A DNA stretch of 64,000 nucleotides from Desulfosudis oleivorans (GTDB lineage Bacteria; Desulfobacterota; Desulfobacteria; Desulfobacterales; SURF-7). The stretch spans positions 62,001 through 126,000 of the forward strand of contig DYJD01000002.1 in NCBI GenBank assembly GCA_020723325.1. Reading direction: 5' to 3'. The translations under genes and the position numbers were made by a program. This document shows positions 1-64,000 of the stretch, in pieces (the stretch's first letter is position 1; every line of letters begins with the position of its first letter). Under the pieces are notes generated by a model. It did no database searches, was not told where the DNA came from, and worked only from the letters and a program-made list of their open reading frames with translations.

Positions 1-1
1 C

Positions 2-1342
2 ATTATCCATGTTCCATCGCGACCCATCGGCAGACCGATGGAATATCACGGGGCGTATTGGATGCGTAGTGGTGAATCGCTTGTTCCCATGACACCTGAA
101 AAACTCCAGCAAATTTTTGCGGAAGCGGAACCTGATTTTTCCGCTCAGGTCTGTAAAAAAGCGAATTTTGATGATCTTGAACCAAATGCGATTGAGTTGT
201 TTCGAGAAAAATGGCGCAAACGTTCGGGGAATCAGGGGCTTTCCATGCTATCTACCCGCCAACTTCTTGAAGACGCGGAATTAACGGTGGACGGGGAAAT
301 CACTAATGCAGCCCTGATTCTTTTTGGAACCAGAAAAGGACTTGGCCGTTATTTGGCCCAATCTGAAGTTGTCTTTGAATATCGTTCCAGTGAAACCTCG
401 CTTGCCTTTCAACAGCGAAAAGAATACCGGGAAGGTTTTTTTTCCTATCAGGATGATTTGTGGCAAACCATCAATCTCCGAAATGACAATCATCAATATC
501 AAGATGGCTTGTTTATGCTTTCCATTCCGACCTTCAGTGAAAGTGTGATTCGGGAAGCCATTCTGAATGCCGTGAGCCATCGGGATTATCGATTGGCCGG
601 GTCTGTGTTCATCCGGCAATATCCAAAACGAATAGAGCTGATAAGCCCTGGTGGATTCCCGCCGGGTATAACGGCTGAGAATATTTTATGGAAACAATAC
701 CCTCGTAACCGTCGTATCGCAGAGGTGTTTTCAAAGTGCGGATTGGTGGAGAGATCGGGCCAGGGAGCAAATCGAATGTTTGAACAATGCGCACGCGAGA
801 GCAAGCTTCCACCTGACTTTTCCGGAACAGATGACTACCAGGTTTTTCTCACATTATATGGCGAAGTGCGAGATATCAACTTCTTAAAATTTTTGGAAAA
901 AATTGGCCTTGAAAAACAGGTATCGTTTGATAGCTCTGATTTTATTCTTCTGGATTTAATCAACCGGGATATGCAGCAGCCACAATGGGCCAGGCAACGC
1001 GCCTCCATTTTACGAAAATTGGGTATCATTGAATATGTGAATAAAAAATACATGCTCTCCCGCAAATTTTATGAATTTGCCGATAAGCGCGGCGCCTACA
1101 CAAGGAAGCGTGGATTAGATAGAAATACAAACAAGCAACTCTTGCTGCAACACATCCACGATAACAAAAAATCAGGGAGCAAACTTCGGGATTTGCATGA
1201 TGTATTGCCAACGCTGACAAAACACCAAGTCCAGAAATTATTGGCTGAGTTGAAAAGAGAAAATCTGGTTAATATATCCGGGAAAACCAGCTCAGCAAAA
1301 TGGTTCCCGCGCCAAACAGCAAATGGCAAGGAATCGGCGTAA
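2..1342 (+). CDS. AlbA_2 / RecG-like ATP-binding putative transcriptional regulator (5' end outside window)
   Basis: The frame is open from the first bases of the window, so the true start lies upstream. The first visible residues (IIHVPSRPIGRPMEYHGAYW, then MRSGESLVPMT) match the end of an AlbA_2 (Schlafen-like) DNA-binding domain. A GHKL-like C-terminal module follows: REAILNAVSHRDY and later SGQGANRMFEQC, as in proteins annotated as RecG-like or ATP-binding regulators. The last 100 residues look like a winged-helix domain. Family members are suspected DNA-binding regulators, and this one cannot be given a target. The stop codon falls inside the first unit of an 11-bp tandem repeat. The domain call is firm, the function is not. 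Confidence 0.8.
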   Translation: MIHVPSRPIGRPMEYHGAYWMRSGESLVPMTPEKLQQIFAEAEPDFSAQVCKKANFDDLEPNAIELFREKWRKRSGNQGLSMLSTRQLLEDAELTVDGEITNAALILFGTRKGLGRYLAQSEVVFEYRSSETSLAFQQRKEYREGFFSYQDDLWQTINLRNDNHQYQDGLFMLSIPTFSESVIREAILNAVSHRDYRLAGSVFIRQYPKRIELISPGGFPPGITAENILWKQYPRNRRIAEVFSKCGLVERSGQGANRMFEQCARESKLPPDFSGTDDYQVFLTLYGEVRDINFLKFLEKIGLEKQVSFDSSDFILLDLINRDMQQPQWARQRASILRKLGIIEYVNKKYMLSRKFYEFADKRGAYTRKRGLDRNTNKQLLLQHIHDNKKSGSKLRDLHDVLPTLTKHQVQKLLAELKRENLVNISGKTSSAKWFPRQTANGKESA

Positions 1343-1390
1343 GTTTGGCGTAAGTTTGGCGTAAGTTTGGCGTAAGTTTGGCGTAAGTAT
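1336..1390. repeat. Five tandem copies of an 11-bp unit
   Basis: The unit GGCGTAAGTTT occurs at 1336, 1347, 1358, 1369 and 1380, the last copy with one change (GTAAGTAT). The stop codon TAA (1340-1342) of the upstream gene lies in the first copy. Because 11 is not a multiple of three, the array shows TAA in every forward frame within 33 bp. A weaker relative (GGCGCAAGTTG) is seen near 1467. The remaining bases to 1629 show no gene. Confidence 0.95.
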
Positions 1391-1629
1391 GATTTTAACC
1401 ATAAATATTTATATGGGTTATGCCAATATCCGTTATTATAACCATGGCATTTATCAGCATTAGTTCGGCGCAAGTTGAACATATTTTAGACTGGAACGGT
1501 TAGCGAACCCATTGGATGTGACCATGGAAAATGCGCGAATTGCGGTAAAAGAATATTGATGTCATTCAAAAAGAGGCAGAAGTTATCGTATAATGATAAT
1601 AACGATCATCGATACCGCCCCCGATAGGC

Positions 1630-2238
1630 TTATCGGGTTTCTTCATCCGCCGGAAAATATCGCCCCACAACCTCCCGCACCTGTTCCAGCCAGGCCCGGC
1701 GCTGTTCGGGCGTGCTGGTGACGATCACACCAAAGGTCTTGCGATAAAAGGTGGTAACACCGCACAGACCAAATATGCAGTTCCGCCAGATGGTTTCCAA
1801 GGGATCGCCGAACACGTTCAGCTCCCGTTCCGCGACCGTGTTGGAAGTGTTGAAAACACAGACGGCCCGGGCCTTCAGCAAGCCCACCGGCACTCCTTCG
1901 CCGCTGTCACCGTCCTCAAAGCGGTAGGCAACCCCTGGACGTATCACCCGGTCCACCCAACCCTTGAGAATGGCAGGCGGCTGGCCCCACCAATTGGGGT
2001 GAATGATGACAATACCGCCTGCCGCAGAGATTTCCCGGCAATGGGCGGCTATTATTTCAGGGACATGGGCTTCCTTGGGGATTTCTCCGGCAGGGAGAAG
2101 CGCATCAAAATTTTCCGCATATAAGTCGTGAATAACAACCTGATGCCCGATTCGCTTCAGCTCGGAAACCGTTGTTTGCGCAATGGCATGATTGAAACTC
2201 TTTGGGTCTGGATGGGCCAGTATAATGAGGATTTGCAT
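1630..2238 (-). CDS. NAD(P)H dehydrogenase (quinone) / flavodoxin-fold oxidoreductase
   Basis: This 202-residue protein has the flavodoxin-like fold of the NQO/KefF/MdaB family. It begins MQILIILAHPDPKSFNHA, the usual FMN/FAD phosphate-binding start, and has the family signature HPNWWGQPPAILKGWVDRV near residue 80, followed by GVAYRF. Such enzymes carry out two-electron reduction of quinones or electrophiles with NAD(P)H, or regulate K+ efflux as KefF. No KefB/C transporter lies beside it, so a stand-alone reductase is more likely. It is followed on its own strand by no co-directional gene, and a bidirectional terminator separates it from the tRNA-Ser genes upstream. Confidence 0.85.
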   Translation of the reverse strand: MQILIILAHPDPKSFNHAIAQTTVSELKRIGHQVVIHDLYAENFDALLPAGEIPKEAHVPEIIAAHCREISAAGGIVIIHPNWWGQPPAILKGWVDRVIRPGVAYRFEDGDSGEGVPVGLLKARAVCVFNTSNTVAERELNVFGDPLETIWRNCIFGLCGVTTFYRKTFGVIVTSTPEQRRAWLEQVREVVGRYFPADEETR

Positions 2239-2361
2239 TTGTTTTTCCTGACAATATCTGCTGCTGCTATGGTTTCCACATCCGGATAGTTATGACCAGG
2301 ATTTTGATAGATTCCAAGTCCATCGTAAAGAACCTTCCTGATCTTCTCTTCTCTTCCTCCG

Positions 2362-2406
2362 AAAAAAAAGCCCGGCTCCCCCTGGGGGGCCGGGCTGTCT
2401 TTTTTT
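2362..2406. terminator. Rho-independent terminator, probably bidirectional
   Basis: A strong GC hairpin (AGCCCGGC arm and GCCGGGCT arm around a C/G-rich loop) is flanked by an A run on the left and a T run on the right. It would end minus-strand transcripts of the two tRNA-Ser genes and could also stop plus-strand transcription. Confidence 0.85.
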
Positions 2407-2499
2407 GGCGGAGAGACCGGGATTCGAACCCGGGGTGCAGCTTTTCACCACACACTCGCTTAGCAGGCGAGCGCCTTCAGCCTACTCGGCCATCTCTCC
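2406..2499 (-). tRNA. tRNA-Ser(GCT)
   Basis: The minus strand folds as a class II tRNA. The acceptor arms GGAGAGA and TCTCTCC pair, followed by discriminator G and an encoded CCA. The anticodon loop sits in CGCCTGCTAAGCG, giving anticodon GCT (codons AGC/AGU). A long variable arm, typical of tRNA-Ser, precedes the T arm (GGGTTCGAATCCC). It is the second of two adjacent serine tRNA genes. Confidence 0.97.
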
Positions 2500-2508
2500 C
2501 AAGGTATC

Positions 2509-2596
2509 TGGCGGAGGGAGTAGGATTCGAACCCACGGAGCTTTGACACTCAACGGTTTTCAAGACCGCCGCCTTCAACCACTCGGCCATCCCTCC
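2509..2596 (-). tRNA. tRNA-Ser(TGA)
   Basis: Acceptor arms GGAGGGA and TCCCTCC pair, with discriminator G and encoded CCA. The anticodon stem-loop CGGTCTTGAAAACCG gives anticodon TGA, which reads UCN codons with wobble. A long variable arm supports serine. It lies 9 bp upstream of tRNA-Ser(GCT) on the same strand, so both are probably cut from one transcript. Confidence 0.97.
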
Positions 2597-2669
2597 CGTG
2601 CAGACTTTTCTTGATATCATTTGGATGCTCCAAGGTCAACAGTTTCTTGCTGGATTTTAATGGTGTCCG

Positions 2670-2697
2670 TTGACAGGCCGGATTTTTGCTTTATTAT
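2670..2697 (+). promoter_or_regulatory. Sigma-70-type promoter for the argS-proximal unit
   Basis: TTGACA (2670-2675) and TATTAT (2692-2697) are separated by 16 bp, and a purine start would fall near 2705. The first gene downstream begins at 2767 with a strong ribosome binding site (GAGGAGG). Assigned by consensus only. Confidence 0.6.
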
Positions 2698-2766
2698 TGC
2701 AAAAAAACAAAAAGCGCCTATAATGTGCGCTCACTATATAGGGGCCTAGGCCCGAGGAGGATGCAA

Positions 2767-3252
2767 ATGAAATATAGCTATATAATCGCCAACGGCGAAA
2801 ATGAAAACGAGTTGCGCATAAAAGAATCGGCGGAACTTGACAAGGGCATTTTATCACCGGTTTTTGAGGAAACCTTGAATCGGACCCAGATTGAAGCCGC
2901 CCAGAATGACGAAGTCGCCCTTTTATCCGCCATCCGCACACCCAGTTTTTATCCGGCACGTAACTGCGCTCTCAAGTTGGCGGAAGCTGTCCGCACCTTT
3001 CTGCAAACCGGTGGAAAAGAACCGGTTGAAATCGCTTTTGATGATCTGGATTACCTGTCGAAAATCAAGATTGAACGGGAAGCGATTCTCGATGATATCG
3101 ACACGGCCGTGGAAATCGACGATCTGTTGGAAGACGATATCGAAGATGAGAGTTTTTTGGAGGAAAACGATATCAAGACCATTTCCTCTCCCCCCTCCCT
3201 GCGGGTGGCTGATGATGACGATGCCTTGTTGACGGATGATGAAGACAAATAA
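2767..3252 (+). CDS. Hypothetical acidic protein upstream of argS
   Basis: A protein of about 161 residues begins MKYSYIIANGENENELRIKES. I chose the ATG at 2767 because GAGGAGG at 2754-2760 is correctly spaced from it and too close to the ATG at 2761. The C-terminal half is very acidic (DDLLEDDIEDESFLEEND and later VADDDDALLTDDEDK). There is no signal peptide or membrane segment. I do not recognise the family. It is the first gene after a good promoter and lies 46 bp ahead of argS on the same strand, so it is probably co-transcribed with the argS-gatCA-mutL run. Function unknown. Confidence 0.7.
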   Translation: MKYSYIIANGENENELRIKESAELDKGILSPVFEETLNRTQIEAAQNDEVALLSAIRTPSFYPARNCALKLAEAVRTFLQTGGKEPVEIAFDDLDYLSKIKIEREAILDDIDTAVEIDDLLEDDIEDESFLEENDIKTISSPPSLRVADDDDALLTDDEDK

Positions 3253-3298
3253 AAAGCAATGTGCGCCGAAGGCCGCCAGCTAGGAATTTACGGTCAAG

Positions 3299-4966
3299 AT
3301 GAAAGATATTTTAAAAGAGATGATTTTGGCGGCGGCAAAGGCGGCAAATCAATGCGGCGCCCTGCCAAATGCGGATTTTCCGGACGTAACTGTTGAATTG
3401 CCGAAAACCCAGGCCCATGGGGACTATTCCACCAACCTGGCCATGCAAATGGCCGCTTCCCAGAAAATGCCCCCTCGAAAAATCGCCGACATTCTGCTGT
3501 CCCATCTTGCGGATGAAAACCGCATCATTGCCAAAACCGAAATCGCCGGACCGGGTTTTATCAATTTTTTCATTCAGCCGTCCGCCTGGCATTCCTTATT
3601 AATTAATATCCTTGAAACCGACACCCGCTTCGGAGGAACGAACATCGGTAAGGGACGCAAGCTTCAGGTGGAGTTTGTCAGTGCCAATCCCACCGGTCCC
3701 TTGCATGTAGGCCACGGCCGGGGCGCGGCCGTGGGGGACAGTGTTGCCAATATCCTGTCTTTTTGCGGATATGATGTCCAGCGGGAGTATTATGTCAATG
3801 ATTCCGGCCGGCAAATTCGCACCCTGGGGCTTTCTGTTTATTTACGCCTGCGCCAGCTCATGGGGCAAACCATCGATTTCCCGGAGGACTGCTACCAGGG
3901 GGAATATATCCGCGACCTGGCCCGGGAAATTCAAAAAAAGGAAGGCGCGGCCCTGGAAAAGAAACCGGAGGCGGAAGCGGTTGAAAATTGCGCCCGTTTT
4001 GCAGCCGACAGCATTCTGAAAGGAATCGACAAGGATCTCATTGACTTCGGCGTCACCTTCGACCGCTGGTACAGCGAGCAATCCCTTTATGATTCCGGTC
4101 AGGTGGATGCGGTATTGCAGGAGATGGAGTCAAAAGGCAGCGTTTATACAAAAGACGGCGCCAAATGGTTCCGCACCACGGCTTTTGGCGATGAAAAGGA
4201 CCGGGTGGTTGTTCGGGAGAACGGCCTGAAGACGTATTTTGCCTCGGACATTGCTTATCATCAGGAAAAATACCAGCGGGGATTTGAGCGGGTCATTGAC
4301 GTTTGGGGCGCGGATCATCACGGCTATATCAAACGGGTCACGGCCGCCATTGAGGCCTGCGGCCGCAGGCGCGACCAGTTTCATGTGATTCTGGTGCATT
4401 TGGTCAATCTGTCCCGGGAGGGCGTGCCGGTGGCCATGTCCACCCGCTCGGGTGAATTCGTGACCTTGCAGGATGTTGTTAAGGAAGTCGGCCGGGACGC
4501 GGCCCGGTTCATTTTCCTGACCCGCCATTATGAAAGCCCGTTGGATTTTGATTTGGAGCTGGCCAAGAAAAAAACCAACGACAACCCGGTTTATTATGTG
4601 CAGTATGTTCATGCCAGAATCACCAGCATCATCCGCAAAGGCCGGGCGGAAAACGGCATCGAGCAGATCGACTGGGACCAAAAATCCGTGGCCCGTTTGG
4701 AGACGCCGGAGGAGATTGATTTGATCAAGCTCCTGGGCAATTATCCGGAGGTCGTCCGGCTGAGTGCCGAATTGATGGAACCCCATCGCATCACCTATTA
4801 TCTGATGGAACTGGCGGCGGCTTTCCATGGGTATTACAATCGTCATAAAGTGCTAAGTGATGATGCGGAGTTGACCAAGGGCCGCCTGTGCCTGATTTTA
4901 GCGGTCCGCCAAGTGATTCGCAACGGCTTAAAATTGCTGGGCGTATCCGCCCCGGAAAAGATGTAA
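3299..4966 (+). CDS. argS: Arginyl-tRNA synthetase
   Basis: This 555-residue class I aminoacyl-tRNA synthetase charges tRNA-Arg with arginine in the cytoplasm. The N-terminal additional domain (about residues 1-90) recognises the tRNA D-loop. The catalytic HIGH signature appears as [14 protein letters not shown] near residues 127-140, and the KMSKS-equivalent region as [18 protein letters not shown] anticodon-binding domain closes the protein. The length is normal for the family. The start is the only ATG that keeps the full N-terminal domain, although the ribosome binding site is weak. It is followed 9 bp later by the SPOR-domain gene, suggesting one operon. Confidence 0.97.
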
Positions 4967-4975
4967 CCCTGTGGA

Positions 4976-5722
4976 ATGAAGAAGACCTGCGGCAAACCGA
5001 ACAACCCGCCGAATGGGAATGGACCATTATTACAGCTCAGCCGCAGACGCGCCTTTGGATGGGTGTGCATCTTTCTTTTTGTATCGGTCTGGACCTTTGT
5101 GCTAGGGGTTCTGGTGGGCCGCGGCACGGCGCCGATTCATTTTGACATGAATCGGTTGCAAAGCGAATTGACCGAACTGAAAATGAAGATGCTGGAAAAG
5201 GAGCGGGAAAACCTCAAAAAGGATACGGAAGCCCTGGCTGAAAAGCAGACCGTGGAATTTTACGAGGTTTTAAAGGATAAAAAAGCCGATGCTTCCATGA
5301 GCATGCCCCAACCGGCCAAGACCCCGCAACCCCAAGCAAAAGCAGTGACGGATTCCGGGAAAACAGATACTAAGGCAAGTCCGTCAAAACCGAAAACAAC
5401 ACCAGCCACCGCCGCAACTGAAAAGAAGCCGGCTGAAAAGAAAACGGCTGCGGAACCGGCGGCCCAGCCGGCCAATGACAAACCAGAAGGGGGCAAACAT
5501 GTCATCCAGGTGGCGGCAACAAAGGATACGGCCGCAGCCGACCAGTTGGTGGCCAAATTGACCCAAAAAGGCTTTCCGGCCTTTCGTATTGTCAGCCGTG
5601 TGGATGAGAATAATGTCTGGTATCGGGTGCGGGTGGGGGCCTTCAACCATCCGGATGAAGCCGCGGGCATGCTGGCGGCTATTAAAAAGGATTTCCCCGG
5701 CGCCATGCTGATCAATCGGTAA
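4976..5722 (+). CDS. SPOR-domain inner-membrane protein
   Basis: The 248-residue protein has a short basic cytoplasmic tail, one membrane span near residues 28-48 (WVCIFLFVSVWTFVLGVLVG), a charged helical stretch, a long Pro/Ala/Lys-rich linker, and a C-terminal SPOR domain from about 172 (KHVIQVAATKDTAAADQL) to the end. SPOR domains bind denuded peptidoglycan at the division septum, so a cell-envelope or division role is likely, as in FtsN/DedD-like proteins. It lies between argS and gatC in one transcriptional direction. Confidence 0.85.
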   Translation: MKKTCGKPNNPPNGNGPLLQLSRRRAFGWVCIFLFVSVWTFVLGVLVGRGTAPIHFDMNRLQSELTELKMKMLEKERENLKKDTEALAEKQTVEFYEVLKDKKADASMSMPQPAKTPQPQAKAVTDSGKTDTKASPSKPKTTPATAATEKKPAEKKTAAEPAAQPANDKPEGGKHVIQVAATKDTAAADQLVAKLTQKGFPAFRIVSRVDENNVWYRVRVGAFNHPDEAAGMLAAIKKDFPGAMLINR

Positions 5723-5767
5723 TGTCGCCCATCATTTGCCCTGGGAATCGCAACACAGGAGAAACCC

Positions 5768-6055
5768 ATGAAAATCAAAAAATCGGAAGTGGAGCATGTG
5801 GCCCATCTCGCCCGGCTGGACATCAGCGAGGCCCTGCTGGAGAAATTCGCGCTGCAGGTGGGTAAGATCCTGGAATATATTGATACCTTGAATGAAGTCA
5901 ATACCGATGGTATTGCCGGAACTTCCCATGCCATTTTTCTCACCAACGCCTTTCGGGAAGATAACATCAAGGAACATATGCAACGGGACCTGGCGCTGGC
6001 CAATGCGCCGGAAAAAGAGGCCGGGGCCTTTGTGGTGCCCAAAGTCGTCGGCTAA
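5768..6055 (+). CDS. gatC: Asp-tRNA(Asn)/Glu-tRNA(Gln) amidotransferase subunit C
   Basis: This 95-residue protein wraps around GatA in the GatCAB complex and stabilises it. The start [20 protein letters not shown] is the usual GatC opening, and the length is normal. A GGAG ribosome binding site precedes the ATG at 5768. It lies 14 bp ahead of gatA. GatCAB converts Glu-tRNA(Gln) to Gln-tRNA(Gln), which fits the gltX/tRNA-Gln unit at 21.5-23.0 kb. GatB is not present in this window. Confidence 0.95.
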
Positions 6056-6069
6056 GATCAAGGAGCATT

Positions 6070-7530
6070 ATGAAACTGCATGAACTCACCATCCATCATG
6101 CCCATGAATTACTGCGAAAAAAAGAAATCACCGCCCTGGAACTGACCCAGGCGGTCCTGGCGCGCATCGAGGCCGTGGAAGCACAAGTGGGGGCCTATAT
6201 CTCCCTTTTTCCGGAAGAGGCCCTGGTTCAGGCCCGGGCCGCCGATAAAAGCCTTGCCATGGGAACCTGCGGGCCCCTCACCGGCATACCCTTGGCCATC
6301 AAAGATCTGATCTGCACCCAAGGGCTGCGGACCACCTGTGCTTCCCGCATCCTTGAGAATTTTATCCCACCCTATGACGCCACGGTCATGCAGAAGCTCA
6401 AAGCCGGCGGTGCCGTGATTGTGGGCAAGGCCAATATGGATGAATTCGCCATGGGTTCCTCCACCGAGCATTCCGCTTTCAAACCCACCAGGAATCCGTG
6501 GGAGCTCGCGAGCATCCCCGGCGGCTCCTCCGGCGGCTCGGCTGCTGCCGTGGCTGCGGACATGTGCCTGGGCTCCCTGGGTTCGGATACCGGCGGCTCC
6601 ATAAGGCAACCCGCGGCCCATTGCAGTGTGGTGGGGATGAAGCCCACTTATGGACGGGTGTCCCGTTTCGGTCTGGTGGCCTTTGCCTCTTCCCTGGATC
6701 AAATCGGCCCCCTGGCCAAGGACACCACTGACTGTGCCTTGCTCATGAATGCCGTTTGCGGCTACGACCCCAACGATTCCACTTCCGTGCCGGAACCTGT
6801 GCCGGATTTCACCACCTTTCTCACCCCAGGCCTGAAGGGTATGAAAATCGGCATTCCCAAAGAATATCTGCCGGCCCAAGGACTGGACCCGGACGTGGAT
6901 CAGGCTATCCGGAACGCCATCCGGCGCATGCAGGATCTGGGGGCTGAATGCATTGAAATTTCCCTGCCCCATACGCGCTATGCCGTGGCGGTTTATTATG
7001 TCATCGCTCCTTGCGAGGCCAGCTCCAATCTGGCGCGCTATGACGGCGTACGTTACGGCTTTCGCGACCGGCAGGCCGACGATCTGATCCAGATGTATCG
7101 CCGCACCAAGTCCCAAGGTTTCGGCCCGGAGGTTCAACGCCGCATCATCATCGGCACCTATGCCCTTTCCGCCGGGTATTATGATGCCTATTACGGCAAG
7201 GCTTCCCAGGTCAGGACCCTGATCATGAATGATTTCAAACAAGCCTTTGAACGCTGCGATCTGCTCTTGTCGCCGGTGGCGCCCACCCCGGCCTTTCCCA
7301 TCGGCGAGATCAGCGATGATCCGCTGACCATGTATCTTTCCGATATCTTCACCCTGTCCGCCAATCTGGCCGGCATTCCCGGGCTATCCATTCCCTGTGG
7401 TTTCTCCCGGAACGGACTGCCCATCGGCCTGCAACTCATGGGCCGCCATTTTGATGAAGGCACGCTGCTGAAAGCCGCGTATAATTTTGAACTAGCAACG
7501 GATTTTCACAAACAGAAACCGCGATTATAA
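6070..7530 (+). CDS. gatA: Asp-tRNA(Asn)/Glu-tRNA(Gln) amidotransferase subunit A
   Basis: The 486-residue glutaminase subunit releases ammonia from glutamine for transfer by GatB. The amidase-signature catalytic triad is complete: Lys78 in AIKDLI, Ser153/154 in [12 protein letters not shown], and Ser177 in [11 protein letters not shown]. Length is typical. AAGGAG precedes the ATG at 6070. It follows gatC directly, while gatB must lie elsewhere in the genome, an arrangement known in several bacterial groups. Confidence 0.97.
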
Positions 7531-7562
7531 TCGCCTATGATGAAGCCCACAGGAGCATGGCA

Positions 7563-7742
7563 ATGAATATACTACCCGAAGGGGAAGACCTGCGCAAAGC
7601 CGTCAAATGGATATCGGAAATACGGCAAGAGTTTCCGCAAAAAAAAATCAGCACCCTCATTGGCGAGGCTTGCCTGAAATTCGACCTGTCACCCGGCGAG
7701 GCAGAGAGTTTGACAAGAATATTAAGCGAAAAAAGTGACTAA
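7563..7742 (+). CDS. Small hypothetical protein between gatA and mutL
   Basis: A 59-residue protein begins MNILPEGEDLRKAVKWISE. The ATG at 7563 is better placed than the one at 7557, because AGGAG (7551-7555) almost touches the latter. The residues predict two or three helices and no membrane span (EIRQEFPQKKISTLIGEA, then KFDLSPGEAESLTRILSEK). It sits 32 bp after gatA and 8 bp before mutL in the same direction, so it is translated within this operon. I do not recognise a function. Confidence 0.65.
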   Translation: MNILPEGEDLRKAVKWISEIRQEFPQKKISTLIGEACLKFDLSPGEAESLTRILSEKSD

Positions 7743-7750
7743 AATTTCTT

Positions 7751-9628
7751 GTGGCCAAGATAAAGATCCTTCCTGAAATTCTCTCCAACAAGATCGCCGC
7801 CGGCGAGGTGGTGGAGCGGCCGGCCTCGGTGGCCAAGGAATTGATTGAAAACGCCATTGATGCTAAGAGCACGCGCATCATCCTGGAAATCGAAAACGGC
7901 GGCCGGGACTTGATTCAGGTGGCGGACAACGGCGTGGGCATGGCCCATGATGACGCCTTGCTTTCTCTAGAGCGCTACGCCACCAGCAAGATTCATACGG
8001 ATGCGGATCTATTCGGCATCCGGACCCTGGGCTTCCGGGGCGAGGCCTTGCCCAGTATCGCGTCGGTGTCCTGCTTGAATATGGTCACCCGGGACGCGGC
8101 CTCGGAAACCGGCACCGCCATTCAGGTGGAAGGCGGTAAAATCAAGCAGGTGGCGGCTGTGGGCGCGCCGGTGGGCACCCTGATTTCCGTGCGCCGCCTT
8201 TTCTTCAATGTGCCGGCCCGCAGGAAATTCTTGAAATCCGGTGAAACGGAAATGGGCCACCTGGCCGAAACCGTTGCCGCCATTGCCTTGGGCTGCCCCC
8301 AGATTCAATTCCGTCTGCTGCACAACGGCAAACCCGTTAAAAACTGGCCGCTGACCGGTGATCCCCTGGATCGGGTGGCGGCTGTGCTGGGTCAGGAAAT
8401 TCGGGGCGATCTCCGGGCCATTGCCGGGGGCACGGAGGCCTTCTCCATCAGCGGTTGGATTTCCAGGCCGGAGGTGACCCGCAGCTCCTCCCAGAAGATC
8501 TATCTATTTGTGAACGGCCGCTATATTCGCGACCGGGGCCTGCAGCACGCACTGTTTGAAGGCTATGGCGGGCGCCTGATGAAGGGCCGGTTTCCGGTGG
8601 CGGTGATTTTCATCCACGTGCCCCATGATCAACTGGATGTCAATGTGCACCCCACCAAGCATGAAGTCCGTTTTTCAGGGTACCAGGCGGTCTATGATCT
8701 GCTGAAAAATGCCGTGCTGGCTGCCTGGAGCAAAGCCGGACCAGGGCCCTTTCAGCGGCCTTTACCGACGGTCTTGGCCCAGCCGGAGGCCGGGCTGCAA
8801 AAAAACAGGGAATTTCCCCGGCCGGAAAGGGCGCCGGACCTTGCGCCTGCCATTGCAAGCCCGCCACCCCATGGCGCCCAGCCCCAAACTCCAACAGATC
8901 AGGGGCCGACTTTTATTGCAGAAGCGCTTCCCGGTTATGAATCCCGCCCTGCTGAAACCCTTTTCAAGGCCCAAGCGACTGCCCCGGAGCTGCTTCAACC
9001 CAAACCCTTGTCCGCGGCCCAGCAAACCCTGTGGGAAGAAGAGCAGGGCCCGGCTTTCCGGGTGATCGGCCAGATCCACAACACCTATATCATCTGCGAA
9101 TCCGGTGAAGACCTGGTGCTGGTGGATCAGCATGCGGCCCATGAACGCATTCTCTTTGAGCAATTGAAAACCGCCGCAGAGGGCAAGCTGCCCGCGGTTC
9201 AAAACCTGCTCCTGCCGGAAATGATGGATCTCGGTTATAAGGAAGCCGCCATCCTGGATCAACTACTACCAGAACTGAACCGCTTCGGTCTGGTCATCGA
9301 ACCCTTCGGCGGCCGCACCTATGCCGTCAAATCAGCACCGGCCCTGATTGCGGACCAGGCCATGGGGCCCCTGGTTCAAGCCCTCATCGACCGCCTGGCC
9401 GACATCGGCTTTACCCAGGGCCTGGAAAAAATCCTGGATGAATGCCGCATCCTGATGGCCTGCCATGGGGCCCTGCGCGCCCATCAGCGCCTCAGCGAAA
9501 AAGAAATGACGGCCTTGATCCGCCAACTGACCCGCTGCGAAAATCCCGCTTACTGTCCCCACGGCCGGCCGGTTTGGATCAGATGGTCAAAGACTGCCCT
9601 TGAAAAACTGTTTAAACGGATTGTATGA
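7751..9628 (+). CDS. mutL: DNA mismatch repair protein MutL (endonuclease type)
   Basis: This 625-residue protein starts at a GTG (MAKIKILPEILSNKIAAGEVVERP). The N-terminal GHKL ATPase has ENAIDA, DNGVGM and TLGFRGEAL. A Pro/Ala-rich linker (about 335-425) leads to a MutL C-terminal dimerisation domain. That domain keeps the nicking-endonuclease motif DQHA-x2-E-x4-E (from about residue 459), the ACHGALRA motif, and CPHGRP (from about 602). It therefore belongs to the MutL class that nicks the discontinuous strand in species without MutH. It closes the argS-gatCA operon. Confidence 0.96.
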   Translation: MAKIKILPEILSNKIAAGEVVERPASVAKELIENAIDAKSTRIILEIENGGRDLIQVADNGVGMAHDDALLSLERYATSKIHTDADLFGIRTLGFRGEALPSIASVSCLNMVTRDAASETGTAIQVEGGKIKQVAAVGAPVGTLISVRRLFFNVPARRKFLKSGETEMGHLAETVAAIALGCPQIQFRLLHNGKPVKNWPLTGDPLDRVAAVLGQEIRGDLRAIAGGTEAFSISGWISRPEVTRSSSQKIYLFVNGRYIRDRGLQHALFEGYGGRLMKGRFPVAVIFIHVPHDQLDVNVHPTKHEVRFSGYQAVYDLLKNAVLAAWSKAGPGPFQRPLPTVLAQPEAGLQKNREFPRPERAPDLAPAIASPPPHGAQPQTPTDQGPTFIAEALPGYESRPAETLFKAQATAPELLQPKPLSAAQQTLWEEEQGPAFRVIGQIHNTYIICESGEDLVLVDQHAAHERILFEQLKTAAEGKLPAVQNLLLPEMMDLGYKEAAILDQLLPELNRFGLVIEPFGGRTYAVKSAPALIADQAMGPLVQALIDRLADIGFTQGLEKILDECRILMACHGALRAHQRLSEKEMTALIRQLTRCENPAYCPHGRPVWIRWSKTALEKLFKRIV

Positions 9629-9644
9629 AGGGATAGGGGGTGGG

Positions 9645-9682
9645 GATTTGAGATTTGAGATTTCAAATTTGAGATTTGAGAT
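9645..9682. repeat. Short-word repeat tract (GATTTGA words)
   Basis: The words GATTTGAGATTTGA and TTTGAGATTTGAGAT occur on either side of TTTCAAATTT, making an imperfect palindrome between mutL and the next gene. It resembles other word-like AT-rich intergenic tracts in this window (23.1, 26.2 and 34.8 kb). Confidence 0.75.
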
Positions 9683-9695
9683 AGGGTAAAAGAGC

Positions 9696-11231
9696 GTGGC
9701 AGATAAAAACCTGCGATATATGGCCTTGGGTGGATTGATTTGCGGGCTGGCCTTCCTGGCGCTGCTGGCATTCCGCATCGGGCTGTTTGAAAAGGCGGAT
9801 TCATTTAGGGCCGCTGTAAATCCCGAGGCACTCCTTTCCGACCGGGAAACCTGGATGAAGGTATTGCAGAACGATCGAAAAATCGGTTATTCCCATTCAC
9901 GCTTGCAGCAGACGGAAAACGGCTATTTGCTCCAGGAGGAGCTGGTGATGCAGATCAATACCATGGGGCTTTCCCAGCGCATGGAAATGAACACCAGAGC
10001 CGATCTGCTCATGGACCAGAGCCTGGACCGGTTTGAATTGGCCATCCGTTCCGGCCCTTTTCATTTCAAAGCCGCCGGTCAGATCAAAGCGGATCACGTT
10101 TCCGTAAGAACCGAAACCAACGGGGACGAACAGGCAATGGAAATCCCCATCAAGGAAAAACCGTCCCTGGCCGTAGCCCTCATCCCTGCCGTGGTGGCCG
10201 GCAATCCGGCGCCCGGAGCCTCTTTTTCATATTCCCTTTTCGACCCCCTCAGCATGGGTTCCCAGACGGTCAAAGTCCATGTGGCTGGCGAGGAAACCAT
10301 TCAATTCCAGGGCCGGCCGGCATCCACCCGCAAATTGATCATCAATTACCAGGGAATGATTCAGACCGCCTGGATCGATCAAAACGGAGACGTGCTGCGG
10401 GAAGAAGGATTGCTGGGCCTGCGTCTTGAAAAAGCCGATAGGCGCGAGGCCCTGGCCGACCTGCCCGATGAAACCGACCAGGATCTCACCCTGGCAGCCG
10501 CTGTCCCAACCAACCGCACCATTGAAAATCCGGCCGGTTTAACCAGCCTGGTTGTGCGTATCGGCGGCGTTGACGTGAAAGGCCTGGTAATGGAAGGCGG
10601 CCGTCAAACCTATGCCGATGAGCTGTTGCGCATCCGCAAGGAGGTATTAGCGGAGCTTCCGACCCAAATACCAGCGGATAGCTTGCCGCCGGAAATCCGC
10701 TCCCAGCTTGCGCCGAGCCTGTTCATCCAGGCGGATCATCCCCGCATCCGGCAACTGGTGGGGGAAATCACGGCAAAAGCGGACAGTCCCTTGGTCAAGA
10801 TCCAAAAAATCATGACCTGGATCCACCGGGAAATCAAAAGGCGGCCGGTCCTGTCCCTGCCCAATGCCGTGGCCACCCTGGACAACCGCGTGGGTGATTG
10901 CAATGAGCACGCGGTGCTGTTCGCGGCCCTGGCCCGCGCCGCCGGCATTCCCACCCGGGTGGAAGCCGGTCTGGTATACATGCAGGAACGTTTCTATTAT
11001 CATGCCTGGAATGCCGTGTTTATCGGCCGCTGGATCACGCTGGACGCCCTTTTCCGGCAATTCCCGGCGGACGTGACCCACCTGCGTTTTGCCGTGGGCG
11101 AACAGAACCTTCAGACCGCCCTGGCAGCCCTCATCGGTCGGGTAACCATCACCGTGGAAGCATTGGATGAAAACCAGGACAAGGCTTCCACCCTAGCCCA
11201 GGAGGAGGAACACGTTGATCCGACTAGATAA
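9696..11231 (+). CDS. Membrane-anchored transglutaminase-like protein
   Basis: The 511-residue protein starts at GTG 9696. A membrane span lies near residues 10-28 (ALGGLICGLAFLALLAF), and the rest is probably outside the membrane. The C-terminal part is a transglutaminase-like (papain-fold) domain with a visible Cys-His-Asp triad: Cys in VGDCNEHAVLFAALAR, His in YYHAWNAVFI and Asp in WITLDALFR. Such domains act as peptidases or acyl transferases, and the substrate here is unknown. The next gene, an ABC ATPase, overlaps its end by 17 bp, so the two are translationally coupled. Confidence 0.85.
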   Translation: MADKNLRYMALGGLICGLAFLALLAFRIGLFEKADSFRAAVNPEALLSDRETWMKVLQNDRKIGYSHSRLQQTENGYLLQEELVMQINTMGLSQRMEMNTRADLLMDQSLDRFELAIRSGPFHFKAAGQIKADHVSVRTETNGDEQAMEIPIKEKPSLAVALIPAVVAGNPAPGASFSYSLFDPLSMGSQTVKVHVAGEETIQFQGRPASTRKLIINYQGMIQTAWIDQNGDVLREEGLLGLRLEKADRREALADLPDETDQDLTLAAAVPTNRTIENPAGLTSLVVRIGGVDVKGLVMEGGRQTYADELLRIRKEVLAELPTQIPADSLPPEIRSQLAPSLFIQADHPRIRQLVGEITAKADSPLVKIQKIMTWIHREIKRRPVLSLPNAVATLDNRVGDCNEHAVLFAALARAAGIPTRVEAGLVYMQERFYYHAWNAVFIGRWITLDALFRQFPADVTHLRFAVGEQNLQTALAALIGRVTITVEALDENQDKASTLAQEEEHVDPTR

Positions 11232-11943
11232 GGTCAGCCGTAAATTCGGTGGATTCACTGCCGTGGATTGCCTGAACCTTTCGGTCGCCAAAGGCGAAAT
11301 TTTCGGTTTCATCGGCCCCAACGGCGCCGGCAAGACTACCACCATCAAAATGCTGGGGGGGTTATTGGCGCCCACCAGCGGATCCATATCCATTTGCGGC
11401 TTTAATATGGCGGAGCAGCCGGTGGAGGCCAAACAAAGGATCGGCTTCATCCCGGACCGCCCATATTTGTATGAAAAATTGACCGGTATGGAATTCCTGG
11501 ATTTCATCGCCGATCTGTACGGCGTGCCGGCCTCTGAATTTCCCGGACGGGCTCACACCTATCTTGGCATGTTCAGCCTCCTGGATTGGGCCGGGGAACT
11601 GATCGAATCCTATTCCCACGGCATGAAGCAGCGCCTGATCATGGCCGCGGCCCTGCTGCACGAACCCGAGCTGATCATCGTGGACGAGCCTTTGGTGGGC
11701 CTTGATCCGGAAGGCATCCGCATGGTGCGGGAGCTGTTTCGCAAACTGGCCAAGGCCGGCAAGACCATCTTCATGTCCACCCACACCCTTAAAGTGGCGG
11801 AAGACATCTGCGACCGCATCGGCATCATCAACCACGGCCGCCTGATCGCCATGGGCACGGTGGATGATCTGCGCCAAAAAGCCGGAGATGATCAAAGGGA
11901 TCTTGAGGAAATTTTTCTGCGCCTGACCAATGCTCCCTTGTAA
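11215..11943 (+). CDS. ABC-2 type transporter ATP-binding protein
   Basis: This 242-residue ATPase shows Walker A (GPNGAGKTTTIKML), the ABC signature region (YSHGMKQRL), Walker B (LIIVDEPLVGLD) and the switch His (MSTHTLKVAED). It resembles the CcmA/NodI-type ATPases of ABC-2 exporters. The start is TTG at 11215, placed by AGGAGGAGGAA just upstream, inside the end of the transglutaminase gene. No membrane permease follows, since the next gene is on the other strand. The transporter's permease is therefore missing from the locus or lies elsewhere. Confidence 0.9.
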   Translation: MIRLDKVSRKFGGFTAVDCLNLSVAKGEIFGFIGPNGAGKTTTIKMLGGLLAPTSGSISICGFNMAEQPVEAKQRIGFIPDRPYLYEKLTGMEFLDFIADLYGVPASEFPGRAHTYLGMFSLLDWAGELIESYSHGMKQRLIMAAALLHEPELIIVDEPLVGLDPEGIRMVRELFRKLAKAGKTIFMSTHTLKVAEDICDRIGIINHGRLIAMGTVDDLRQKAGDDQRDLEEIFLRLTNAPL

Positions 11944-12102
11944 AGATTGGGGGGTCAGGCCTTGCATCTTTTTCAGGCTGTAATGAGTCCGGCGCTGTCT
12001 GAAAAAACAGAATACTCAACTGTAATGATAAGGATAAGTATTTGACAAATGCAACAAGGGCATTGATCAACTTGAAAAATGCCTTTTAATTTGATGACTT
12101 TG

Positions 12103-12732
12103 TTAAAAATCCAAAATATCACTTTCCAGTCCCAAAAGATTTTTTTTCAGTTTTATCCCAACCGGCGGATCTTCTGAAAGCCAAATACTGAAAAGGACTT
12201 TTTTAAATTCGATTCCCTTAATTGTTCCCATCAATGTTTCTTGTTTCCCGTTATACATAAAAACATCTGTTCCTTTACCCGGGGTGTATATGTATGTCCA
12301 AGCATGCTCCGGTGTTGTTTCCTCTTTGGATACCCACGACATAAAAAGAACGATTTCTTTTGTTTGAGGGCCGTAATTATTTGTCGGTCCATATTCACTA
12401 GCTTCTGGTGAACCGGTTACTTTTGCAAAGCTTTCAAAAAACACAGAGTTTATTTTTTGAGGTGGCACCGCGCGCCGCCATTGCATCTTTAGCGCCATTG
12501 GATTATCGGAATCCAGTATTGCCTTTCCATCCGAATCTTTTTTCGACAGATAAAGGCCAACGGCATACACCTTAAAACCAAATACCGTTCGTATACCGGC
12601 CCCATTCAAGCTCAATTGTTCGTTCCCTGCTTTAAGGTTTTCCGGCAGAACCACGCCGCCGATCTCCAATGCCGATACTGGTAGCACCATCGTTGAAATC
12701 CATAAAATAGCCATTACCATCTTACGACACAT
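12103..12732 (-). CDS. Exported chalcone isomerase-like domain protein
   Basis: The 209-residue protein has a signal peptide (MCRKMVMAILWISTMVLPVSA) and a chalcone isomerase-like domain opening with IGGVVLPENLKAG and LNGAGIRTVFGFKVYAVGLYLS, the family's hallmark. Bacterial members are periplasmic and of unknown substrate, probably binding lipids or similar ligands rather than acting as isomerases. AAGGAG lies at the right distance before the ATG. It is alone on its strand between the ABC ATPase and a chemoreceptor. Confidence 0.85.
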   Translation of the reverse strand: MCRKMVMAILWISTMVLPVSALEIGGVVLPENLKAGNEQLSLNGAGIRTVFGFKVYAVGLYLSKKDSDGKAILDSDNPMALKMQWRRAVPPQKINSVFFESFAKVTGSPEASEYGPTNNYGPQTKEIVLFMSWVSKEETTPEHAWTYIYTPGKGTDVFMYNGKQETLMGTIKGIEFKKVLFSIWLSEDPPVGIKLKKNLLGLESDILDF

Positions 12733-13117
12733 ATTGGTCTCCTTTTGTTAAGTTTTATTAAGCGTTTTGTATGTAATGTGGTAAAAGAATTGGAATTAAG
12801 AGTTGAAAGCATGTAAACATGATTCTAAATTATGAGCAATATCCTATTGGATGTCAATAATTAATATTTGATCGCCAACTTGACTTATTCATCGCGTTTT
12901 GAGATAGTTAACGAAGCGACAAACAAAGCAGACACCGAGATCATCATAATAAATTAATCCAATACAAATCAGATTCAAAAGTCCCTGGGCAGTATCCTAT
13001 TAAGGGAAACAACTTTTATTGCGGAAACCGAAAAAGAAAGGGTTCTTTTATTTGTCTTCCACGGGTTTCAATCGAAAAATACAAAAAAAATTCATTGCAC
13101 CAATATGGAGGATAAGC
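12733..13117. other. AT-rich intergenic gap before a chemoreceptor gene
   Basis: I see no coding region here. It holds divergent leader sequence for the chalcone isomerase-like gene (minus) and the chemoreceptor (plus). The reading frame that extends upstream of the receptor to 13019 has no ribosome binding site and no membrane-protein character before MFENMK. Confidence 0.6.
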
Positions 13118-15376
13118 ATGTTCGAAAACATGAAGTTGGCTGTTAAACTGATTGGCGGATTTTGTCTTGTTTTGTTTTTGTTTATCTGTGTGATGGGTAT
13201 TTACCATTATGCAATTAAAACCACCACGACAAATTTTAGCAATCTAATGCAGATCGATGTAGCCATTTCAAGCCATGCGGCAAGAGCAGAGGTGCTCATG
13301 CAACAGTGCCGTGTTGCCGAAAAGAATTTTTTAACAAAACTAGATTTAACATATCAGGATATAATGGAACAAAATGTAAAATCTATCATTGCAGAAGCAA
13401 ATTCCATTTCCATTTTGGCAAAACAAGCAAACAATGAAAAAGGTGTTCAAAAAGCCGGAGATATTTCAAAAAACATAATGGTTTATCATGAAAATTTCCA
13501 ACAATTGGTAGCGGCATATCAAAAAAAAGGGCTGGATGCAAAAACCGGAATTCGGGGGGAATTTAAGAAAATTGTCGATCGGTTTATGGAGGGCATGACA
13601 CAGCATGAAGTGGACGGCTATTATATAAATTTGCTCCAATTGGTACGATATGAAAATGAATTCTTGATCACAAAACATGAACGCACCAGTGCGCTCATCT
13701 TGAAAACACTCGACGAACTAATCGAATTGACAAAAGAAAAAAATATCAGCCCGGTAAAGAAAATTATTACCGACGCGTTTACAATCCTTATTCCGGAATA
13801 CAGAAAAGCATTTTTGGAGCTTCGGGATGAAGCGGAACACGCGGGCCCGGACAGCAAAAGCTATTTAAAAATGAAATCAACCCGTCAAGAGGCCGGAGAA
13901 ATGGTGGCAGCCAGCTATTTTCGCGGCGGAAAAGAGATGGCCCTAGAGATTCGGCTATACGAAAAAGAGTATCTGATCAGCGGAGATACGCAGTACAGTG
14001 CCGCCGCATTGCTTGCCGTGGATCGATTAATAGAAGCCTTTGAAAAATCAACCGTAAATAAAGATTTTAGCAAAGAAGCTATTCGGAATTTAAAAAGTTA
14101 TAAAAAAGAGTTCAATACCTTGGTAGAAGTGGATCAGAAAATTACGGAACTATTGCTTAGAATGCAAAATTCTGTGTTATTAATTGAACCGCTGATTACG
14201 GAACTGTACGAGACGGCCAGAAATGATTCCCTGATCAAGGAAAAAAAGGTTGCATCGCAGGTTAAATCCCGGGCTAACCTTGCGTCCGCCATCGGTCTGA
14301 TCGCCATTCTGCTTGGGATTTTTCTATCTATTATCATTACACGGGGAATCACACGTCCTATTGTCGATGCGGTTAACTTTGCAAAAACCATTCAGCAAGG
14401 TGACTTGAGCAAACGCATGAACAAACAGTCTACAAATGAACTGGGGCAACTGGCGGGCGCCCTTGATAATATGGCTGACAGCTTACAGGAAAATGAGGAA
14501 GAAATCCGTCGGAACATGCTAAATCTAGAAAAAGTGGTTGCGAACGTGACAAACTCCGCAGAACATATCAATACCGGTGCAAATCAAGTGGTCTCTTCAA
14601 GCGCAGCTCTTTCCCACGGCGCTAGTGAACAAGCCTCCTCTTTAGAAGAAATTACTAGTTCCATGGCCCAAATCGGATCACGAACCAAAACCAATGCGGC
14701 AAATGCATCTCAGGCAAATGAGCTTGCCATATCTGCCCGAAAAGCGGCAAAAGACGGTTCGGAACAGATGGAGAAGATGATACAATCCATGCAAGCCATA
14801 AGCGATTCGAGTCGGGAGATCGAAAAAATTATAAAAGCCATTGACAGCATAGCCTTCCAGACAAATCTACTAGCATTGAACGCAGCAGTCGAAGCTGCTC
14901 GAGCAGGAAAGCATGGTAAGGGATTTGCCGTTGTGGCACAGGAGGTCCGTTCCTTGGCTGCTAGAAGCGCCAAAGCTGCCCAAGAAACGACCAATCTGAT
15001 TGAAACTGCGAATAACAAAGTGAAAGATGGTAATGCGGTAGCACAAAAAACTTCGGAAGCATTATCGGAAATTAATGACGGAGTTACCAAGGTTTCGGAT
15101 TTGGTCGCAGAAATTGCCGCGGCAAGCAACGAGCAAGCCCAAGAAATTTCACGCGTAAACCAAAGCCTTACACAGATTGACGGTGTCACACAAAGGAACG
15201 CGGCAAATGTTAAGGAAATGTCGGCATCTGCAATGGATCTCTTATCCCAAGTAACCGACATCCGCAACATTCTAAAGGAATTTCGAAATGAGAATCATGA
15301 AGCCGCTGATATCGGTCAGGCAGAAGTTTTGCTTATTAATGACTATCAATTGGCTGCATTACCGGAAAAAACCTAA
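13118..15376 (+). CDS. Methyl-accepting chemotaxis protein with large helical sensor
   Basis: The protein has about 752 residues from the ATG at 13118, which follows TGGAGG. Span 1 is near residues 8-30, and a mostly helical periplasmic domain of some 250 residues resembles an HBM-type (two four-helix bundle) sensor. Span 2 ([20 protein letters not shown]), a HAMP domain ([18 protein letters not shown]) and a signalling domain follow, with the conserved tip [18 protein letters not shown]. It senses an unknown small ligand. The tip differs from the two island receptors (NAAIEAEKAG), so it probably feeds another chemotaxis pathway. Confidence 0.92.
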
Positions 15377-15379
15377 AAG

Positions 15380-15871
15380 CCGAACGTTCGCGCAGCTTTC
15401 TATCCCTTGAAAAATTACCTGAAATCCTGGGTGCCGCGTGGCATACCGCGGACCCGCTTATGGCAAACCGCTCTCCAATTTGTACAAGCTTTTCCCCCGT
15501 ATATTGACGGCACAGATAAATCTTTATATCCCGCGACAATCGATCATCTAATTTTGAGAGATCCACCTCTTCAAAAATTGCCTCTATAGATGGCCTGTCC
15601 ATCAACTGTTTTGTCGCAGGCACATTATCATCGGCGCTTTTATCTCTTAAATAGTTCTCTCTTACATAGTCGATAAAATCAGCGCTTCCCAATATTGTGG
15701 ATGCCACAAGATTTTTTAGCGGAGTCTTATATTTTTCATTCACGAATTGATTTACAAAGTCTTGATATCTTTTTTGGACAATTCTTTGGCGTATTCATCC
15801 GCATCGATCAAAATGGCTTTGTATCTGCCTTGAAACAAATGACCTGCGCGGGCTCGTTTTGTATTGAAGTA
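15380..15871 (-). pseudogene. Degraded REP-associated tyrosine transposase (RAYT)
   Basis: Reading the minus strand, 15871-15775 encodes YFNTKRARAGHLFQGRYKA then ILIDADEYAKELS, a typical RAYT core. The expected following segment (the RYIHLNPVRAG region) is missing. After a frame change the C-terminal region resumes as QDFVNQFVNEKYKTPLKNLV, with DRDIKIYLCRQYTGEKLVQIGE-type residues seen in RAYTs. No N-terminal catalytic motif survives in frame. The end runs into the 3' end of the chemoreceptor gene. The element is inactive. Confidence 0.8.
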
Positions 15872-16027
15872 GGAAAAAATTTACATTTTTTTTCATTGGG
15901 AGAAGTCTTTCTTGTTGACACGCCCTTTAGTGGGTGACCCTTGTGCTCACTTACTCAGATTGCTGCTTGTCGGTTTTGCGAATTGACACCGGAGCCAACA
16001 AGCTGTTAAAGTGCATACCATCTAAAT

Positions 16028-16115
16028 CAATGTGCATTATTTTGAAGGGCTTGGGATCGTGTGCACTTTGGCAAGGAGTGTTGCACTTTTGAGTTGTTCG
16101 TTTTCAGCCTTTCAA
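16028..16115. repeat. 88-bp direct repeat, copy A
   Basis: The segment from CAATGTGCATTATTTT to TTTTCAGCCTTTCAA recurs at 16712-16798 in the same orientation with scattered mismatches and one length change. Shared blocks include GTGCACT, TGGCAAG, TTGTTCGTTTTC and GCCTTTCAA. The two copies bracket one small ORF, in the manner of a cassette. Confidence 0.85.
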
Positions 16116-16159
16116 GGGAATTTGGCCCTACTCGGCCTGATAATTAATTAGCATCCTAC

Positions 16160-16573
16160 ATGATTGCTGGTTTTCGTGTAATGAAGAAAAAAAAGAAATT
16201 GCATCCACAAAAAAGCAAATCAGCTTGCCCTATCAATGTGTCTGAAATGATAATTAATTACGCAGGAGATTATATCAGTTTAGGAGATACTATTGTAAAA
16301 AGGCAAAACTATTTAAATCTTGCTTGCGTTGCATGGAATATTTCTCTTCTTGATGGATATAAGAGAGGTCTAGCGATCGACAATTTTCTTAATGAATATA
16401 AAGCGAACAACCCAGGAATTGAGAATACCGACAATTTAATATATGATTTGAATTTACTTATTGAAGAAAAACTGAAGTTGTATCCAAGTCAAAAACTTTC
16501 TATTTTAAAAGCCGAAATAGTTCGTGAAAATGAGGAAGAAAAAATTATTGTAACATCCTATAAAAGAAACTAA
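16160..16573 (+). CDS. Hypothetical orphan ORF between direct repeats
   Basis: The 137-residue frame (an inner start, MKKKKKLHPQKSKS, is at 16181) is AT-rich and lysine-rich, with helical segments (IVKRQNYLNLACVAWNISLL, LIEEKLKLYPSQKLSILKAE). No ribosome binding site is clear for either start, and I recognise no family. It is flanked by two diverged copies of an 88-bp repeat, which suggests it was acquired as a unit. Downstream (about 16600-16692) a short open stretch ending NKLALESLGW may be the tail of another lost gene. Whether it is expressed is uncertain. Confidence 0.5.
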   Translation: MIAGFRVMKKKKKLHPQKSKSACPINVSEMIINYAGDYISLGDTIVKRQNYLNLACVAWNISLLDGYKRGLAIDNFLNEYKANNPGIENTDNLIYDLNLLIEEKLKLYPSQKLSILKAEIVRENEEEKIIVTSYKRN

Positions 16574-16711
16574 AAATCCTATCGAGATAAGGGATGTTCA
16601 TTGTTGAGCGCACTTCAAAGGCAATTGAGGTCGGATTTCAATATCGAGCTGGTCATGTCAAACAAATTGGCACTGGAATCGCTGGGCTGGTAAGGTGCAG
16701 AATGCCTGAAG

Positions 16712-16798
16712 CAATGTGCATTATTTTTAATTGATTGGACCTGGGTGCACTCTGGCAAGTTGTCTGCACTTTTTAATTGTTCGTTTTCGGCCTTTCAA
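16712..16798. repeat. 88-bp direct repeat, copy B
   Basis: This is the second copy of the repeat at 16028-16115, one base shorter. Beyond it both copies are followed, at different distances, by a similar CTACTCG...GATAAT stretch (about 16130 and 16855), so homology may extend past the marked ends. Confidence 0.8.
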
Positions 16799-16952
16799 AT
16801 TAGGATTTTTCTACGCTCTTATGGAAAATCGGCAGAAAGTTAATTATTGTCGGCTACTCGATCTGGCCCGATAATAATATATGTTGGGCGACGAATATAT
16901 CTCGATGATAAGAACCTACAATAACACCAGCAGAGATTAGGGGAGGTACTCC

Positions 16953-19900
16953 ATGCGACATGTTCCGACCTCTCTCTATATCGACACCGAGTTCTTCAAA
17001 AGGAACGGGCTCCGTTTTGACAAAAAGGCATTCAAGGCATTAGCCGGCACATTTGCTAAAGGTGGCCTTCGCCTGCTCGTCCCGGCAATTATGGAGCGCG
17101 AGTTACTGCGACATTTTGCCAGGGATGCTGAAAAGGCCGCCGATGCAGTTATAAACGCTCATAAGGCCTACCCTGTCAACAACTTAGCTCTTTCTGAACT
17201 TCCCTCTCAAGAGGAACTGAAAACGAAATGTATTGAAGAGATGAACCGTCAATGGTCCTTCTTCAAAGAACATTTTATCATTGAGAAACTGCCGATTGTT
17301 GGCAATCTCGAGGATGTCGTTGACTGGTATTTTGAAATCCGTCCTCCTTTCTCAGAAAAGAAATCCAAGGAATTTCCTGATGCGTTTATTATCAGCGCAC
17401 TGGATCAGTACCATAAGCAACACCACGCAAACATTGCTGTCATTGGTCTTGATGGTGACTTTTGCCAAGCCTGCGCGAGCAGGCGCTACATTTTGCATTT
17501 CCCTGATCTGGAAAAGTACATCGAGGCATTCCAGCCGGAATTGTCAGGAAAAGAAAGGCTGCCCGGTGACGTTGACCTTACGAAACCCATAACAACCGAA
17601 GATCTGACGGAACTGAAGGCCATACTTGCCCGCGGGAACCAAGTGACTCCAATTGAAATTGATCGGGTTATGCAGTTGTTGGAGAGAAGAGGGTCTAATT
17701 ACGATTACTTTTTCCAAAATGCTGAGCATGCTGTTTGGTTGAAGCATCTTTCGGAAAGAGGATATTTTTTCAATCCTCCCGACGCAGAACAGACCACAGA
17801 GGGGCATTATGTTTTCCCATGGTGGCCTCCCCTTGAATATCTAATACGAATATTTGACGCTGCGCCTGCTGAGGTGTTGAATATAATTTCAGCACTTCCG
17901 AATACGGATAATTTTCGGGTTTTGGAAGGTATTTTAAAGATCGTGTTAAAAGCCGATTCGGCTGACGCTCTTTTGAGGTTTTCACGATTCATCACATCCT
18001 TTATTGAAAACTGCCTCTGGGGTCACGAGCTCATAGTTAGTTTGCTGAAAAAGCCATTTATTTTTAATGCACAGCTTTCCGAAGTTGCACCTGCCTTATT
18101 ACTCAAGGTTGTTGAGTTCCGCAGAGATCCTCGTGAACAGGAAAAGCGGTCCCAGCGGAAAGAAAACCCGCAAGCCAGGAACACTTCGATAGAGCCGATT
18201 CCACGTTTCGATAAATGGGAATATCAGCAAATACTGAAAAAAGGTGTCCGCCCCTTAGCCGAGCATGAGCCCTATCAGGTTTCCCGCATCCTAATTGACG
18301 CGGTGGCAAGCATGATCCGCTTGGGAATGCATCCGGAAGATTTCGAAAAAGGCGGCGACCAGGACTATTCTGAAATCTGGTGCCGGAGGCTGGATAAGCC
18401 GGATCGTGACTATCAGGATGTGAAAGAAACCCTGGTACAAACCCTGACCTATGCCTGTGAGCAGGTCTATGAAAAAGCCCCGGAATCCATTGACGCGCTG
18501 GATCAGGCATTGCGAAATCATCGCTGGGAGGTGTTCAAACGTCTGCGGCAGCACCTTTACGCATTACATCCAAATGATCAGACACTCCCATGGATACGCG
18601 AACAGATCCTTGGTCACGATGACTATCCCAAATGGGAGCACTACTACGAATTCCAATTAATGATCCGTAGGGCCAGTGAACATTTCGGCCCCCGCTTGCT
18701 CAGTTTGGAGGAACGAAAAAAAATTTTCGATGCCATTCTTAGCGGACCCTCCAAAGAGGATTATCGTGAATGGATGGGTGAGCGATTCAGTGAAGAGGCT
18801 TTTCAACAACGTCAGCGATACTTTCATCGAATGCAGCTACGCCCATTTGTTGCACTACTAAGCGGGGATTCCCGACGATATTTCGATGAGCTGGACGGCG
18901 CAGCCCAAGCTGAAGCTATTACCGATGACAGCTATTCTCCACACCCACGAGTAACAAGCGGTTGGATTTCTCAGAAAAGCCCAAAAACGGTCGAGGATCT
19001 CGAGAGCTTCACTGATGAGGAATGTCTGACCTATCTGAACGATTGGAACGAGGAGCATCGGGACAGGGACAATTGGCTGTTCGAGATTAATATCTCTGCG
19101 CTTGCTGGCGTCTTTCAGTCCCTGTTCAAAGATAAAATTGTGCATGACGGCGAGCGTCTGTCCTTCTGGATGACGAACCGTGACAGGATTGCACGGCCAA
19201 TCTATGTCACAGCAATGCTCAAGACCATGATAGAACTCGTCAAGGAAAAAGATTTCGGCAACCTGGCTCAGTGGATTGAATTCTGTGCGTGGGTCTTGTC
19301 GCATCCGGACTCGGCGCGGGCGGAAGGTCAACCCGCACCGCGAGACGAATCACGCGACCATCCTGACTGGGGCAGCACGCGCCGGGCCGTGGTTGATTTA
19401 ATTGACACATGTGTGAACAAGGAAACGGATATCCCGATTGCCAATAGGGATGGTCTTGCCGATCTGCTTCGACAGGCGTGCAGTCAGTTTGACTGGAGGC
19501 TCGACCACGAACGACCGGTACTGCTTAACCGTGACGATCCTATTACCGAGGCCATCAATAATACCCGTAGTCGGGCGCTCGAATCCCTTGTCAATTTTGG
19601 CTTCTGGGTTCGTCGTCAGTTACCAGAAGATCATGTGCCGGAAGTGACCGACATCCTCACTAAGCGTATAGCCGAGGGTGCTAAAATCCCGTTAACCCGA
19701 CCTGAACGTGCACTATTGGGGATGCTCTTCGGAAATCTCTGCGCCCTAAACCGGGATTGGGCCTCTCAGAAACGAGAAGTCTTTTTTCCACAGGTCAATG
19801 AAGCCGTTTGGCGGGATGCCTTCGGCAGCTATATCCGCTTTAACCGGCCGGTCAAGCTGACGTTTGAAATTCTGCGGAGTGAGTTTGAGTACGCAATAGA

Positions 19901-20540
19901 GAACCTAAATATCCTGGCGACCAAAAAAGACGACGGCAACGAGCTTGTCGACAGACTGGGCCAGCACCTTTTCACCTACTATCTTTGGGAGGTCTATCCT
20001 CTGACAGGTGATGAAAGCCTGCTTGAGCGCTTTTATGATAAGACTAAAAACGAACGCAAACGCTGGGGGCAGCTCTTCGATCATGTTGGTCGATCATTGA
20101 GAAATAGCGGCAGGCAACTGGATAAGACTCTGACCGATCGCATAATCGCCTTTTTCGATTGGCGCTTTGAAGCCGCTGAGACGCTGGAGCTTAAAGAATT
20201 CACCTTTTGGTTGGAAGCCGAATGTTTAGACCCTGGTTGGCGTTTGCAATCGTACTCGAAGATTCTCGATCTTGGTCGAGGAAAGCGTGTTGGACTTTCT
20301 CTACAGTTGGAAGCCTTAAACAAATTGCTTCCGAATCACCTGGCATTAGTTGTTGAATGCTTTGCAAAAATCACGGATGCCATGCACCAAGGAACGCAGA
20401 TGTACATTTCAGCCAACGAAGCCAGGCCTATTTTGAAGGCAGGCTTGACTGCTAAAGACCATCAGATCCGAGAAAATGCTGAACGCGCTAAGGAAAATCT
20501 GTTACGGCTCGGCCATTTTGATTATCTGGACGTTGAATGA
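16953..20540 (+). CDS. Large PIN-domain protein, candidate nuclease/defence effector
   Basis: This 1195-residue protein has an excellent ribosome binding site (GGGGAGG) before ATG 16953. Residues 1-190 look like a PIN-like domain of the DUF4935 type. Acidic residues are in the expected places: Asp11 (YIDTEFF), Glu48/Glu50 (IMERELL), Asp143 (FPDAFIISALDQ) and Asp167/Asp169 (IGLDGDF). PIN domains are metal-dependent RNases. The remaining 1000 residues are helical and charged with no motif I can name. The final helices (RENAERAKENLLRLGHFDY) resemble the ends of other large helical defence-type proteins. It lies in an AT-richer accessory patch beside transposase debris. No antitoxin gene adjoins it. 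A defence role is inference. Confidence 0.75.
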   Translation: MRHVPTSLYIDTEFFKRNGLRFDKKAFKALAGTFAKGGLRLLVPAIMERELLRHFARDAEKAADAVINAHKAYPVNNLALSELPSQEELKTKCIEEMNRQWSFFKEHFIIEKLPIVGNLEDVVDWYFEIRPPFSEKKSKEFPDAFIISALDQYHKQHHANIAVIGLDGDFCQACASRRYILHFPDLEKYIEAFQPELSGKERLPGDVDLTKPITTEDLTELKAILARGNQVTPIEIDRVMQLLERRGSNYDYFFQNAEHAVWLKHLSERGYFFNPPDAEQTTEGHYVFPWWPPLEYLIRIFDAAPAEVLNIISALPNTDNFRVLEGILKIVLKADSADALLRFSRFITSFIENCLWGHELIVSLLKKPFIFNAQLSEVAPALLLKVVEFRRDPREQEKRSQRKENPQARNTSIEPIPRFDKWEYQQILKKGVRPLAEHEPYQVSRILIDAVASMIRLGMHPEDFEKGGDQDYSEIWCRRLDKPDRDYQDVKETLVQTLTYACEQVYEKAPESIDALDQALRNHRWEVFKRLRQHLYALHPNDQTLPWIREQILGHDDYPKWEHYYEFQLMIRRASEHFGPRLLSLEERKKIFDAILSGPSKEDYREWMGERFSEEAFQQRQRYFHRMQLRPFVALLSGDSRRYFDELDGAAQAEAITDDSYSPHPRVTSGWISQKSPKTVEDLESFTDEECLTYLNDWNEEHRDRDNWLFEINISALAGVFQSLFKDKIVHDGERLSFWMTNRDRIARPIYVTAMLKTMIELVKEKDFGNLAQWIEFCAWVLSHPDSARAEGQPAPRDESRDHPDWGSTRRAVVDLIDTCVNKETDIPIANRDGLADLLRQACSQFDWRLDHERPVLLNRDDPITEAINNTRSRALESLVNFGFWVRRQLPEDHVPEVTDILTKRIAEGAKIPLTRPERALLGMLFGNLCALNRDWASQKREVFFPQVNEAVWRDAFGSYIRFNRPVKLTFEILRSEFEYAIENLNILATKKDDGNELVDRLGQHLFTYYLWEVYPLTGDESLLERFYDKTKNERKRWGQLFDHVGRSLRNSGRQLDKTLTDRIIAFFDWRFEAAETLELKEFTFWLEAECLDPGWRLQSYSKILDLGRGKRVGLSLQLEALNKLLPNHLALVVECFAKITDAMHQGTQMYISANEARPILKAGLTAKDHQIRENAERAKENLLRLGHFDYLDVE

Positions 20541-20641
20541 GGGATCAAGCGTGATGACTATTTCTCTTGGCATTGGAACTGCGTCTGAAATCCATTGAAA
20601 CAGAATATTATGAGCAATAAACAAAAAGAGTAAAAAAAATA

Positions 20642-21124
20642 ATGCCCAATAATATAGTTAAGTTAAGTGTTATGAAGATTGAACATCCTAAATGGTCAAA
20701 AATTCTAATAATACCTGGGATACTTTTTTGTATTGGGGTTGCAATCATTCCAGTTCTCATTTTCTTTATGGAAGGGATGCAGTCATATCGAATTTTGATA
20801 CTTACTCCAGCTTCTCTTCTATTTGCATACATGGCGTTTTTAGGATTTGATCTATATTCATATAGGAATGTAGGGTTAGAAATTACGGATGATTCCAATT
20901 TTATGATTTTTTCAGACAGCCAGAAGTCTACCAAACTAAGTGGAGAAGACGTTTCATACAAATTAATGAATAGAATGCAACTTATATACTTTTACAATAA
21001 AATGACCGGTGAAAAATTAGCTGTATTTGACCACATCTTTCCAAACTGTAAAAACGTCATTGATTGGGTCCACGGACATTTAACCTGTGTGTCCAGAGGC
21101 AGGCGAGGGGCACGCCGCCCCTGA
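20642..21124 (+). CDS. Small hypothetical membrane protein
   Basis: The 160-residue frame has two predicted membrane spans (LIIPGILFCIGVAIIPVLIF and ILILTPASLLFAYMAFLGF) followed by a soluble domain with a beta-rich look (VGLEITDDSNFMIFSDSQKS). The last residues (RGRRGARRP) are read through a GC hairpin at 21106-21122 (AGGGGC/GCCCCT) and look like a replaced C-terminus. A start at 20672 (MKIEHPKWSK) is equally possible. It follows the PIN-domain gene by about 100 bp on the same strand. No function can be assigned. Confidence 0.5.
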   Translation: MPNNIVKLSVMKIEHPKWSKILIIPGILFCIGVAIIPVLIFFMEGMQSYRILILTPASLLFAYMAFLGFDLYSYRNVGLEITDDSNFMIFSDSQKSTKLSGEDVSYKLMNRMQLIYFYNKMTGEKLAVFDHIFPNCKNVIDWVHGHLTCVSRGRRGARRP

Positions 21125-21445
21125 CTCACCGTGTTCCTGGATACCGGAATTTGTATCTATGGCTGAGCACTACGGCTATCATTCTGCCACTCAGAGCCAC
21201 AGCCCAAAACTGCACAATGGCATTTTCATTCTGCACCGTTACCTTGTAATGGCATGAATCCATCGTTTGATGATCAGGAGCCCTTGTTCCGGCGCCATGC
21301 AACCCGGTCAGCAATGGCTATGTTTTCCGTTTCCGGAAACGGAAATGAACTGGCTTTGTCTAAATCTTGGATTGCTCAACATGGGCAGCCGGTTTTTATC
21401 TACAGGTATCACCGGGTAGAAATTTCGCGCCAGGGTATAAATAGG
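21125..21445. other. Intergenic region with a perfect 22-bp palindrome
   Basis: No gene is supported here. At 21324-21345 there is a perfect 22-bp palindrome centred on TTTCCGGAAA, each arm carrying TTTCCG. Near 21435 the word GGGTATAAA occurs twice in tandem. The region joins the accessory patch to the tRNA-Gln gene. Confidence 0.7.
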
Positions 21446-21493
21446 GTATAAAAATCAAAAAGGGTCAGGATTTGATTTGTCCTAACCCTTTGA
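21446..21493 (-). terminator. Terminator of the gltX/tRNA-Gln unit
   Basis: The arms AAAGGGT...AGGA and TCCT...ACCCTTT form a hairpin just downstream of the tRNA-Gln 3' end. On the minus strand it is followed by a T-rich run. It is read as the transcript end of gltX plus tRNA-Gln. Confidence 0.75.
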
Positions 21494-21500
21494 TTTCATT

Positions 21501-21574
21501 TGGCTGAGGGACAAGGATTCGAACCTTGATTAACGGGGCCAGAACCCGTCGTCCTGCCGTTAGACGATCCCTCA
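21501..21574 (-). tRNA. tRNA-Gln(CTG)
   Basis: The minus strand folds as a 74-nt tRNA with acceptor arms TGAGGGA and TCCCTCA, discriminator G and encoded CCA. The anticodon arm ACGGG-TTCTGGC-CCCGT gives anticodon CTG. The first base pair is T1-A72, which is the bacterial identity element by which GatCAB recognises tRNA-Gln. It lies 73 bp downstream of gltX on the same strand. Confidence 0.96.
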
Positions 21575-21647
21575 GGAACCGAATGGTGATCCAATACATA
21601 AATCCGGGATAAGAGTCAATACAAAATCCGGATTGCGGATTGGCTCT

Positions 21648-23039
21648 TTATTGAGTCTCAATGAACTGCTGGGCCGCCCGCAGCCGGGCCAAGGTTGCCT
21701 CTTTGCCGAGTACGGCGATGATTTCAAATATGCCGGGGCTGACTGTTCCGCCGGTAAGGGCCACGCGCACCGGCTGGGCGATTTTGCCCATCTTCAGGCC
21801 GGTGGTTTCCATCACGGCGGTGAAGGCCGCTTCCAGGGCCGGCTCGGAAAACGTGTCGATTTCCTGGAACCTGGCAATGAGCTGTTTCAACGCTTCCAGG
21901 GCCGGCGGATGCAGGTGCTTGGCGGCTTTTTCGTCGTAGACAATGTTCTCGGTATAATAAAAAGCAGCGGCATCGGCCATTTCCACCAGGGTTTTGCTGC
22001 GTTTATTCAAGGTATGAATGACCCCGGTGAGGAAATCGCCGGGTTCGGCCTTAAAACCTTTGGCTGTAAGAAAGGGCAGCAGCGGCTGATGGAGCTTTTC
22101 CGGGGGAGTGGCCTGAATATGATCGGCATTCAGGGCCTGGAGTTTTTCCGGGTCAAAGACACCGGCGGAACGTCCGATGTTTTCCAGGGAAAATTTTTCA
22201 ATCAACTCGTCCCGGGTGAAAAATTCCTGGTCTCCGTGGGACCAGCCCAGCCGCACCAGGTAATTGATCAGGGCATCGGGCAGATACCCCATTTCCCGGT
22301 AGGCGGTCACGGACATGGCGCCGTGGCGCTTGCTCAGACGGGCGCGGTCCTTGCCCAGCACCATGGGTACATGGCCGAAAAGGGGCACTGCCGCGCCCAG
22401 GGCGCGATAGAGCAGGATCTGTTTGGGGGTGTTGCTGACATGGTCGTCCCCGCGAATGATGGTGTTGATGTTCATGGTGATGTCGTCCACCACCACGGCC
22501 AGATTGTAAATGGGCGTGCCGTCGCTGCGCTGGATGACGAAATCCTCAATGTCGCTGTTCTGAAAAACGATATTGCCCTTGACCACATCCTCCACCACCG
22601 TGGCGCCGTGGAGGGGCACCTTGAAACGCACCACCGCTCCCGGGGTTTTGGAAAGCCCTTTCTCCCGGCAGGTGCCGTCGTATTTGGCCTTGCCGTCCCT
22701 TTCCATGCCGGCCTTGCGCATGGCTTCCACCGCTTCCTGAGAGCAATTGCAGTAATAGGCATGGCCGCTGTCCAAGAGCTTTTGGATGTGGGCCTTGTGG
22801 ATCTCCACCCGTTCCGATTGAAAATATGGGCCTTCGTCCCAATCGATCCCCAGCCATTCCAGGGCTTCCAGAATGGCATCCACCGAGGCCTGGGTAGAGC
22901 GCTCCGTATCCGTATCCTCGATGCGGAGAATAAAGCGGCCTTGCATGCGCCGCGCATACAGCCAGTTGAACAATGCCGTGCGGGCGCCGCCCACATGCAA
23001 AAAACCTGTCGGACTCGGTGGAAAGCGGGTGATGATCAT
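21648..23039 (-). CDS. gltX: Glutamyl-tRNA synthetase (probably non-discriminating)
   Basis: A 463-residue class I synthetase starts at the ATG at 23039 (MIITRFPPSPTGFLHVGGAR). TAGGAGT precedes that ATG, and the longer frame (MNLGVSS...) lacks a good site. The HIGH-type motif is HVGG and the KMSKS-type motif RLSKRHGAM. It activates glutamate for tRNA-Glu. The linked tRNA-Gln gene and the gatCA genes suggest that it also misacylates tRNA-Gln, giving Gln-tRNA by transamidation. That specificity is inferred from context. Confidence 0.95.
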   Translation of the reverse strand: MIITRFPPSPTGFLHVGGARTALFNWLYARRMQGRFILRIEDTDTERSTQASVDAILEALEWLGIDWDEGPYFQSERVEIHKAHIQKLLDSGHAYYCNCSQEAVEAMRKAGMERDGKAKYDGTCREKGLSKTPGAVVRFKVPLHGATVVEDVVKGNIVFQNSDIEDFVIQRSDGTPIYNLAVVVDDITMNINTIIRGDDHVSNTPKQILLYRALGAAVPLFGHVPMVLGKDRARLSKRHGAMSVTAYREMGYLPDALINYLVRLGWSHGDQEFFTRDELIEKFSLENIGRSAGVFDPEKLQALNADHIQATPPEKLHQPLLPFLTAKGFKAEPGDFLTGVIHTLNKRSKTLVEMADAAAFYYTENIVYDEKAAKHLHPPALEALKQLIARFQEIDTFSEPALEAAFTAVMETTGLKMGKIAQPVRVALTGGTVSPGIFEIIAVLGKEATLARLRAAQQFIETQ

Positions 23040-23336
23040 GCTACTTACTCCTAAATTCAAGTATTTAACAATTTCGAATATCTAAAACCGAAATTCAAAA
23101 CAAATTTAAAATTCCAAAGACTAATAATCAAAACAAAAAAAACGATTCAAGGGCCAAATCGGTTGCTATGGTTTATTTATTTGAATTTTGGTAATTCGAA
23201 TTTGTTTCGTATTTCGTATTTCGATATTCGAATTTTCCTGGATGCTCAAATTCGTTTTTTTTATGTATAACTTTTGAGCCCTATCATATTCATTTTATCA
23301 GCACAAGGACCAAGACGAATTGAAAATGGAAAATCC
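23040..23336. repeat. AT-rich intergenic tract of short repeated words
   Basis: The 300-bp gap contains repeated words such as AAATTCAA, ATTTCGTATTTCG, ATTCGAATTT and TTTGAATTTTGG in both orientations, with no coding potential. It serves as the divergent leader of gltX (minus) and rpmF (plus). Similar word tracts occur at other gaps in the window. Confidence 0.6.
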
Positions 23337-23365
23337 TTGACAATCCCCGGGAATTGAAATACTAG
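23337..23365 (+). promoter_or_regulatory. Sigma-70-type promoter of rpmF-acpP-fabF
   Basis: TTGACA (23337-23342) and TACTAG (23360-23365) are spaced by 17 bp. The predicted start near 23372 leaves a leader of about 65 nt before the rpmF ATG. Based on consensus only. Confidence 0.65.
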
Positions 23366-23438
23366 ATTCACTGCTTTATTTTTTGAAAGGCAACAAATAG
23401 AAATATGTTATATATATTCGATAGTTAGGAGATATGTC

Positions 23439-23618
23439 ATGGCGTTACCAAAACGAAGATCGTCCAAATCAAGACGGGACAAACGGCGCACCCATAAAAA
23501 AACAGCCGCGCCGAATTTAGCCAACTGCCAGGATTGCGGCGAAGCCAGACAACCGCACCATGCCTGCCCAAGCTGCGGTTCCTATAAAGGCCGGACGGCG
23601 GTGGAGATCAAAGAGTAA
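23439..23618 (+). CDS. rpmF: 50S ribosomal protein L32
   Basis: This 59-residue protein (MALPKRRSSKSRRDKRRTHK) is the large-subunit protein L32. Two CxxC pairs (CQDCGEARQ, CPSCGSY) form a zinc ribbon, so this is the zinc-binding (C+) form. The ATG at 23439 is preferred to the one at 23434 because it gives the L32 frame, and TAGGAGA lies upstream. It begins the rpmF-acpP-fabF run. The usual plsX-fabH-fabD-fabG genes between rpmF and acpP are absent here. Confidence 0.96.
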   Translation: MALPKRRSSKSRRDKRRTHKKTAAPNLANCQDCGEARQPHHACPSCGSYKGRTAVEIKE

Positions 23619-23636
23619 GCAAAGGAGAAAAAATGC

Positions 23637-23867
23637 ATGTCAGTCCAGGATAAAGTTATTAAAGTGATCGCGGAAAAACTGGGTGTGGAAAAAAGTGAGA
23701 TTGTTCTGGAGGCATCTCTAGTGGACGATCTGGGCGCTGATTCCCTGGACCTGGTGGAATTGGTAATGACCATGGAAGAGGAATTCGATATCGAAATCCC
23801 GGATGAGGATGCCGAAAAACTGGTCACAGTCAAAGACGCCATCGACTACATCCTGAGCCATTCCTAG
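23637..23867 (+). CDS. acpP: Acyl carrier protein
   Basis: The 76-residue acidic four-helix protein carries growing acyl chains in fatty acid synthesis. The 4'-phosphopantetheine attachment serine is in [12 protein letters not shown] near residue 37. The ATG at 23637 follows AAAGGAG by about 10 bases. A hairpin with four T residues follows the stop codon, which may limit fabF transcription relative to acpP. Confidence 0.97.
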
Positions 23868-23887
23868 GCCGGCAAGCCCGGCCTTTT
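23867..23887 (+). terminator. Hairpin terminator/attenuator between acpP and fabF
   Basis: GGCCGG and CCGGCC pair around a 5-nt loop and are followed by TTTT. It overlaps the end of the acpP stop codon and ends 15 bp before fabF. The T run is short, so partial readthrough to fabF is likely. Confidence 0.55.
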
Positions 23888-23901
23888 CAGCCCTCGGGAT
23901 C

Positions 23902-25152
23902 ATGCCTTATCAACAGATCAGAAGGGTGGTTGTCACCGGCATGGGCCTGATTACGCCCATCGGTATCGGGCTCTCCCAAACCTGGGCGGCCCTTTGTGCG
24001 GGAAAATCCGGTGTTGGTGAAATCACCCGTTTCAACCCTGTGGGTTTCGACACCCGCATTGCCGCGGAAGTGAAAGATTTTCATCCGCGGGATTTCCTTT
24101 CAGCCAAAGAAGCCAATCGAACCGAACGTTTCATTGCCTATGGTGTGGCTGCCGGCCGCATGGCCCTGGAAGACGCCGACCTGACCATTGACGGCACCAA
24201 TTGTTATCGCACGGGAGTGCTCACCGGCTGCGCCCTGGGCGGACTCGCCAGCATTGAAACCATGTGCGAGATCCTGCGCCAGAAGGGGCCGCAGCGGGTC
24301 AGTCCGTTTTTCATTCCCGGATTGATCGGCAATATGGCGGCGGGGATGCTTTCCATTTACCTGAATGCCAAGGGGCCCAATTCCTCGGTGGCCACGGCTT
24401 GTGCCGCCGGCACCCATGCCCTGGGGGAGGCTTTTAATCTAGTGCGATACGGGGCAGCGGATGTCATGATCGCCGGCGGCGTGGAGTCCCTGATCACCCC
24501 CACTTGCGTGGCCGGCTTCAATGCCATGAAAGCCCTGTCCACCCGCAACCACCAACCGGAAAAAGCCTCGCGTCCTTTTGACAAGGAGCGGGACGGATTT
24601 GTGCTGGGGGAAGGCAGCGGCATGCTGATCCTGGAAACCCTGGATTCAGCCCTTTTGCGCGGTGCAAGGATCTATGCGGAAATCATCGGCTTCGGCATGA
24701 GCGGGGATGCCCATCACATCACGGCGCCGCCGCCGGACGGCGAAGGCGCGGCCCGTTGCATATCGGCAGCCTTAAATGACGCCGGCATCGCCCCCCAAGA
24801 GATCGATTACATCAATGCCCACGGCACCAGCACGCCCCTCAACGATCTGGCCGAGACCCGGGCCGTGAAAGCGGTTTTCGGCCCGGCAGCCCGCAACATC
24901 CCCATGTCTTCCACCAAATCCATGACCGGTCATCTCCTGGGCGGCGCCGGCGGGATTGAAACGGTTTTCATAGCCCTTGCCATTCATCACAATATTCTGC
25001 CGCCCACCATCAACCTGGATCAACCGGATGCGGAATGCGATCTGGATTATGTGCCCCATACGGCCCGCGAGCATAAGGTGCGCACGGCCCTGAACAATTC
25101 CTTTGGTTTTGGCGGGACTAATGCTTGTTTGATCTTGCGAAAGGCAGACTGA
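23902..25152 (+). CDS. fabF: Beta-ketoacyl-ACP synthase II
   Basis: The 416-residue condensing enzyme elongates acyl-ACP with malonyl-ACP. The Cys-His-His catalytic set is visible: Cys in VATACAAGTHALG (about 163), His in NAHGTSTPLND (about 303) and His in KSMTGHLLGGAGG (about 340). Length and sequence are typical of FabF. It follows acpP, the classic pairing. Confidence 0.96.
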   Translation: MPYQQIRRVVVTGMGLITPIGIGLSQTWAALCAGKSGVGEITRFNPVGFDTRIAAEVKDFHPRDFLSAKEANRTERFIAYGVAAGRMALEDADLTIDGTNCYRTGVLTGCALGGLASIETMCEILRQKGPQRVSPFFIPGLIGNMAAGMLSIYLNAKGPNSSVATACAAGTHALGEAFNLVRYGAADVMIAGGVESLITPTCVAGFNAMKALSTRNHQPEKASRPFDKERDGFVLGEGSGMLILETLDSALLRGARIYAEIIGFGMSGDAHHITAPPPDGEGAARCISAALNDAGIAPQEIDYINAHGTSTPLNDLAETRAVKAVFGPAARNIPMSSTKSMTGHLLGGAGGIETVFIALAIHHNILPPTINLDQPDAECDLDYVPHTAREHKVRTALNNSFGFGGTNACLILRKAD

Positions 25153-25157
25153 AGACC

Positions 25158-25207
25158 GAAGACTGAAGTCCGAAGGCTAGCCTGATCGATAAAAGCCTTC
25201 AGTCTTC
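25158..25207. terminator. Inverted repeat between convergent genes
   Basis: GAAGACTGAAG (25158-25168) and CTTCAGTCTTC (25197-25207) are perfect 11-bp complements. The site lies between the convergent ends of fabF and the MEMO gene and could act as a bidirectional terminator. The words CCGAAGACTGAAG also belong to a dispersed repeat type seen in many genomes. Confidence 0.55.
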
Positions 25208-25226
25208 AGCCTATTTACCTATCCCT

Positions 25227-26078
25227 TTAAAAAACAACCCCCACATACCCCACAAAGCTGCTTCCCGGGCTTTTTTCATAACTGGTGGCGTAAGCGATCT
25301 GCTCGGCCGTGGTTGCTCCCAGGGCCTTGGCGCTTGCAATGGCGGCGGCGGCGGCGGCGGGGCAGCAGGCATTATGTTTCTGATCAGCCTCTTTGAGCAC
25401 GGCCAGGGGGTCCAGGTTGAGCATGGCCGTGATGACGGCCTGATCGTTTTCCTTGCGCACCCATTCATGGGCCTTGGGGCCGCTGCCCTTGGGGGAAAAA
25501 CCGTAATTGGCGCCGTAATGGGTGAGATCCGTGGACCCAAGGACTTTGATCTTCAAGCCGGTTTCAGTAGCCAGGCCTGCCACGTATTTTGCGATTTCAA
25601 GGGAATGGGTCGTGGGCGGCAGGCCCATGGGAACAATGCGGCTGTCCTTGAAAAAGTACTTGATGAAGGGCAACTGCAATTCAATGGTGTTGTCTTCGGT
25701 AAAACGCTCAGTGGTCTCCACCCGGAAAGAAAAGCGTTGGGTGAGCCGGCCGGCGATTTCGGCGTCGACCAATAAATCGCCGAAGGGGGTTTCCCAGGCG
25801 CCTTCGGCCATGATGTGGTTGGATGAGCCGGCATGCAGGTGCATCCCGTAAATGCAGACCACGTCCGGCGCCGGGCCTTCCGCCAACCGTTTAATGACAT
25901 TGCAGGCGATGCGGCCGGAAAAATACCAGCCGGCATGGGGCACGATCCCGCCGATGAGGCTGGCCCCCTGGGGGGATGGGACAGGAGCATCGGAAATGAA
26001 TTCCTGGATTTCAGCCTCACAATCCGATGCGGCCTTGGGATACCAACTGCCGGCAAAAACAGCTTTGCGTTTTTTCAT
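25227..26078 (-). CDS. MEMO1-family protein (AmmeMemoRadiSam system protein B)
   Basis: The protein has about 283 residues from the ATG at 26078 (MKKRKAVFAGSWYP), which has AGGAGG upstream. Hallmarks are GSWYPKAASDCEAEI, the early His in GGIVPHAGWYFSGRIA, the HLHAGSSN stretch, and the Cys/Ala region HNACCPAAAAAAIASA. The fold is related to extradiol dioxygenases. In bacteria it is often found with an AMMECR1 protein and a radical SAM enzyme of unknown function. Neither partner adjoins it here, although radical SAM genes occur 5-9 kb away. Confidence 0.9.
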   Translation of the reverse strand: MKKRKAVFAGSWYPKAASDCEAEIQEFISDAPVPSPQGASLIGGIVPHAGWYFSGRIACNVIKRLAEGPAPDVVCIYGMHLHAGSSNHIMAEGAWETPFGDLLVDAEIAGRLTQRFSFRVETTERFTEDNTIELQLPFIKYFFKDSRIVPMGLPPTTHSLEIAKYVAGLATETGLKIKVLGSTDLTHYGANYGFSPKGSGPKAHEWVRKENDQAVITAMLNLDPLAVLKEADQKHNACCPAAAAAAIASAKALGATTAEQIAYATSYEKSPGSSFVGYVGVVF

Positions 26079-26156
26079 CTGCCCCGCCTCCTTTCCCGGT
26101 AAGAAGCATTTTGCGGCCACCCCCGCTGTTCCTGCGGTTGATGGATGAGGGATTAT

Positions 26157-26250
26157 GCCGTTAATAATTGATTATTAATTATTCACTGCTGATTGCTGCT
26201 CTTAGCTTAAGGGAGATTGCAAACGATTAATAATCAATTGTCAATGAAGC
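26157..26250. repeat. AT-rich word repeat
   Basis: TTAATAATTGATTATTAATT and, 60 bp on, GATTAATAATCAATTG form a loose inverted pair in the gap between two minus-strand genes. It belongs to the same class of word-like intergenic tracts as those at 9.65, 23.1 and 34.8 kb. Confidence 0.6.
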
Positions 26251-26258
26251 CTTGCTCA

Positions 26259-27389
26259 TCATTTCAACTGACAATCCACCCGGTCTGGCCCGAAATCGGT
26301 GACCTCCAGTTTGCTCCCGCCTAATTTATGTCCGTCCAGGACCCCGGCCAATTCCTCGCTGGTGCCTTTGTAGCGCAGATCCAGGACCAACAGGCCGCTG
26401 GTCTTGTTCCAGCCTTCTTTCTTGGCCGAAGCCACGGATTGCATGCCTTCGATGCCTGCCACGACTTCCTTGTATTGGTTGAATGCCTTGACGTTGTTGA
26501 CATACAGTTTCAGCGGCGCGCCATTGTTCAGGTAATCCTGAAAGGATTCGGTCACGGCATTGACCAGATAGTCGTTGACCGCATTCTTCACCACTTCCTT
26601 CAAGGCCAGGGTGGCGCCGGTCAAGGGGCTCACATGGGCCGCCACGCCGTTTTTCACCACCGAGCCCAGCAAGAGGCCGCTCTGGCTCTGCACCACCTTC
26701 AGTTGCAGGCTGGATTGCAGGGAACGCATGCCCGTGCCGGGAATGGCTTCGCCGATATCCTGGGCCACGGCCTTGCCCAGGACAACATACTGGGCGCCAA
26801 AGGCCATGCCCAGACTGGAGGCGGCTTGCAGGTTGCCGGCCAAGGCCTGCCGGGCTTTATCCTGATTCTTGGCCTGCTCCAATTGGGACTTGTCCACCAG
26901 TTCAAACCCCTTGGCCTGGAGCATGGCATTGAGCTCGGTCTCGGCAATGCGCATATCCGGCTTGCTCATATCCAGATAGTCCTCCTCCACCAGGATCATG
27001 AGTTTAGGCCGGTCCATGCTGATCAGGAGGATTTTCATGGCGATCAGATCGTCCTTGATTTTATCCAAGGACACGGTGGCCTTGATTTTGGCGATATAAT
27101 TGCCTTCGCTCTGGCTCTCGGAAAGCACCGTGAAGCGGGTGACATAGCCCTGGGCCCGGGCCAAAATTTTTTCCTTCTGCAGCACATAGTTTTGGGTTTC
27201 GCTTTCAGAGTGAATATACACGCCCACACCTTGCTCCACAGCAGCGCGCTGGGCCTGACGTATGGCGTCCGCCTTGGAAACCGCGCTGATGCCCTCCACT
27301 TCCACAACCCGCTCTTCTGCCTGGGCAAAGGCGCACAACATCAATGTGATTCCCAGCAAGACCGTCATCATTCCGATTTTTGTTTGCAT
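26259..27389 (-). CDS. Exported FlgT N-domain-like protein
   Basis: The 376-residue protein has a signal peptide (MQTKIGMMTVLLGITLMLCAFAQA). It then shows the pattern of FlgT N-terminal domains: VVEVEGISAVSKADAIRQAQ, RAAVEQGVGVYIHSESET, and GYVTRFTVLSESQSEGNY. The middle part (about 150-260) resembles CsgG/FlgT-type outer-membrane associated domains (FGAQYVVLGKAVAQDIG). In Vibrio, FlgT builds the H-ring of the flagellar motor. No flagellar genes are nearby, so it may be a general periplasmic or outer-membrane protein of this fold. Confidence 0.75.
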   Translation of the reverse strand: MQTKIGMMTVLLGITLMLCAFAQAEERVVEVEGISAVSKADAIRQAQRAAVEQGVGVYIHSESETQNYVLQKEKILARAQGYVTRFTVLSESQSEGNYIAKIKATVSLDKIKDDLIAMKILLISMDRPKLMILVEEDYLDMSKPDMRIAETELNAMLQAKGFELVDKSQLEQAKNQDKARQALAGNLQAASSLGMAFGAQYVVLGKAVAQDIGEAIPGTGMRSLQSSLQLKVVQSQSGLLLGSVVKNGVAAHVSPLTGATLALKEVVKNAVNDYLVNAVTESFQDYLNNGAPLKLYVNNVKAFNQYKEVVAGIEGMQSVASAKKEGWNKTSGLLVLDLRYKGTSEELAGVLDGHKLGGSKLEVTDFGPDRVDCQLK

Positions 27390-27842
27390 GATCCTCCTTC
27401 AAACAATGTGAGTCGGCTAATAATTTTGGAGCTGTCTGAATTTAATGTACCGTGTTTCTGATAAAGCTGAAGGGGAAATATTATCCGAATTCAACGCCAT
27501 TGGCAAGTAATTCATCCAGGGGCAATTCCGCGCGCTTTGTTCGGGGTCGGGATCGGTATCGGTATCGCCGTCGAATCAATTTTTCGATACCGATTCCGAC
27601 CCCGACCCCGACTCCGATTATGGACACATATATGCAATTGCCCAGGAAGATCATTTTTTTAGATTACCTGATAAATTTTCAAATCTCAGGCTTTTTTTCT
27701 GCGATTCAATGATTAATGTATTGTATCCGCGACGGTTTATGATTATACAAAGGGCGGATGGTTTCCTGTTTACAAGGAAACGATTTTATACTTTTAAATT
27801 TGGGTAGAGTTCGGCTTGTGCTTGAGCCCAGGGAGGCGGACC
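27390..27842. other. Divergent intergenic region upstream of nifU
   Basis: No gene is supported. It contains the large imperfect inverted repeat annotated at 27541-27619 and an AT-rich stretch before nifU. The nifU promoter must lie in the last 150 bp, but I see no clear consensus. Confidence 0.6.
27541..27619. repeat. Imperfect hairpin of GGGTC/GGTATC words
   Basis: The left arm (words TCGGGGTCGGGATCGG and TATCGGTATCG) and right arm (CGATACCGATTCCGACCCCG and following) are near-complements of about 27 bp around an AATTTTT loop. A related half element occurs at 37682-37711 with the same words. This looks like a dispersed repeat family. Confidence 0.85.
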
Positions 27843-28667
27843 ATGTGGGAATATACAGATAAAACCAAAGATCATTTTTTAAATCCCCGTAATGTGGGTG
27901 TGGTTGAAAATGCCGACGGCGTGGGTGAGGTCGGCTCCATGGCATGCGGCGATGCTCTCAAGCTGACGTTCAAATTGGATGAGAACCAGCGCATCAAGGA
28001 GGCCAAATTCCAGACCTTCGGCTGTGCCAGCGCCATTGCATCCTCTTCAGCCCTAACGGAAATGATCATCGGCCTGACCATCGAGGAAGCGGAAAAGGTC
28101 ACCAACGAGCAGATCGCCCAGTTCCTAGGGGGCTTGCCCAAAGAAAAAATGCACTGTTCCGTAATGGGCCGGGATGCCCTGGAAAAGGCCATTGCCTGTT
28201 ACCGCGGCGAGGCTGCCAAGAAAATCGACGGCGAAGTGGTCTGTGAATGTTTCGGCATCACCGACCTGGAAATCAAACGGGTGGTGCTGGAAAACAATCT
28301 GGCCACCATTGAAGAAGTCACCGATTATGTCAAGGCCGGCGGCGGCTGCGGCAAGTGTCATGAAAAAATCCAGACCATCATCGACGACTTGACCGGCCTG
28401 CAAAAATCCGAAAAGAAAAAGGCCGCGCCCATGACCAATATTCAAAAAATCAAGTTGATCGAGGAAACCCTGCGCCGGGAAGTCAAACCGGCCCTGGAAA
28501 AGGACGGCGGCAATATCGAATTGGTGGATGTGGACGGCTCCCGGGTGCTGGTGACCCTGCGGGGAACCTGCGCCACTTGCAGCAAAAGCCAGATCACCCT
28601 CAAGAATTATGTGGAGTTCAAGCTGCGGGAACTGGTGGCGGATGACCTGGTTGTGGAGGAGGTATGA
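27843..28667 (+). CDS. nifU: Fe-S cluster assembly scaffold NifU (three domains)
   Basis: The protein has about 274 residues from the ATG at 27843 (MWEYTDKTKDHFLNPRNVG). Domain 1 is IscU-like with three cluster-binding cysteines (ACGDALKL, FGCASAIASS, MHCSVMG). Domain 2 is a [2Fe-2S] BFD-like domain (CECFG then GGGCGKCHEKI). Domain 3 is the NifU C-terminal carrier domain with CATCSKSQ. It builds Fe-S clusters using sulfur from NifS, encoded immediately downstream with overlapping ends. No nitrogenase genes are near, so it probably serves general Fe-S assembly, as in other anaerobes. Confidence 0.95.
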   Translation: MWEYTDKTKDHFLNPRNVGVVENADGVGEVGSMACGDALKLTFKLDENQRIKEAKFQTFGCASAIASSSALTEMIIGLTIEEAEKVTNEQIAQFLGGLPKEKMHCSVMGRDALEKAIACYRGEAAKKIDGEVVCECFGITDLEIKRVVLENNLATIEEVTDYVKAGGGCGKCHEKIQTIIDDLTGLQKSEKKKAAPMTNIQKIKLIEETLRREVKPALEKDGGNIELVDVDGSRVLVTLRGTCATCSKSQITLKNYVEFKLRELVADDLVVEEV

Positions 28668-28669
28668 AG

Positions 28670-29836
28670 ATGAAGGTGATTTACACCGACAACAACGCCA
28701 CCACCCAGGTGGACCCGGCCGTACTTTCGGAAATGCTCCCTTACCTTGAGCAATATTATGGCAACCCTTCCAGCATGCACACCTTCGGCGGCCAGGTGGC
28801 CCGCAAGATCACCGAAGCCAGGGCCAAGACCGCGGCCTTACTGGGTGCCAAACCCGAAGAGATCCTGTTCACCAGTTGCGGCACTGAAAGCGACAGCACA
28901 GCCATCCGGGCCGCCATTGCCTCCAATCCGGACAAACGCCATATCGTCACCACCCGGGTGGAGCATCCGGCGGTGAAAAACCTTTGCGAGCAATTGGCCA
29001 AGGGCGGCTACCGCATCACCTTTGTGCCCGTGGATCGCAATGGCGCCTTGGATCTGGACCTGCTTTACAAGAGCCTCACCAACGACACGGCCATTGTGAG
29101 CATCATGTGGGCCAACAATGAAACCGGCGTGGTTTTTCCCATTGAGGAAATCGCCGCCGAAGTCCGCTCCCGGCGCATCGTGTTCCATACCGACGCGGTC
29201 CAGGCCGTGGGCAAGCTTCCCATAAATCTCGGCAAGCTGGACATTGACATGCTCTCCCTTTCCGGCCACAAGATCCATGCCCCCAAAGGCATCGGCGCCT
29301 TGTATATCCGCAAGGGCACCAAGTTTGCGCCTTTCCTGATCGGCGGCCACCAGGAATCCGGCCGCAGGGGCGGCACGGAAAACGTGGCTTCCATCATCGC
29401 TTTGGGCAAGGCCTGCGAGCTGGCCGGCGCCAACCTGCATGAAGAGAACACCCGGGTAAAAGAGCTGCGCGATCGGCTGGAAAACGCTTTATTGAAAAAA
29501 GTCCACAAGGCCTTTGTCAACGGCGGCACGGAAAAGCGCCTGCCCAACACCACCAGCATCGCCTTTGAATATGTGGAAGGCGAGGCCATTCTGCTGATGA
29601 TGAACGAGTTCGGCATCTGCGCCTCCTCCGGTTCGGCCTGTACCTCGGGCTCCCTGGAGCCTTCCCATGTGCTTAGGGCCATGGGCGTGCCCTTTACCGC
29701 GGCCCACGGCTCCATCCGCTTCAGCCTGAGCATTTACAATACCCAGGCGGAAATCGACTTCATTGTTGAAAAGCTGCCGCCCATCATCGCCAGATTGCGG
29801 GAATTGTCCCCCTTCTGGAAGTCGGCCGTAGCCTGA
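28670..29836 (+). CDS. nifS: Cysteine desulfurase NifS
   Basis: This PLP enzyme of about 388 residues moves sulfur from cysteine to NifU. The PLP lysine is in SLSGHKIHAPKG, and the catalytic cysteine lies in the mobile loop CASSGSACTSGS. Two ATGs are possible, at 28664 (overlapping the nifU stop) and 28670. The ribosome binding site AGGAGGT at 28657-28663 is better spaced from 28670. It is translated in tandem with nifU, and serA follows. Confidence 0.95.
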   Translation: MKVIYTDNNATTQVDPAVLSEMLPYLEQYYGNPSSMHTFGGQVARKITEARAKTAALLGAKPEEILFTSCGTESDSTAIRAAIASNPDKRHIVTTRVEHPAVKNLCEQLAKGGYRITFVPVDRNGALDLDLLYKSLTNDTAIVSIMWANNETGVVFPIEEIAAEVRSRRIVFHTDAVQAVGKLPINLGKLDIDMLSLSGHKIHAPKGIGALYIRKGTKFAPFLIGGHQESGRRGGTENVASIIALGKACELAGANLHEENTRVKELRDRLENALLKKVHKAFVNGGTEKRLPNTTSIAFEYVEGEAILLMMNEFGICASSGSACTSGSLEPSHVLRAMGVPFTAAHGSIRFSLSIYNTQAEIDFIVEKLPPIIARLRELSPFWKSAVA

Positions 29837-29873
29837 AAGCTTGTTATATCCCCAACATCAAGGGGTGGGCATC

Positions 29874-31448
29874 ATGTTCAAGGTGTTGATTCGAGATAGT
29901 CTGGAACCTATTGCCCGGGAAATCCTGGCAGCCACGGGTCAGATTGAAGTGGTGGAGGATGACCGCAAGGAGCTGGGGGCATCCATCGCCGAATTTCACG
30001 GCATTGCCGTGCGCAGCGCCACCCAGTTGACCGAACCGCTGCTGAAGCAGGCCGTCAACCTGAAGGTCATCGGCCGGGCCGGCATCGGCGTGGACAACAT
30101 CGACGTGGCCGCTGCCACCCGCCAGGGGATCGTGGTGATGAACGCACCGGGCGGCAACACCGTCACCACCGCGGAGCATGCCATTGCCTTAATGCTCTCC
30201 CTGGCTCGCAACATCCCCCAGGCCACGGCTTCCATCCGGGCCGGCAAATGGGAGAAAAAGACCTTGACCGGCATTGAAATCACCGGCAAGACCCTGGGCA
30301 TCATCGGCCTGGGCCATATCGGCCGGGTGGTGGCCAAACGCGCCAAGGGCCTGCAAATGAGAGTCGTGGCCACCGACCCCTATGTGAGCGCCGCCTCGGC
30401 CAAGGAACTGGCCGTGGAGCTGCTGCCCCTGAACCAATTGCTGGCGTGCTCTGATTTTATCAGCCTGCATGTGCCGCGCATGAAAGAAACCATGAACCTG
30501 ATCAATACCGAAACCCTTTCCCGCATGCGGCCCGGCGTGCGCATTATCAATTGCTCCCGGGGGGAGGTGGTCAACCTGGACGATCTGTACCAGGCCCTTG
30601 CAAGCGGCCGGGTGGCGGGTGCGGCCCTGGACGTGTTTCCCAAGGAGCCGCCGGACCCGGGCCTGCCCATTCTGAAGCACCCCCATGTGATTTTCACTCC
30701 CCATCTGGGCGCCAGCACCGGCGAGGCCCAAACCAAAGTGGCGGAAATGATCGCCCATCAAATGGCGGACTATCTGACCCAGTCCATCATCACCAATGCC
30801 GTCAACTTCCCTTCGGTTAGCAGGGAGGTCCTGGAAAAGATCCGGCCCCATCTGGAGCTTTCGGAAAAAATGGGCAAGCTCATGGGCCAGTTGGTGAAAA
30901 AGGCCTGCGATATCACCATTTCCTACTGCGGGGAAGTGAGCCGGCTGGAAACCCGGCCCCTGACCCATGCGGTGCTCAAGGGTCTGCTGTCGGCCTTTAC
31001 CGACAAGCCCGTGAATGACGTGAGCGCGCCATCCATGGCAGCGGAAAAAGGCATTCATGTCAAGGAAACCATGAGTCCTTTGGCCGATGATTTTACCGGG
31101 TTGATCAAATTAAAAATGGAAGGCTGCACCGAAGGGCCGGATGAAATCTGGGGGACCATCTTCAGCAAAAAATACCCCCGCATTGTGCGTTTCGGCCAGA
31201 TCTACATGGATGCCATTCCCGAAGGTTACATGATCATCGTGCAAAATATCGATATGCCGGGGGTCATCGGCAATCTCGGCACCACCCTGGGCCGCCACAA
31301 CATCAATATCGCCCGCTTCCAGCTCGGCCGGCGGGAGCAGCACGCCCTATGCATGATCAACATCGACACCCCGGCTGATGAAAAGGTCATCGAGGATATC
31401 CGTCGGCTGCCCAACATCCTCTCGGCCTGCCAGGTGCATTTGGAATGA
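29874..31448 (+). CDS. serA: D-3-phosphoglycerate dehydrogenase
   Basis: This enzyme of about 524 residues catalyses the first step of serine synthesis, from 3-phosphoglycerate and NAD+. The start MFKVLIRDSLEPIA at 29874 has a GGGGTGG-like site, and the longer frame upstream does not. The Rossmann motif is GIIGLGHIGRVVA, with the catalytic HLGASTGEAQ stretch near 280. It is the long form, with an intervening ASB domain (about 330-440) and a C-terminal ACT domain (YMIIVQNIDMPGVIGNLGTT) for serine feedback. Serine supply also feeds cysteine for NifS. Confidence 0.95.
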   Translation: MFKVLIRDSLEPIAREILAATGQIEVVEDDRKELGASIAEFHGIAVRSATQLTEPLLKQAVNLKVIGRAGIGVDNIDVAAATRQGIVVMNAPGGNTVTTAEHAIALMLSLARNIPQATASIRAGKWEKKTLTGIEITGKTLGIIGLGHIGRVVAKRAKGLQMRVVATDPYVSAASAKELAVELLPLNQLLACSDFISLHVPRMKETMNLINTETLSRMRPGVRIINCSRGEVVNLDDLYQALASGRVAGAALDVFPKEPPDPGLPILKHPHVIFTPHLGASTGEAQTKVAEMIAHQMADYLTQSIITNAVNFPSVSREVLEKIRPHLELSEKMGKLMGQLVKKACDITISYCGEVSRLETRPLTHAVLKGLLSAFTDKPVNDVSAPSMAAEKGIHVKETMSPLADDFTGLIKLKMEGCTEGPDEIWGTIFSKKYPRIVRFGQIYMDAIPEGYMIIVQNIDMPGVIGNLGTTLGRHNINIARFQLGRREQHALCMINIDTPADEKVIEDIRRLPNILSACQVHLE

Positions 31449-32782
31449 GCCCCACCCAAAGGCCGCTCGCCCCTTTGCCCAGGCGGCGGTTTCCCGCAGA
31501 TCAAAAGCCGGTGAAAGCCCTGGTGGCGGACCTGCGCGGTAATATCATCGAGCTTGATGGCTATGGCGCCGTGGGCATGGCCGGATCCAAGTATACCCTG
31601 CTGACCCAGACGGAAACCATTGCCATGCCCCCGGGCGGCGAACTGATGTTCCTGCCGGAACGTGCGCCGGTGCTGTTCAATTTGAAGCGCAAGGCCATGG
31701 AAACCGTCCATACCCATCCCCAGCGGGGGGAGCCGGTTTTCCCGGTGGCGGTATTCAATTCACCCGGTTATGTCAACACCTATATGTGTGCCTATGCGGA
31801 AAGAGCCGGCGCCGGTCCGCTGCCGCTTTTTTCTTATGGGGCCGTGGGTTGGCGCCGGGAGGGCTTTCGATCCGCGGCCTTGCAGGTGGATGCGGAGCGG
31901 CGCCAAGATCTGCGCCTGATGCCCATGGGAAAAGTGCATGCCGGTGTGGCTGTGCTGCGCAAGCAAATGCCGGCCAACCGCCTGCGGGCCCACCTGGAAA
32001 AATGCGCCCTGACCTACGGCTGCCCGGCGGCCAAGAATTTTTTTCTGGGCCGTTATGAGGCCCCCCTGCCCACGGCCCGCAAATGCAATGCCGGCTGCCT
32101 GGGCTGCATTTCCCTGCAAAAAAGCAAAACCGGTATCCGCAGCCCCCAGGACCGCATTGAATTTGAACCCACCCCTGGGGAAATCGCCGAAATCGCCCTC
32201 ACCCATATCCAGCGGGTGGAGCGGGCTGTGGTCAGTTTCGGCCAGGGCTGCGAAGGGGACCCCTTGCTGGCCGCGGATGTGATTGCGCCGGCCATCGAAA
32301 AAATTCGCCAGGCCACCCCCCAGGGCACCATCAATATGAACACCAACGGCAGTCGGCCGGAGATCCTCACGGATTTGTTTGATGCCGGCTTGGACAGTGT
32401 GCGCATCAGCCTGAACAGTGTGCAGCCGGAATGCTATAAAGCCTATTTTCAGCCGGCCGGCTATGACTTTGCCCATGTGGTAAAAAGCATCGACCTCAGT
32501 CTGGCCAAAGGCAAATTCGTTTCCATCAACTACCTGAACTGCCCGGGGGTCACCGATGGGCAAAACGAGGCCGAAGCCTTGCTGGAATTTCTCAGCCGGC
32601 ATCCGGTGCATTTGATCCAATGGCGCAATTTGAATTTTGATCCCTTGCGCTATCAGCAAGCCATGGGAGCAGCAACTGAGCTTGGGGATCCCATGGGCCT
32701 GCCGGCCTTGCTGGGCAAGGTGCGACGACGCTTTCCGGACATCAAATTCGGCTATTTCAATCCCCCAAAGGAGAAATTCTAA
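31445..32782 (+). CDS. Radical SAM protein of unknown substrate
   Basis: The 445-residue protein overlaps the serA stop by 4 bp (ATGA), so it is coupled to serA. The first 200 residues form an uncharacterised domain (GYGAVGMAGSKYTLLTQT; VHTHPQRGEPVFPVA). A radical SAM core then begins with the Cys-x3-Cys-x2-Cys cluster motif CNAGCLGC at 214-221. Later motifs include FGQGCEGDPLL and MNTNGSRPEILTDLFDAGLD. It probably starts a radical reaction with S-adenosylmethionine, but I cannot name the substrate. It may share a task with the second radical SAM gene 400 bp downstream. Confidence 0.9.
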   Translation: MSPTQRPLAPLPRRRFPADQKPVKALVADLRGNIIELDGYGAVGMAGSKYTLLTQTETIAMPPGGELMFLPERAPVLFNLKRKAMETVHTHPQRGEPVFPVAVFNSPGYVNTYMCAYAERAGAGPLPLFSYGAVGWRREGFRSAALQVDAERRQDLRLMPMGKVHAGVAVLRKQMPANRLRAHLEKCALTYGCPAAKNFFLGRYEAPLPTARKCNAGCLGCISLQKSKTGIRSPQDRIEFEPTPGEIAEIALTHIQRVERAVVSFGQGCEGDPLLAADVIAPAIEKIRQATPQGTINMNTNGSRPEILTDLFDAGLDSVRISLNSVQPECYKAYFQPAGYDFAHVVKSIDLSLAKGKFVSINYLNCPGVTDGQNEAEALLEFLSRHPVHLIQWRNLNFDPLRYQQAMGAATELGDPMGLPALLGKVRRRFPDIKFGYFNPPKEKF

Positions 32783-32838
32783 AGAGTTTGGCTATGTTTG
32801 CCGATAAGTGGTTAAAATAAGAGAAAAAGGTGACTACT

Positions 32839-33123
32839 ATGGAAATTGTGATCGGTACCCTACCCAAAATCGGCGCCCAGGAAAAGAAACGGCGGATCGG
32901 CAATGAAGAGGTCATTGAGGCTCGGGTTTTGAACATGCGTTATCCGCGCAAACCTTACGGACTTCCACCCATGGGACGGGAAGAACGCCGCCAAAGGCAT
33001 GGAGCTCCGGACCCGCTCCAGGGCCGGATCATGACCATCCTCATTCCGGAAGCATTCAGCATCCCGCGGGATGCGGCCTCCGGGAAATACAAGATTCTCA
33101 TGCGTTTTGTTGCGAATCGTTAG
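32839..33123 (+). CDS. Small hypothetical basic protein
   Basis: The protein has about 94 residues from ATG 32839 (MEIVIGTLPKIGAQEKKRRI), with AAAAAGG nearby. It is rich in Arg and Pro in the middle (MRYPRKPYGLPPMGREERRQ), with no membrane span or signal peptide. It sits between two radical SAM genes in the same direction, so it may be a small partner or substrate protein of one of them. That is inference from position only. Confidence 0.6.
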   Translation: MEIVIGTLPKIGAQEKKRRIGNEEVIEARVLNMRYPRKPYGLPPMGREERRQRHGAPDPLQGRIMTILIPEAFSIPRDAASGKYKILMRFVANR

Positions 33124-33174
33124 TCATTCCTTCGAGCCGCAACCGGGCAGCGGAAAGGGGCAAGTTATCAAAAC

Positions 33175-34764
33175 ATGGTGGATGTGCTGCTGATCCAGCC
33201 GCCGGTGCAGGATTTTTATTTGACCGCAAAACGGACCATCCCCTATGGGCTGACCTGCATTGCCGCTGCCCTGCAAGCCGCCGGCTATTCCGTGGAACTG
33301 TTCGATGCCCTGGCCACTCCCAAAAAGCGTTCCATCCCGCGGCCGGCGGAACTGGATTTTTTGGCGCCGTATTATGGCCGGCCGGACTGTTCGCCCTTTG
33401 CGCTCTTTCACCAGTTTCAGCATTTCGGTTACAGCTTTGAACATATCGGCGCCGTGGCCCGGGCATCCTCCGCCAGGCTGGTGGGCATTTCCTCGCTTTT
33501 CAGCGCTTACAGCGACTGCGCCTTGCGCACGGCCGAAATCGTTAAAAAGAATTTACCCCAATGCCGCATCGTCATGGGCGGCCACCATCCCACGGCCCTG
33601 CCGGAAGCGGTGATCCGTCATCCGGCCGTAGATTTTGTCCTGCGCGGTGAAGGCGAGGTCTCCCTGCCCATGCTGGTGAAGGCCCTCAAGCAGGGCGGCG
33701 ATCTAACCGCGATCCCCGGCATTGTTTTCCGAAAAGACAATGAGATTTTTCAAGCAAGCGCCCCGGCCCTCATGGACGATCTCAATGCCTATCCGCCGCC
33801 GGCCGTGGAATTGATCAGACATAATTTCTATCAGCGCAACAAGGCCGCCAGCGCCGTGGTGGTGGGCAGCCGGGGCTGCCCCCTGCGCTGCTCTTATTGC
33901 GCCGTGGCCGGGTGGCCCTACCGCCGCCGCAAAACCGATGCAGTGGCAGCGGAAATCGCCCGGGCGGTGCATGATCACGGCGCGCGCTTCATCGACTTTG
34001 AAGATGAAAACCTGTCCCTGGATCGAGCCTGGTTCGGCGCGCTTTTGGATGAGTTGATTTCCCGCTTCAAGGATTTCAAGCTTGAGCTGCGCGCCATGAA
34101 CGGCTTGTTCCCAGCCACCTTGGATGCCGACATTCTTCATAAAATGAAGCAGGCCGGATTCCGCACCCTGAACCTTTCCCTGGGTTCCATTGATCCTGAT
34201 CAACTCACCCATTTCCACCGACCGGACACCAAGGCTGATTTTGAAAAAATTCTGGCCCAGGCCCGCAACCTGGGACTTTTGGTTACAGCCTATATCATTG
34301 TGGGCGCGCCCGGCCAGCAGCCGGAATCATCCGTGGCCGACATCCTATATCTGGCCGGAAAAGGTGTTCTGGTGGGCGTGTCGGCCTATTATCTGGCTCC
34401 GGGCAGCCGGGATTTTGCCGAGCGGACCCGTTCCGGACAAGTTCCTTCGGATTTCCGCCTGATGCGCGGCAGTGCCCTCACCGGCGCCGATGCCGACAAA
34501 CGCCGGGACACAGCCACCTTGCTGCGCCTGGGGCGCATCACCAATTTCATGAAGTGGCTGGCTGAAGCAGACAAGGATGTTTGGGAATCCGCTGGCCTGC
34601 ATGCCCGGGTGCGCATGACCGCAGGCCAAAGACTACTTGCGCAGTTTCTGCAGGATGGTTTGATCCGCGGGATTACTCCAACAGGCGAGGTTTTCCTTCA
34701 CACCACTTCCCTTAACCTGACCAGTCGGTTTCTTGCCGGATTGGGATCGGGAAAAAAGATATGA
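33175..34764 (+). CDS. B12-binding-domain radical SAM protein
   Basis: The 529-residue protein has an N-terminal cobalamin-binding-like domain (LLIQPPVQDFYLTAKRTIPY; later VMGGHHPTALPEAV and FVLRGEGEVSLPML). A radical SAM core follows with CPLRCSYC at 235-242 and FIDFEDENLSLD. It lacks the DxHxxG cobalamin ligand pattern at an obvious place, so B12 use is uncertain. Family members include methyltransferases and ring-forming enzymes with very varied substrates. It ends the serA gene run. Confidence 0.88.
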   Translation: MVDVLLIQPPVQDFYLTAKRTIPYGLTCIAAALQAAGYSVELFDALATPKKRSIPRPAELDFLAPYYGRPDCSPFALFHQFQHFGYSFEHIGAVARASSARLVGISSLFSAYSDCALRTAEIVKKNLPQCRIVMGGHHPTALPEAVIRHPAVDFVLRGEGEVSLPMLVKALKQGGDLTAIPGIVFRKDNEIFQASAPALMDDLNAYPPPAVELIRHNFYQRNKAASAVVVGSRGCPLRCSYCAVAGWPYRRRKTDAVAAEIARAVHDHGARFIDFEDENLSLDRAWFGALLDELISRFKDFKLELRAMNGLFPATLDADILHKMKQAGFRTLNLSLGSIDPDQLTHFHRPDTKADFEKILAQARNLGLLVTAYIIVGAPGQQPESSVADILYLAGKGVLVGVSAYYLAPGSRDFAERTRSGQVPSDFRLMRGSALTGADADKRRDTATLLRLGRITNFMKWLAEADKDVWESAGLHARVRMTAGQRLLAQFLQDGLIRGITPTGEVFLHTTSLNLTSRFLAGLGSGKKI

Positions 34765-35229
34765 AAAAGGCATTTCAGCCTTGATTATGATTTGAGCCGG
34801 TTACGAAATTCGATATTCGCTTTTTTCCGCCAAACGAACCGCAGAATATCCAACAAGGAATATCGAACATCGAAGGATGGTATCACTTCGTTCTTTCAGT
34901 TTTGACTTTCAATGCGTGGCAAAGGGTCTACACTCCGATTCCGGCTTACAAATTGGCGTTGCATTTAAACATTAAAATTACTGTTTTTGCCTTGCCTCTT
35001 GCGGTTTCGTATGGTAATTGTGAATATACATTGTAATGGAATTATATTTACTGCTATATCAAATGTTTATAAAATGACGAGCCCGGTCTGCCGACACAAA
35101 CCGGAAAAAAGCCGGCCCAAAGGCGATTCGCGGCGATATTCGCACTGTCAGCGGTTCCTGCGCTTTTTGAAATAGGGTTTCATGGGCCGACGGTTATGGT
35201 GTGCATTATATTAAATTAGGGGGCGGTTG
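34765..35229. other. Intergenic region with word-like repeats
   Basis: I see no supported gene. Around 34810-34880 there are words typical of a dispersed repeat type (GAATATCCAACAAGGAATAT, CGAACATCGAAGGATGG). The rest is AT-rich leader sequence for the receiver gene at 35230, which has GGGGGCGG just upstream. Confidence 0.6.
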
Positions 35230-35613
35230 ATGGAAAAAAAGATTCTGATCGTGGATGATGAAAAAATGATCCGGGACATGTTGGAAAAGGCCTTCACACG
35301 GGAAGGGTATCTGACCCGCAGCGCCGAAAGCGGCGAAGAGGCCCTGGACTTGCTGGCCCGGGAAAAGATCAAAGTCATGTTTCTGGATCTTAAATTGCCG
35401 GGCATGAACGGTCTTGAGCTTTGCAAACAGATACGATCGGAAAATCCCATGGCCATCATGTATGCTGTTACCGGATATGCTTCCTTGTTCGAACTTTCGG
35501 ATTGCCGGGATGTGGGTTTTGAAGACTACTTCACCAAGCCGGTGGATTTAAAAACCCTGTTCAAGGCCGCCAATGATGCTTTTGACAAGATCACCCGCTG
35601 GGAAAAGCATTGA
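35230..35613 (+). CDS. Single-domain response regulator
   Basis: The protein has about 127 residues from ATG 35230 (MEKKILIVDDEKMIRDMLEK). It is a CheY-like receiver with the acidic pair DDE, the phospho-acceptor Asp in FLDLKLPGMNG (about 52), Thr in YAVTGYASL, and the Lys in TKPVDL. It has no output domain. It converges on the HATPase/PP2C/HPt cluster on the other strand and probably takes phosphate from that HPt or a sensor kinase elsewhere. Confidence 0.9.
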   Translation: MEKKILIVDDEKMIRDMLEKAFTREGYLTRSAESGEEALDLLAREKIKVMFLDLKLPGMNGLELCKQIRSENPMAIMYAVTGYASLFELSDCRDVGFEDYFTKPVDLKTLFKAANDAFDKITRWEKH

Positions 35614-35616
35614 TGC

Positions 35617-35644
35617 CCCATGTCTTGTCAGGGCAAGACATGGG
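35617..35644. terminator. Perfect inverted repeat between convergent genes
   Basis: CCCATGTCTTG and CAAGACATGGG pair perfectly around a 6-base loop. The loop includes the stop codon of the minus-strand HATPase gene, and the stem lies just after the plus-strand receiver gene. No T run is present, so this is a probable, not certain, terminator for both. Confidence 0.5.
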
Positions 35645-36074
35645 CCGGGCTCACTGCGATAGTAAAGAAAAGCTTGTTGCCTTTTTCATTATACCAAAAA
35701 TTATGGCTGTACCTGCGGATGATGGCAAGCCCCCTGCCATGATCGCAATCCACAGCCGGCTGTTTTTCCTGGGCCGCACGCCAATCAAAGCCCGGACCTT
35801 CATCTTCAATCTCCACCATTAAATGATTCTCGCGAACCAGCAGGCTGTAGCAGACCGATTTGGCTGCATCCGAGCCATGGCCGTGTTTGACGGCATTGGT
35901 CATGCCTTCCCGCATTGACAGACAAACGGCGAATATGGCGGTCTCAAGCCCCCTTTCCGTCAAAAACTGGCGGGTTTCCTCGTCGGCCAGATCGATATTT
36001 TCCAGTGTGGAGGCAAAAGTCATGGTCAGTTGATCCCGGAGTTTGGTGATGGAAAGGGTCGGCGCTGTTTGCAT
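35628..36074 (-). CDS. Anti-sigma-factor-type HATPase (RsbW/SpoIIAB-like)
   Basis: The 148-residue protein is a stand-alone GHKL ATPase. The N-box is CLSMREGMTNAVKHGHG, the G1 box is IEDEGPGFDW, and the G2 region is GRGLAIIRRY. This class phosphorylates anti-sigma antagonists or binds partners in partner-switch systems. It follows the receiver-PP2C phosphatase gene by 27 bp on the same strand, the usual kinase/phosphatase pairing. No STAS antagonist protein is encoded here. Confidence 0.88.
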   Translation of the reverse strand: MQTAPTLSITKLRDQLTMTFASTLENIDLADEETRQFLTERGLETAIFAVCLSMREGMTNAVKHGHGSDAAKSVCYSLLVRENHLMVEIEDEGPGFDWRAAQEKQPAVDCDHGRGLAIIRRYSHNFWYNEKGNKLFFTIAVSPAHVLP

Positions 36075-36101
36075 ATTTTCGATTTCCGGATGCGGCTCCT
36101 G

Positions 36102-37223
36102 CTAGATTTCAACCCCCATGACGACTACATCATCTTCGGCCTGGAAAGCCCCGGGCCGCAGTATCTGGGCGATTTCCCCGGGAGCGGTTTCAATGGGGAG
36201 GTCACGCACGCTCTCGCAGGCGCGCCGGATGATCTCCAGGTTTTGGGTCCAGACATTTTTTTCCGCAAGGGATTCGATGAGGCCATCCGAATACAGAAAA
36301 AAACGATCACCGGCGGCAACCTCCATCTGGCGCTGGCCAAAATAAACATCCTTGAAAATGCCCAGGACATCCCCCTCCATTTCCATGATTTCAGCCTGGC
36401 CCTGCTTGGGAACATAAATCATGGGGGGATGGCCGGCGTTGATCAGGATCATCTGCTTGGCCTTGCGGTTGAGCCGGGCATAGCAGGCCGTCAGATACTT
36501 GCCCTCCGGCATGATTTCCGCAAGAACATCGTTGATCATCTTCATGCTCTCAAGGGGCTGATACACCGGTGACGTGTTCTGCTTTAAAAGGGCCTTCACC
36601 GAGGCGGTCAAATAACTGGTCTTGATGTCATGCCCGGAAAAATCCGCCAGAAAATAACCGAAGATGCTCTGGGAAATGGCCAGCACATCGTAAAAATCCC
36701 CCCCGGCTTCCTGCAGGGCGTGGTAGTATACGCCGAAACGGGCCTCGGGCTGCATGGCCGGAGTGGTCAGCAGGGCGGCCTGGGCTTCGGTGATCTGCTT
36801 CAGCTTTTCCGCTTGACTGGCAATCATGGAATTGGTGGCGATGGACAGTTTCAGGTGCAGCCGCACCCTGGCCAGGACTTCCCGGGGGTGGAAGGGTTTG
36901 GTGATATAATCCACGGCTCCCAGCTCAAAGCCGGAAAGCTTGGCGTCGATCTCGCTGACACCGGTGAGGAAAATCACCGGAATGGCCATGGTGCCGGCAT
37001 TTTTTTTCAATAATTTGATGACCTCGAAACCGTCTTCTTCCGGCATGCGGATGTCCAGGAGAATCAGGTCCGGCCTTTCATGGGCGGCCAGCTTGCGGGC
37101 GGACGGACCGTCGGCAGCGCTGAAAACCCGGTAGCCGTCCTTGGTCAAGATGGTTTCCAGCAATTTCAGGTTTACCGGATTGTCGTCCACAATCAGGATG
37201 GAAAGGCGATTATCAGTGTCCAT
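36102..37223 (-). CDS. Response regulator with PP2C (SpoIIE-type) phosphatase output
   Basis: The 373-residue protein has an N-terminal receiver (ILIVDDNPVNLKLLETIL, Asp in LILLDIRMPEEDG near 56, Lys in YITKPFHPRE). A short coiled coil joins it to a SpoIIE/RsbU-like PP2C phosphatase domain (EAGGDFYDVLAIS, FLADFSGHD, LINAGHPPMIY, YSDGLIES) that keeps the metal-binding aspartates. It would dephosphorylate an antagonist protein in response to phosphorylation. It lies between the HPt and HATPase genes. Confidence 0.92.
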   Translation of the reverse strand: MDTDNRLSILIVDDNPVNLKLLETILTKDGYRVFSAADGPSARKLAAHERPDLILLDIRMPEEDGFEVIKLLKKNAGTMAIPVIFLTGVSEIDAKLSGFELGAVDYITKPFHPREVLARVRLHLKLSIATNSMIASQAEKLKQITEAQAALLTTPAMQPEARFGVYYHALQEAGGDFYDVLAISQSIFGYFLADFSGHDIKTSYLTASVKALLKQNTSPVYQPLESMKMINDVLAEIMPEGKYLTACYARLNRKAKQMILINAGHPPMIYVPKQGQAEIMEMEGDVLGIFKDVYFGQRQMEVAAGDRFFLYSDGLIESLAEKNVWTQNLEIIRRACESVRDLPIETAPGEIAQILRPGAFQAEDDVVVMGVEI

Positions 37224-37240
37224 ATGGATGTTTTTCAGCT

Positions 37241-37576
37241 TTATAAGATTGGATAAGTGGATAAGACTTGATCAATCAGATCCAGCTTTTCGCTTAGAAT
37301 TTGAATCAGCCCCATTGCGTTGGACAGATTGCTGTTGCGGGCGTTCATTTCCAATTGCCGGGCTTCATTGGCCAGATCGCTGAAGCCCAGATTGCCTGCC
37401 GAACCCTTTATGGAATGGGCCAATTCCTTCACCCTGTCCGCATCGGCATTTTCCAGGGCCGTTACGAGCCGATCAAGATCGGCCCGGGAAGTTTCCAGAA
37501 AAAGAGCGACCAAGGCAGTGAATTCGTCCAGTTCCAAGCCGAGGCTATGGGCCAGCTCCTGAAAATGCATGCGCAA
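37241..37576 (-). CDS. Histidine phosphotransfer (HPt) domain protein
   Basis: The 111-residue helical protein shows the HPt signature KELAHSIKGSAGNLGFSDLA, with the phospho-acceptor His near residue 54. It ends 17 bp before the receiver-PP2C gene and probably passes phosphate to that receiver or to the single-domain receiver at 35.2 kb. No sensor kinase is encoded next to it. Confidence 0.9.
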   Translation of the reverse strand: MRMHFQELAHSLGLELDEFTALVALFLETSRADLDRLVTALENADADRVKELAHSIKGSAGNLGFSDLANEARQLEMNARNSNLSNAMGLIQILSEKLDLIDQVLSTYPIL

Positions 37577-37681
37577 TCCTCCTTGGGACAGGTCTCATGA
37601 TAATTGCTGATGGCCTCAATATTAGCGGAGGGATGTCTGGATTGCAACAGCGAATCGCAGAACCATCTTATTTGGTTTTCT

Positions 37682-37711
37682 GGGTCGGGGTCGGGGTCGC
37701 TATCGGTATCG
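37682..37711. repeat. GGGTC/GGTATC word repeat, half element
   Basis: The words GGGTCGGGGTCGGGGTCG and CTATCGGTATCGA match one arm of the inverted repeat at 27541-27619. Here only one arm is clear. It lies at the broken end of a degraded ADP-ribosylglycohydrolase fragment. Confidence 0.7.
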
Positions 37712-37927
37712 AAATGCCAATCGATAAAACAAATCAAAGCACTTTTGCCATGAACCATTTTCCGGGGAATGCCGCCAGCGGACGAATTCATCCCGGACGG
37801 CTTCCATGAGGGTGTCCAGGTCCTTTTTGCCGGCGCTGGTCAGGGCCTCGGCCAGGGCGATGCTCATCTGGGTGTAGTCGGTGAACAGGGCCGGGTCCGG
37901 CAGGTCGGTGATGCCGGCCGTACACTA
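37700..37927 (-). pseudogene. Fragment of an ADP-ribosylglycohydrolase-like gene
   Basis: The minus strand between two stop codons reads GITDLPDPALFTDYTQMSIA, then LAEALTSAGKKDLDTLMEAV and RDEFVRWRHSPENG. This matches the N-terminal metal-site region of ADP-ribosylglycohydrolase (DraG/crystallin J1) proteins, where TDDTQM is usual and here one Asp is replaced by Tyr. The fragment has no start region and no C-terminal half. It runs into a GGGTC-word repeat, which probably marks the rearrangement point. Confidence 0.65.
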
Positions 37928-38166
37928 GCGGCGTCGGTGTAATCGGTGGATTGTGTAACAGTTTTGCCACGCAGCGAATGATTTTTTATGCAGATGTTCA
38001 TAATAAACGAACGGCCTGTTGGCGATCCCCGAGGCAATTCCATTGCCCGGAATGCCGGCATGATCATCCCATCGAACATGAAAAAAACTCTGCCAATCAG
38101 GCATAAATTCTTTCTCCTCCCCTTTGCGGAACTTTCACAGGGGAAAAACCATGATGACCCTGCGGC

Positions 38167-38265
38167 TTTTTTCCCGCAAATTCGAATCCGTGCCGGCCAC
38201 CACATCCTGGTACCTTCACCATCACGAAAATCATCAATAAAAAAGGACTTGCCGTTTCCGGCTAA
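38167..38265 (+). pseudogene. C-terminal remnant of a tyrosine integrase (second element)
   Basis: In the frame ending at the stop codon 38263-38265 the sequence reads PGTFTITKIINKKGLAVSG. This parallels the tail of the integrase remnant at 60.9 kb (SGTVTKIGNKKGLTAIS). Both tails end 15 bp before a tRNA-Leu 3' sequence in the same arrangement. The rest of this integrase is gone. It suggests that an earlier element had used the same tRNA. Confidence 0.6.
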
Positions 38266-38280
38266 GTCCTTAATTTTCTG

Positions 38281-38324
38281 TGGTGCCGGAGGCGAGAATC
38301 GAACTCGCATGGACTTGCGCCCGG
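38281..38324 (-). repeat. Truncated tRNA-Leu 3' end, probable attachment site (att copy 1)
   Basis: These 44 bp are identical to 60956-60999, the 3' end of the intact tRNA-Leu(CAA) gene from the CCA to the variable arm. Beyond 38324 the sequence diverges, so no full tRNA is formed. It is read as the distal attachment repeat of an element inserted in the tRNA gene. Confidence 0.9.
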
Positions 38325-38452
38325 TGGAAGCGCTTCGTTTTTACCGCGAGTACGGACATGTCAATATGGCAGATATCGGGTTTCGCAGGTAAAATCCACT
38401 GCAAATCCCGGCGCAACGGTCTGCTGATTTGATATTATTACAGCAAGATTTT

Positions 38453-39232
38453 CTAACATAGATCAAATTCTTGCCCTTTCACGACAAATCCATTGAATCC
38501 GTCCTTCACAGGATCTCTGTCCGGTTTGGGTTGGTAGTGGTAGAGCCACATCTTTTTTTTGATCTCCGGGGGAAGCGTGCAGAGTTCGTCATAATGGGCG
38601 TGGACCGTTGTCCGGAAAGCTGTGGTCTCCACATCATGAAAAATCAAGCCCACCTCCGTATGGATGTGGGTTAAAAATTCGGGTTGAAACTGGGTGTCCG
38701 TTGAAATAAACACATTGGGGCTTCCACCGGTTTCCGACATCAACAGGCCGTAGCTGTAATGATTCCGCGAATCCGCCATAACATGGGGCATCCGCCACAA
38801 TGTAAAATCGATGGCCTCCCAGGTAAAACGATTTTCAGCGGATATGGGGAAGCATTCAAAATAATCGTCCAGGTGCATCACCTTGCCCTTGATGCATTTT
38901 AGTCCGCCCTGCAAGGAATGGTTCCAGAGTTCCTCCATGGTCGCCGTGTTCATGAAGAGTTTGGGGGGAGGTGAATTGGGAACGAAATAGGTGTTGATGG
39001 CGACCCACTCGAGACCGCCGATATGGTCCGAATGGAGATGGGAGATGTAGACCGCCTCGATCTCGCGGCCGAAATTTGCCGCGTTAATGCCGGCTTCATT
39101 CAGAGAAAAACGGATATCGCTGCCGCAGTCCAACAGCAGTTTTTTCCCTGACTGCGCGGTGATCAGCAGGTTCGACTGGTAGTAATCCGCTGTTGTGAAA
39201 GCCGAGCCGACCCCCAGAAATTTTATTTTCAA
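38453..39232 (-). CDS. Metallo-beta-lactamase-fold hydrolase, candidate phosphodiesterase
   Basis: The 259-residue protein begins at a TTG that overlaps the stop codon of the cyclase gene by 4 bp. It has the metal-binding motif HLHSDH at 65-70, the early Asp in LLLDCGSD, a later STDTQF Asp and a C-terminal LYHYQPKPD His. The fold covers RNase Z, glyoxalase II, and cyclic nucleotide phosphodiesterases. Being coupled to a nucleotide cyclase makes a cAMP/cGMP phosphodiesterase role attractive, but it could also be a redox or RNA enzyme. It is the last gene of the operon. Confidence 0.82.
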   Translation of the reverse strand: MKIKFLGVGSAFTTADYYQSNLLITAQSGKKLLLDCGSDIRFSLNEAGINAANFGREIEAVYISHLHSDHIGGLEWVAINTYFVPNSPPPKLFMNTATMEELWNHSLQGGLKCIKGKVMHLDDYFECFPISAENRFTWEAIDFTLWRMPHVMADSRNHYSYGLLMSETGGSPNVFISTDTQFQPEFLTHIHTEVGLIFHDVETTAFRTTVHAHYDELCTLPPEIKKKMWLYHYQPKPDRDPVKDGFNGFVVKGQEFDLC

Positions 39233-40704
39233 TGGTTTTTCCTTTGTGTGTGCAGGTTCAGGACTTTGCCGAGAAAGACCTCCGCTTCCGGCGGAATCGA
39301 CGTAAAATTGACCCGGAACGAAGAAGGCGAAGCCACGTCGGTGACCTTGGCGTATAGATCCGTGGTGACGGCCTGGCTTTTTTCGTCAAACAGCGTGATC
39401 TTGATGTTCACCAGCTTCTCCAGTTCCAAGTCCGCTGTTATCGCGGCCGCCTGTTCGATGATACCGGTGATGGACCCGGAATGCAAATCGCTGCCGGCGT
39501 GTTTGCCGGCGAGGACCGTAAACTGAATGTTCAGCGGTTCGGCCAGGTCCAGGAGCTCCAGTGCTTTTTTCTTGGGCAGCTGGATATTGAATTTCCCCCC
39601 CACGCCGCCGATTTCATAGATTACGATGGGTTCCTTGACCCCCTTGGGCATAACTTCCAGCTGGTCGTCCACCCTCAGGATATCTCCGCAGGCCTTGAGG
39701 GTGCTCTCGGAAATATAGGTCTGTCCGCCGACGGTGTAGGATTCTATCCGGGCGGTCAGGTTCACGTTCCGGCCCACGCAACCGTATTTCATCCGTTTCA
39801 TGGAGCCGATGTTGCCCACCACCACCATGCCGGTATTAATCCCGATGCCCTGATGAACTTCGGGATAGCTTCTTTCCCGGCATTTTCGGTTGACCTCGGC
39901 CATGGATAGCTGCATTTCCAGGGAACAGGCCACGGCCCTCAGGGCGTCGTCTTCCCGCTGGATGGGAGCGCCGAAGATGACAAAAATGGCATCACCGATG
40001 AATTCGTCGATGGTGCCTTTGTATTTCAAGATGATTTCCGTCATGGTTTCAAGATAGATATTGATGATATCCACCACCTCCTCCGCCGGCAGCCGCTCGC
40101 CGATGGCGGTAAAGCCGCGGAGATCCGTCATCATGATGGTGACCTGCCTTTTGTCACCACCCAAGATGGCACCGTCTGGGGTCTCGAGGATGCTGTCGAC
40201 AATATCGTCCGACAGATACTGGCCGAAGGTTTTCCGAATGAACCGGTTGGCCCTTTCCAGGTGGTCCATGGCCTCGTTTCTTTCCAGGAGGTTGATGTAG
40301 CCCCGGGAATGGTAGCGGATGCGGGCGATGATCTCCAGGGGGTCCGGGAGTTTCACCATGTAGTCGTTGGCCCCCAGGGCGAACGCCTCGGCCTTGGTGC
40401 GGGCCTCTTCCTTGCTGGAAAGAACGATCAGGGGCACGGCGGCGGTTCGACGGTTGGCGCGGAAATAGCGGACCAGGGTTAGGCCGTCTATGTCCGGCAT
40501 CACCAGGTCCTGGAGAATCACCGTGGGCTGTATCTGGTTGGCCTTTTTGATTGCCAGGGTTGGATCCTGGCAGTAGTGGAAATCGATGTCGGGCTCCGTG
40601 TTCAGCATCCGCCGGACGGTTTCGCCGATGATGGCCTGGTCATCCACCAGGAGGACGGTTATCCTGTGCTCCGCCAGTTTTGTCTCCGCTAACGCGCTGT
40701 TCAC
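39229..40704 (-). CDS. Response regulator with class III nucleotidyl cyclase output
   Basis: The protein has about 491 residues from GTG 40704, which overlaps the cheB stop (GTGA). Residues 14-135 are a receiver with Asp66 in ILQDLVMPDIDG. After a coiled linker a class III cyclase (about 186-370) keeps both metal aspartates (Asp194 in MTDLRGF, Asp238 in FIGD) and the transition-state residues Asn315 and Arg319 in NVNLTARIES. The purine-specifying positions are Glu234 and Gly308, not the Lys/Asp pair of adenylate cyclases, so the product (cAMP or cGMP) is open. A C-terminal beta-rich domain (about 390-491) is unassigned. It takes the place of WspR. Confidence 0.93.
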   Translation of the reverse strand: MNSALAETKLAEHRITVLLVDDQAIIGETVRRMLNTEPDIDFHYCQDPTLAIKKANQIQPTVILQDLVMPDIDGLTLVRYFRANRRTAAVPLIVLSSKEEARTKAEAFALGANDYMVKLPDPLEIIARIRYHSRGYINLLERNEAMDHLERANRFIRKTFGQYLSDDIVDSILETPDGAILGGDKRQVTIMMTDLRGFTAIGERLPAEEVVDIINIYLETMTEIILKYKGTIDEFIGDAIFVIFGAPIQREDDALRAVACSLEMQLSMAEVNRKCRERSYPEVHQGIGINTGMVVVGNIGSMKRMKYGCVGRNVNLTARIESYTVGGQTYISESTLKACGDILRVDDQLEVMPKGVKEPIVIYEIGGVGGKFNIQLPKKKALELLDLAEPLNIQFTVLAGKHAGSDLHSGSITGIIEQAAAITADLELEKLVNIKITLFDEKSQAVTTDLYAKVTDVASPSSFRVNFTSIPPEAEVFLGKVLNLHTQRKNH

Positions 40705-41780
40705 TGCAAAAAACGTCTCCCTTCCCGTTTGGATAGAAAAGCGATGATGGCCTGGGCGATGGCCTCCACCGGCAGGCACTCCACCGCGGCGTTGAGCTGG
40801 ACAGCCGCCTTGGGCATACCGTAAACCGAGGAAGTGGCCTCATCCTGGGCGATGGTATGCCAACCCAGCCGGCGAAGCTCCCCCAAGCCCTTGGCGCCGT
40901 CGTTCCCCATGCCGGTCAGGATGATGGCGATGCCGCTGTCCGGCCAGTTTTCCGCAGCGCTGTGAAAAAAGACATCCACCGACGGGCGGAACGGTACATC
41001 CTTCGGTTCCGAGGTATACGCGAAGCGGCGTTCGGGGGTCAGGACCATGTGGTCATTGGTGCTGGCCACATAAATGGTGCCGGCCGCCGGATCGGTACCC
41101 TCCCTGGCCAGTTCCACTTTCATGACAGCCTGTTTGGCGAGCCAGTTGACCATATTGGCGGAAAATTCCTCCAGTACATGCTGGATAATGACGATGATGG
41201 CCGATAGCTGACCGGGGAGGCCGCCGAGAATCTTTGCCAGAGCCTTGGGCCCGCCGGTGGAAGCACCGATGATGACCAGGGGGGCGGCGGGTTTTTCAGC
41301 ATCCCGGCTTGACGAAGGGCGGGAGACGGCTTGGACCTTGGCCGGTTCCTGCGGACCTGCCGGTGGGTTTTGCTTGTCCACCGATTTTTTCAGGATGCCG
41401 GCTTTGCGGATCTTTTTGCAGAGCAGCTCATCGAAGGAACGCGCGCCGGCTTTGTCGGTTCCGATTTCAACGGCATCCACCGCCCCAAACCCCATGGCCT
41501 TGAATATTTCGCCGGAATGGGCATCAATATCCGACGTTAGAATGATGATCTGGCACGGTGTTTTCTGCATCATCCCCCGGGTCACTTCGACGCCGTTCAT
41601 CACCGGCAGGTCGATATCCAGGAGGACCACGTCGGGACGGTTGGTTTCCACCTGCTTTATGGCCTCGGAACCGCTTCCGGCGGTCCAGACAATCGAGAAA
41701 TCCACCTGCTTATCGATGCATTTCCGTAGAGAGCACAATACTTCGACGTCATGATGGGCGATGCCGATGCGCATGGTCAC
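40701..41780 (-). CDS. cheB: Chemotaxis methylesterase CheB (WspF-like)
   Basis: The 359-residue protein begins at a GTG overlapping the cheA stop by 4 bp. The receiver has Asp in VVLLDIDLPVMNG (about 56). The methylesterase domain has the catalytic Ser (GASTGGPKAL), His (IIQHVLEEF) and Asp (GMGNDGAKGL). It removes methyl groups from receptors to reset sensitivity when phosphorylated by CheA. Order and domain content match WspF. Confidence 0.95.
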   Translation of the reverse strand: MTMRIGIAHHDVEVLCSLRKCIDKQVDFSIVWTAGSGSEAIKQVETNRPDVVLLDIDLPVMNGVEVTRGMMQKTPCQIIILTSDIDAHSGEIFKAMGFGAVDAVEIGTDKAGARSFDELLCKKIRKAGILKKSVDKQNPPAGPQEPAKVQAVSRPSSSRDAEKPAAPLVIIGASTGGPKALAKILGGLPGQLSAIIVIIQHVLEEFSANMVNWLAKQAVMKVELAREGTDPAAGTIYVASTNDHMVLTPERRFAYTSEPKDVPFRPSVDVFFHSAAENWPDSGIAIILTGMGNDGAKGLGELRRLGWHTIAQDEATSSVYGMPKAAVQLNAAVECLPVEAIAQAIIAFLSKREGRRFLQ

Positions 41781-44692
41781 GAATCTCCGATCAGGTCAAT
41801 CACCGCATCCAGAAAGGTGTTGTCCTCAAAGCTGCTTTTGGTTAAGTAGTAATCCGCCCCCAATTCGAGCCCCCGCATCCGATCCTCCTCCCGGTCCTTG
41901 TAGGAGATGATGATCACCGGTATGGACTTCAAATCATCATGTCTCTTGATATTGCCCACAAATTCGAATCCGTTCATCCGGGGCATGTCGATATCGGAGA
42001 TAACCAAGTCGAAGTGGCTGGAACGGATGACGTTCCAGCCTTCCGCGCCGTCAACCGCTATTTCCACTTCATATCCCATGTTTCTCAGAAGTTTACGCTC
42101 CATCTCGCGCACGGTAATGGAGTCGTCCACCACCAGAATGCGTTTCTTGCGGGCTTTTCCGACATCATCATCAGTCCCGATTTTTTTCAGACTGCGGCCG
42201 TGTAACAGATTGTCGATGGAGCGCACCATGTCTTCCACATCAATAATGAGTACCGGTGACCCGTCCAGCATGATAGCGGCGGCATCAATGTTCGGCACTT
42301 TTCCCAGGCGGGCATCCAGGGGGCGCTCCACGAGATCGGTCTCCCCTAGGAATTTGTCCACGGCCAATCCATAGGTATGGAGGCGGTCGCTGAGCACCAG
42401 CACCATGATGTCATCCGCCGGCTTTGCTTTTCTATTGGTGGATAGAACATCGTGGATATCCACCAGGGCGATGTTGCTGCCGTCGAACTGGAAGTATTCG
42501 CGGGATTCCACGGTCTCGATTTCCTCACGGTTCAAAACCAGGCACCGGTCGATGCGCGCCAAGGGAAACGCATAGAGTTCCCCGCTTATTTCCACCAGAA
42601 ACGTCCGGATGACGGAAAGGGTCAGGGGAAGTTCCAGGATGAATGTCAGCCCTTCACCGGGTTTGGTCTCCGCCCGGACCACTCCGCCCACTTCGCGGAC
42701 CATGGTTTGAACCACGTCCAGACCGACACCCCGGCCGGATATCTGCGTGACATCGCTCCTGGTGCTGAAGCCGGGCAGAAAGAGAAAATCCAGCAGTTCA
42801 TGTTCGCCCATCTGTTCAATCATTTTCTCATTGGCCAGCCCCTTCCGGGCGATCTTCTTGCGGAGGTCGTCCAGAATGATTCCGCGGCCGTCATCGGAAA
42901 CGGTGACCATGAGCATGCCGGAGAGATGTGACGCCTGCAGCACCACCAGTCCGGATTCGGGTTTTCCGGCCGCAAGGCGCTCTTCCCGTGATTCTATCCC
43001 GTGGTCAACGGCGTTCTGAATCAAATGGGTCAACGGCGCGTCCAGTTTTTCCAGAATATCCCGGTCAACTTCAGTGTTTTTCCCCCGAATTTCAAAGGAT
43101 ACCTTTTTGTCCAGCTGACGGGATAGATCTCTTACCAAGCGCGGAAATTTCCGGACACCATCGGAAAAAGGCCGCATGCGCACCGAAATCACTTCATGAT
43201 AGATGCTGTCCGAAAGGGTAGCGTAGGTGCTGGTGAATTTTTCCAGGTGGTTCATCCGTTCCGCCAGTTTCTGGATGCTTTCCTTGTTGCGTTCCCGTGC
43301 TTCCGCAATGATTTTCTGGATATCATCATCCCGGCTGGCGTTTCTGCCTTGAATCATTTCCTGCAGCCGCGAGAGGATATTGTAAAGCTCGGTATGACTT
43401 CGCTTGAGGCTCAGCAGCGATTCCGAAAAGGGCGGCAGCCAACTGGCCCCCACCACTACCTCGCCGGCCAGTCCCATCAGGCGCTCGATTTTTTCCGCGG
43501 ATACGCGTATGGCCCTGGTCTTGTCCGCCGCCTTGGATGAAGGTGTTTTGTCGCCGTCATTTTCCGGCGGCTTGTCGGCCTTGACCGCCGCCGGCACCTC
43601 CCGGTGAACGGAATCAGGCGGCGCAGCCACGGAACGGTCGCTATTTTCCCGGGGCATTGCCGATGAATCCTGATCGCCAGCGCCGGAACCGGATCTACGG
43701 GGGGGAGGCGGAGACGCCGCCGTTTCCGAGGAAATAGCCCGGACAGCCTGGATTAACAGGTCATTTTCGGTCTTCAGGCCGGCGAGTCGGTTTTCATCCC
43801 GGTCCTTCCCGGCTTCCGATATTTTCAAAAGCATGTCGACACCTTGTAGGAGCGTGTCCACGTTTTCCGGTGACAGCGTGACCCGGCCGCCCTGGGCGGC
43901 CACGAAACAATCTTCCATGACATGGGCGCAATCCACCGCCAGGCGGAGGCCCACCACCCGGGCCCCTCCTTTGATGGAATGGGCGCTGCGCATGAGTGCT
44001 TCCAGATGGTTGGCGTCCCCCGGGCTGTTTTCCAGGGCCAGCAAGCCGTTGTTCAGCACTTCCGTGTGACTTTTCACCTCCTCCATGTACAGGTCGAGCA
44101 TACCGTCGTCAGCGGTCACGCTGCTGCCGATGGTCGCCTCCAGCTTGGAACCGCGGCCGGGGGCGGAGCCGGAAACGGGTTCGCGAGCCGGTCGCGCCCC
44201 AACCGCTGCCTCCGCCGGGGATATTTCGGTTTTCGGCACAGAAGCGGGTGTCCTGGCATGGGAGCCGGCGTTCCCCGCTGAATTTCCAGCCGATACAGCG
44301 GCGATTTTCCCACGGATGTTTTCCCGTTGACATGTGAGCCAGTAGGAAAGTTCGGCGTTCTCCGTATCCGCCATTTCCAGAAGCAGGTCAGCGGCGCTGA
44401 TCAGGCTGTCGGCGGACTCCGGGAGCAATTGCCATCCGCCTTTCCTGATGGCGACCAAGCAGTCTTTGATGGCCGCCGCAAGATCGGCTATATCGTCGGC
44501 TTCCACGATCCGCGCTCCGCCATATACCATTTTGGCGGCGTTGATCAAGGTGTCGAGGCCGCCGGGGGTATCCGGAGCGCTCACGATTTCCGGCAGACCG
44601 TCCCGCAGGATGCTGCCATGGGTTTTTACCTCCGAACGAAACAAGTCCAGGATGGAATCGTTGCCGGATGGTTGCATGTCGCTGCTGTTCAC
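41777..44692 (-). CDS. cheA: Hybrid CheA histidine kinase with receiver (WspE-like), two HPt regions
   Basis: The protein has about 971 residues from GTG 44692, overlapping the cheW stop (GTGA). HPt-like region 1 (residues 15-85) carries Lys54 where the phospho-acceptor His is expected (NAAKMVYGGAR). HPt region 2 keeps His238 (RSAHSIKGGARVVG). A dimerisation/CheA core follows, with N-box HLIQNAVDHGIESREER, DDGRGI and GRGVGLDVV. A CheW-like domain then binds receptors, and a C-terminal receiver has Asp in LVISDIDMPRMNG. It phosphorylates its own receiver, CheB and the cyclase regulator. Domain order is that of WspE. Confidence 0.95.
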   Translation of the reverse strand: MNSSDMQPSGNDSILDLFRSEVKTHGSILRDGLPEIVSAPDTPGGLDTLINAAKMVYGGARIVEADDIADLAAAIKDCLVAIRKGGWQLLPESADSLISAADLLLEMADTENAELSYWLTCQRENIRGKIAAVSAGNSAGNAGSHARTPASVPKTEISPAEAAVGARPAREPVSGSAPGRGSKLEATIGSSVTADDGMLDLYMEEVKSHTEVLNNGLLALENSPGDANHLEALMRSAHSIKGGARVVGLRLAVDCAHVMEDCFVAAQGGRVTLSPENVDTLLQGVDMLLKISEAGKDRDENRLAGLKTENDLLIQAVRAISSETAASPPPPRRSGSGAGDQDSSAMPRENSDRSVAAPPDSVHREVPAAVKADKPPENDGDKTPSSKAADKTRAIRVSAEKIERLMGLAGEVVVGASWLPPFSESLLSLKRSHTELYNILSRLQEMIQGRNASRDDDIQKIIAEARERNKESIQKLAERMNHLEKFTSTYATLSDSIYHEVISVRMRPFSDGVRKFPRLVRDLSRQLDKKVSFEIRGKNTEVDRDILEKLDAPLTHLIQNAVDHGIESREERLAAGKPESGLVVLQASHLSGMLMVTVSDDGRGIILDDLRKKIARKGLANEKMIEQMGEHELLDFLFLPGFSTRSDVTQISGRGVGLDVVQTMVREVGGVVRAETKPGEGLTFILELPLTLSVIRTFLVEISGELYAFPLARIDRCLVLNREEIETVESREYFQFDGSNIALVDIHDVLSTNRKAKPADDIMVLVLSDRLHTYGLAVDKFLGETDLVERPLDARLGKVPNIDAAAIMLDGSPVLIIDVEDMVRSIDNLLHGRSLKKIGTDDDVGKARKKRILVVDDSITVREMERKLLRNMGYEVEIAVDGAEGWNVIRSSHFDLVISDIDMPRMNGFEFVGNIKRHDDLKSIPVIIISYKDREEDRMRGLELGADYYLTKSSFEDNTFLDAVIDLIGDS

Positions 44693-45360
44693 TGAACACT
44701 CCTTGTCAGTCGGTAGATCAGCAGTTCTTCGTCCAGCAGGCTGACCTGCCGGCCATCCCAATGAAAAATGGCCTTTGTGAACGTGGATTTCGCCTTGGAC
44801 ACGGTCACGGGGACATTTTGAAGCATGCCGGGGTTCAGGCGGTGGACTCCGTGGATGTGATGAACTGGGAAGACCCATTTCTCGCCGTCCCTGTTGATTA
44901 CCAGCATCCGCCGGCAGCCCCGGCTCTCATCCGTTTCTTCTTTCTCCAATTCGAAAAGAGCCTTCAGGGAAACACACAGCTGGATTTCGCCGTGCATATT
45001 GATAATTCCGATGAGCACGGAATTTTTCCGATGGGGAACGCTGTGGACGGGCACCGGTTCGATCACCTCCGCAAAAATCCGGGTGGGCAGTGCAAACCAT
45101 TCCGCAGCGATTTTAAAGATGACCACCGAGATGGTGCCGATATGTTCGATTTCCTTTTTATCGGCCAGCACCTCCGTGCACTCCTCGCGATAAGTCTCCG
45201 GAAGGTCTTGTTGCAGGAGGCTTCTGCCGGCTTGGATGTAAACATTGCAGTTCCGGCAGTGGATTACCCTGTCCAATTCCAGGCAACGGGGCCGTTCATC
45301 GCCCCATACGCCGGTCCGCTTCCAACAGCGATTGATTTCGGCAGCATCATGCTCTTTCAA
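44689..45360 (-). CDS. cheW: CheW coupling protein, WspD-like with Cys-rich N-terminus
   Basis: The 223-residue protein starts at TTG 45360, overlapping the cheR stop by 4 bp. The first 45 residues carry the WspD hallmark CRNCNVYIQAGRSLLQ, and a CheW domain follows (ISVVIFKIAAEWFALPTRIF; GIINMHGEIQLCVSL). It links receptors to CheA. The N-terminal cysteine pattern (RCLELDRVIHCRNC) might bind metal, which is a suggestion only. Two different CheW proteins in one operon is a Wsp trait. Confidence 0.9.
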   Translation of the reverse strand: MKEHDAAEINRCWKRTGVWGDERPRCLELDRVIHCRNCNVYIQAGRSLLQQDLPETYREECTEVLADKKEIEHIGTISVVIFKIAAEWFALPTRIFAEVIEPVPVHSVPHRKNSVLIGIINMHGEIQLCVSLKALFELEKEETDESRGCRRMLVINRDGEKWVFPVHHIHGVHRLNPGMLQNVPVTVSKAKSTFTKAIFHWDGRQVSLLDEELLIYRLTRSVQ

Positions 45361-46667
45361 GGCGCCTCCGTCTTGTTGCGAATTCTATCCATACGTTCCT
45401 TTATCCTCGTCGCCTTCATGCGGTCACCGGCCTGTTCGGCCAGGATCAACAAATGCTGGAGCGCATCCAGATGGCTCGGCTTCAGATACAGCACCCGGTT
45501 GAAACACTCACCGGCTTGGTGGTTGTCATCCCTGGCGCCGCAGATGACCCCCTGGAGGAAATAGGCTTCCACGAAGCCGCTGTTTCGTTTGATGATTTCC
45601 TCACAGAGGGCGAAGGCACTGTCCAAGTCGCCCTGATCCGCCAGATGCCGGGCCTTGTCAAAAAGCTCGGGAAGCTCCCCTTTGCCCTGGCTGGGCAACT
45701 TGGCGTTGTCCGCCTGGTATTTGGGCCGGACGGGGATTTGGGGGGTCTCCGCGGGCTTGGGAACTGCAATCGGACCAGGGGCAGGGGCCGGACTAGGCCC
45801 TTTCGTCGCTACCGGCGCCCTGGGCGGAGGAGACGGCGCTTTCGATGCCGTCTTGGCCGGTTTGTCCGAGGCGGCTACCCGCCGGTAGGCGAAGATGCCG
45901 ACCTGCCGGATCCGTTCCATCTGGTTTTCCGCAAACGGGTATTCTTCCGCATGCCCCATAAACAGAAGGCCCCCGATATTCAGCAGACGCTGCAGAACAG
46001 CCGCCGCCTTTTTTTTCGCTGAGTTGCTGAAGTAAATAAACAGGTTCCGGGAGAGGATGATGTCGTAAGGGGGCGTGTTTGTAAGAAACGTTTCGGCGAT
46101 GATATTGCCCTGCAGGAAGGTCACCGTTTCCCGGATGGCCGGTATCAGAAGATATCCATCTGGTGTTTCTTGGAAATAGCGCTCCCGATACTGCAGGCTG
46201 TCCCCCCGGAAGGAGACTTTTTCGAACACCGCGCCCTTGGCTTTTTTCAATACGTAGGCGCTGATATCCACTGCATCGATGTGGAACCTTCCAGGCGGAA
46301 AACCCATGTCGAACAGGATCATGGCGATGGTATAGGGTTCTTCGCCGGTGGCGCAGGGGATGCTCAGGATCCTCAGATTGCTGCCCTGCCTGGATAACAA
46401 CCAGGTGTTTCTGATGTGATCGGCCAGGTATTCCAACTGCTTGCGGTTCCGGAAAAACCAGGTTTCCGGAATGGTCAGCTCCTCTATGAGTTCTTTCATC
46501 TCCGGGTTGGAGGTCGTAAGAAGGTCGTAATAGTCTTGGGTGGAGGAAAGCCGGCAAGCGGCCATGCGTCTGGCCACCACCTTTTGAAAGAACTCCTTTC
46601 CGATGGCGCCGGTGGACAGGCCGATGGTTTCTTCCATTAGAGCTTCAAGAGACGCTAACGATTCCAT
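45357..46667 (-). CDS. cheR: CheR methyltransferase with TPR tail (WspC-like)
   Basis: The 436-residue protein starts in a TAATG overlap with the upstream cheW stop. CheR features are present: ELTIPETWFFRNRKQLEYLA, ILSIPCATGEEPYTIAMIL (SAM-binding motif), IDAVDISAYVL and ILSRNLFIYFSN. A Pro/Ala-rich linker (about 285-330) leads to tetratricopeptide repeats (DLDSAFALCEEIIKRNSGFV, EAYFLQGVICGARDD). It methylates receptor glutamates. The TPR fusion and position match WspC. Confidence 0.94.
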   Translation of the reverse strand: MESLASLEALMEETIGLSTGAIGKEFFQKVVARRMAACRLSSTQDYYDLLTTSNPEMKELIEELTIPETWFFRNRKQLEYLADHIRNTWLLSRQGSNLRILSIPCATGEEPYTIAMILFDMGFPPGRFHIDAVDISAYVLKKAKGAVFEKVSFRGDSLQYRERYFQETPDGYLLIPAIRETVTFLQGNIIAETFLTNTPPYDIILSRNLFIYFSNSAKKKAAAVLQRLLNIGGLLFMGHAEEYPFAENQMERIRQVGIFAYRRVAASDKPAKTASKAPSPPPRAPVATKGPSPAPAPGPIAVPKPAETPQIPVRPKYQADNAKLPSQGKGELPELFDKARHLADQGDLDSAFALCEEIIKRNSGFVEAYFLQGVICGARDDNHQAGECFNRVLYLKPSHLDALQHLLILAEQAGDRMKATRIKERMDRIRNKTEAP

Positions 46668-47116
46668 TATTCCTCGATGATGGAAACGAATTGCAAACTA
46701 CGGGGTAGAAGGTCCAGGTCAATGAACTGGATCATCTCTTCGTCCAACATGACGACATTTTTCAGATAAGGCGCCGTGTCCATCACCACGCCGGAAGGCA
46801 GAAAAGCGTCCGCCGTTTTACGAACTGTCTCGGTTACCCGCTCGGCCATGAGGCCGATGGTATAAGGTGCTTGGTTCTGCCGTTCAAAATCCACCAGGAT
46901 AATCCGAGTGCTCAGGCGCATCTCGCAGGACTTGCCCTGGATCAGACGTCGCAGGTCGATAACCGGAACAATGACCCCCCTGTAGTTCAAAAGACCGACG
47001 ACAAATTCCGGTGCCTGGGATATTTCCTTCAGCCGCACCATGGGCGCCACCTCCCGGACCTTTTCGCATTTTATGGTGTACATCTCGTCGCCGAGATAAA
47101 ACAAAAGCAGCAGCAT
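46667..47116 (-). CDS. cheW: CheW coupling protein (WspB-like)
   Basis: The 149-residue protein starts at ATG 47116 (MLLLLFYLGDEMYTIKCEKV). A GTG three codons upstream is possible, whereas the much longer frame to 47215 overlaps the receptor gene and is unlikely. CheW features include VREVAPMVRLKEISQAPEF and GLLNYRGVIVPVIDLRRLI. It couples the receptor encoded just upstream to CheA. Confidence 0.9.
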   Translation of the reverse strand: MLLLLFYLGDEMYTIKCEKVREVAPMVRLKEISQAPEFVVGLLNYRGVIVPVIDLRRLIQGKSCEMRLSTRIILVDFERQNQAPYTIGLMAERVTETVRKTADAFLPSGVVMDTAPYLKNVVMLDEEMIQFIDLDLLPRSLQFVSIIEE

Positions 47117-47183
47117 GGTTGACACCCGACCTTTTTTCAATGATTCATATGCCGCATGAAATCCGATATACGGGAGTAATGGG

Positions 47184-48839
47184 TTACACCACTTTAAACC
47201 GGGACGCTTGTTCATGGAGCCGTCGGGCCGCGTCGTTCAACTCCCCGATGGCCATAAAGGTCTCCTGCAGGGAATCGGTGGTCTGATGCATGACCACACC
47301 CAGGTCGGTCATGGTGAGATTCATTTTTTGGGCATTCTCGGACTGATTTACCATGGCGGTGTTGATTTCCCTGAATTTGGGATAGAGCGCCTGCACCTGG
47401 TCGATGATCCGGGTGAGCTGGGAACTGATTTTCGTGATGTCCTCGGCGCTGCGCTGCACTTCGGCAATGAACTTGTCCATTTCCATGACCCCCGAAGACA
47501 CGGCCGATTGCATTTCCTTGACCATCTGGTCGATATCCAGCGTGGCCACAGCGGTTTGATCCGCAAGCCGCCTGATCTCACGGGCCACCACCGTGAAGCC
47601 GCGGCCGTACTCACCGGCCTTTTCCGCTTCAATGGCCGCGTTCAAGGACAGGAGATTGGTCTGATCGGAAACCTTGGTGATGGTGGTGACCACGTTGGTG
47701 ATGTTTTCCGCCTTTTCATAAATGGTGCCCAGCCTGGCGGAAATGGCGCTGGAAGCCGATTCCATCTGTTTCATGGCCTCGCCCATGCGTGTGAGGTCCG
47801 ACTGCCCGCTGCTGGCGTAATCGGCGGTTTGGTTCAGGTCATTGGCCATCTGCTGCATGGTGTTTACCAGGTTTTCCGCGATATCGGAAATCCCCTCAAT
47901 GGATTTCACCATGTTCTCCGTGGACGATAGTTGGTTGTTCAGCACGGTCTTTTGCTCGGTGGCGGAAGCCGACAATTCTGTGGATGACGACGTGATCTGC
48001 ACGCCGGATTTCTGAACCTGCTCTACGATGGACCGGATCTGTTCTAGAAAATCATTGAAGAGCTTTGCCAGGGTGCCCAGTTCGTCTTCCGAGGCAATCC
48101 GCAGACGCCTGGTCAGGTCCGCTTCGCCGGCGGAAAGATCCTTGAACCCTTCGATGACCCGGGTGAGGGGCTGCTTCACAAAACGATTCACGAAATAGTA
48201 CATGGCTCCGAGAAAGAAAATCACAATGAGAACAAGACCATAGAAGGAATTGATCATGGAGCGTGTTTTGGCGTCGGAGATGATCCGCTCTGCATTTTTT
48301 TTGGCGTCTTCCAAGGCTTGGGTGGAAAACGTCATGCCGGTGACACCGCAGATTTCACCTGTTTTCCAGTTGTTGTGACACCGCATGCAGGTGGGCTCCA
48401 CCACATGGGGCTGATAAATTTCAAAAGTGCCGGAGGCGGCATTTTCGTTGATCTGTTTTTTGGGGTCGGCATAGAGTTTTTTGGCCAGATTGGCCGGCAT
48501 CTTTTTGTTTAGGTTGGAAGGATAGGATGAATGGGTCACCACGCCGTTCCGGTCGTAGAGGGAAAATTCCAGCACACCTTGGACCGTCCGCTGGGCCTCG
48601 ATGAGCCGGGTAAATTTTTCCATCTCCCCGCGCACCAGGGAACCTTTCACTGCTTGTTCCACCGAGTTGAATTGGTTTTCGGCGAATTGTTTTTCCCTGT
48701 TTTCCAGGGCTTCGATGGTTTTTTGGGACAATTCCGAAAGCATCCCCACCGTGCCCAGATACTGGATGCACATGGCGATCAGCACCGACGCCACCAACGC
48801 GGACAGAATGGCGATACTGAGCTTGACATGCAGTTTCAT
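47184..48839 (-). CDS. Chemoreceptor with c-type haem motif (WspA-position)
   Basis: The 551-residue receptor has GGGAGGGAAA before its ATG. Span 1 is at about 7-27. The periplasmic domain (about 30-195) contains CMRCH at 151-155, a CxxCH haem c site, in a DUF3365/Tll0287-like context (YQPHVVEPTCMRCHNNWKTG). Span 2 is near 197-217 (FYGLVLIVIFFLGAMYYFVN), followed by a HAMP domain. The signalling tip (TNLLSLNAAIEAEKAGEYG, REIRRLADQTAVATLDI) is the WspA type. It starts only 3 bp after the hydrogenase small-subunit stop, so hydrogenase and receptor are co-expressed. It may sense redox state or a gas. Confidence 0.93.
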   Translation of the reverse strand: MKLHVKLSIAILSALVASVLIAMCIQYLGTVGMLSELSQKTIEALENREKQFAENQFNSVEQAVKGSLVRGEMEKFTRLIEAQRTVQGVLEFSLYDRNGVVTHSSYPSNLNKKMPANLAKKLYADPKKQINENAASGTFEIYQPHVVEPTCMRCHNNWKTGEICGVTGMTFSTQALEDAKKNAERIISDAKTRSMINSFYGLVLIVIFFLGAMYYFVNRFVKQPLTRVIEGFKDLSAGEADLTRRLRIASEDELGTLAKLFNDFLEQIRSIVEQVQKSGVQITSSSTELSASATEQKTVLNNQLSSTENMVKSIEGISDIAENLVNTMQQMANDLNQTADYASSGQSDLTRMGEAMKQMESASSAISARLGTIYEKAENITNVVTTITKVSDQTNLLSLNAAIEAEKAGEYGRGFTVVAREIRRLADQTAVATLDIDQMVKEMQSAVSSGVMEMDKFIAEVQRSAEDITKISSQLTRIIDQVQALYPKFREINTAMVNQSENAQKMNLTMTDLGVVMHQTTDSLQETFMAIGELNDAARRLHEQASRFKVV

Positions 48840-48842
48840 GGA

Positions 48843-49766
48843 TTATTTCCCTCCCCTTCCGGATGAAGCCGGCGTCAGGTAAAAAGGAAAGGATGCGTCT
48901 TTGGCAAATCCCTCCCGGGCGCATCCGATGCAAGGGGCGTTGGCGTTGATGCAGGTATTCGCCCCGCTGTTCCACAGCCGTACCGTGCAGTCCGCGTGGG
49001 TGACCGGGCCCTGACAACCGAGGTAGAAGAGACAGCCGTTCTCACCGAAGCTTGTCGCGAAGTGTTCCCGCTCGTATTCGGCGAATCTGGGGCACTGGTC
49101 GTGGAGTAAGCGGGAGTAGAACATTTTGGGCCGACCTAAATCGTCCAGCTCCGGGTTTCCGAATTTGAGCTTGTGTACGATGGTCCCGACGATCCAGTCC
49201 GGGTGGGCCGGGCATCCCGGGACCCGGATGAGACCTGTCGCAATGGCTTTTTGTTTGAGAAAATCGGGAACGCTGACGGCGCCTGTGGGATTGTTCTCTG
49301 CCGCCGGGATACCACCGAAAGAGGCACAGGCGCCCACGGCGATGACCGCCTGGGCGCTTCGGGCGGCCCGGGCCACCTGCTCGGTTATGGTCTCATGGCC
49401 GACCCGGCATGCGTTCGGCAGACCGACGGGCATGGCCCCCTCCACCACCAGGATGTAACCACCCCGGTTGATGCTTTTCTCGATCACATCCATGAAGGTT
49501 GCCCCGGTGGCGGTGGAGAGTGTCTGGTGGGCCATTAAAGCGATATAGCGTGTCAAGAGTTGCAGGGGGCCGGGATACTCGGTGTTCAGCAGTGAGATCG
49601 AACATCCCGAGCAGCTCTGGCCCTGAAGCCATAGGACCGGAGGATTGCTGGACGCCAGTTTTTCCAGGGCATCTACGATCCTTGGGGCCGCGCCGGTCCC
49701 CAGACCCATCAGCAGGGCAAGCTTTGAAGCGGCTTTGAGAAATTCTCTTCGTGTTATATTCAGCAT
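48843..49766 (-). CDS. [NiFe] hydrogenase small subunit, Tat-exported
   Basis: The protein has about 307 residues from ATG 49766, which has AGAGGA upstream. It starts with a twin-arginine signal (ITRREFLKAASKLALLMGLG), so the folded enzyme is exported with its large partner. Cluster-binding motifs are complete: QGQSCSGCSISLLN, VGACASFGG and VPGCPAHPDW for the proximal cluster, HDQCPRF with GCLFYLGCQGP for the distal, and CINANAPCIGC for the medial. No C-terminal membrane helix is present. Unusually, the gene follows that of the large subunit. Confidence 0.95.
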   Translation of the reverse strand: MLNITRREFLKAASKLALLMGLGTGAAPRIVDALEKLASSNPPVLWLQGQSCSGCSISLLNTEYPGPLQLLTRYIALMAHQTLSTATGATFMDVIEKSINRGGYILVVEGAMPVGLPNACRVGHETITEQVARAARSAQAVIAVGACASFGGIPAAENNPTGAVSVPDFLKQKAIATGLIRVPGCPAHPDWIVGTIVHKLKFGNPELDDLGRPKMFYSRLLHDQCPRFAEYEREHFATSFGENGCLFYLGCQGPVTHADCTVRLWNSGANTCINANAPCIGCAREGFAKDASFPFYLTPASSGRGGK

Positions 49767-49783
49767 GCGGTATCCTCTTTTTT

Positions 49784-51313
49784 TTAATGTACGGCACAGG
49801 CAATGCACGGGTCAAAGGAACGGATCACCCGTGTCGCTTCGATGGGATTTTCTGGATTCTTAATCCGCGTTCCCACCAGGGCTTGCTCCACTGCCCCTGG
49901 TTTTCCGGAGGCATCCCGAGGAGAACAGTTCCAGGTGGTGGGTACCACACACTGGTAATTCGCTATTTTCCGGTTTTTAATCTGGATCCAATGACCCAGG
50001 GCACCCCGGGAAGCCTCGGTCAAACCGACGCCGGAAGCTTCTTCCGGAATGGCCACCGCAGTTACCGCGGGCTCATCGGGTTTCAGTTCCGCGAGCCATT
50101 CCGCGCAGCGGTCCGCCACGAGCTTGCATTCAATGGCTCTTGTGGCGTGGCGGCCCAACACCGATACCAGATTTTCTGCTTTTGCCCCCAGTTTCTTCAG
50201 GACGCCATCCACCAGCGTTTTTACCTGGTGGTGCCGTCCGCTGTTCTGTTTATAGGCGATCAGGATCCGGGCAAGAGGGCCCACTTCCATGACCTGACCC
50301 TCGTAACGGGGCGCCTTCAGCCACGAATAGGCGCTTTCCTTCTGGCCCGGATCAACCGGCGCCGTGACACCCGTAGCGGGATTCAAGACCGCTGCGGCTT
50401 TGTACCATGAAAACGTCACGTCCTCGGTGATCCCCGAAGGATTGAAGCTCCGGGAGGGTCCATCGCCGATGATGACTCCGGTGGGCAGAAAATGGTCGGT
50501 GTTGCCCTCTGCCTCGGAGAAGGCGCCGTAGGAAAGAAAATTGCCGCATCCTTTACCTGCCTGAAAATACTCGGGGAAGGCCTGGGCCACGGCCAGGACA
50601 TCCTCAAGATAGGCGTTGTCGACAAATACCCGCAGCTTTTGCAGCATTTCGCCATAGGCCGCTATCTTGCGGGGGGTGACCCGTTCCGTCACCCCACCAG
50701 GCACCAGGGTGGCCACATGGGGTAGCTTTCCGGCGAACAGAGCCCCCATCTCGTGGGCCAGCCGACGCATCTCCAGAGCATCCAGGTAATGCTTCACCGC
50801 CGTGATATTCAGTTCCGGGTCTTCCGCGTATTGACTTTCATACCGTGGCAGAAAAGGTGCCACCGGGTAGAGGCTGTTGGAGGAAAGCTGACTTTGCACC
50901 CATGCCTTGAGTTCGCTAAGCGCTGGGTCCTTACCGTTGTATTGGGTGACGGCTTTGATATCGATGAAGTCCAAGGCGGACAAGTGGTAGAAATGAATGA
51001 GGTGGGATTGAATATAATTTGCACCCAAAATCAGGTTTCTCAGGAGCTTGCCGTTTCGAGGCGGGATCACTTTGTAAGCCGCTTCCTGAGCCAGAGTCGA
51101 AGCTATACCGTGGGATACGGGGCAGACCCCGCAAATCCGTTGGGTGATCTGCTGGGCATCCATGGGGTCCCGATTTTTCAGGATGAGTTCAAAACCGCGG
51201 AACATTTCCCCCGAACAATACGCTTCCATCACCTGGTTCGATTCAATCCGAAGCCTTACGGCAAGATGCCCTTCAATTCTCGTTACAGGATCTATCCCTA
51301 TGGTTTGGGCCAT
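49784..51313 (-). CDS. [NiFe] hydrogenase large subunit lacking the C-terminal extension
   Basis: The protein has about 509 residues from MAQTIGIDPVTRIEGH (ATG 51313; an ATG at 51334 is also in frame). The Ni-Fe ligands are Cys61/Cys64 in RICGVCPVSHG and Cys503/Cys506 in DPCIACAVH. The protein ends exactly at this His509. Catalytic hydrogenases usually carry a further 10-30 residues that a dedicated protease removes, and H2-sensing hydrogenases (HupV/HoxC) lack them. No maturation genes, cytochrome b or protease adjoin it. It leads the hydrogenase-chemosensory operon. Confidence 0.95.
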   Translation of the reverse strand: MAQTIGIDPVTRIEGHLAVRLRIESNQVMEAYCSGEMFRGFELILKNRDPMDAQQITQRICGVCPVSHGIASTLAQEAAYKVIPPRNGKLLRNLILGANYIQSHLIHFYHLSALDFIDIKAVTQYNGKDPALSELKAWVQSQLSSNSLYPVAPFLPRYESQYAEDPELNITAVKHYLDALEMRRLAHEMGALFAGKLPHVATLVPGGVTERVTPRKIAAYGEMLQKLRVFVDNAYLEDVLAVAQAFPEYFQAGKGCGNFLSYGAFSEAEGNTDHFLPTGVIIGDGPSRSFNPSGITEDVTFSWYKAAAVLNPATGVTAPVDPGQKESAYSWLKAPRYEGQVMEVGPLARILIAYKQNSGRHHQVKTLVDGVLKKLGAKAENLVSVLGRHATRAIECKLVADRCAEWLAELKPDEPAVTAVAIPEEASGVGLTEASRGALGHWIQIKNRKIANYQCVVPTTWNCSPRDASGKPGAVEQALVGTRIKNPENPIEATRVIRSFDPCIACAVH

Positions 51314-52244
51314 TCCGTCATTTCTCCGTTCCATTTGGGTTTAAAATAACTACATTATCTTATGGAATATTATGTTGATTTTGTTTCTGTATATGTTTTG
51401 GGAATTGAAAGCCTCGCCTTTCGGTGTCGGTTGCAGCGAGCGGTTATAGCCGAAGCCATGGAAGGACTATCGACACGACTTATATACGGTATCCGTGATC
51501 CATAATCATTCGAATTGGAGCACGAATTACCGAAAGTAATTACGTAAAGGAGATTAATGGTATCTGGTTAAAGAGTTGATCCGGGAAATAGACAAATGGC
51601 ATGTTTCCAAGCATCATAATATACGTGTTTGAATCAATCCCCCCCCGGAAATATCGATTCAATATCTTTTCACACAACGATTGAAGGGAGATACCTTGTC
51701 TTATGTAATGGTGAAAAATCCAATCCACGCTATATTAATATCTCAAAAAGCATCTCCGGTGTCAACCAATAATCTGGAGGGGCATTGCTGAATTTTGAGT
51801 ATCATGAGCCATTTCCGCCAATAAATGGTTTGACATCTCGGGCGCTGCTTGTTATGATTCCTTATCATTAATTGGTATTCTTTAACTATTCTTTTTTTCC
51901 AGCGATAACCCGAAAAAATAAATATAGATACCATTGGGAAAAGATCCAAGGAAGAACGAACAGCAGTATCGTCTTGTCTGTCATTGTCTCACCCCATAAA
52001 CCGTGTACGTTCAGCCTAGTAAACACTTCCAAACGGGTATGTTCAAGAGGCAGCCATTATGGATATGTCTGATGACTGTGGAGCAGGGGAAATGAATCAC
52101 CGCCTGTGGATGAAATAGCGAGAAGATCAGCAGGGATGCATCAAAAACCGACCCTGCCAGAGGCATGAGTGTAAACCGATGAGCATGACAAGTGCCGCTT
52201 CCGCTGTTCGCCGTGACACAACATTGCACCAAGGGGTGACCTGT
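51314..52244. other. Divergent control region between the hydrogenase operon and a receptor gene
   Basis: No gene is supported in this 0.9-kb gap, which must hold the promoters of both transcription units. A GC-rich structured patch at 51411-51457 has CTCGC/GCGAG and CGGTTATAGCCG arms amid AT-rich sequence. Short frames inside the gap lack ribosome binding sites and recognisable motifs. Confidence 0.6.
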
Positions 52245-54242
52245 ATGTGGAAGAGATTTTCCTTTTCGAAAAAATTGATGATGATCATGGGATTATTCGG
52301 AACCGTGGTCATCGCCGGCGGTGGCATAAGTGGATACATCCTGTTCAAGATCACGATTACCGGTGATATTCACAAAAATTTGGAATATATAACCAATTCG
52401 ACCTACAACCTGGTCGACACGGCGGTCGAGGTGGCGATCCGTAGTCATTTAAAAACCATCGCCGAAGACGATAAGGCCGTGTTGACCTATTATCATGGTC
52501 TGGTGGAGCAGGGGAAAATGTCCGAACAGGAAGCAAAAGATCTGGTCAAACAGATCATCCTGAAAAAGACCATCGGCAAGACCGGCTATGTTTATTGCAT
52601 CGATACCACGGGAACGGTACGAATCCACCCCAAGGATGCGCTGGTGAATGTCAACCTCTCAAAATATGGTTTTGTCCAGGAGCAGTGCCAGAAAAAAGAA
52701 GGCTATCTTGAATATCTCTGGAAAAATCCAGATGACCCCCAGGAACGGGCGAAAGCCTTGTATATGACCTATTTCGCTCCCTGGGACTATATCGTGTCGG
52801 CTTCCTCGTATAAATCGGAATTCAATACCCTGGTGACCACCAAGGATTTCCGCGATAAGGTATTGGGCATCACCATCGGAAAAACAGGCTATTTGTATAT
52901 AATGGATTCAAAAGGTGAGTTGATTATTCACCCCAAGCTGGAGGGACAGAATATCTACAATTCACAGGATTCCAGCGGGAAGTATTTCATCCGGGAAATG
53001 TGTTCAAAAAAAAACGGTCAAATCATCTACCCCTGGAAGAATCCCGGGGAAAAACTGGCCCGGGAAAAAATAGTTCATTACCGATATTTGGAAGAGATGG
53101 ATTGGATTATTGCCAGTGGGGTCTATCTTGATGAATTATACGCTCCATTGGACCTGTTGCTCCTTTCCGTGATCGGGGGGGCGCTCCTCATGCTCTTCTG
53201 CGCCGGGCTGCTGGCAATTGTTTTGGGCCGCTCCCTTTCGAAGCCGATTCACAATTTGGCCCATTATGCCGAATTGATCGGCCGTGGACAATTGGATGTG
53301 ACCATCCCCATAACCAGCCGGGATGAAATCGGGGATCTTTCGAATACCTTTAACATGATGGCCGCCAACCTGAATCGATTTATCGGGCAGGTTCAGCATT
53401 CGGGCATCCAGGTCACCTCTTCATCCACGGAACTCGCGGCCACCGCCAAAGAGCAGGAAGCCATCATGATAAACCAGATGAATTCAATGGATACGATGGT
53501 GGAAAAAATCAAAAATATGTCTGAAGTTTCGGCGCAATTGATGCAGACCATGCAACATCTGGCTGCCATAGCAGAGGAAACGGCGGACTCGGTCAGCGAC
53601 GGTCAGACCGATTTGTCCCGGATGGGCGACGCGATGCAATTGATGGAAAAGGCCTCAAAGGCTATATCCAGCCGCCTGGAAACCATCAACGAAAAGACAG
53701 AGAATATTACCACAGTGGTCACCACCATTACCAAAGTGGCGGAACAAACCAATCTGTTGTCGTTGAATGCCGCCATCGAAGCAGAAAAAGCCGGGGATTA
53801 TGGACGCGGGTTCACCGTGGTGGCCCGGGAAATCCGGCGTCTGGCCGACCAAACCGCGGTGGCCACGCTGGATATCGAGCGCATGGTCCAGGCCATGCAA
53901 TCCGCCGTGGCTTCCGGCGTCATGGAGATGGATAAATTCATTGCGGAAGTTCGGCACAGCGCCGACGATGTGAGCAAGATCAGCAACCAGCTTCGCCGGA
54001 CCATCGAACATGTCCAAACCCTGACACCGAATATCGAGCGGGTGAATACAGCCATGGGTGAGCAGTCCGAATCAACCCAGCAAATCAACATCGCGATCAT
54101 GGAATTACAACAGGAGATGCAGGAAACAAAAGCATCTTTGCATGAAAACTATTCGGCCATTTCTCAGTTGAATGACGCGGCCAGGACGCTGCAAGATGAA
54201 GTGTCCCAGTTTGTGGTCAGCGAGTCAGAAAAAGAAAGCTGA
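52245..54242 (+). CDS. Double-Cache chemoreceptor with WspA-type signalling tip
   Basis: The receptor has about 665 residues from ATG 52245 (MWKRFSFSKKLMMIMG), with AAGGGGTGA upstream. After span 1 the periplasmic part holds two similar Cache modules: TIGKTGYVYCIDTTGTVRIH then FAPWDYIVSASSYKSEF, and TIGKTGYLYIMDSKGELIIH then MDWIIASGVYLDELY. Span 2, a HAMP domain and a signalling domain follow. The tip TNLLSLNAAIEAEKAGDYG and REIRRLADQTAVATLDI is nearly that of the haem receptor of the adjacent operon, so both probably feed the same CheA. Confidence 0.93.
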   Translation: MWKRFSFSKKLMMIMGLFGTVVIAGGGISGYILFKITITGDIHKNLEYITNSTYNLVDTAVEVAIRSHLKTIAEDDKAVLTYYHGLVEQGKMSEQEAKDLVKQIILKKTIGKTGYVYCIDTTGTVRIHPKDALVNVNLSKYGFVQEQCQKKEGYLEYLWKNPDDPQERAKALYMTYFAPWDYIVSASSYKSEFNTLVTTKDFRDKVLGITIGKTGYLYIMDSKGELIIHPKLEGQNIYNSQDSSGKYFIREMCSKKNGQIIYPWKNPGEKLAREKIVHYRYLEEMDWIIASGVYLDELYAPLDLLLLSVIGGALLMLFCAGLLAIVLGRSLSKPIHNLAHYAELIGRGQLDVTIPITSRDEIGDLSNTFNMMAANLNRFIGQVQHSGIQVTSSSTELAATAKEQEAIMINQMNSMDTMVEKIKNMSEVSAQLMQTMQHLAAIAEETADSVSDGQTDLSRMGDAMQLMEKASKAISSRLETINEKTENITTVVTTITKVAEQTNLLSLNAAIEAEKAGDYGRGFTVVAREIRRLADQTAVATLDIERMVQAMQSAVASGVMEMDKFIAEVRHSADDVSKISNQLRRTIEHVQTLTPNIERVNTAMGEQSESTQQINIAIMELQQEMQETKASLHENYSAISQLNDAARTLQDEVSQFVVSESEKES

Positions 54243-54360
54243 TGACGGCCACGCTTTCCTGATGGCGGTTTTCTATAGCGACCGGAACAGGCGGGGAAGG
54301 CATTCGATTCCCTGCGTCCCTTTATATGCGTAGTGCTCATCTCAAACCGGAGGCATGTAT

Positions 54361-56733
54361 ATGGAAACTGAAAAGCAAAGCGGCGAGAACCACCAGAAAA
54401 ACAAGCCGGGATCTTTGGACCCCATCCAGGCAAGGCTCGAATACGAGGCCCGCCTGCGGAAGCTATCCAATGCCATCCATGCAGCTGAGAATATCGACGC
54501 CATCTTAATCGGCCTGCGGGAAAAGATTCTCGAACTTTACAATGCCGAGCTTGCCACCATATATCTGGTGGACGGAAAACGGAAACAGATCGTTTCGCGG
54601 GTGAAAAAGGCCGAGGAAGATCTCAAGGAAATCCGGATTCCCATCAGCGCCAAAAGTCTTGCGGGTTACGTGGCACTGACCGGCAATGTGATCAATATCA
54701 AAGATGTCTATGACAAGAACGAACTGCTGAGCATCGATCCCGACCTGCAGTTCGACTCTTCTTGGGACGTGAAAACAAATTACCGGACCCGCCAGGTGTT
54801 GGCGGTGCCAATTTTGTTCAAGCAAAAGATTCTCGGTGTCATCCAGCTGATCAACTGCAAGCATGGTGATTTTTTCACAGCGGACGACCAGCGGCTCCTT
54901 TCGGATATTGCTGAAGTTCTTGGCATCGCCTTTCATAACCAAATGCGGCTCATGCAGCCCAAGCAGGCCACCCGTTTCGATACCCTCATCAAGAACGCCG
55001 TGATCACGGAAAAAGAGCTGGGGAATGCCATGGAAACCGCTCGCAGCAAAGGCATGCATGTGGAGACCGTGTTGATCCGTAATTTTCACGTTTCGAAACG
55101 GCAGCTCCTGGAGAGTTTGTCCGCTTTCTACAACACACCCGCGGAAAGCTTCATCGATGAGGCCTACGATCCCGGGCCACTGGCAGGCAGCACCAAGATC
55201 GAGTATTTCAGAAAATCCCGCTGGATCCCTCTGAAAAAAGAGGCGGATGGAATCGTCATTGCCGTGGACGACCCCAATGACCAATTACGCATCCAGGAGA
55301 TCAAGACCGTGTTCGGCGCCTCCAAACTGTCCTTCCGCGTGGCCCTGCGGGAAGATATCGACGCGTTCATCAACGCCTATAAACGGTCCCCGGGACCCGT
55401 CATCCTCCAGGGCGGCCGGGATTTTGATGAAGTGCTCGAAAAAATGCAGGATGATGCCACCACTCCCCAAGCTGAGGCCTTTAGCGCTTCCGAAACGGTG
55501 GCTGTGGATGAATCCGAAGAAGCCGGGGCCGCTGTTCAGATGGTCCGGAAAATCATGGAGACCGCCCACATCAAGGGGGCTTCCGATATCCACATCGAGC
55601 CCTACGGTGCCAACCGGGATACGGACATCCGTTTCCGGATCGACGGCGAATGCCTCGATGTGCTGAAGATTCCGAAGAATCATATCAAGCCGGTCATCTC
55701 CCGGATAAAAATCCTGGCGGAGCTGAACATCTCCGAACACCGGCGGCCCCAGGACGGAAAAATCAAATTCAAAACTTCGGACGGGGAGAGCATCGAGTTT
55801 CGGGTGGCGACAATCCCCACCGCCGGCGGCAATGAGGATGTGGTCATGCGGCGGCTGGCCTCCAGTGACCCGTCTAGCGGGATCATGGCCCTTGACAAAA
55901 TCATGTCTGCGGGAACCTTCAAAATTTTTTCCAAAAACATCCAGAAACCCCATGGGATCATCTTGGTGGTGGGGCCCACCGGTTCGGGCAAAACCACCAC
56001 CCTGCATTCGGCGTTGAACTTCATCAATACACCGGCGCGGAAAATATGGACGGCCGAAGACCCGGTGGAAATCACCCAGTACCGCCTAAGGCAGGTCCAG
56101 GTCAATCCCAAAATCGACTACACCTTCGCCAATGCCATGCGGGCTTTTCTGCGGGCCGATCCGGATGTGATCATGGTAGGAGAAATGCGCGACAAGGAGA
56201 CCATGCAGACCGCCATCGAGGCGTCGCTCACCGGCCATCTCGTTTTCAGCACCCTGCATACCAATTCGGCGCCGGAAACCATCGTCCGTCTCATCGACAT
56301 GGGCATCGACCCCCTGAACTTCGGGGATGCCCTGATCGCCATCCTGGCCCAGCGGTTGGTCAAGACCCTTTGTCCCAAATGCAAGGAAGCCTATCATCCC
56401 GACGAACAAGAATACCAACACTACAAAGAACTCTACGGCGAATTTTTTGACCAACGGATCAATAAGCCGTATAGCGACGAATTGACCTTCTACCGGCCCA
56501 AAGGCTGCGACATATGCCGCGAGACAGAGGGTTATAAGGGACGGCTGGGCATTCACGAACTGCTGGTGAACACCAATGAGCTGAAACAAAGGATCATCCG
56601 CAAAGCCCTGGTGGATGAGGTCCGCAAACAGGCCATCAAAGAAGGCATGTCCACCCTCCTGCAGGACGGCCTGTACCGGATCTTTACCGGACACACGGAT
56701 TTCCGGCAGGTGACCAGCGTCTGCGCCGTGTAG
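54361..56733 (+). CDS. GAF-domain PilB/GspE-like assembly ATPase
   Basis: The protein has about 790 residues from ATG 54361, chosen because GGAGG at 54349-54353 is 7 bp away and almost touches the ATG at 54355. Residues 25-195 form a GAF-like domain (AENIDAILIGLREKILELYN; VLAVPILFKQKILGVIQLIN). A GspE/MshE-type N-terminal domain follows (about 200-350), then the ATPase: Walker A GPTGSGKTTTLHSAL, Walker B DPDVIMVGEMRDKETMQTAI and the His-box FSTLHTNSAPET. A zinc tetracysteine (CPKCKEAY, CDIC) is as in PilB. It would power pilus or pseudopilus extension. No pilin genes lie in the window. Confidence 0.92.
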   Translation: METEKQSGENHQKNKPGSLDPIQARLEYEARLRKLSNAIHAAENIDAILIGLREKILELYNAELATIYLVDGKRKQIVSRVKKAEEDLKEIRIPISAKSLAGYVALTGNVINIKDVYDKNELLSIDPDLQFDSSWDVKTNYRTRQVLAVPILFKQKILGVIQLINCKHGDFFTADDQRLLSDIAEVLGIAFHNQMRLMQPKQATRFDTLIKNAVITEKELGNAMETARSKGMHVETVLIRNFHVSKRQLLESLSAFYNTPAESFIDEAYDPGPLAGSTKIEYFRKSRWIPLKKEADGIVIAVDDPNDQLRIQEIKTVFGASKLSFRVALREDIDAFINAYKRSPGPVILQGGRDFDEVLEKMQDDATTPQAEAFSASETVAVDESEEAGAAVQMVRKIMETAHIKGASDIHIEPYGANRDTDIRFRIDGECLDVLKIPKNHIKPVISRIKILAELNISEHRRPQDGKIKFKTSDGESIEFRVATIPTAGGNEDVVMRRLASSDPSSGIMALDKIMSAGTFKIFSKNIQKPHGIILVVGPTGSGKTTTLHSALNFINTPARKIWTAEDPVEITQYRLRQVQVNPKIDYTFANAMRAFLRADPDVIMVGEMRDKETMQTAIEASLTGHLVFSTLHTNSAPETIVRLIDMGIDPLNFGDALIAILAQRLVKTLCPKCKEAYHPDEQEYQHYKELYGEFFDQRINKPYSDELTFYRPKGCDICRETEGYKGRLGIHELLVNTNELKQRIIRKALVDEVRKQAIKEGMSTLLQDGLYRIFTGHTDFRQVTSVCAV

Positions 56734-56768
56734 GCTGCTCGGGGTGGTCGCCTGCTGATGTTGTTACG

Positions 56769-58628
56769 TTATGAACGTTGGGTTTTGGGAATGTCGGCCA
56801 GCAGTTTTTCCATCATCTGTTTGTCCGGCGCTTTGCTCATGGCTTCCTGATAATCGATTTTGCGACGTTTTACCAATGCCGCCAGCTCTTCCACCAGCAA
56901 ACGGTGACCATGGGACTTTCCAGTTTGCATGGCGGAGGCCACCTGGGACAATTTGTTTTCACGGATCAGATTGGCGATGGGCAGATTGACCACCAGGATT
57001 TCCTGAGCGGCCACGCGACCGCCGCCGACACATTTGCACAGCATCTGGGATACCACGCCTTTAAGGGTGTCGCATAAATTGGAACGAACCTGGTTCTGCT
57101 GATCGGCGGGAAATGCATCCACAATCCGCGTAACCGTGCTAATGGCGCCGCTGGTGTGTAAGGAACCCAACACCAGATGGCCGGTATTGGCGATTTCCAG
57201 GGCGAACTTGATGGTCTCCAGATCGTTCAGCTCGCCGATGAGGATCACATCCGGGTCTTCCCGCAGAACGGCGCGCAAAGCGGAGTGGTAGGTTTGGGTG
57301 TGTCGGCCGATTTGGCGCTGATTGATCAGCGCGCGGTCACTTTGATGAACGAACTCGATCGGCGCCTCCAGGGTGATGATATGATCGGGGCGCGTTTTGT
57401 TGATATGATCCACCAGGGCCGCCAGGGTCGTCGACTTGCCGGAGCCGGCGGGACCGGTTACCAGCAGCAAGCCCATGGAATGCTCGCAAAGCGTCTTGAG
57501 TGTCGCCGGCATTCCCAGTTGATCAAGGGACATGACCTTGGAGGGAATGACGCGAAAAGCCGCACTGACACCGTGGTCGTCCCGGTAGATATTGACCCGG
57601 AAACGGCCCACCCCCGATATCGTATAGGTGAAGTCAGCATCATTGGTTTCCAGGAAGGCATTTTTGGTTTGCGCTTCCATGATGGGTCCGATCAGGTCAA
57701 ACACCTCTTCCGAACCCAGCGGGCTGATATCGCTGATGGCTTTCAGATCACCGTCAATCCGCCAGTACGGCGTCTGACAGGCGGAAAGGTGCAGGTCGCT
57801 GGCGCCTTCGGCCACCAGCCGTTTCAAAATGGCATCCAGTTGGGGCGAGCTCTTTGGCTGGACGGGCGCAGCCGCTTCTATTTTTCCTTCCGCGGCCCGT
57901 TTCTTACCCAAATCGGGTACACCTGCCTGGGACTGGAGTACGGAATCGAAAAAATCATTTTCGATATTCACCATTTGCAGCTCGACTCCCGGCAGGGTGC
58001 TGCGGATTCCGGAAAGAACTCCGGGGGTGGGATCGTGCACAAAACCGATAAGCAGTTTGTTACCGTCCATTCTTAGGGGGAGCACGCGATGGCGAATGAT
58101 CAGGTCCAAGGGAACGATTTGGAATATTTCTTTGGTCAGTCCAGCGGCGGTTGCCTGATATTTGGGTAAAGAAATATTGGACGAGAGTTCGAAAACCCGT
58201 TTGGCTAGATTGCGACAGATGGCGGGACCGAAAGCCGGTATGTTTTCAAACATATAATCGAACAATTTACTATCGAATTTCAGCATCAAAGTGGGTTGAA
58301 TGGCTTGGACAGTGGCGGTCCTGGATTTCTTCAACATCAGGCTGATTTCACCGATCACGTGAAAGGGCTTGATTCTCCCGATTTCGATGAGTTCTCCCGT
58401 GGTTTGGTGGGAATGGAGAATGGCCACTTGTCCTTCGATAATCAGCAGAAAGGAATCCGAGGGTTCATCCACCTTGACGATGGCTTCATCGGATTCATAC
58501 TGAATCAATCCGGCTCTTTGGGCGATCTGATTTAGGGCTTTTTCACCCAGGGAACCAAAAATATCCGATTGCGCCAAGGCAGTGACGACCTTTTGTAAGA
58601 CATCCCCTTCAATATGTAATGGCTTCAT
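56769..58628 (-). CDS. Cyclic-nucleotide-binding PilT-like ATPase
   Basis: The 619-residue protein has a cNMP-binding domain (about 20-140) whose phosphate-binding cassette VIGEISLMLKKSRTATV keeps Glu94 and Arg103. A GspE N-domain-like segment (about 150-240) follows. A PilT-type retraction ATPase then spans about 270-600, with Walker A GPAGSGKSTTLAAL, DPDVILIGELNDLETI (usual GEMRD changed to GELND), and SLHTSGAISTVTRIVDAFP. Fusion of a cyclic-nucleotide sensor to a PilT motor suggests that pilus retraction is set directly by cAMP or cGMP. It converges on the PilB-like gene. Confidence 0.92.
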   Translation of the reverse strand: MKPLHIEGDVLQKVVTALAQSDIFGSLGEKALNQIAQRAGLIQYESDEAIVKVDEPSDSFLLIIEGQVAILHSHQTTGELIEIGRIKPFHVIGEISLMLKKSRTATVQAIQPTLMLKFDSKLFDYMFENIPAFGPAICRNLAKRVFELSSNISLPKYQATAAGLTKEIFQIVPLDLIIRHRVLPLRMDGNKLLIGFVHDPTPGVLSGIRSTLPGVELQMVNIENDFFDSVLQSQAGVPDLGKKRAAEGKIEAAAPVQPKSSPQLDAILKRLVAEGASDLHLSACQTPYWRIDGDLKAISDISPLGSEEVFDLIGPIMEAQTKNAFLETNDADFTYTISGVGRFRVNIYRDDHGVSAAFRVIPSKVMSLDQLGMPATLKTLCEHSMGLLLVTGPAGSGKSTTLAALVDHINKTRPDHIITLEAPIEFVHQSDRALINQRQIGRHTQTYHSALRAVLREDPDVILIGELNDLETIKFALEIANTGHLVLGSLHTSGAISTVTRIVDAFPADQQNQVRSNLCDTLKGVVSQMLCKCVGGGRVAAQEILVVNLPIANLIRENKLSQVASAMQTGKSHGHRLLVEELAALVKRRKIDYQEAMSKAPDKQMMEKLLADIPKTQRS

Positions 58629-59302
58629 TGTGGACAGTCTCCTTCATCTTGGGTACTCTTGGATTGCTAAACTGAGATGTGGGTGATATTTCGATCGGTC
58701 GTTACAGACAGGTAATTTTATTCTTTATAAAACCAAACCGGATTTTAGTCAAGGAAATTGATGGTGAAACCGTTGTAACGCGCATATTTACACAGTTACT
58801 CCACGGTTCCTTCCAGACCTGGATACACCCTGAACATGTGCTCGTAAAGCCAGCATGGCCCCTTGGTTGCCATCCACCCAGGAGATCTCTTGGAGACAGA
58901 GATGCATGCCAATCCGATGCTCCCATGCCGTCGTATTGCTCCGGAAAAGAAAATCTCTCTCAAATATCCTGCCTACCAGAATGTTGAATGTGTAGGGCTT
59001 GCGGGGGATTGATCCAGTCGGTCTGGACCAATAGAGGGATACACAATATATATGATTACGCCAAATGCTTTTTGACGCTTACCGCAAATTTATCAATAGA
59101 TTTATAGTGATAAATAGTTTATAAAATTAGATACATGATCGAAAAGTCCTGTGATTGGAAAAAATTTAGGACGCTCAAGATAAAAAAGCTGGTTAAAAAA
59201 ACTACTTTTTACAAGTTTTTCGACAAACATGGCTTTGACGGTTGTCCGTTTGTCTCTTAAGGTCTAAAATAATTTTCAAAGTCAAAAATAAGGAAAAAAA
59301 TC
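58629..59302. other. Divergent control region between PilT-like and CRP-like genes
   Basis: No gene is supported. Just upstream of the CRP-like gene an inverted repeat GACAAAC (59222-59228) / GTTTGTC (59248-59254), with a 19-bp spacer, could be an operator. Single TGTGA half sites occur but no full CRP palindrome. Confidence 0.55.
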
Positions 59303-59995
59303 ATGGTAACATCTACATTCGGTACGGTGAAAAAATACCACAAGAACGAAATAATTTTTCAAGAGGGGGATCCCGGGACCCATGGATTTCTTATCAAGAG
59401 CGGAGAAGTGACGATTTTTCGTATCTTCGGTCTTAAAAAAAAGATATTAAACGTTCTGCTACCGGGAGAAGTATTTGGAGAAATGGGTGTTATCAATCAA
59501 GCGCCTCGCTCTGCCGATGCGGTTGCTTCGGACGATTGTGAATTGGTGGTCATCGACAAAAACACATTTTTGCGAGCGCTGAATGAATCCCCAAAACTCA
59601 TTCAATCGATTACCCATACCCTGATGAAACGATTGATGATTTTAACCGAAATGGTGAGTGGGAATGAAAATCAAGAGGCCGCGACTGAACAGCAATTCAT
59701 CCGTATTTGCAAACTCCTTCATTGGGTTAATAAATATGCTGACCCCGCTGCCGGCATGTCCTTTGACTATGATGAGTTCTGTGACAATGCAATGGACATT
59801 ATCGGAGTATCGCGACTTGAAATCTATAACATGCTGGAGAAGCTATCTTTATTAAAGTTACTAGAAATATTGGGTGATCTGAATGAAAAATCAAAGAGCC
59901 GGATAAAAATTGTGAAACCGGATGATTTTTTAAAACAAGCTCAAAGGGCCTTCGAATCTTTACCAGAGAAATCTCCATCAACTAAAAACAAATAA
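59303..59995 (+). CDS. CRP/FNR-family cyclic-nucleotide-binding regulator
   Basis: The 230-residue protein has a cNMP-binding domain with the cassette VFGEMGVINQAPRSADAVA (Glu60 and Arg69 kept), so it should bind a cyclic nucleotide. The dimerisation helix (SITHTLMKRLMILTEMV) and a C-terminal winged-helix-like region (FCDNAMDIIGVSRLEIYNML) follow. The DNA-recognition helix is less standard than in CRP. It lies in the same island as the cyclase and is a plausible transcriptional output. No cysteine cluster of the FNR type is present. Confidence 0.88.
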   Translation: MVTSTFGTVKKYHKNEIIFQEGDPGTHGFLIKSGEVTIFRIFGLKKKILNVLLPGEVFGEMGVINQAPRSADAVASDDCELVVIDKNTFLRALNESPKLIQSITHTLMKRLMILTEMVSGNENQEAATEQQFIRICKLLHWVNKYADPAAGMSFDYDEFCDNAMDIIGVSRLEIYNMLEKLSLLKLLEILGDLNEKSKSRIKIVKPDDFLKQAQRAFESLPEKSPSTKNK

Positions 59996-60397
59996 GACAA
60001 ACGATAGACGCTATCTGCTCGACGCTGATGGAGGCATTGCCGATAATCTGATTCTATAAACGGGTCTCGATTCATTTTTACATTCTGCCGGTGATCGTCA
60101 TCTTGCCTTTTTTCCAAGACGGATTCGCTTGAAATATGGGCCAAAGATTGGACGTGTCCAATCAATCTAATATATATAATAAGGGCATTGGAAAATCGGG
60201 GGGGTAAAAAATCAAAAAATTTCTTTTTTTGTCACAACAGACTTGTTTTATTGTATTATATAGACATTTTTCATTGGACATTCCATTTTTTCATTGGACA
60301 TCTTTCGTGTTCCCATTGGACATTTCCTATTTCTGTCGAAACGAAGAAATGAGCATCACCGGCGCCTAAAAACCAATATTCAGAGCCCTCTTTTTTT
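59996..60397. repeat. Intergenic cluster of ATTGGAC motifs
   Basis: An inverted pair GATTGGAC-GT-GTCCAATC lies at 60146-60163. Three direct copies of CATTGGACAT follow at 60272, 60292 and 60314, about 20 bp apart. No gene is present. The pattern could be multiple terminal repeats of a lost insertion sequence (IS21-like ends look like this) or a regulator's operator array. It lies just inside the island's integrase end. Confidence 0.7.
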
Positions 60398-60940
60398 ATG
60401 GATTGTCACCGGCGATTGGCTCCTAAGTTCTTTGCTGCTGGCTTAGCGGAAAGGAGTGTCAAACATTTGCGGAAATATTTCGAAGGCAATCTGGTTCCGC
60501 AGATCAATACCCTTCGAATCAAGGCTTACATTGAAATGAGGCTGGAAGAGGGGGCTGCCAACGCCACCATCAACCGGGAACTATCGGCCCTGAAACGTAT
60601 GTTGAGCATCGGCGCTAAATAAACACCACCCATTGTAGAGCGGTTACTCCATATACCGCTGCTCAGAGAGAATAATACCCGCAAGGGTTTTTTCGAGCAT
60701 GATGAGTTCCTGGCCTTGCGTGAGGCGCTACCCGATTACCTAAAAGGCTTTGTGAAATTTGGTTATAAAACCGGCTGGCGGGTATTGGATGATGAGCTGA
60801 AACAAATCATTATCGTTAATGATGCGGATTTGAGGGAGGCGGCTATTCGACAATCGGAATACCTGGAAAAGAAAATGGGCACAATTTCGGGCACAGTCAC
60901 AAAAATCGGCAATAAAAAAGGACTTACTGCTATCAGCTAA
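60398..60940 (+). pseudogene. Broken tyrosine recombinase/integrase
   Basis: One frame holds the core-binding domain (VKHLRKYFEGNLVPQINTLR; YIEMRLEEGAANATINRELS), then an in-frame stop at 60620-60622. The same frame continues as TPPIVERLLHIPLLRENNTR and HDEFLALREALPDYLKGFVK. After YKTGWR the sequence jumps to a C-terminal tail (KMGTISGTVTKIGNKKGL), so most of the catalytic domain with its Arg, His and Tyr residues is deleted. The tail ends 15 bp before the tRNA-Leu 3' end, as expected for an island integrase. It cannot be active. Confidence 0.85.
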
Positions 60941-60955
60941 GCCCTTGATTTTTTA

Positions 60956-60999
60956 TGGTGCCGGAGGCGAGAATCGAACTCGCATGGACTTGCGCCCGG
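60956..60999 (-). repeat. att copy 2 within tRNA-Leu
   Basis: This 44-bp segment is identical to 38281-38324 and in the same orientation. It covers the tRNA from CCA through the T arm into the variable arm. Together the copies mark the ends of the island. Confidence 0.9.
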
Positions 61000-61042
61000 A
61001 GGATTTTGAGTCCTCTGCGTCTACCAGTTTCACCACTCCGGC
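60956..61042 (-). tRNA. tRNA-Leu(CAA), island integration target
   Basis: The minus strand folds as an 87-nt class II tRNA: acceptor arms GCCGGAG and CTCCGGC, discriminator A and encoded CCA. The anticodon arm GAGGA-CTCAAAA-TCCTC gives CAA (codon UUG), and there is a long variable arm. Its 3' 44 bp are duplicated at 38281-38324. Integration regenerated the 3' end, so the gene remains whole. Confidence 0.97.
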
Positions 61043-61094
61043 GTGGAATTCAGCCTATATAGAAAAACCAGCGTTGAAAGTCAACAGGATGATT

Positions 61095-61727
61095 CTAAAA
61101 TAATGCAAAAATATGATGGGCCGGTACTACTCCTTCCCGGACAATGACCGGCGGATTTTGGGTAACATCCACCACGGTGGAGCCTTGTCCGCCGGCTAGG
61201 GGGCCGGCATCCAAAATAAGATCGGCGGAAGTTTGAATGGTCATATCCATGGTTTCAATTCGCGCGCATCCGTTTTGCATGGAAAGATTGGCGCTGGTAC
61301 CGGTAATGGGGCGGTTAAGGGTCTTGACCAGTGCCGCCGCCACTGGATGGCCAGGTTGGCGGATGCCGATTTTACCGGTGCCGGCTGTCAGCCCGATCGG
61401 GACGTTTTTTTTTGCCTGAAAAACAATGGTGACTTGGCCGGGCCAAAAACGCTGCATGATTTTTTCCGCAGTTGCCGGAATCTCTTCTGCAAGTTGTGCC
61501 ACGGCCGCCCGATGGGGAATCAGGACAAGGATGGGTTTGTCATGCAACCGTTTTTTAATTTGAAAGATTTTATCAATAGCTTTCGGATCGGATGCATCAA
61601 CAGCAAGGCCATACAAGCACCTGGTGGGAAAGATCACCACACCGCCGGACCTCAGGATGGCGACTGCCTGCGCAATCCGATCCGGCTCCGGTGCCAAAGG
61701 ATTTACAGAAAGAATATTCGGACCCAT
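61095..61727 (-). CDS. tsaC: Threonylcarbamoyl-AMP synthase (Sua5/YrdC family)
   Basis: The 210-residue protein makes threonylcarbamoyl-AMP from threonine, bicarbonate and ATP for the t6A37 modification of ANN-decoding tRNAs. Family motifs are GGVVIFPTRCLYGLAVDA, KIFQIKKRLHDKPILVLI, and ITGTSANLSMQNG. Its length matches the short TsaC form without the extra Sua5 domain. It lies 44 bp downstream of purDE on the same strand. Confidence 0.93.
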   Translation of the reverse strand: MGPNILSVNPLAPEPDRIAQAVAILRSGGVVIFPTRCLYGLAVDASDPKAIDKIFQIKKRLHDKPILVLIPHRAAVAQLAEEIPATAEKIMQRFWPGQVTIVFQAKKNVPIGLTAGTGKIGIRQPGHPVAAALVKTLNRPITGTSANLSMQNGCARIETMDMTIQTSADLILDAGPLAGGQGSTVVDVTQNPPVIVREGVVPAHHIFALF

Positions 61728-61771
61728 AGGTGGTACGCTTGAAGGAAATAATAACGACAGAAGCGCCGGTA

Positions 61772-63544
61772 TCAGCTTGGCTTTTCAAGTTGTTCGGCCT
61801 TTTTCTCAACCTCTTTAGCCATCTCTTGTTTGAACACAACCAGCCTTTCGGCTAAATCCGGGTCGGTCAGGGCGATGATTTGAACAGCCAAAAGTCCGGC
61901 GTTGCGCGCCCCCACCTTGCCGATGGCAACCGTGGCCACCGGAACGCCGGGGGGCATCTGGACCGTGGCGAGCAGGGCATCAAGTCCCTGAAGCGGGCCG
62001 GCGTCAATGGGCACGCCGATAACCGGCAGGGTGGTATGGGCGGCCATGCTGCCGGCCAGATGGGCGGCCAGGCCGGCGCCGGCGATGATGACTTTGATCC
62101 CTTTTTCCCGCGCGGTTGAGGCAAAGTCGGCGGCCCGCTGGGGGCTGCGATGGGCGGAGGCCACGGTCATTCTATAGGGAATATCAAATTTTTTCAGTAC
62201 CGCGGCAGCTTCTTCCATGATGGGGGCATCGGAGTCGCTGCCCATGACAATGCCCACCAGGGGCGGACGGTGGAGACGCCGAAGGGCTTTTTGACCGATA
62301 TCTTTTCGAAAATGGACCGTATCCCATGTTATTTCAGCCACGGCGTGATAAGACGTGCGGATGGCTTGCTCCACGGAATCACCCAGTGCGGTAACTCCCA
62401 AGACGCGACCGCCGGTTGCAACCACCTGCTTGTCTTTCGCAGCAGTGCCGGCATGGAACACGACCACATCCGGTATTCGGCTTGCACTTTCCAGCCCTTT
62501 AATGGGCATATTTTTTTTATATTTTCCAGGATAGCCGCCGGAAGCCATCACCACGCATACAGAGGTCCGCGGATCGATATTCAAGGTGCATTCTGCCAGG
62601 CGTTCCTCCACCACAGCTTCCAGCAGGGGCACCAAATCGTTTTTAATGCGCATCAAGAGCGGCTGGGCTTCCGGGTCGCCGAAACGGGCATTGAACTCCA
62701 AAACCTGTACGCGGTTTTTGGAAATCATGAGCCCGGCATACAACACCCCTTTGTATGGGCGTCCCTCGGCAGCCATGCCCTTGACGGCCGGGACCATGAC
62801 CTCCTGCATGATTTTGGCATGCATGGCCGCATCCACAATGGGGGCCGGGGAATATGCGCCCATGCCGCCGGTGTTGGGCCCGGTGTCACCATCAAAGACC
62901 GCCTTATGATCCTGGGATGATGGCAGGGGCAGAATGTCCCGGCCATCGGTGAGCGCGATAAAGGAGGCTTCCTCCCCCTGGAGATATTCTTCGATAACCA
63001 CCTTGTCACCGGCTTCACCGAAAATGCGTTCCTGCATGATCTGCTTGAGGGCCGTGTGGGCTTCTGCTTCTTTCAAGCACACAAATACGCCTTTGCCGGC
63101 CGCCAAGCCGTCGGCCTTGATGACCAGCGGAGCACCGATCTTGCCAATGTACTGCAGGGCCGGTTCAAGGCGCGTAAAACTTTTACCAGCGGCGGTGGGA
63201 ATGCCGTATTTGGTCATAATTTTCTTGGCAAAGGATTTGCTGGCCTCCAGGGCCGCCGCTTTTTTGGAGACGCCGAAAATTTTCAGACCGTGCTGTTCAA
63301 AAAGATCCACAATTCCTTTGACCAGCGGCGCCTCCGGGCCCACCACCGTGAGATCGATCTGTTCATTCCGGGCAAATTTGAGCAGGCCGGCAACATCATC
63401 TGCCGCCAAGGGAACGCAGGTGGCCAGTTGCGCAATTCCGGCATTGCCGGGAGCGCAAAAGATTTTTATGACCTTTGGGCTTTGGGAAATTTTCCAAACC
63501 AGGGCGTGCTCTCGGCCGCCGCTGCCGATAACCAAAATTTTCAT
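61772..63544 (-). CDS. purD: Fused GAR synthetase (PurD) and N5-CAIR mutase (PurE)
   Basis: The protein has about 590 residues from ATG 63544 (MKILVIGSGGREHALVWKIS), overlapping the ddl stop by 4 bp. Residues 1-425 are PurD, an ATP-grasp enzyme joining glycine to phosphoribosylamine (PLVIKADGLAAGKGVFVCLK; NTGGMGAYSPAPIV; EFNARFGDPEAQPLL). Residues about 430-590 are class I PurE (GIVMGSDSDAPIMEEA; ASAHRSPQRA; AGAGLAAHLAGSMAAHTTLP). PurE normally is a separate gene paired with purK. The fusion joins the second and sixth steps of purine synthesis. Confidence 0.93.
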   Translation of the reverse strand: MKILVIGSGGREHALVWKISQSPKVIKIFCAPGNAGIAQLATCVPLAADDVAGLLKFARNEQIDLTVVGPEAPLVKGIVDLFEQHGLKIFGVSKKAAALEASKSFAKKIMTKYGIPTAAGKSFTRLEPALQYIGKIGAPLVIKADGLAAGKGVFVCLKEAEAHTALKQIMQERIFGEAGDKVVIEEYLQGEEASFIALTDGRDILPLPSSQDHKAVFDGDTGPNTGGMGAYSPAPIVDAAMHAKIMQEVMVPAVKGMAAEGRPYKGVLYAGLMISKNRVQVLEFNARFGDPEAQPLLMRIKNDLVPLLEAVVEERLAECTLNIDPRTSVCVVMASGGYPGKYKKNMPIKGLESASRIPDVVVFHAGTAAKDKQVVATGGRVLGVTALGDSVEQAIRTSYHAVAEITWDTVHFRKDIGQKALRRLHRPPLVGIVMGSDSDAPIMEEAAAVLKKFDIPYRMTVASAHRSPQRAADFASTAREKGIKVIIAGAGLAAHLAGSMAAHTTLPVIGVPIDAGPLQGLDALLATVQMPPGVPVATVAIGKVGARNAGLLAVQIIALTDPDLAERLVVFKQEMAKEVEKKAEQLEKPS

Positions 63545-64000
63545 GGCGTCCTCTCCATGCAAAGATCGATTAATTTATCCAGCAATTGGCTGAACGAAAT
63601 CCCCGCTGTGCGGGCTGCCAGGGGTAAGAGACTGGTGGGGGTCATACCGGGAATCGTATTGGTTTCAAGCACATAAATATCCTGTCCTTTGAGAATCATG
63701 TCCGTTCGGCTGTAATCCCGGCAAAAAAGCGTGCGGTGGGCATGGACCGCCCAATGTTGCGCTTTTTCGGCCAGGATGGGATCGATCCGGGCCGGGCAGA
63801 TCTCTTGGGTGGCACCGGGGGTATATTTGGCATGGTAGTTGAAAAAATCTTGACCCTGGCCTGGAATGATTTCAATCACGGGCAAAGTGGTAAGGTGCTG
63901 GTTGCCGATCACGCCAGCAGTAAGCTCTAGCCCATCTATATATTTCTCAAGCATGGCAGAGGAATAGCATTCAAAAGCCCTTGTGCATGCATCCAAGAGC
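63541..64000 (-). CDS. ddl: D-alanine-D-alanine ligase, C-terminal part (5' end outside window)
   Basis: The frame is open to the end of the window. Visible residues match the ATP-grasp C-terminal domain of Ddl: MLEKYIDGLELTAGVIGNQH, LPVIEIIPGQGQDFFNYHAK, YSRTDMILKGQDIYVLETNT and PGMTPTSLLPLAARTAGISF. These include the Asp and Glu/Asn magnesium ligands. It makes the D-Ala-D-Ala dipeptide for peptidoglycan. The stop codon overlaps the purDE start by 4 bp. Confidence 0.88.
   Translation of the reverse strand, partial: LLDACTRAFECYSSAMLEKYIDGLELTAGVIGNQHLTTLPVIEIIPGQGQDFFNYHAKYTPGATQEICPARIDPILAEKAQHWAVHAHRTLFCRDYSRTDMILKGQDIYVLETNTIPGMTPTSLLPLAARTAGISFSQLLDKLIDLCMERTP

Follow-up and report, generated by a model that had tools for sequence, protein, structure and literature searches.

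Can the retraction motor of a type IV pilus be gated directly by a soluble cyclic mononucleotide? The question is raised by one gene in a 64,000-nucleotide stretch of Desulfosudis oleivorans DNA (hereafter the window; bases 62001-126000 of contig 13; the genome has 113 contigs and 7.2 Mb in total). Among pilus motors, extension ATPases are known that have fused control by the second messenger c-di-GMP (Roelofs et al.), PilT and PilU were thought to be without a second-messenger domain (PMC4624772), and the cAMP control of pili known so far acts on transcription (PMC11656802). No description of a PilT with a cyclic-nucleotide-binding (cNMP) domain was found in the literature searched. The reading that we develop here, and regard as an even call, is that the gene encodes a PilT-family motor that would be gated by a cyclic mononucleotide, most likely cGMP from a chemosensory cyclase. 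The gene and the parts of its product are as follows.

56769..58628 (-), cNMP-PilT fusion ATPase, 619 aa with an ATG start (ORF call, Pfam/NCBIfam, orthologs)
58245..58505 (-), cNMP_binding domain, residues 42-128 (Pfam PF00027; family profile matches PKA RI, PKG and CRP)
58311..58352 (-), phosphate-binding cassette (PBC) GEISLMLKKSRTAT, residues 93-106, with Glu94, Arg103 and Thr104 (codons, ortholog alignment)
57921..58136 (-), C-terminal half of GspE-N/MshEN, residues ~165-236, without the MshE-type c-di-GMP motif (partial MshEN match)
56820..57839 (-), PilT/PilU ATPase module, residues 264-603 (TIGR01420 and ATPase tree)
57429..57455 (-), Walker A GPAGSGKST, residues 392-400 (alignment)
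57354..57374 (-), Asp box TLEAPIE, residues 419-425, Ala422 replacing Asp (alignment and codons)
57222..57236 (-), Walker B GELND, residues 465-469, Asn468 replacing Arg and Glu466 kept (alignment and codons)

Our analyses confirmed that a cNMP domain is fused upstream of a PilT-type motor. Residues 42-128 matched cNMP_binding (PF00027) in Pfam with 45.3 bits against a cut-off of 27.5, and the codons verified Glu94 (GAA) and Arg103 (AGG), the two residues on which the initial annotation had based its description of an intact cassette. The GspE-N-like segment and full PilT ATPase that it placed after the cassette were likewise borne out. Specifically, residues 165-200 gave a partial Pfam match to MshEN (20.3 bits, under the cut-off of 23.1, and to profile positions 14-48 only), residues 263-574 matched T2SSE in Pfam with 145 bits, and residues 264-603 matched the NCBIfam PilT/PilU model TIGR01420 with 421.8 bits (cut-off 319.1), over model positions 2-341 of 343. 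The NCBIfam profile of the MshE-type c-di-GMP motif, NF053729, had no match in the fusion protein, and none was listed for its orthologs. Structure prediction of the fusion from four sequences was too poor for use (mean pLDDT 53, pTM 0.32).

When the first 300 residues of the fusion were used as a query against 389 genomes of the order, four full-length orthologs came to light, in four other families, with 51-58% identity over the whole length. All four keep the three-part layout and the PBC, and the fusion is therefore not a product of chance; four independent orthologs also rule out an assembly or ORF artefact as its origin. The orthologs are soluble and about 610-625 residues long, which makes the sensor question directly testable. 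The family is rare and patchy, with one species per family: the fusion was absent from 11 other genomes of the window's own family, from eight other genomes searched in the family of G592, which carries an ortholog, and from two searched in that of G419. The same 300 residues revealed no further PilT fusions in 395 genomes of the phylum, two conserved peptide patterns run against 84,980 species genomes recovered three of the four known orthologs and nothing else, the viral contigs scanned contained no relative, and plasmid records gave PilT-domain matches only, none spanning 80% of the fusion query. Since it was only the window's phylum that was sampled deeply, and genome searches scored the best few candidates per genome, independent cNMP-PilT fusions are possible in other phyla. 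One genome with a full fusion (G462) also encodes a free-standing 155-aa copy of the sensor domain, 46% identical (L066 236-703, plus strand).

Among the five fusions, conservation within the cNMP domain is highest in the PBC: 8 of its 14 positions are invariant, compared to 16 of the 73 other positions (Fisher p 0.011). In the alignment, Arg103-Thr104-Ala-Thr is invariant in all five, and Glu94 is found in four, with Asp in the fifth. This is the pattern that would be expected from a working ligand pocket, and it suggests binding while falling short of proving it. When a profile of the five N-terminal regions was compared with the PDB, it matched PKA type I regulatory subunits (97 bits), cGMP-dependent kinases and CRP. 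A Thr after the cassette Arg occurs in cGMP-dependent kinases and also in some cAMP-binding channels; thus, Thr104 is compatible with either ligand.

The motor belongs with the retraction ATPases. In a quick tree of ATPase domains, in which several deep forks are open, the five cNMP-PilT proteins formed one clade (SH-aLRT 99) among PilT/PilU proteins, and the PilT clade, including the fusion, was split from PilB/GspE with an SH-aLRT of 100. Two other sources of the motor part were rejected on this tree: the cNMP-PilB fusions described below form a separate, distant clade, and the cNMP-PilT clade does not have as its sister an MshEN-PilT paralog encoded just beyond the window.

The window copy departs from its orthologs at two places in the motor. 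The initial annotation had pointed to a Walker B motif altered from GEMRD to GELND, and the codons for Glu466 (GAG) and Asn468 (AAC) establish that the change is real; the catalytic Glu is nonetheless kept, and we do not claim that GELND alone abolishes activity. The other change, which that annotation missed, lies in the Asp box, which reads ITLEAPIE in place of EDPIE, with Ala422 (GCG) where all other ATPases in which the motif was found have Asp or Glu; the motif is E[DE]P in the pilus and secretion ATPases used for comparison. The motifs of the orthologs are canonical (MEDP[IV]E in the Asp box, [GA]E[ML]RD in Walker B), so that Asp422Ala and Arg468Asn are private to the window copy among the five fusions. 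Its motor activity may be reduced, and given the two private changes the protein may be a weak or regulatory subunit, not a full motor. Indeed, the protein could act as an inactive or PilU-like partner that assembles with a canonical PilT into one ring and relays the cNMP signal without being a motor itself. This alternative, which is compatible with the main reading, is possible if on balance doubtful: loss of the Asp-box Asp and of the Arg beside the Walker B Glu argues for it, as does the presence of at least four other PilT-family genes in the genome, whereas the window copy retains Walker A, Glu421, Glu466 and the His-box His491, its gene has no frameshift, its ATPase scores 100 bits over the PilT cut-off, and the orthologs show no such changes.

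To place the proposed gated motor in its setting, the genes on either side of the fusion and those of a chemosensory operon in the window are listed here.

59303..59995 (+), protein with a single cNMP_binding domain (86.6 bits)
54355..56733 (+), GAF-MshEN-PilB-type extension ATPase, convergent with the PilT gene across a 35 bp gap (Pfam/NCBIfam)
52179..54242 (+), methyl-accepting protein with double Cache and HAMP (Pfam)
47184-48839 (-), methyl-accepting chemotaxis protein (MCP) with a CxxCH (haem c-like) motif (ORF and Pfam)
46667-47215 (-), CheW (ORF and Pfam)
45357-46667 (-), CheR (ORF and Pfam)
44689-45360 (-), CheW (ORF and Pfam)
41777-44878 (-), CheA-REC (ORF and Pfam)
40701-41780 (-), CheB (ORF and Pfam)
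39229..40779 (-), response regulator-class III cyclase, Cya2-like, with guanylate-type Glu (IDEFIGD) and Gly (KYGCVG) (profile/PDB comparison)
38453..39232 (-), relative of the metallo-beta-lactamase-fold cyclic-nucleotide phosphodiesterases of the Apyc1 family (profile)

The protein encoded at 59303-59995, just past the PilT gene, is a possible second cyclic-nucleotide receptor; Pfam recognised no DNA-binding family in its C-terminal part. The c-di-GMP motif match of the GAF-MshEN-PilB-type ATPase reached 23.4 bits, under the cut-off of 38, and the tree places it with two relatives from the same genome, both close to it in length (L006, L007). The cyclase that the initial annotation placed in the same island as the fusion does exist; the two share an island only loosely, as the cyclase lies 16 kb off, at the end of the chemosensory operon, with hydrogenase, MCP and PilB-type genes in between. 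Those hydrogenase genes (48843-51334, minus strand) encode the small subunit, with a twin-arginine-like signal, and the large subunit of a [NiFe] hydrogenase and end 3 bp before the gene of the CxxCH MCP on the same strand, which suggests redox or hydrogen sensing.

The operon runs on the minus strand in the order MCP-CheW-CheR-CheW-CheA/REC-CheB-REC/cyclase-phosphodiesterase, mostly with overlaps of a few bases. This is the gene order of the Wsp system, MCP-CheW-CheR-CheW-CheA/REC-CheB-output, and the REC domain of the cyclase is closest to the WspR-type structures 3bre and 3i5a. In contrast to WspR, with its GGDEF output, the output here is a Cya2-like cyclase, and a phosphodiesterase gene is added. 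The part from CheA to the phosphodiesterase recurs in other genomes of the order (L096, L100, L101), and the fusion-bearing genome G592 has a CheR-CheW-CheA-CheB-REC/cyclase-phosphodiesterase cluster, on a contig other than that of its fusion gene. Our literature search found no description of a Wsp-like operon ending in a guanylate cyclase and an Apyc1-type phosphodiesterase.

Which messenger this operon would make can be read, with some caution, from the cyclase. Its ORF probably begins some 30 codons upstream of the true start. The catalytic domain is closest to Synechocystis Cya2 (2w01) and to 6fht, an engineered fusion that is set apart by a Lys at the first base-recognition position. In other cyclases, swaps of base-recognition residues shift the substrate between GTP and ATP, and Cya2 is described as a guanylate cyclase (PMC7384201). 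The Glu/Gly pair was present at the positions aligned with Cya2 2w01 in 19 of 19 REC-cyclases of the family whose motifs were read. Cyclases also adjoin the fusion gene itself in two of the four orthologs. At one of these loci (L064) a class III PAS-cyclase with the guanylate Glu/Gly pair (KEYVGD, SYGVLGD) lies 82 bp downstream on the same strand; at the other (L062) a class III cyclase of another type is convergent with the fusion gene at 132 bp. The chance of such adjacency in at least two of four is about 2e-4, as calculated from the 22 and 12 cyclase matches in the L064 and L062 genomes, respectively. Moreover, a Cya2-like cyclase (E 1e-90 or better) was found in four of the five fusion genomes compared to 30 of 380 across the order (Fisher p 1.5e-4). 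Leaving out the window genome, which was selected because it has both, gives p 1.5e-3. This association and that of adjacency both involve few genomes and searches in which only the best candidates per genome were scored.

Because the operon's cyclase is closest to the guanylyl cyclase Cya2 and carries the Glu/Gly pair, as does the L064 cyclase, cGMP is favoured over cAMP, and we consider it the more likely messenger on these sequence grounds; the initial annotation had named both nucleotides for binding and ATPase assays. The same device could respond to cAMP, or to both nucleotides, with the chemosensory guanylate cyclase serving other receptors, an alternative that we rate as somewhat unlikely. 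The PBC is as near to that of PKA RI as to that of PKG, and the Arg-Thr pair is one that cAMP-binding channels share. The genome contains 25 cNMP domains and seven cyclase matches, six of them class III matches beyond the operon's own, so the source and target of the messenger need not be the chemosensory cyclase and the fusion. In addition, one of the fusion carriers, G422, yielded no match to a Cya2-like cyclase at E 1e-90. The guanylate pair of both the neighbourhood cyclase and the cyclase beside the L064 fusion argues against cAMP.

Ligands have been lost or changed in many cNMP-fold domains, and the sensor could accordingly be a domain that senses no mononucleotide, serving in docking or binding c-di-GMP instead. 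A precedent for the latter is the CRP relative Clp, which binds c-di-GMP and has an N-terminal cNMP domain (PMC3749722). We consider this unlikely, given the retention of the cassette Arg in every fusion and of an acidic residue at position 94, the concentration of conservation in the cassette and the cyclases that adjoin two orthologs. Still less probable is that the machine served by the motor is not a retracting type IVa pilus but, for example, a type II-like secretion or adhesion system: pilus structural genes were unrecognised beside the gene in the loci examined, where neither a pilin nor a PilC gene was seen, and the fusion has a GspE-N half-domain that ordinary PilT does not, yet both a curated model and the tree make its ATPase PilT/PilU, a PilB-type gene is its near neighbour in the window, and the pilus gene PilM scored above cut-off in four of the five fusion-bearing genomes, which indicates that these genomes have pilus machinery available, encoded elsewhere than next to the fusion gene.

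The relation of the fusion to known motors is one of familiar parts in a new combination. Its whole ATPase module is like that of PilT/PilU (332 bits over 331 residues with Pseudomonas aeruginosa PilT, PDB 3jvu/3jvv), with Walker A, the catalytic Glu and the His box shared. Ordinary PilT, however, has no N-terminal regulatory domain, whereas 250 residues of cNMP sensor and GspE-N half precede the motor here, and the private Asp-box and GEMRD changes further distinguish the window fusion. Like the MshE/PilB-type ATPases with a c-di-GMP-binding MshEN (PMC4624772), the fusion carries an N-terminal second-messenger domain on a T2SSE motor and shares the second half of GspE-N; in place of the half with the c-di-GMP motif it has the cNMP domain, and the motor that it carries is a retraction-type one. 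Conserved cNMP-GspE-N(half)-PilB ATPases, mostly of 665-700 aa, are encoded in two other families of the phylum (L037-L049). These have the same order of parts and an intact PBC (GEMALL..PR[TS]A), but their ATPase is of the extension type, with CxxC motifs, and their front ends are 21-27% identical to that of the fusion. A cNMP domain on a pilus-type motor is therefore not unique to the window, and its fusion to PilT is the new part. With c-di-GMP-gated motors and cNMP-PilB fusions already in existence, the protein is a new variant, not a new category.

The MshEN-PilT paralog offers a comparison within the genome.

L011 7007-8641 (C13:127506-129140, just beyond the window) (-), MshEN-PilT paralog, 544 aa (NF053729 63.2 bits, cut-off 38)

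Both proteins are PilT-type with an N-terminal second-messenger domain, which in the paralog has the c-di-GMP motif and may bind c-di-GMP, as judged from the profile match. Thus, one genome encodes a PilT-type protein with a c-di-GMP front end and another with a cNMP front end at the same place. Four further genomes of the family encode relatives of the paralog (L025, L026, L029, L033). Near its gene, on the plus strand (L011 9073-10215), lies that of a response regulator with DUF4388, which resembles the PATAN-CheY proteins that bind cyanobacterial pilus motors. At the level of the pathway, a parallel is the Pil-Chp/CyaB/Vfr system of P. aeruginosa (PMC11656802), which likewise leads from a chemosensory array through a class III cyclase and a cyclic mononucleotide to pili. 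In that system cAMP acts on transcription via Vfr. In the window, by contrast, the putative receptor and the motor are one protein, and the response regulator is itself the cyclase, which is guanylate-like.

The gated motor that we favour would operate as follows. The protein would be a hexameric ATPase of the PilT/PilU family in which the c-di-GMP-binding MshEN front has been replaced by a PKA/CRP-type sensor. CheA of the Wsp-like operon would phosphorylate the REC-cyclase, raising the level of a messenger that is probably cGMP. Binding of the cyclic mononucleotide at the phosphate cassette would move the sensor together with the GspE-N half-domain next to it, and at the base of the type IV pilus this movement would alter the assembly of the ring or its ATPase activity, turning retraction up or down. 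The metallo-phosphodiesterase encoded next to the cyclase would remove cGMP, resetting the signal. We put forward only tentatively the complete circuit, in which cGMP would replace c-di-GMP at both ends, with a Wsp-type array acting on a response-regulator guanylate cyclase, a phosphodiesterase reset and cNMP-PilT as the readout. If the proposed gating is correct, a cNMP sensor built into PilT would let the cell control retraction reversibly, with no need for new gene expression, and cGMP, a messenger that has few roles in bacteria, would gain a direct mechanical target.
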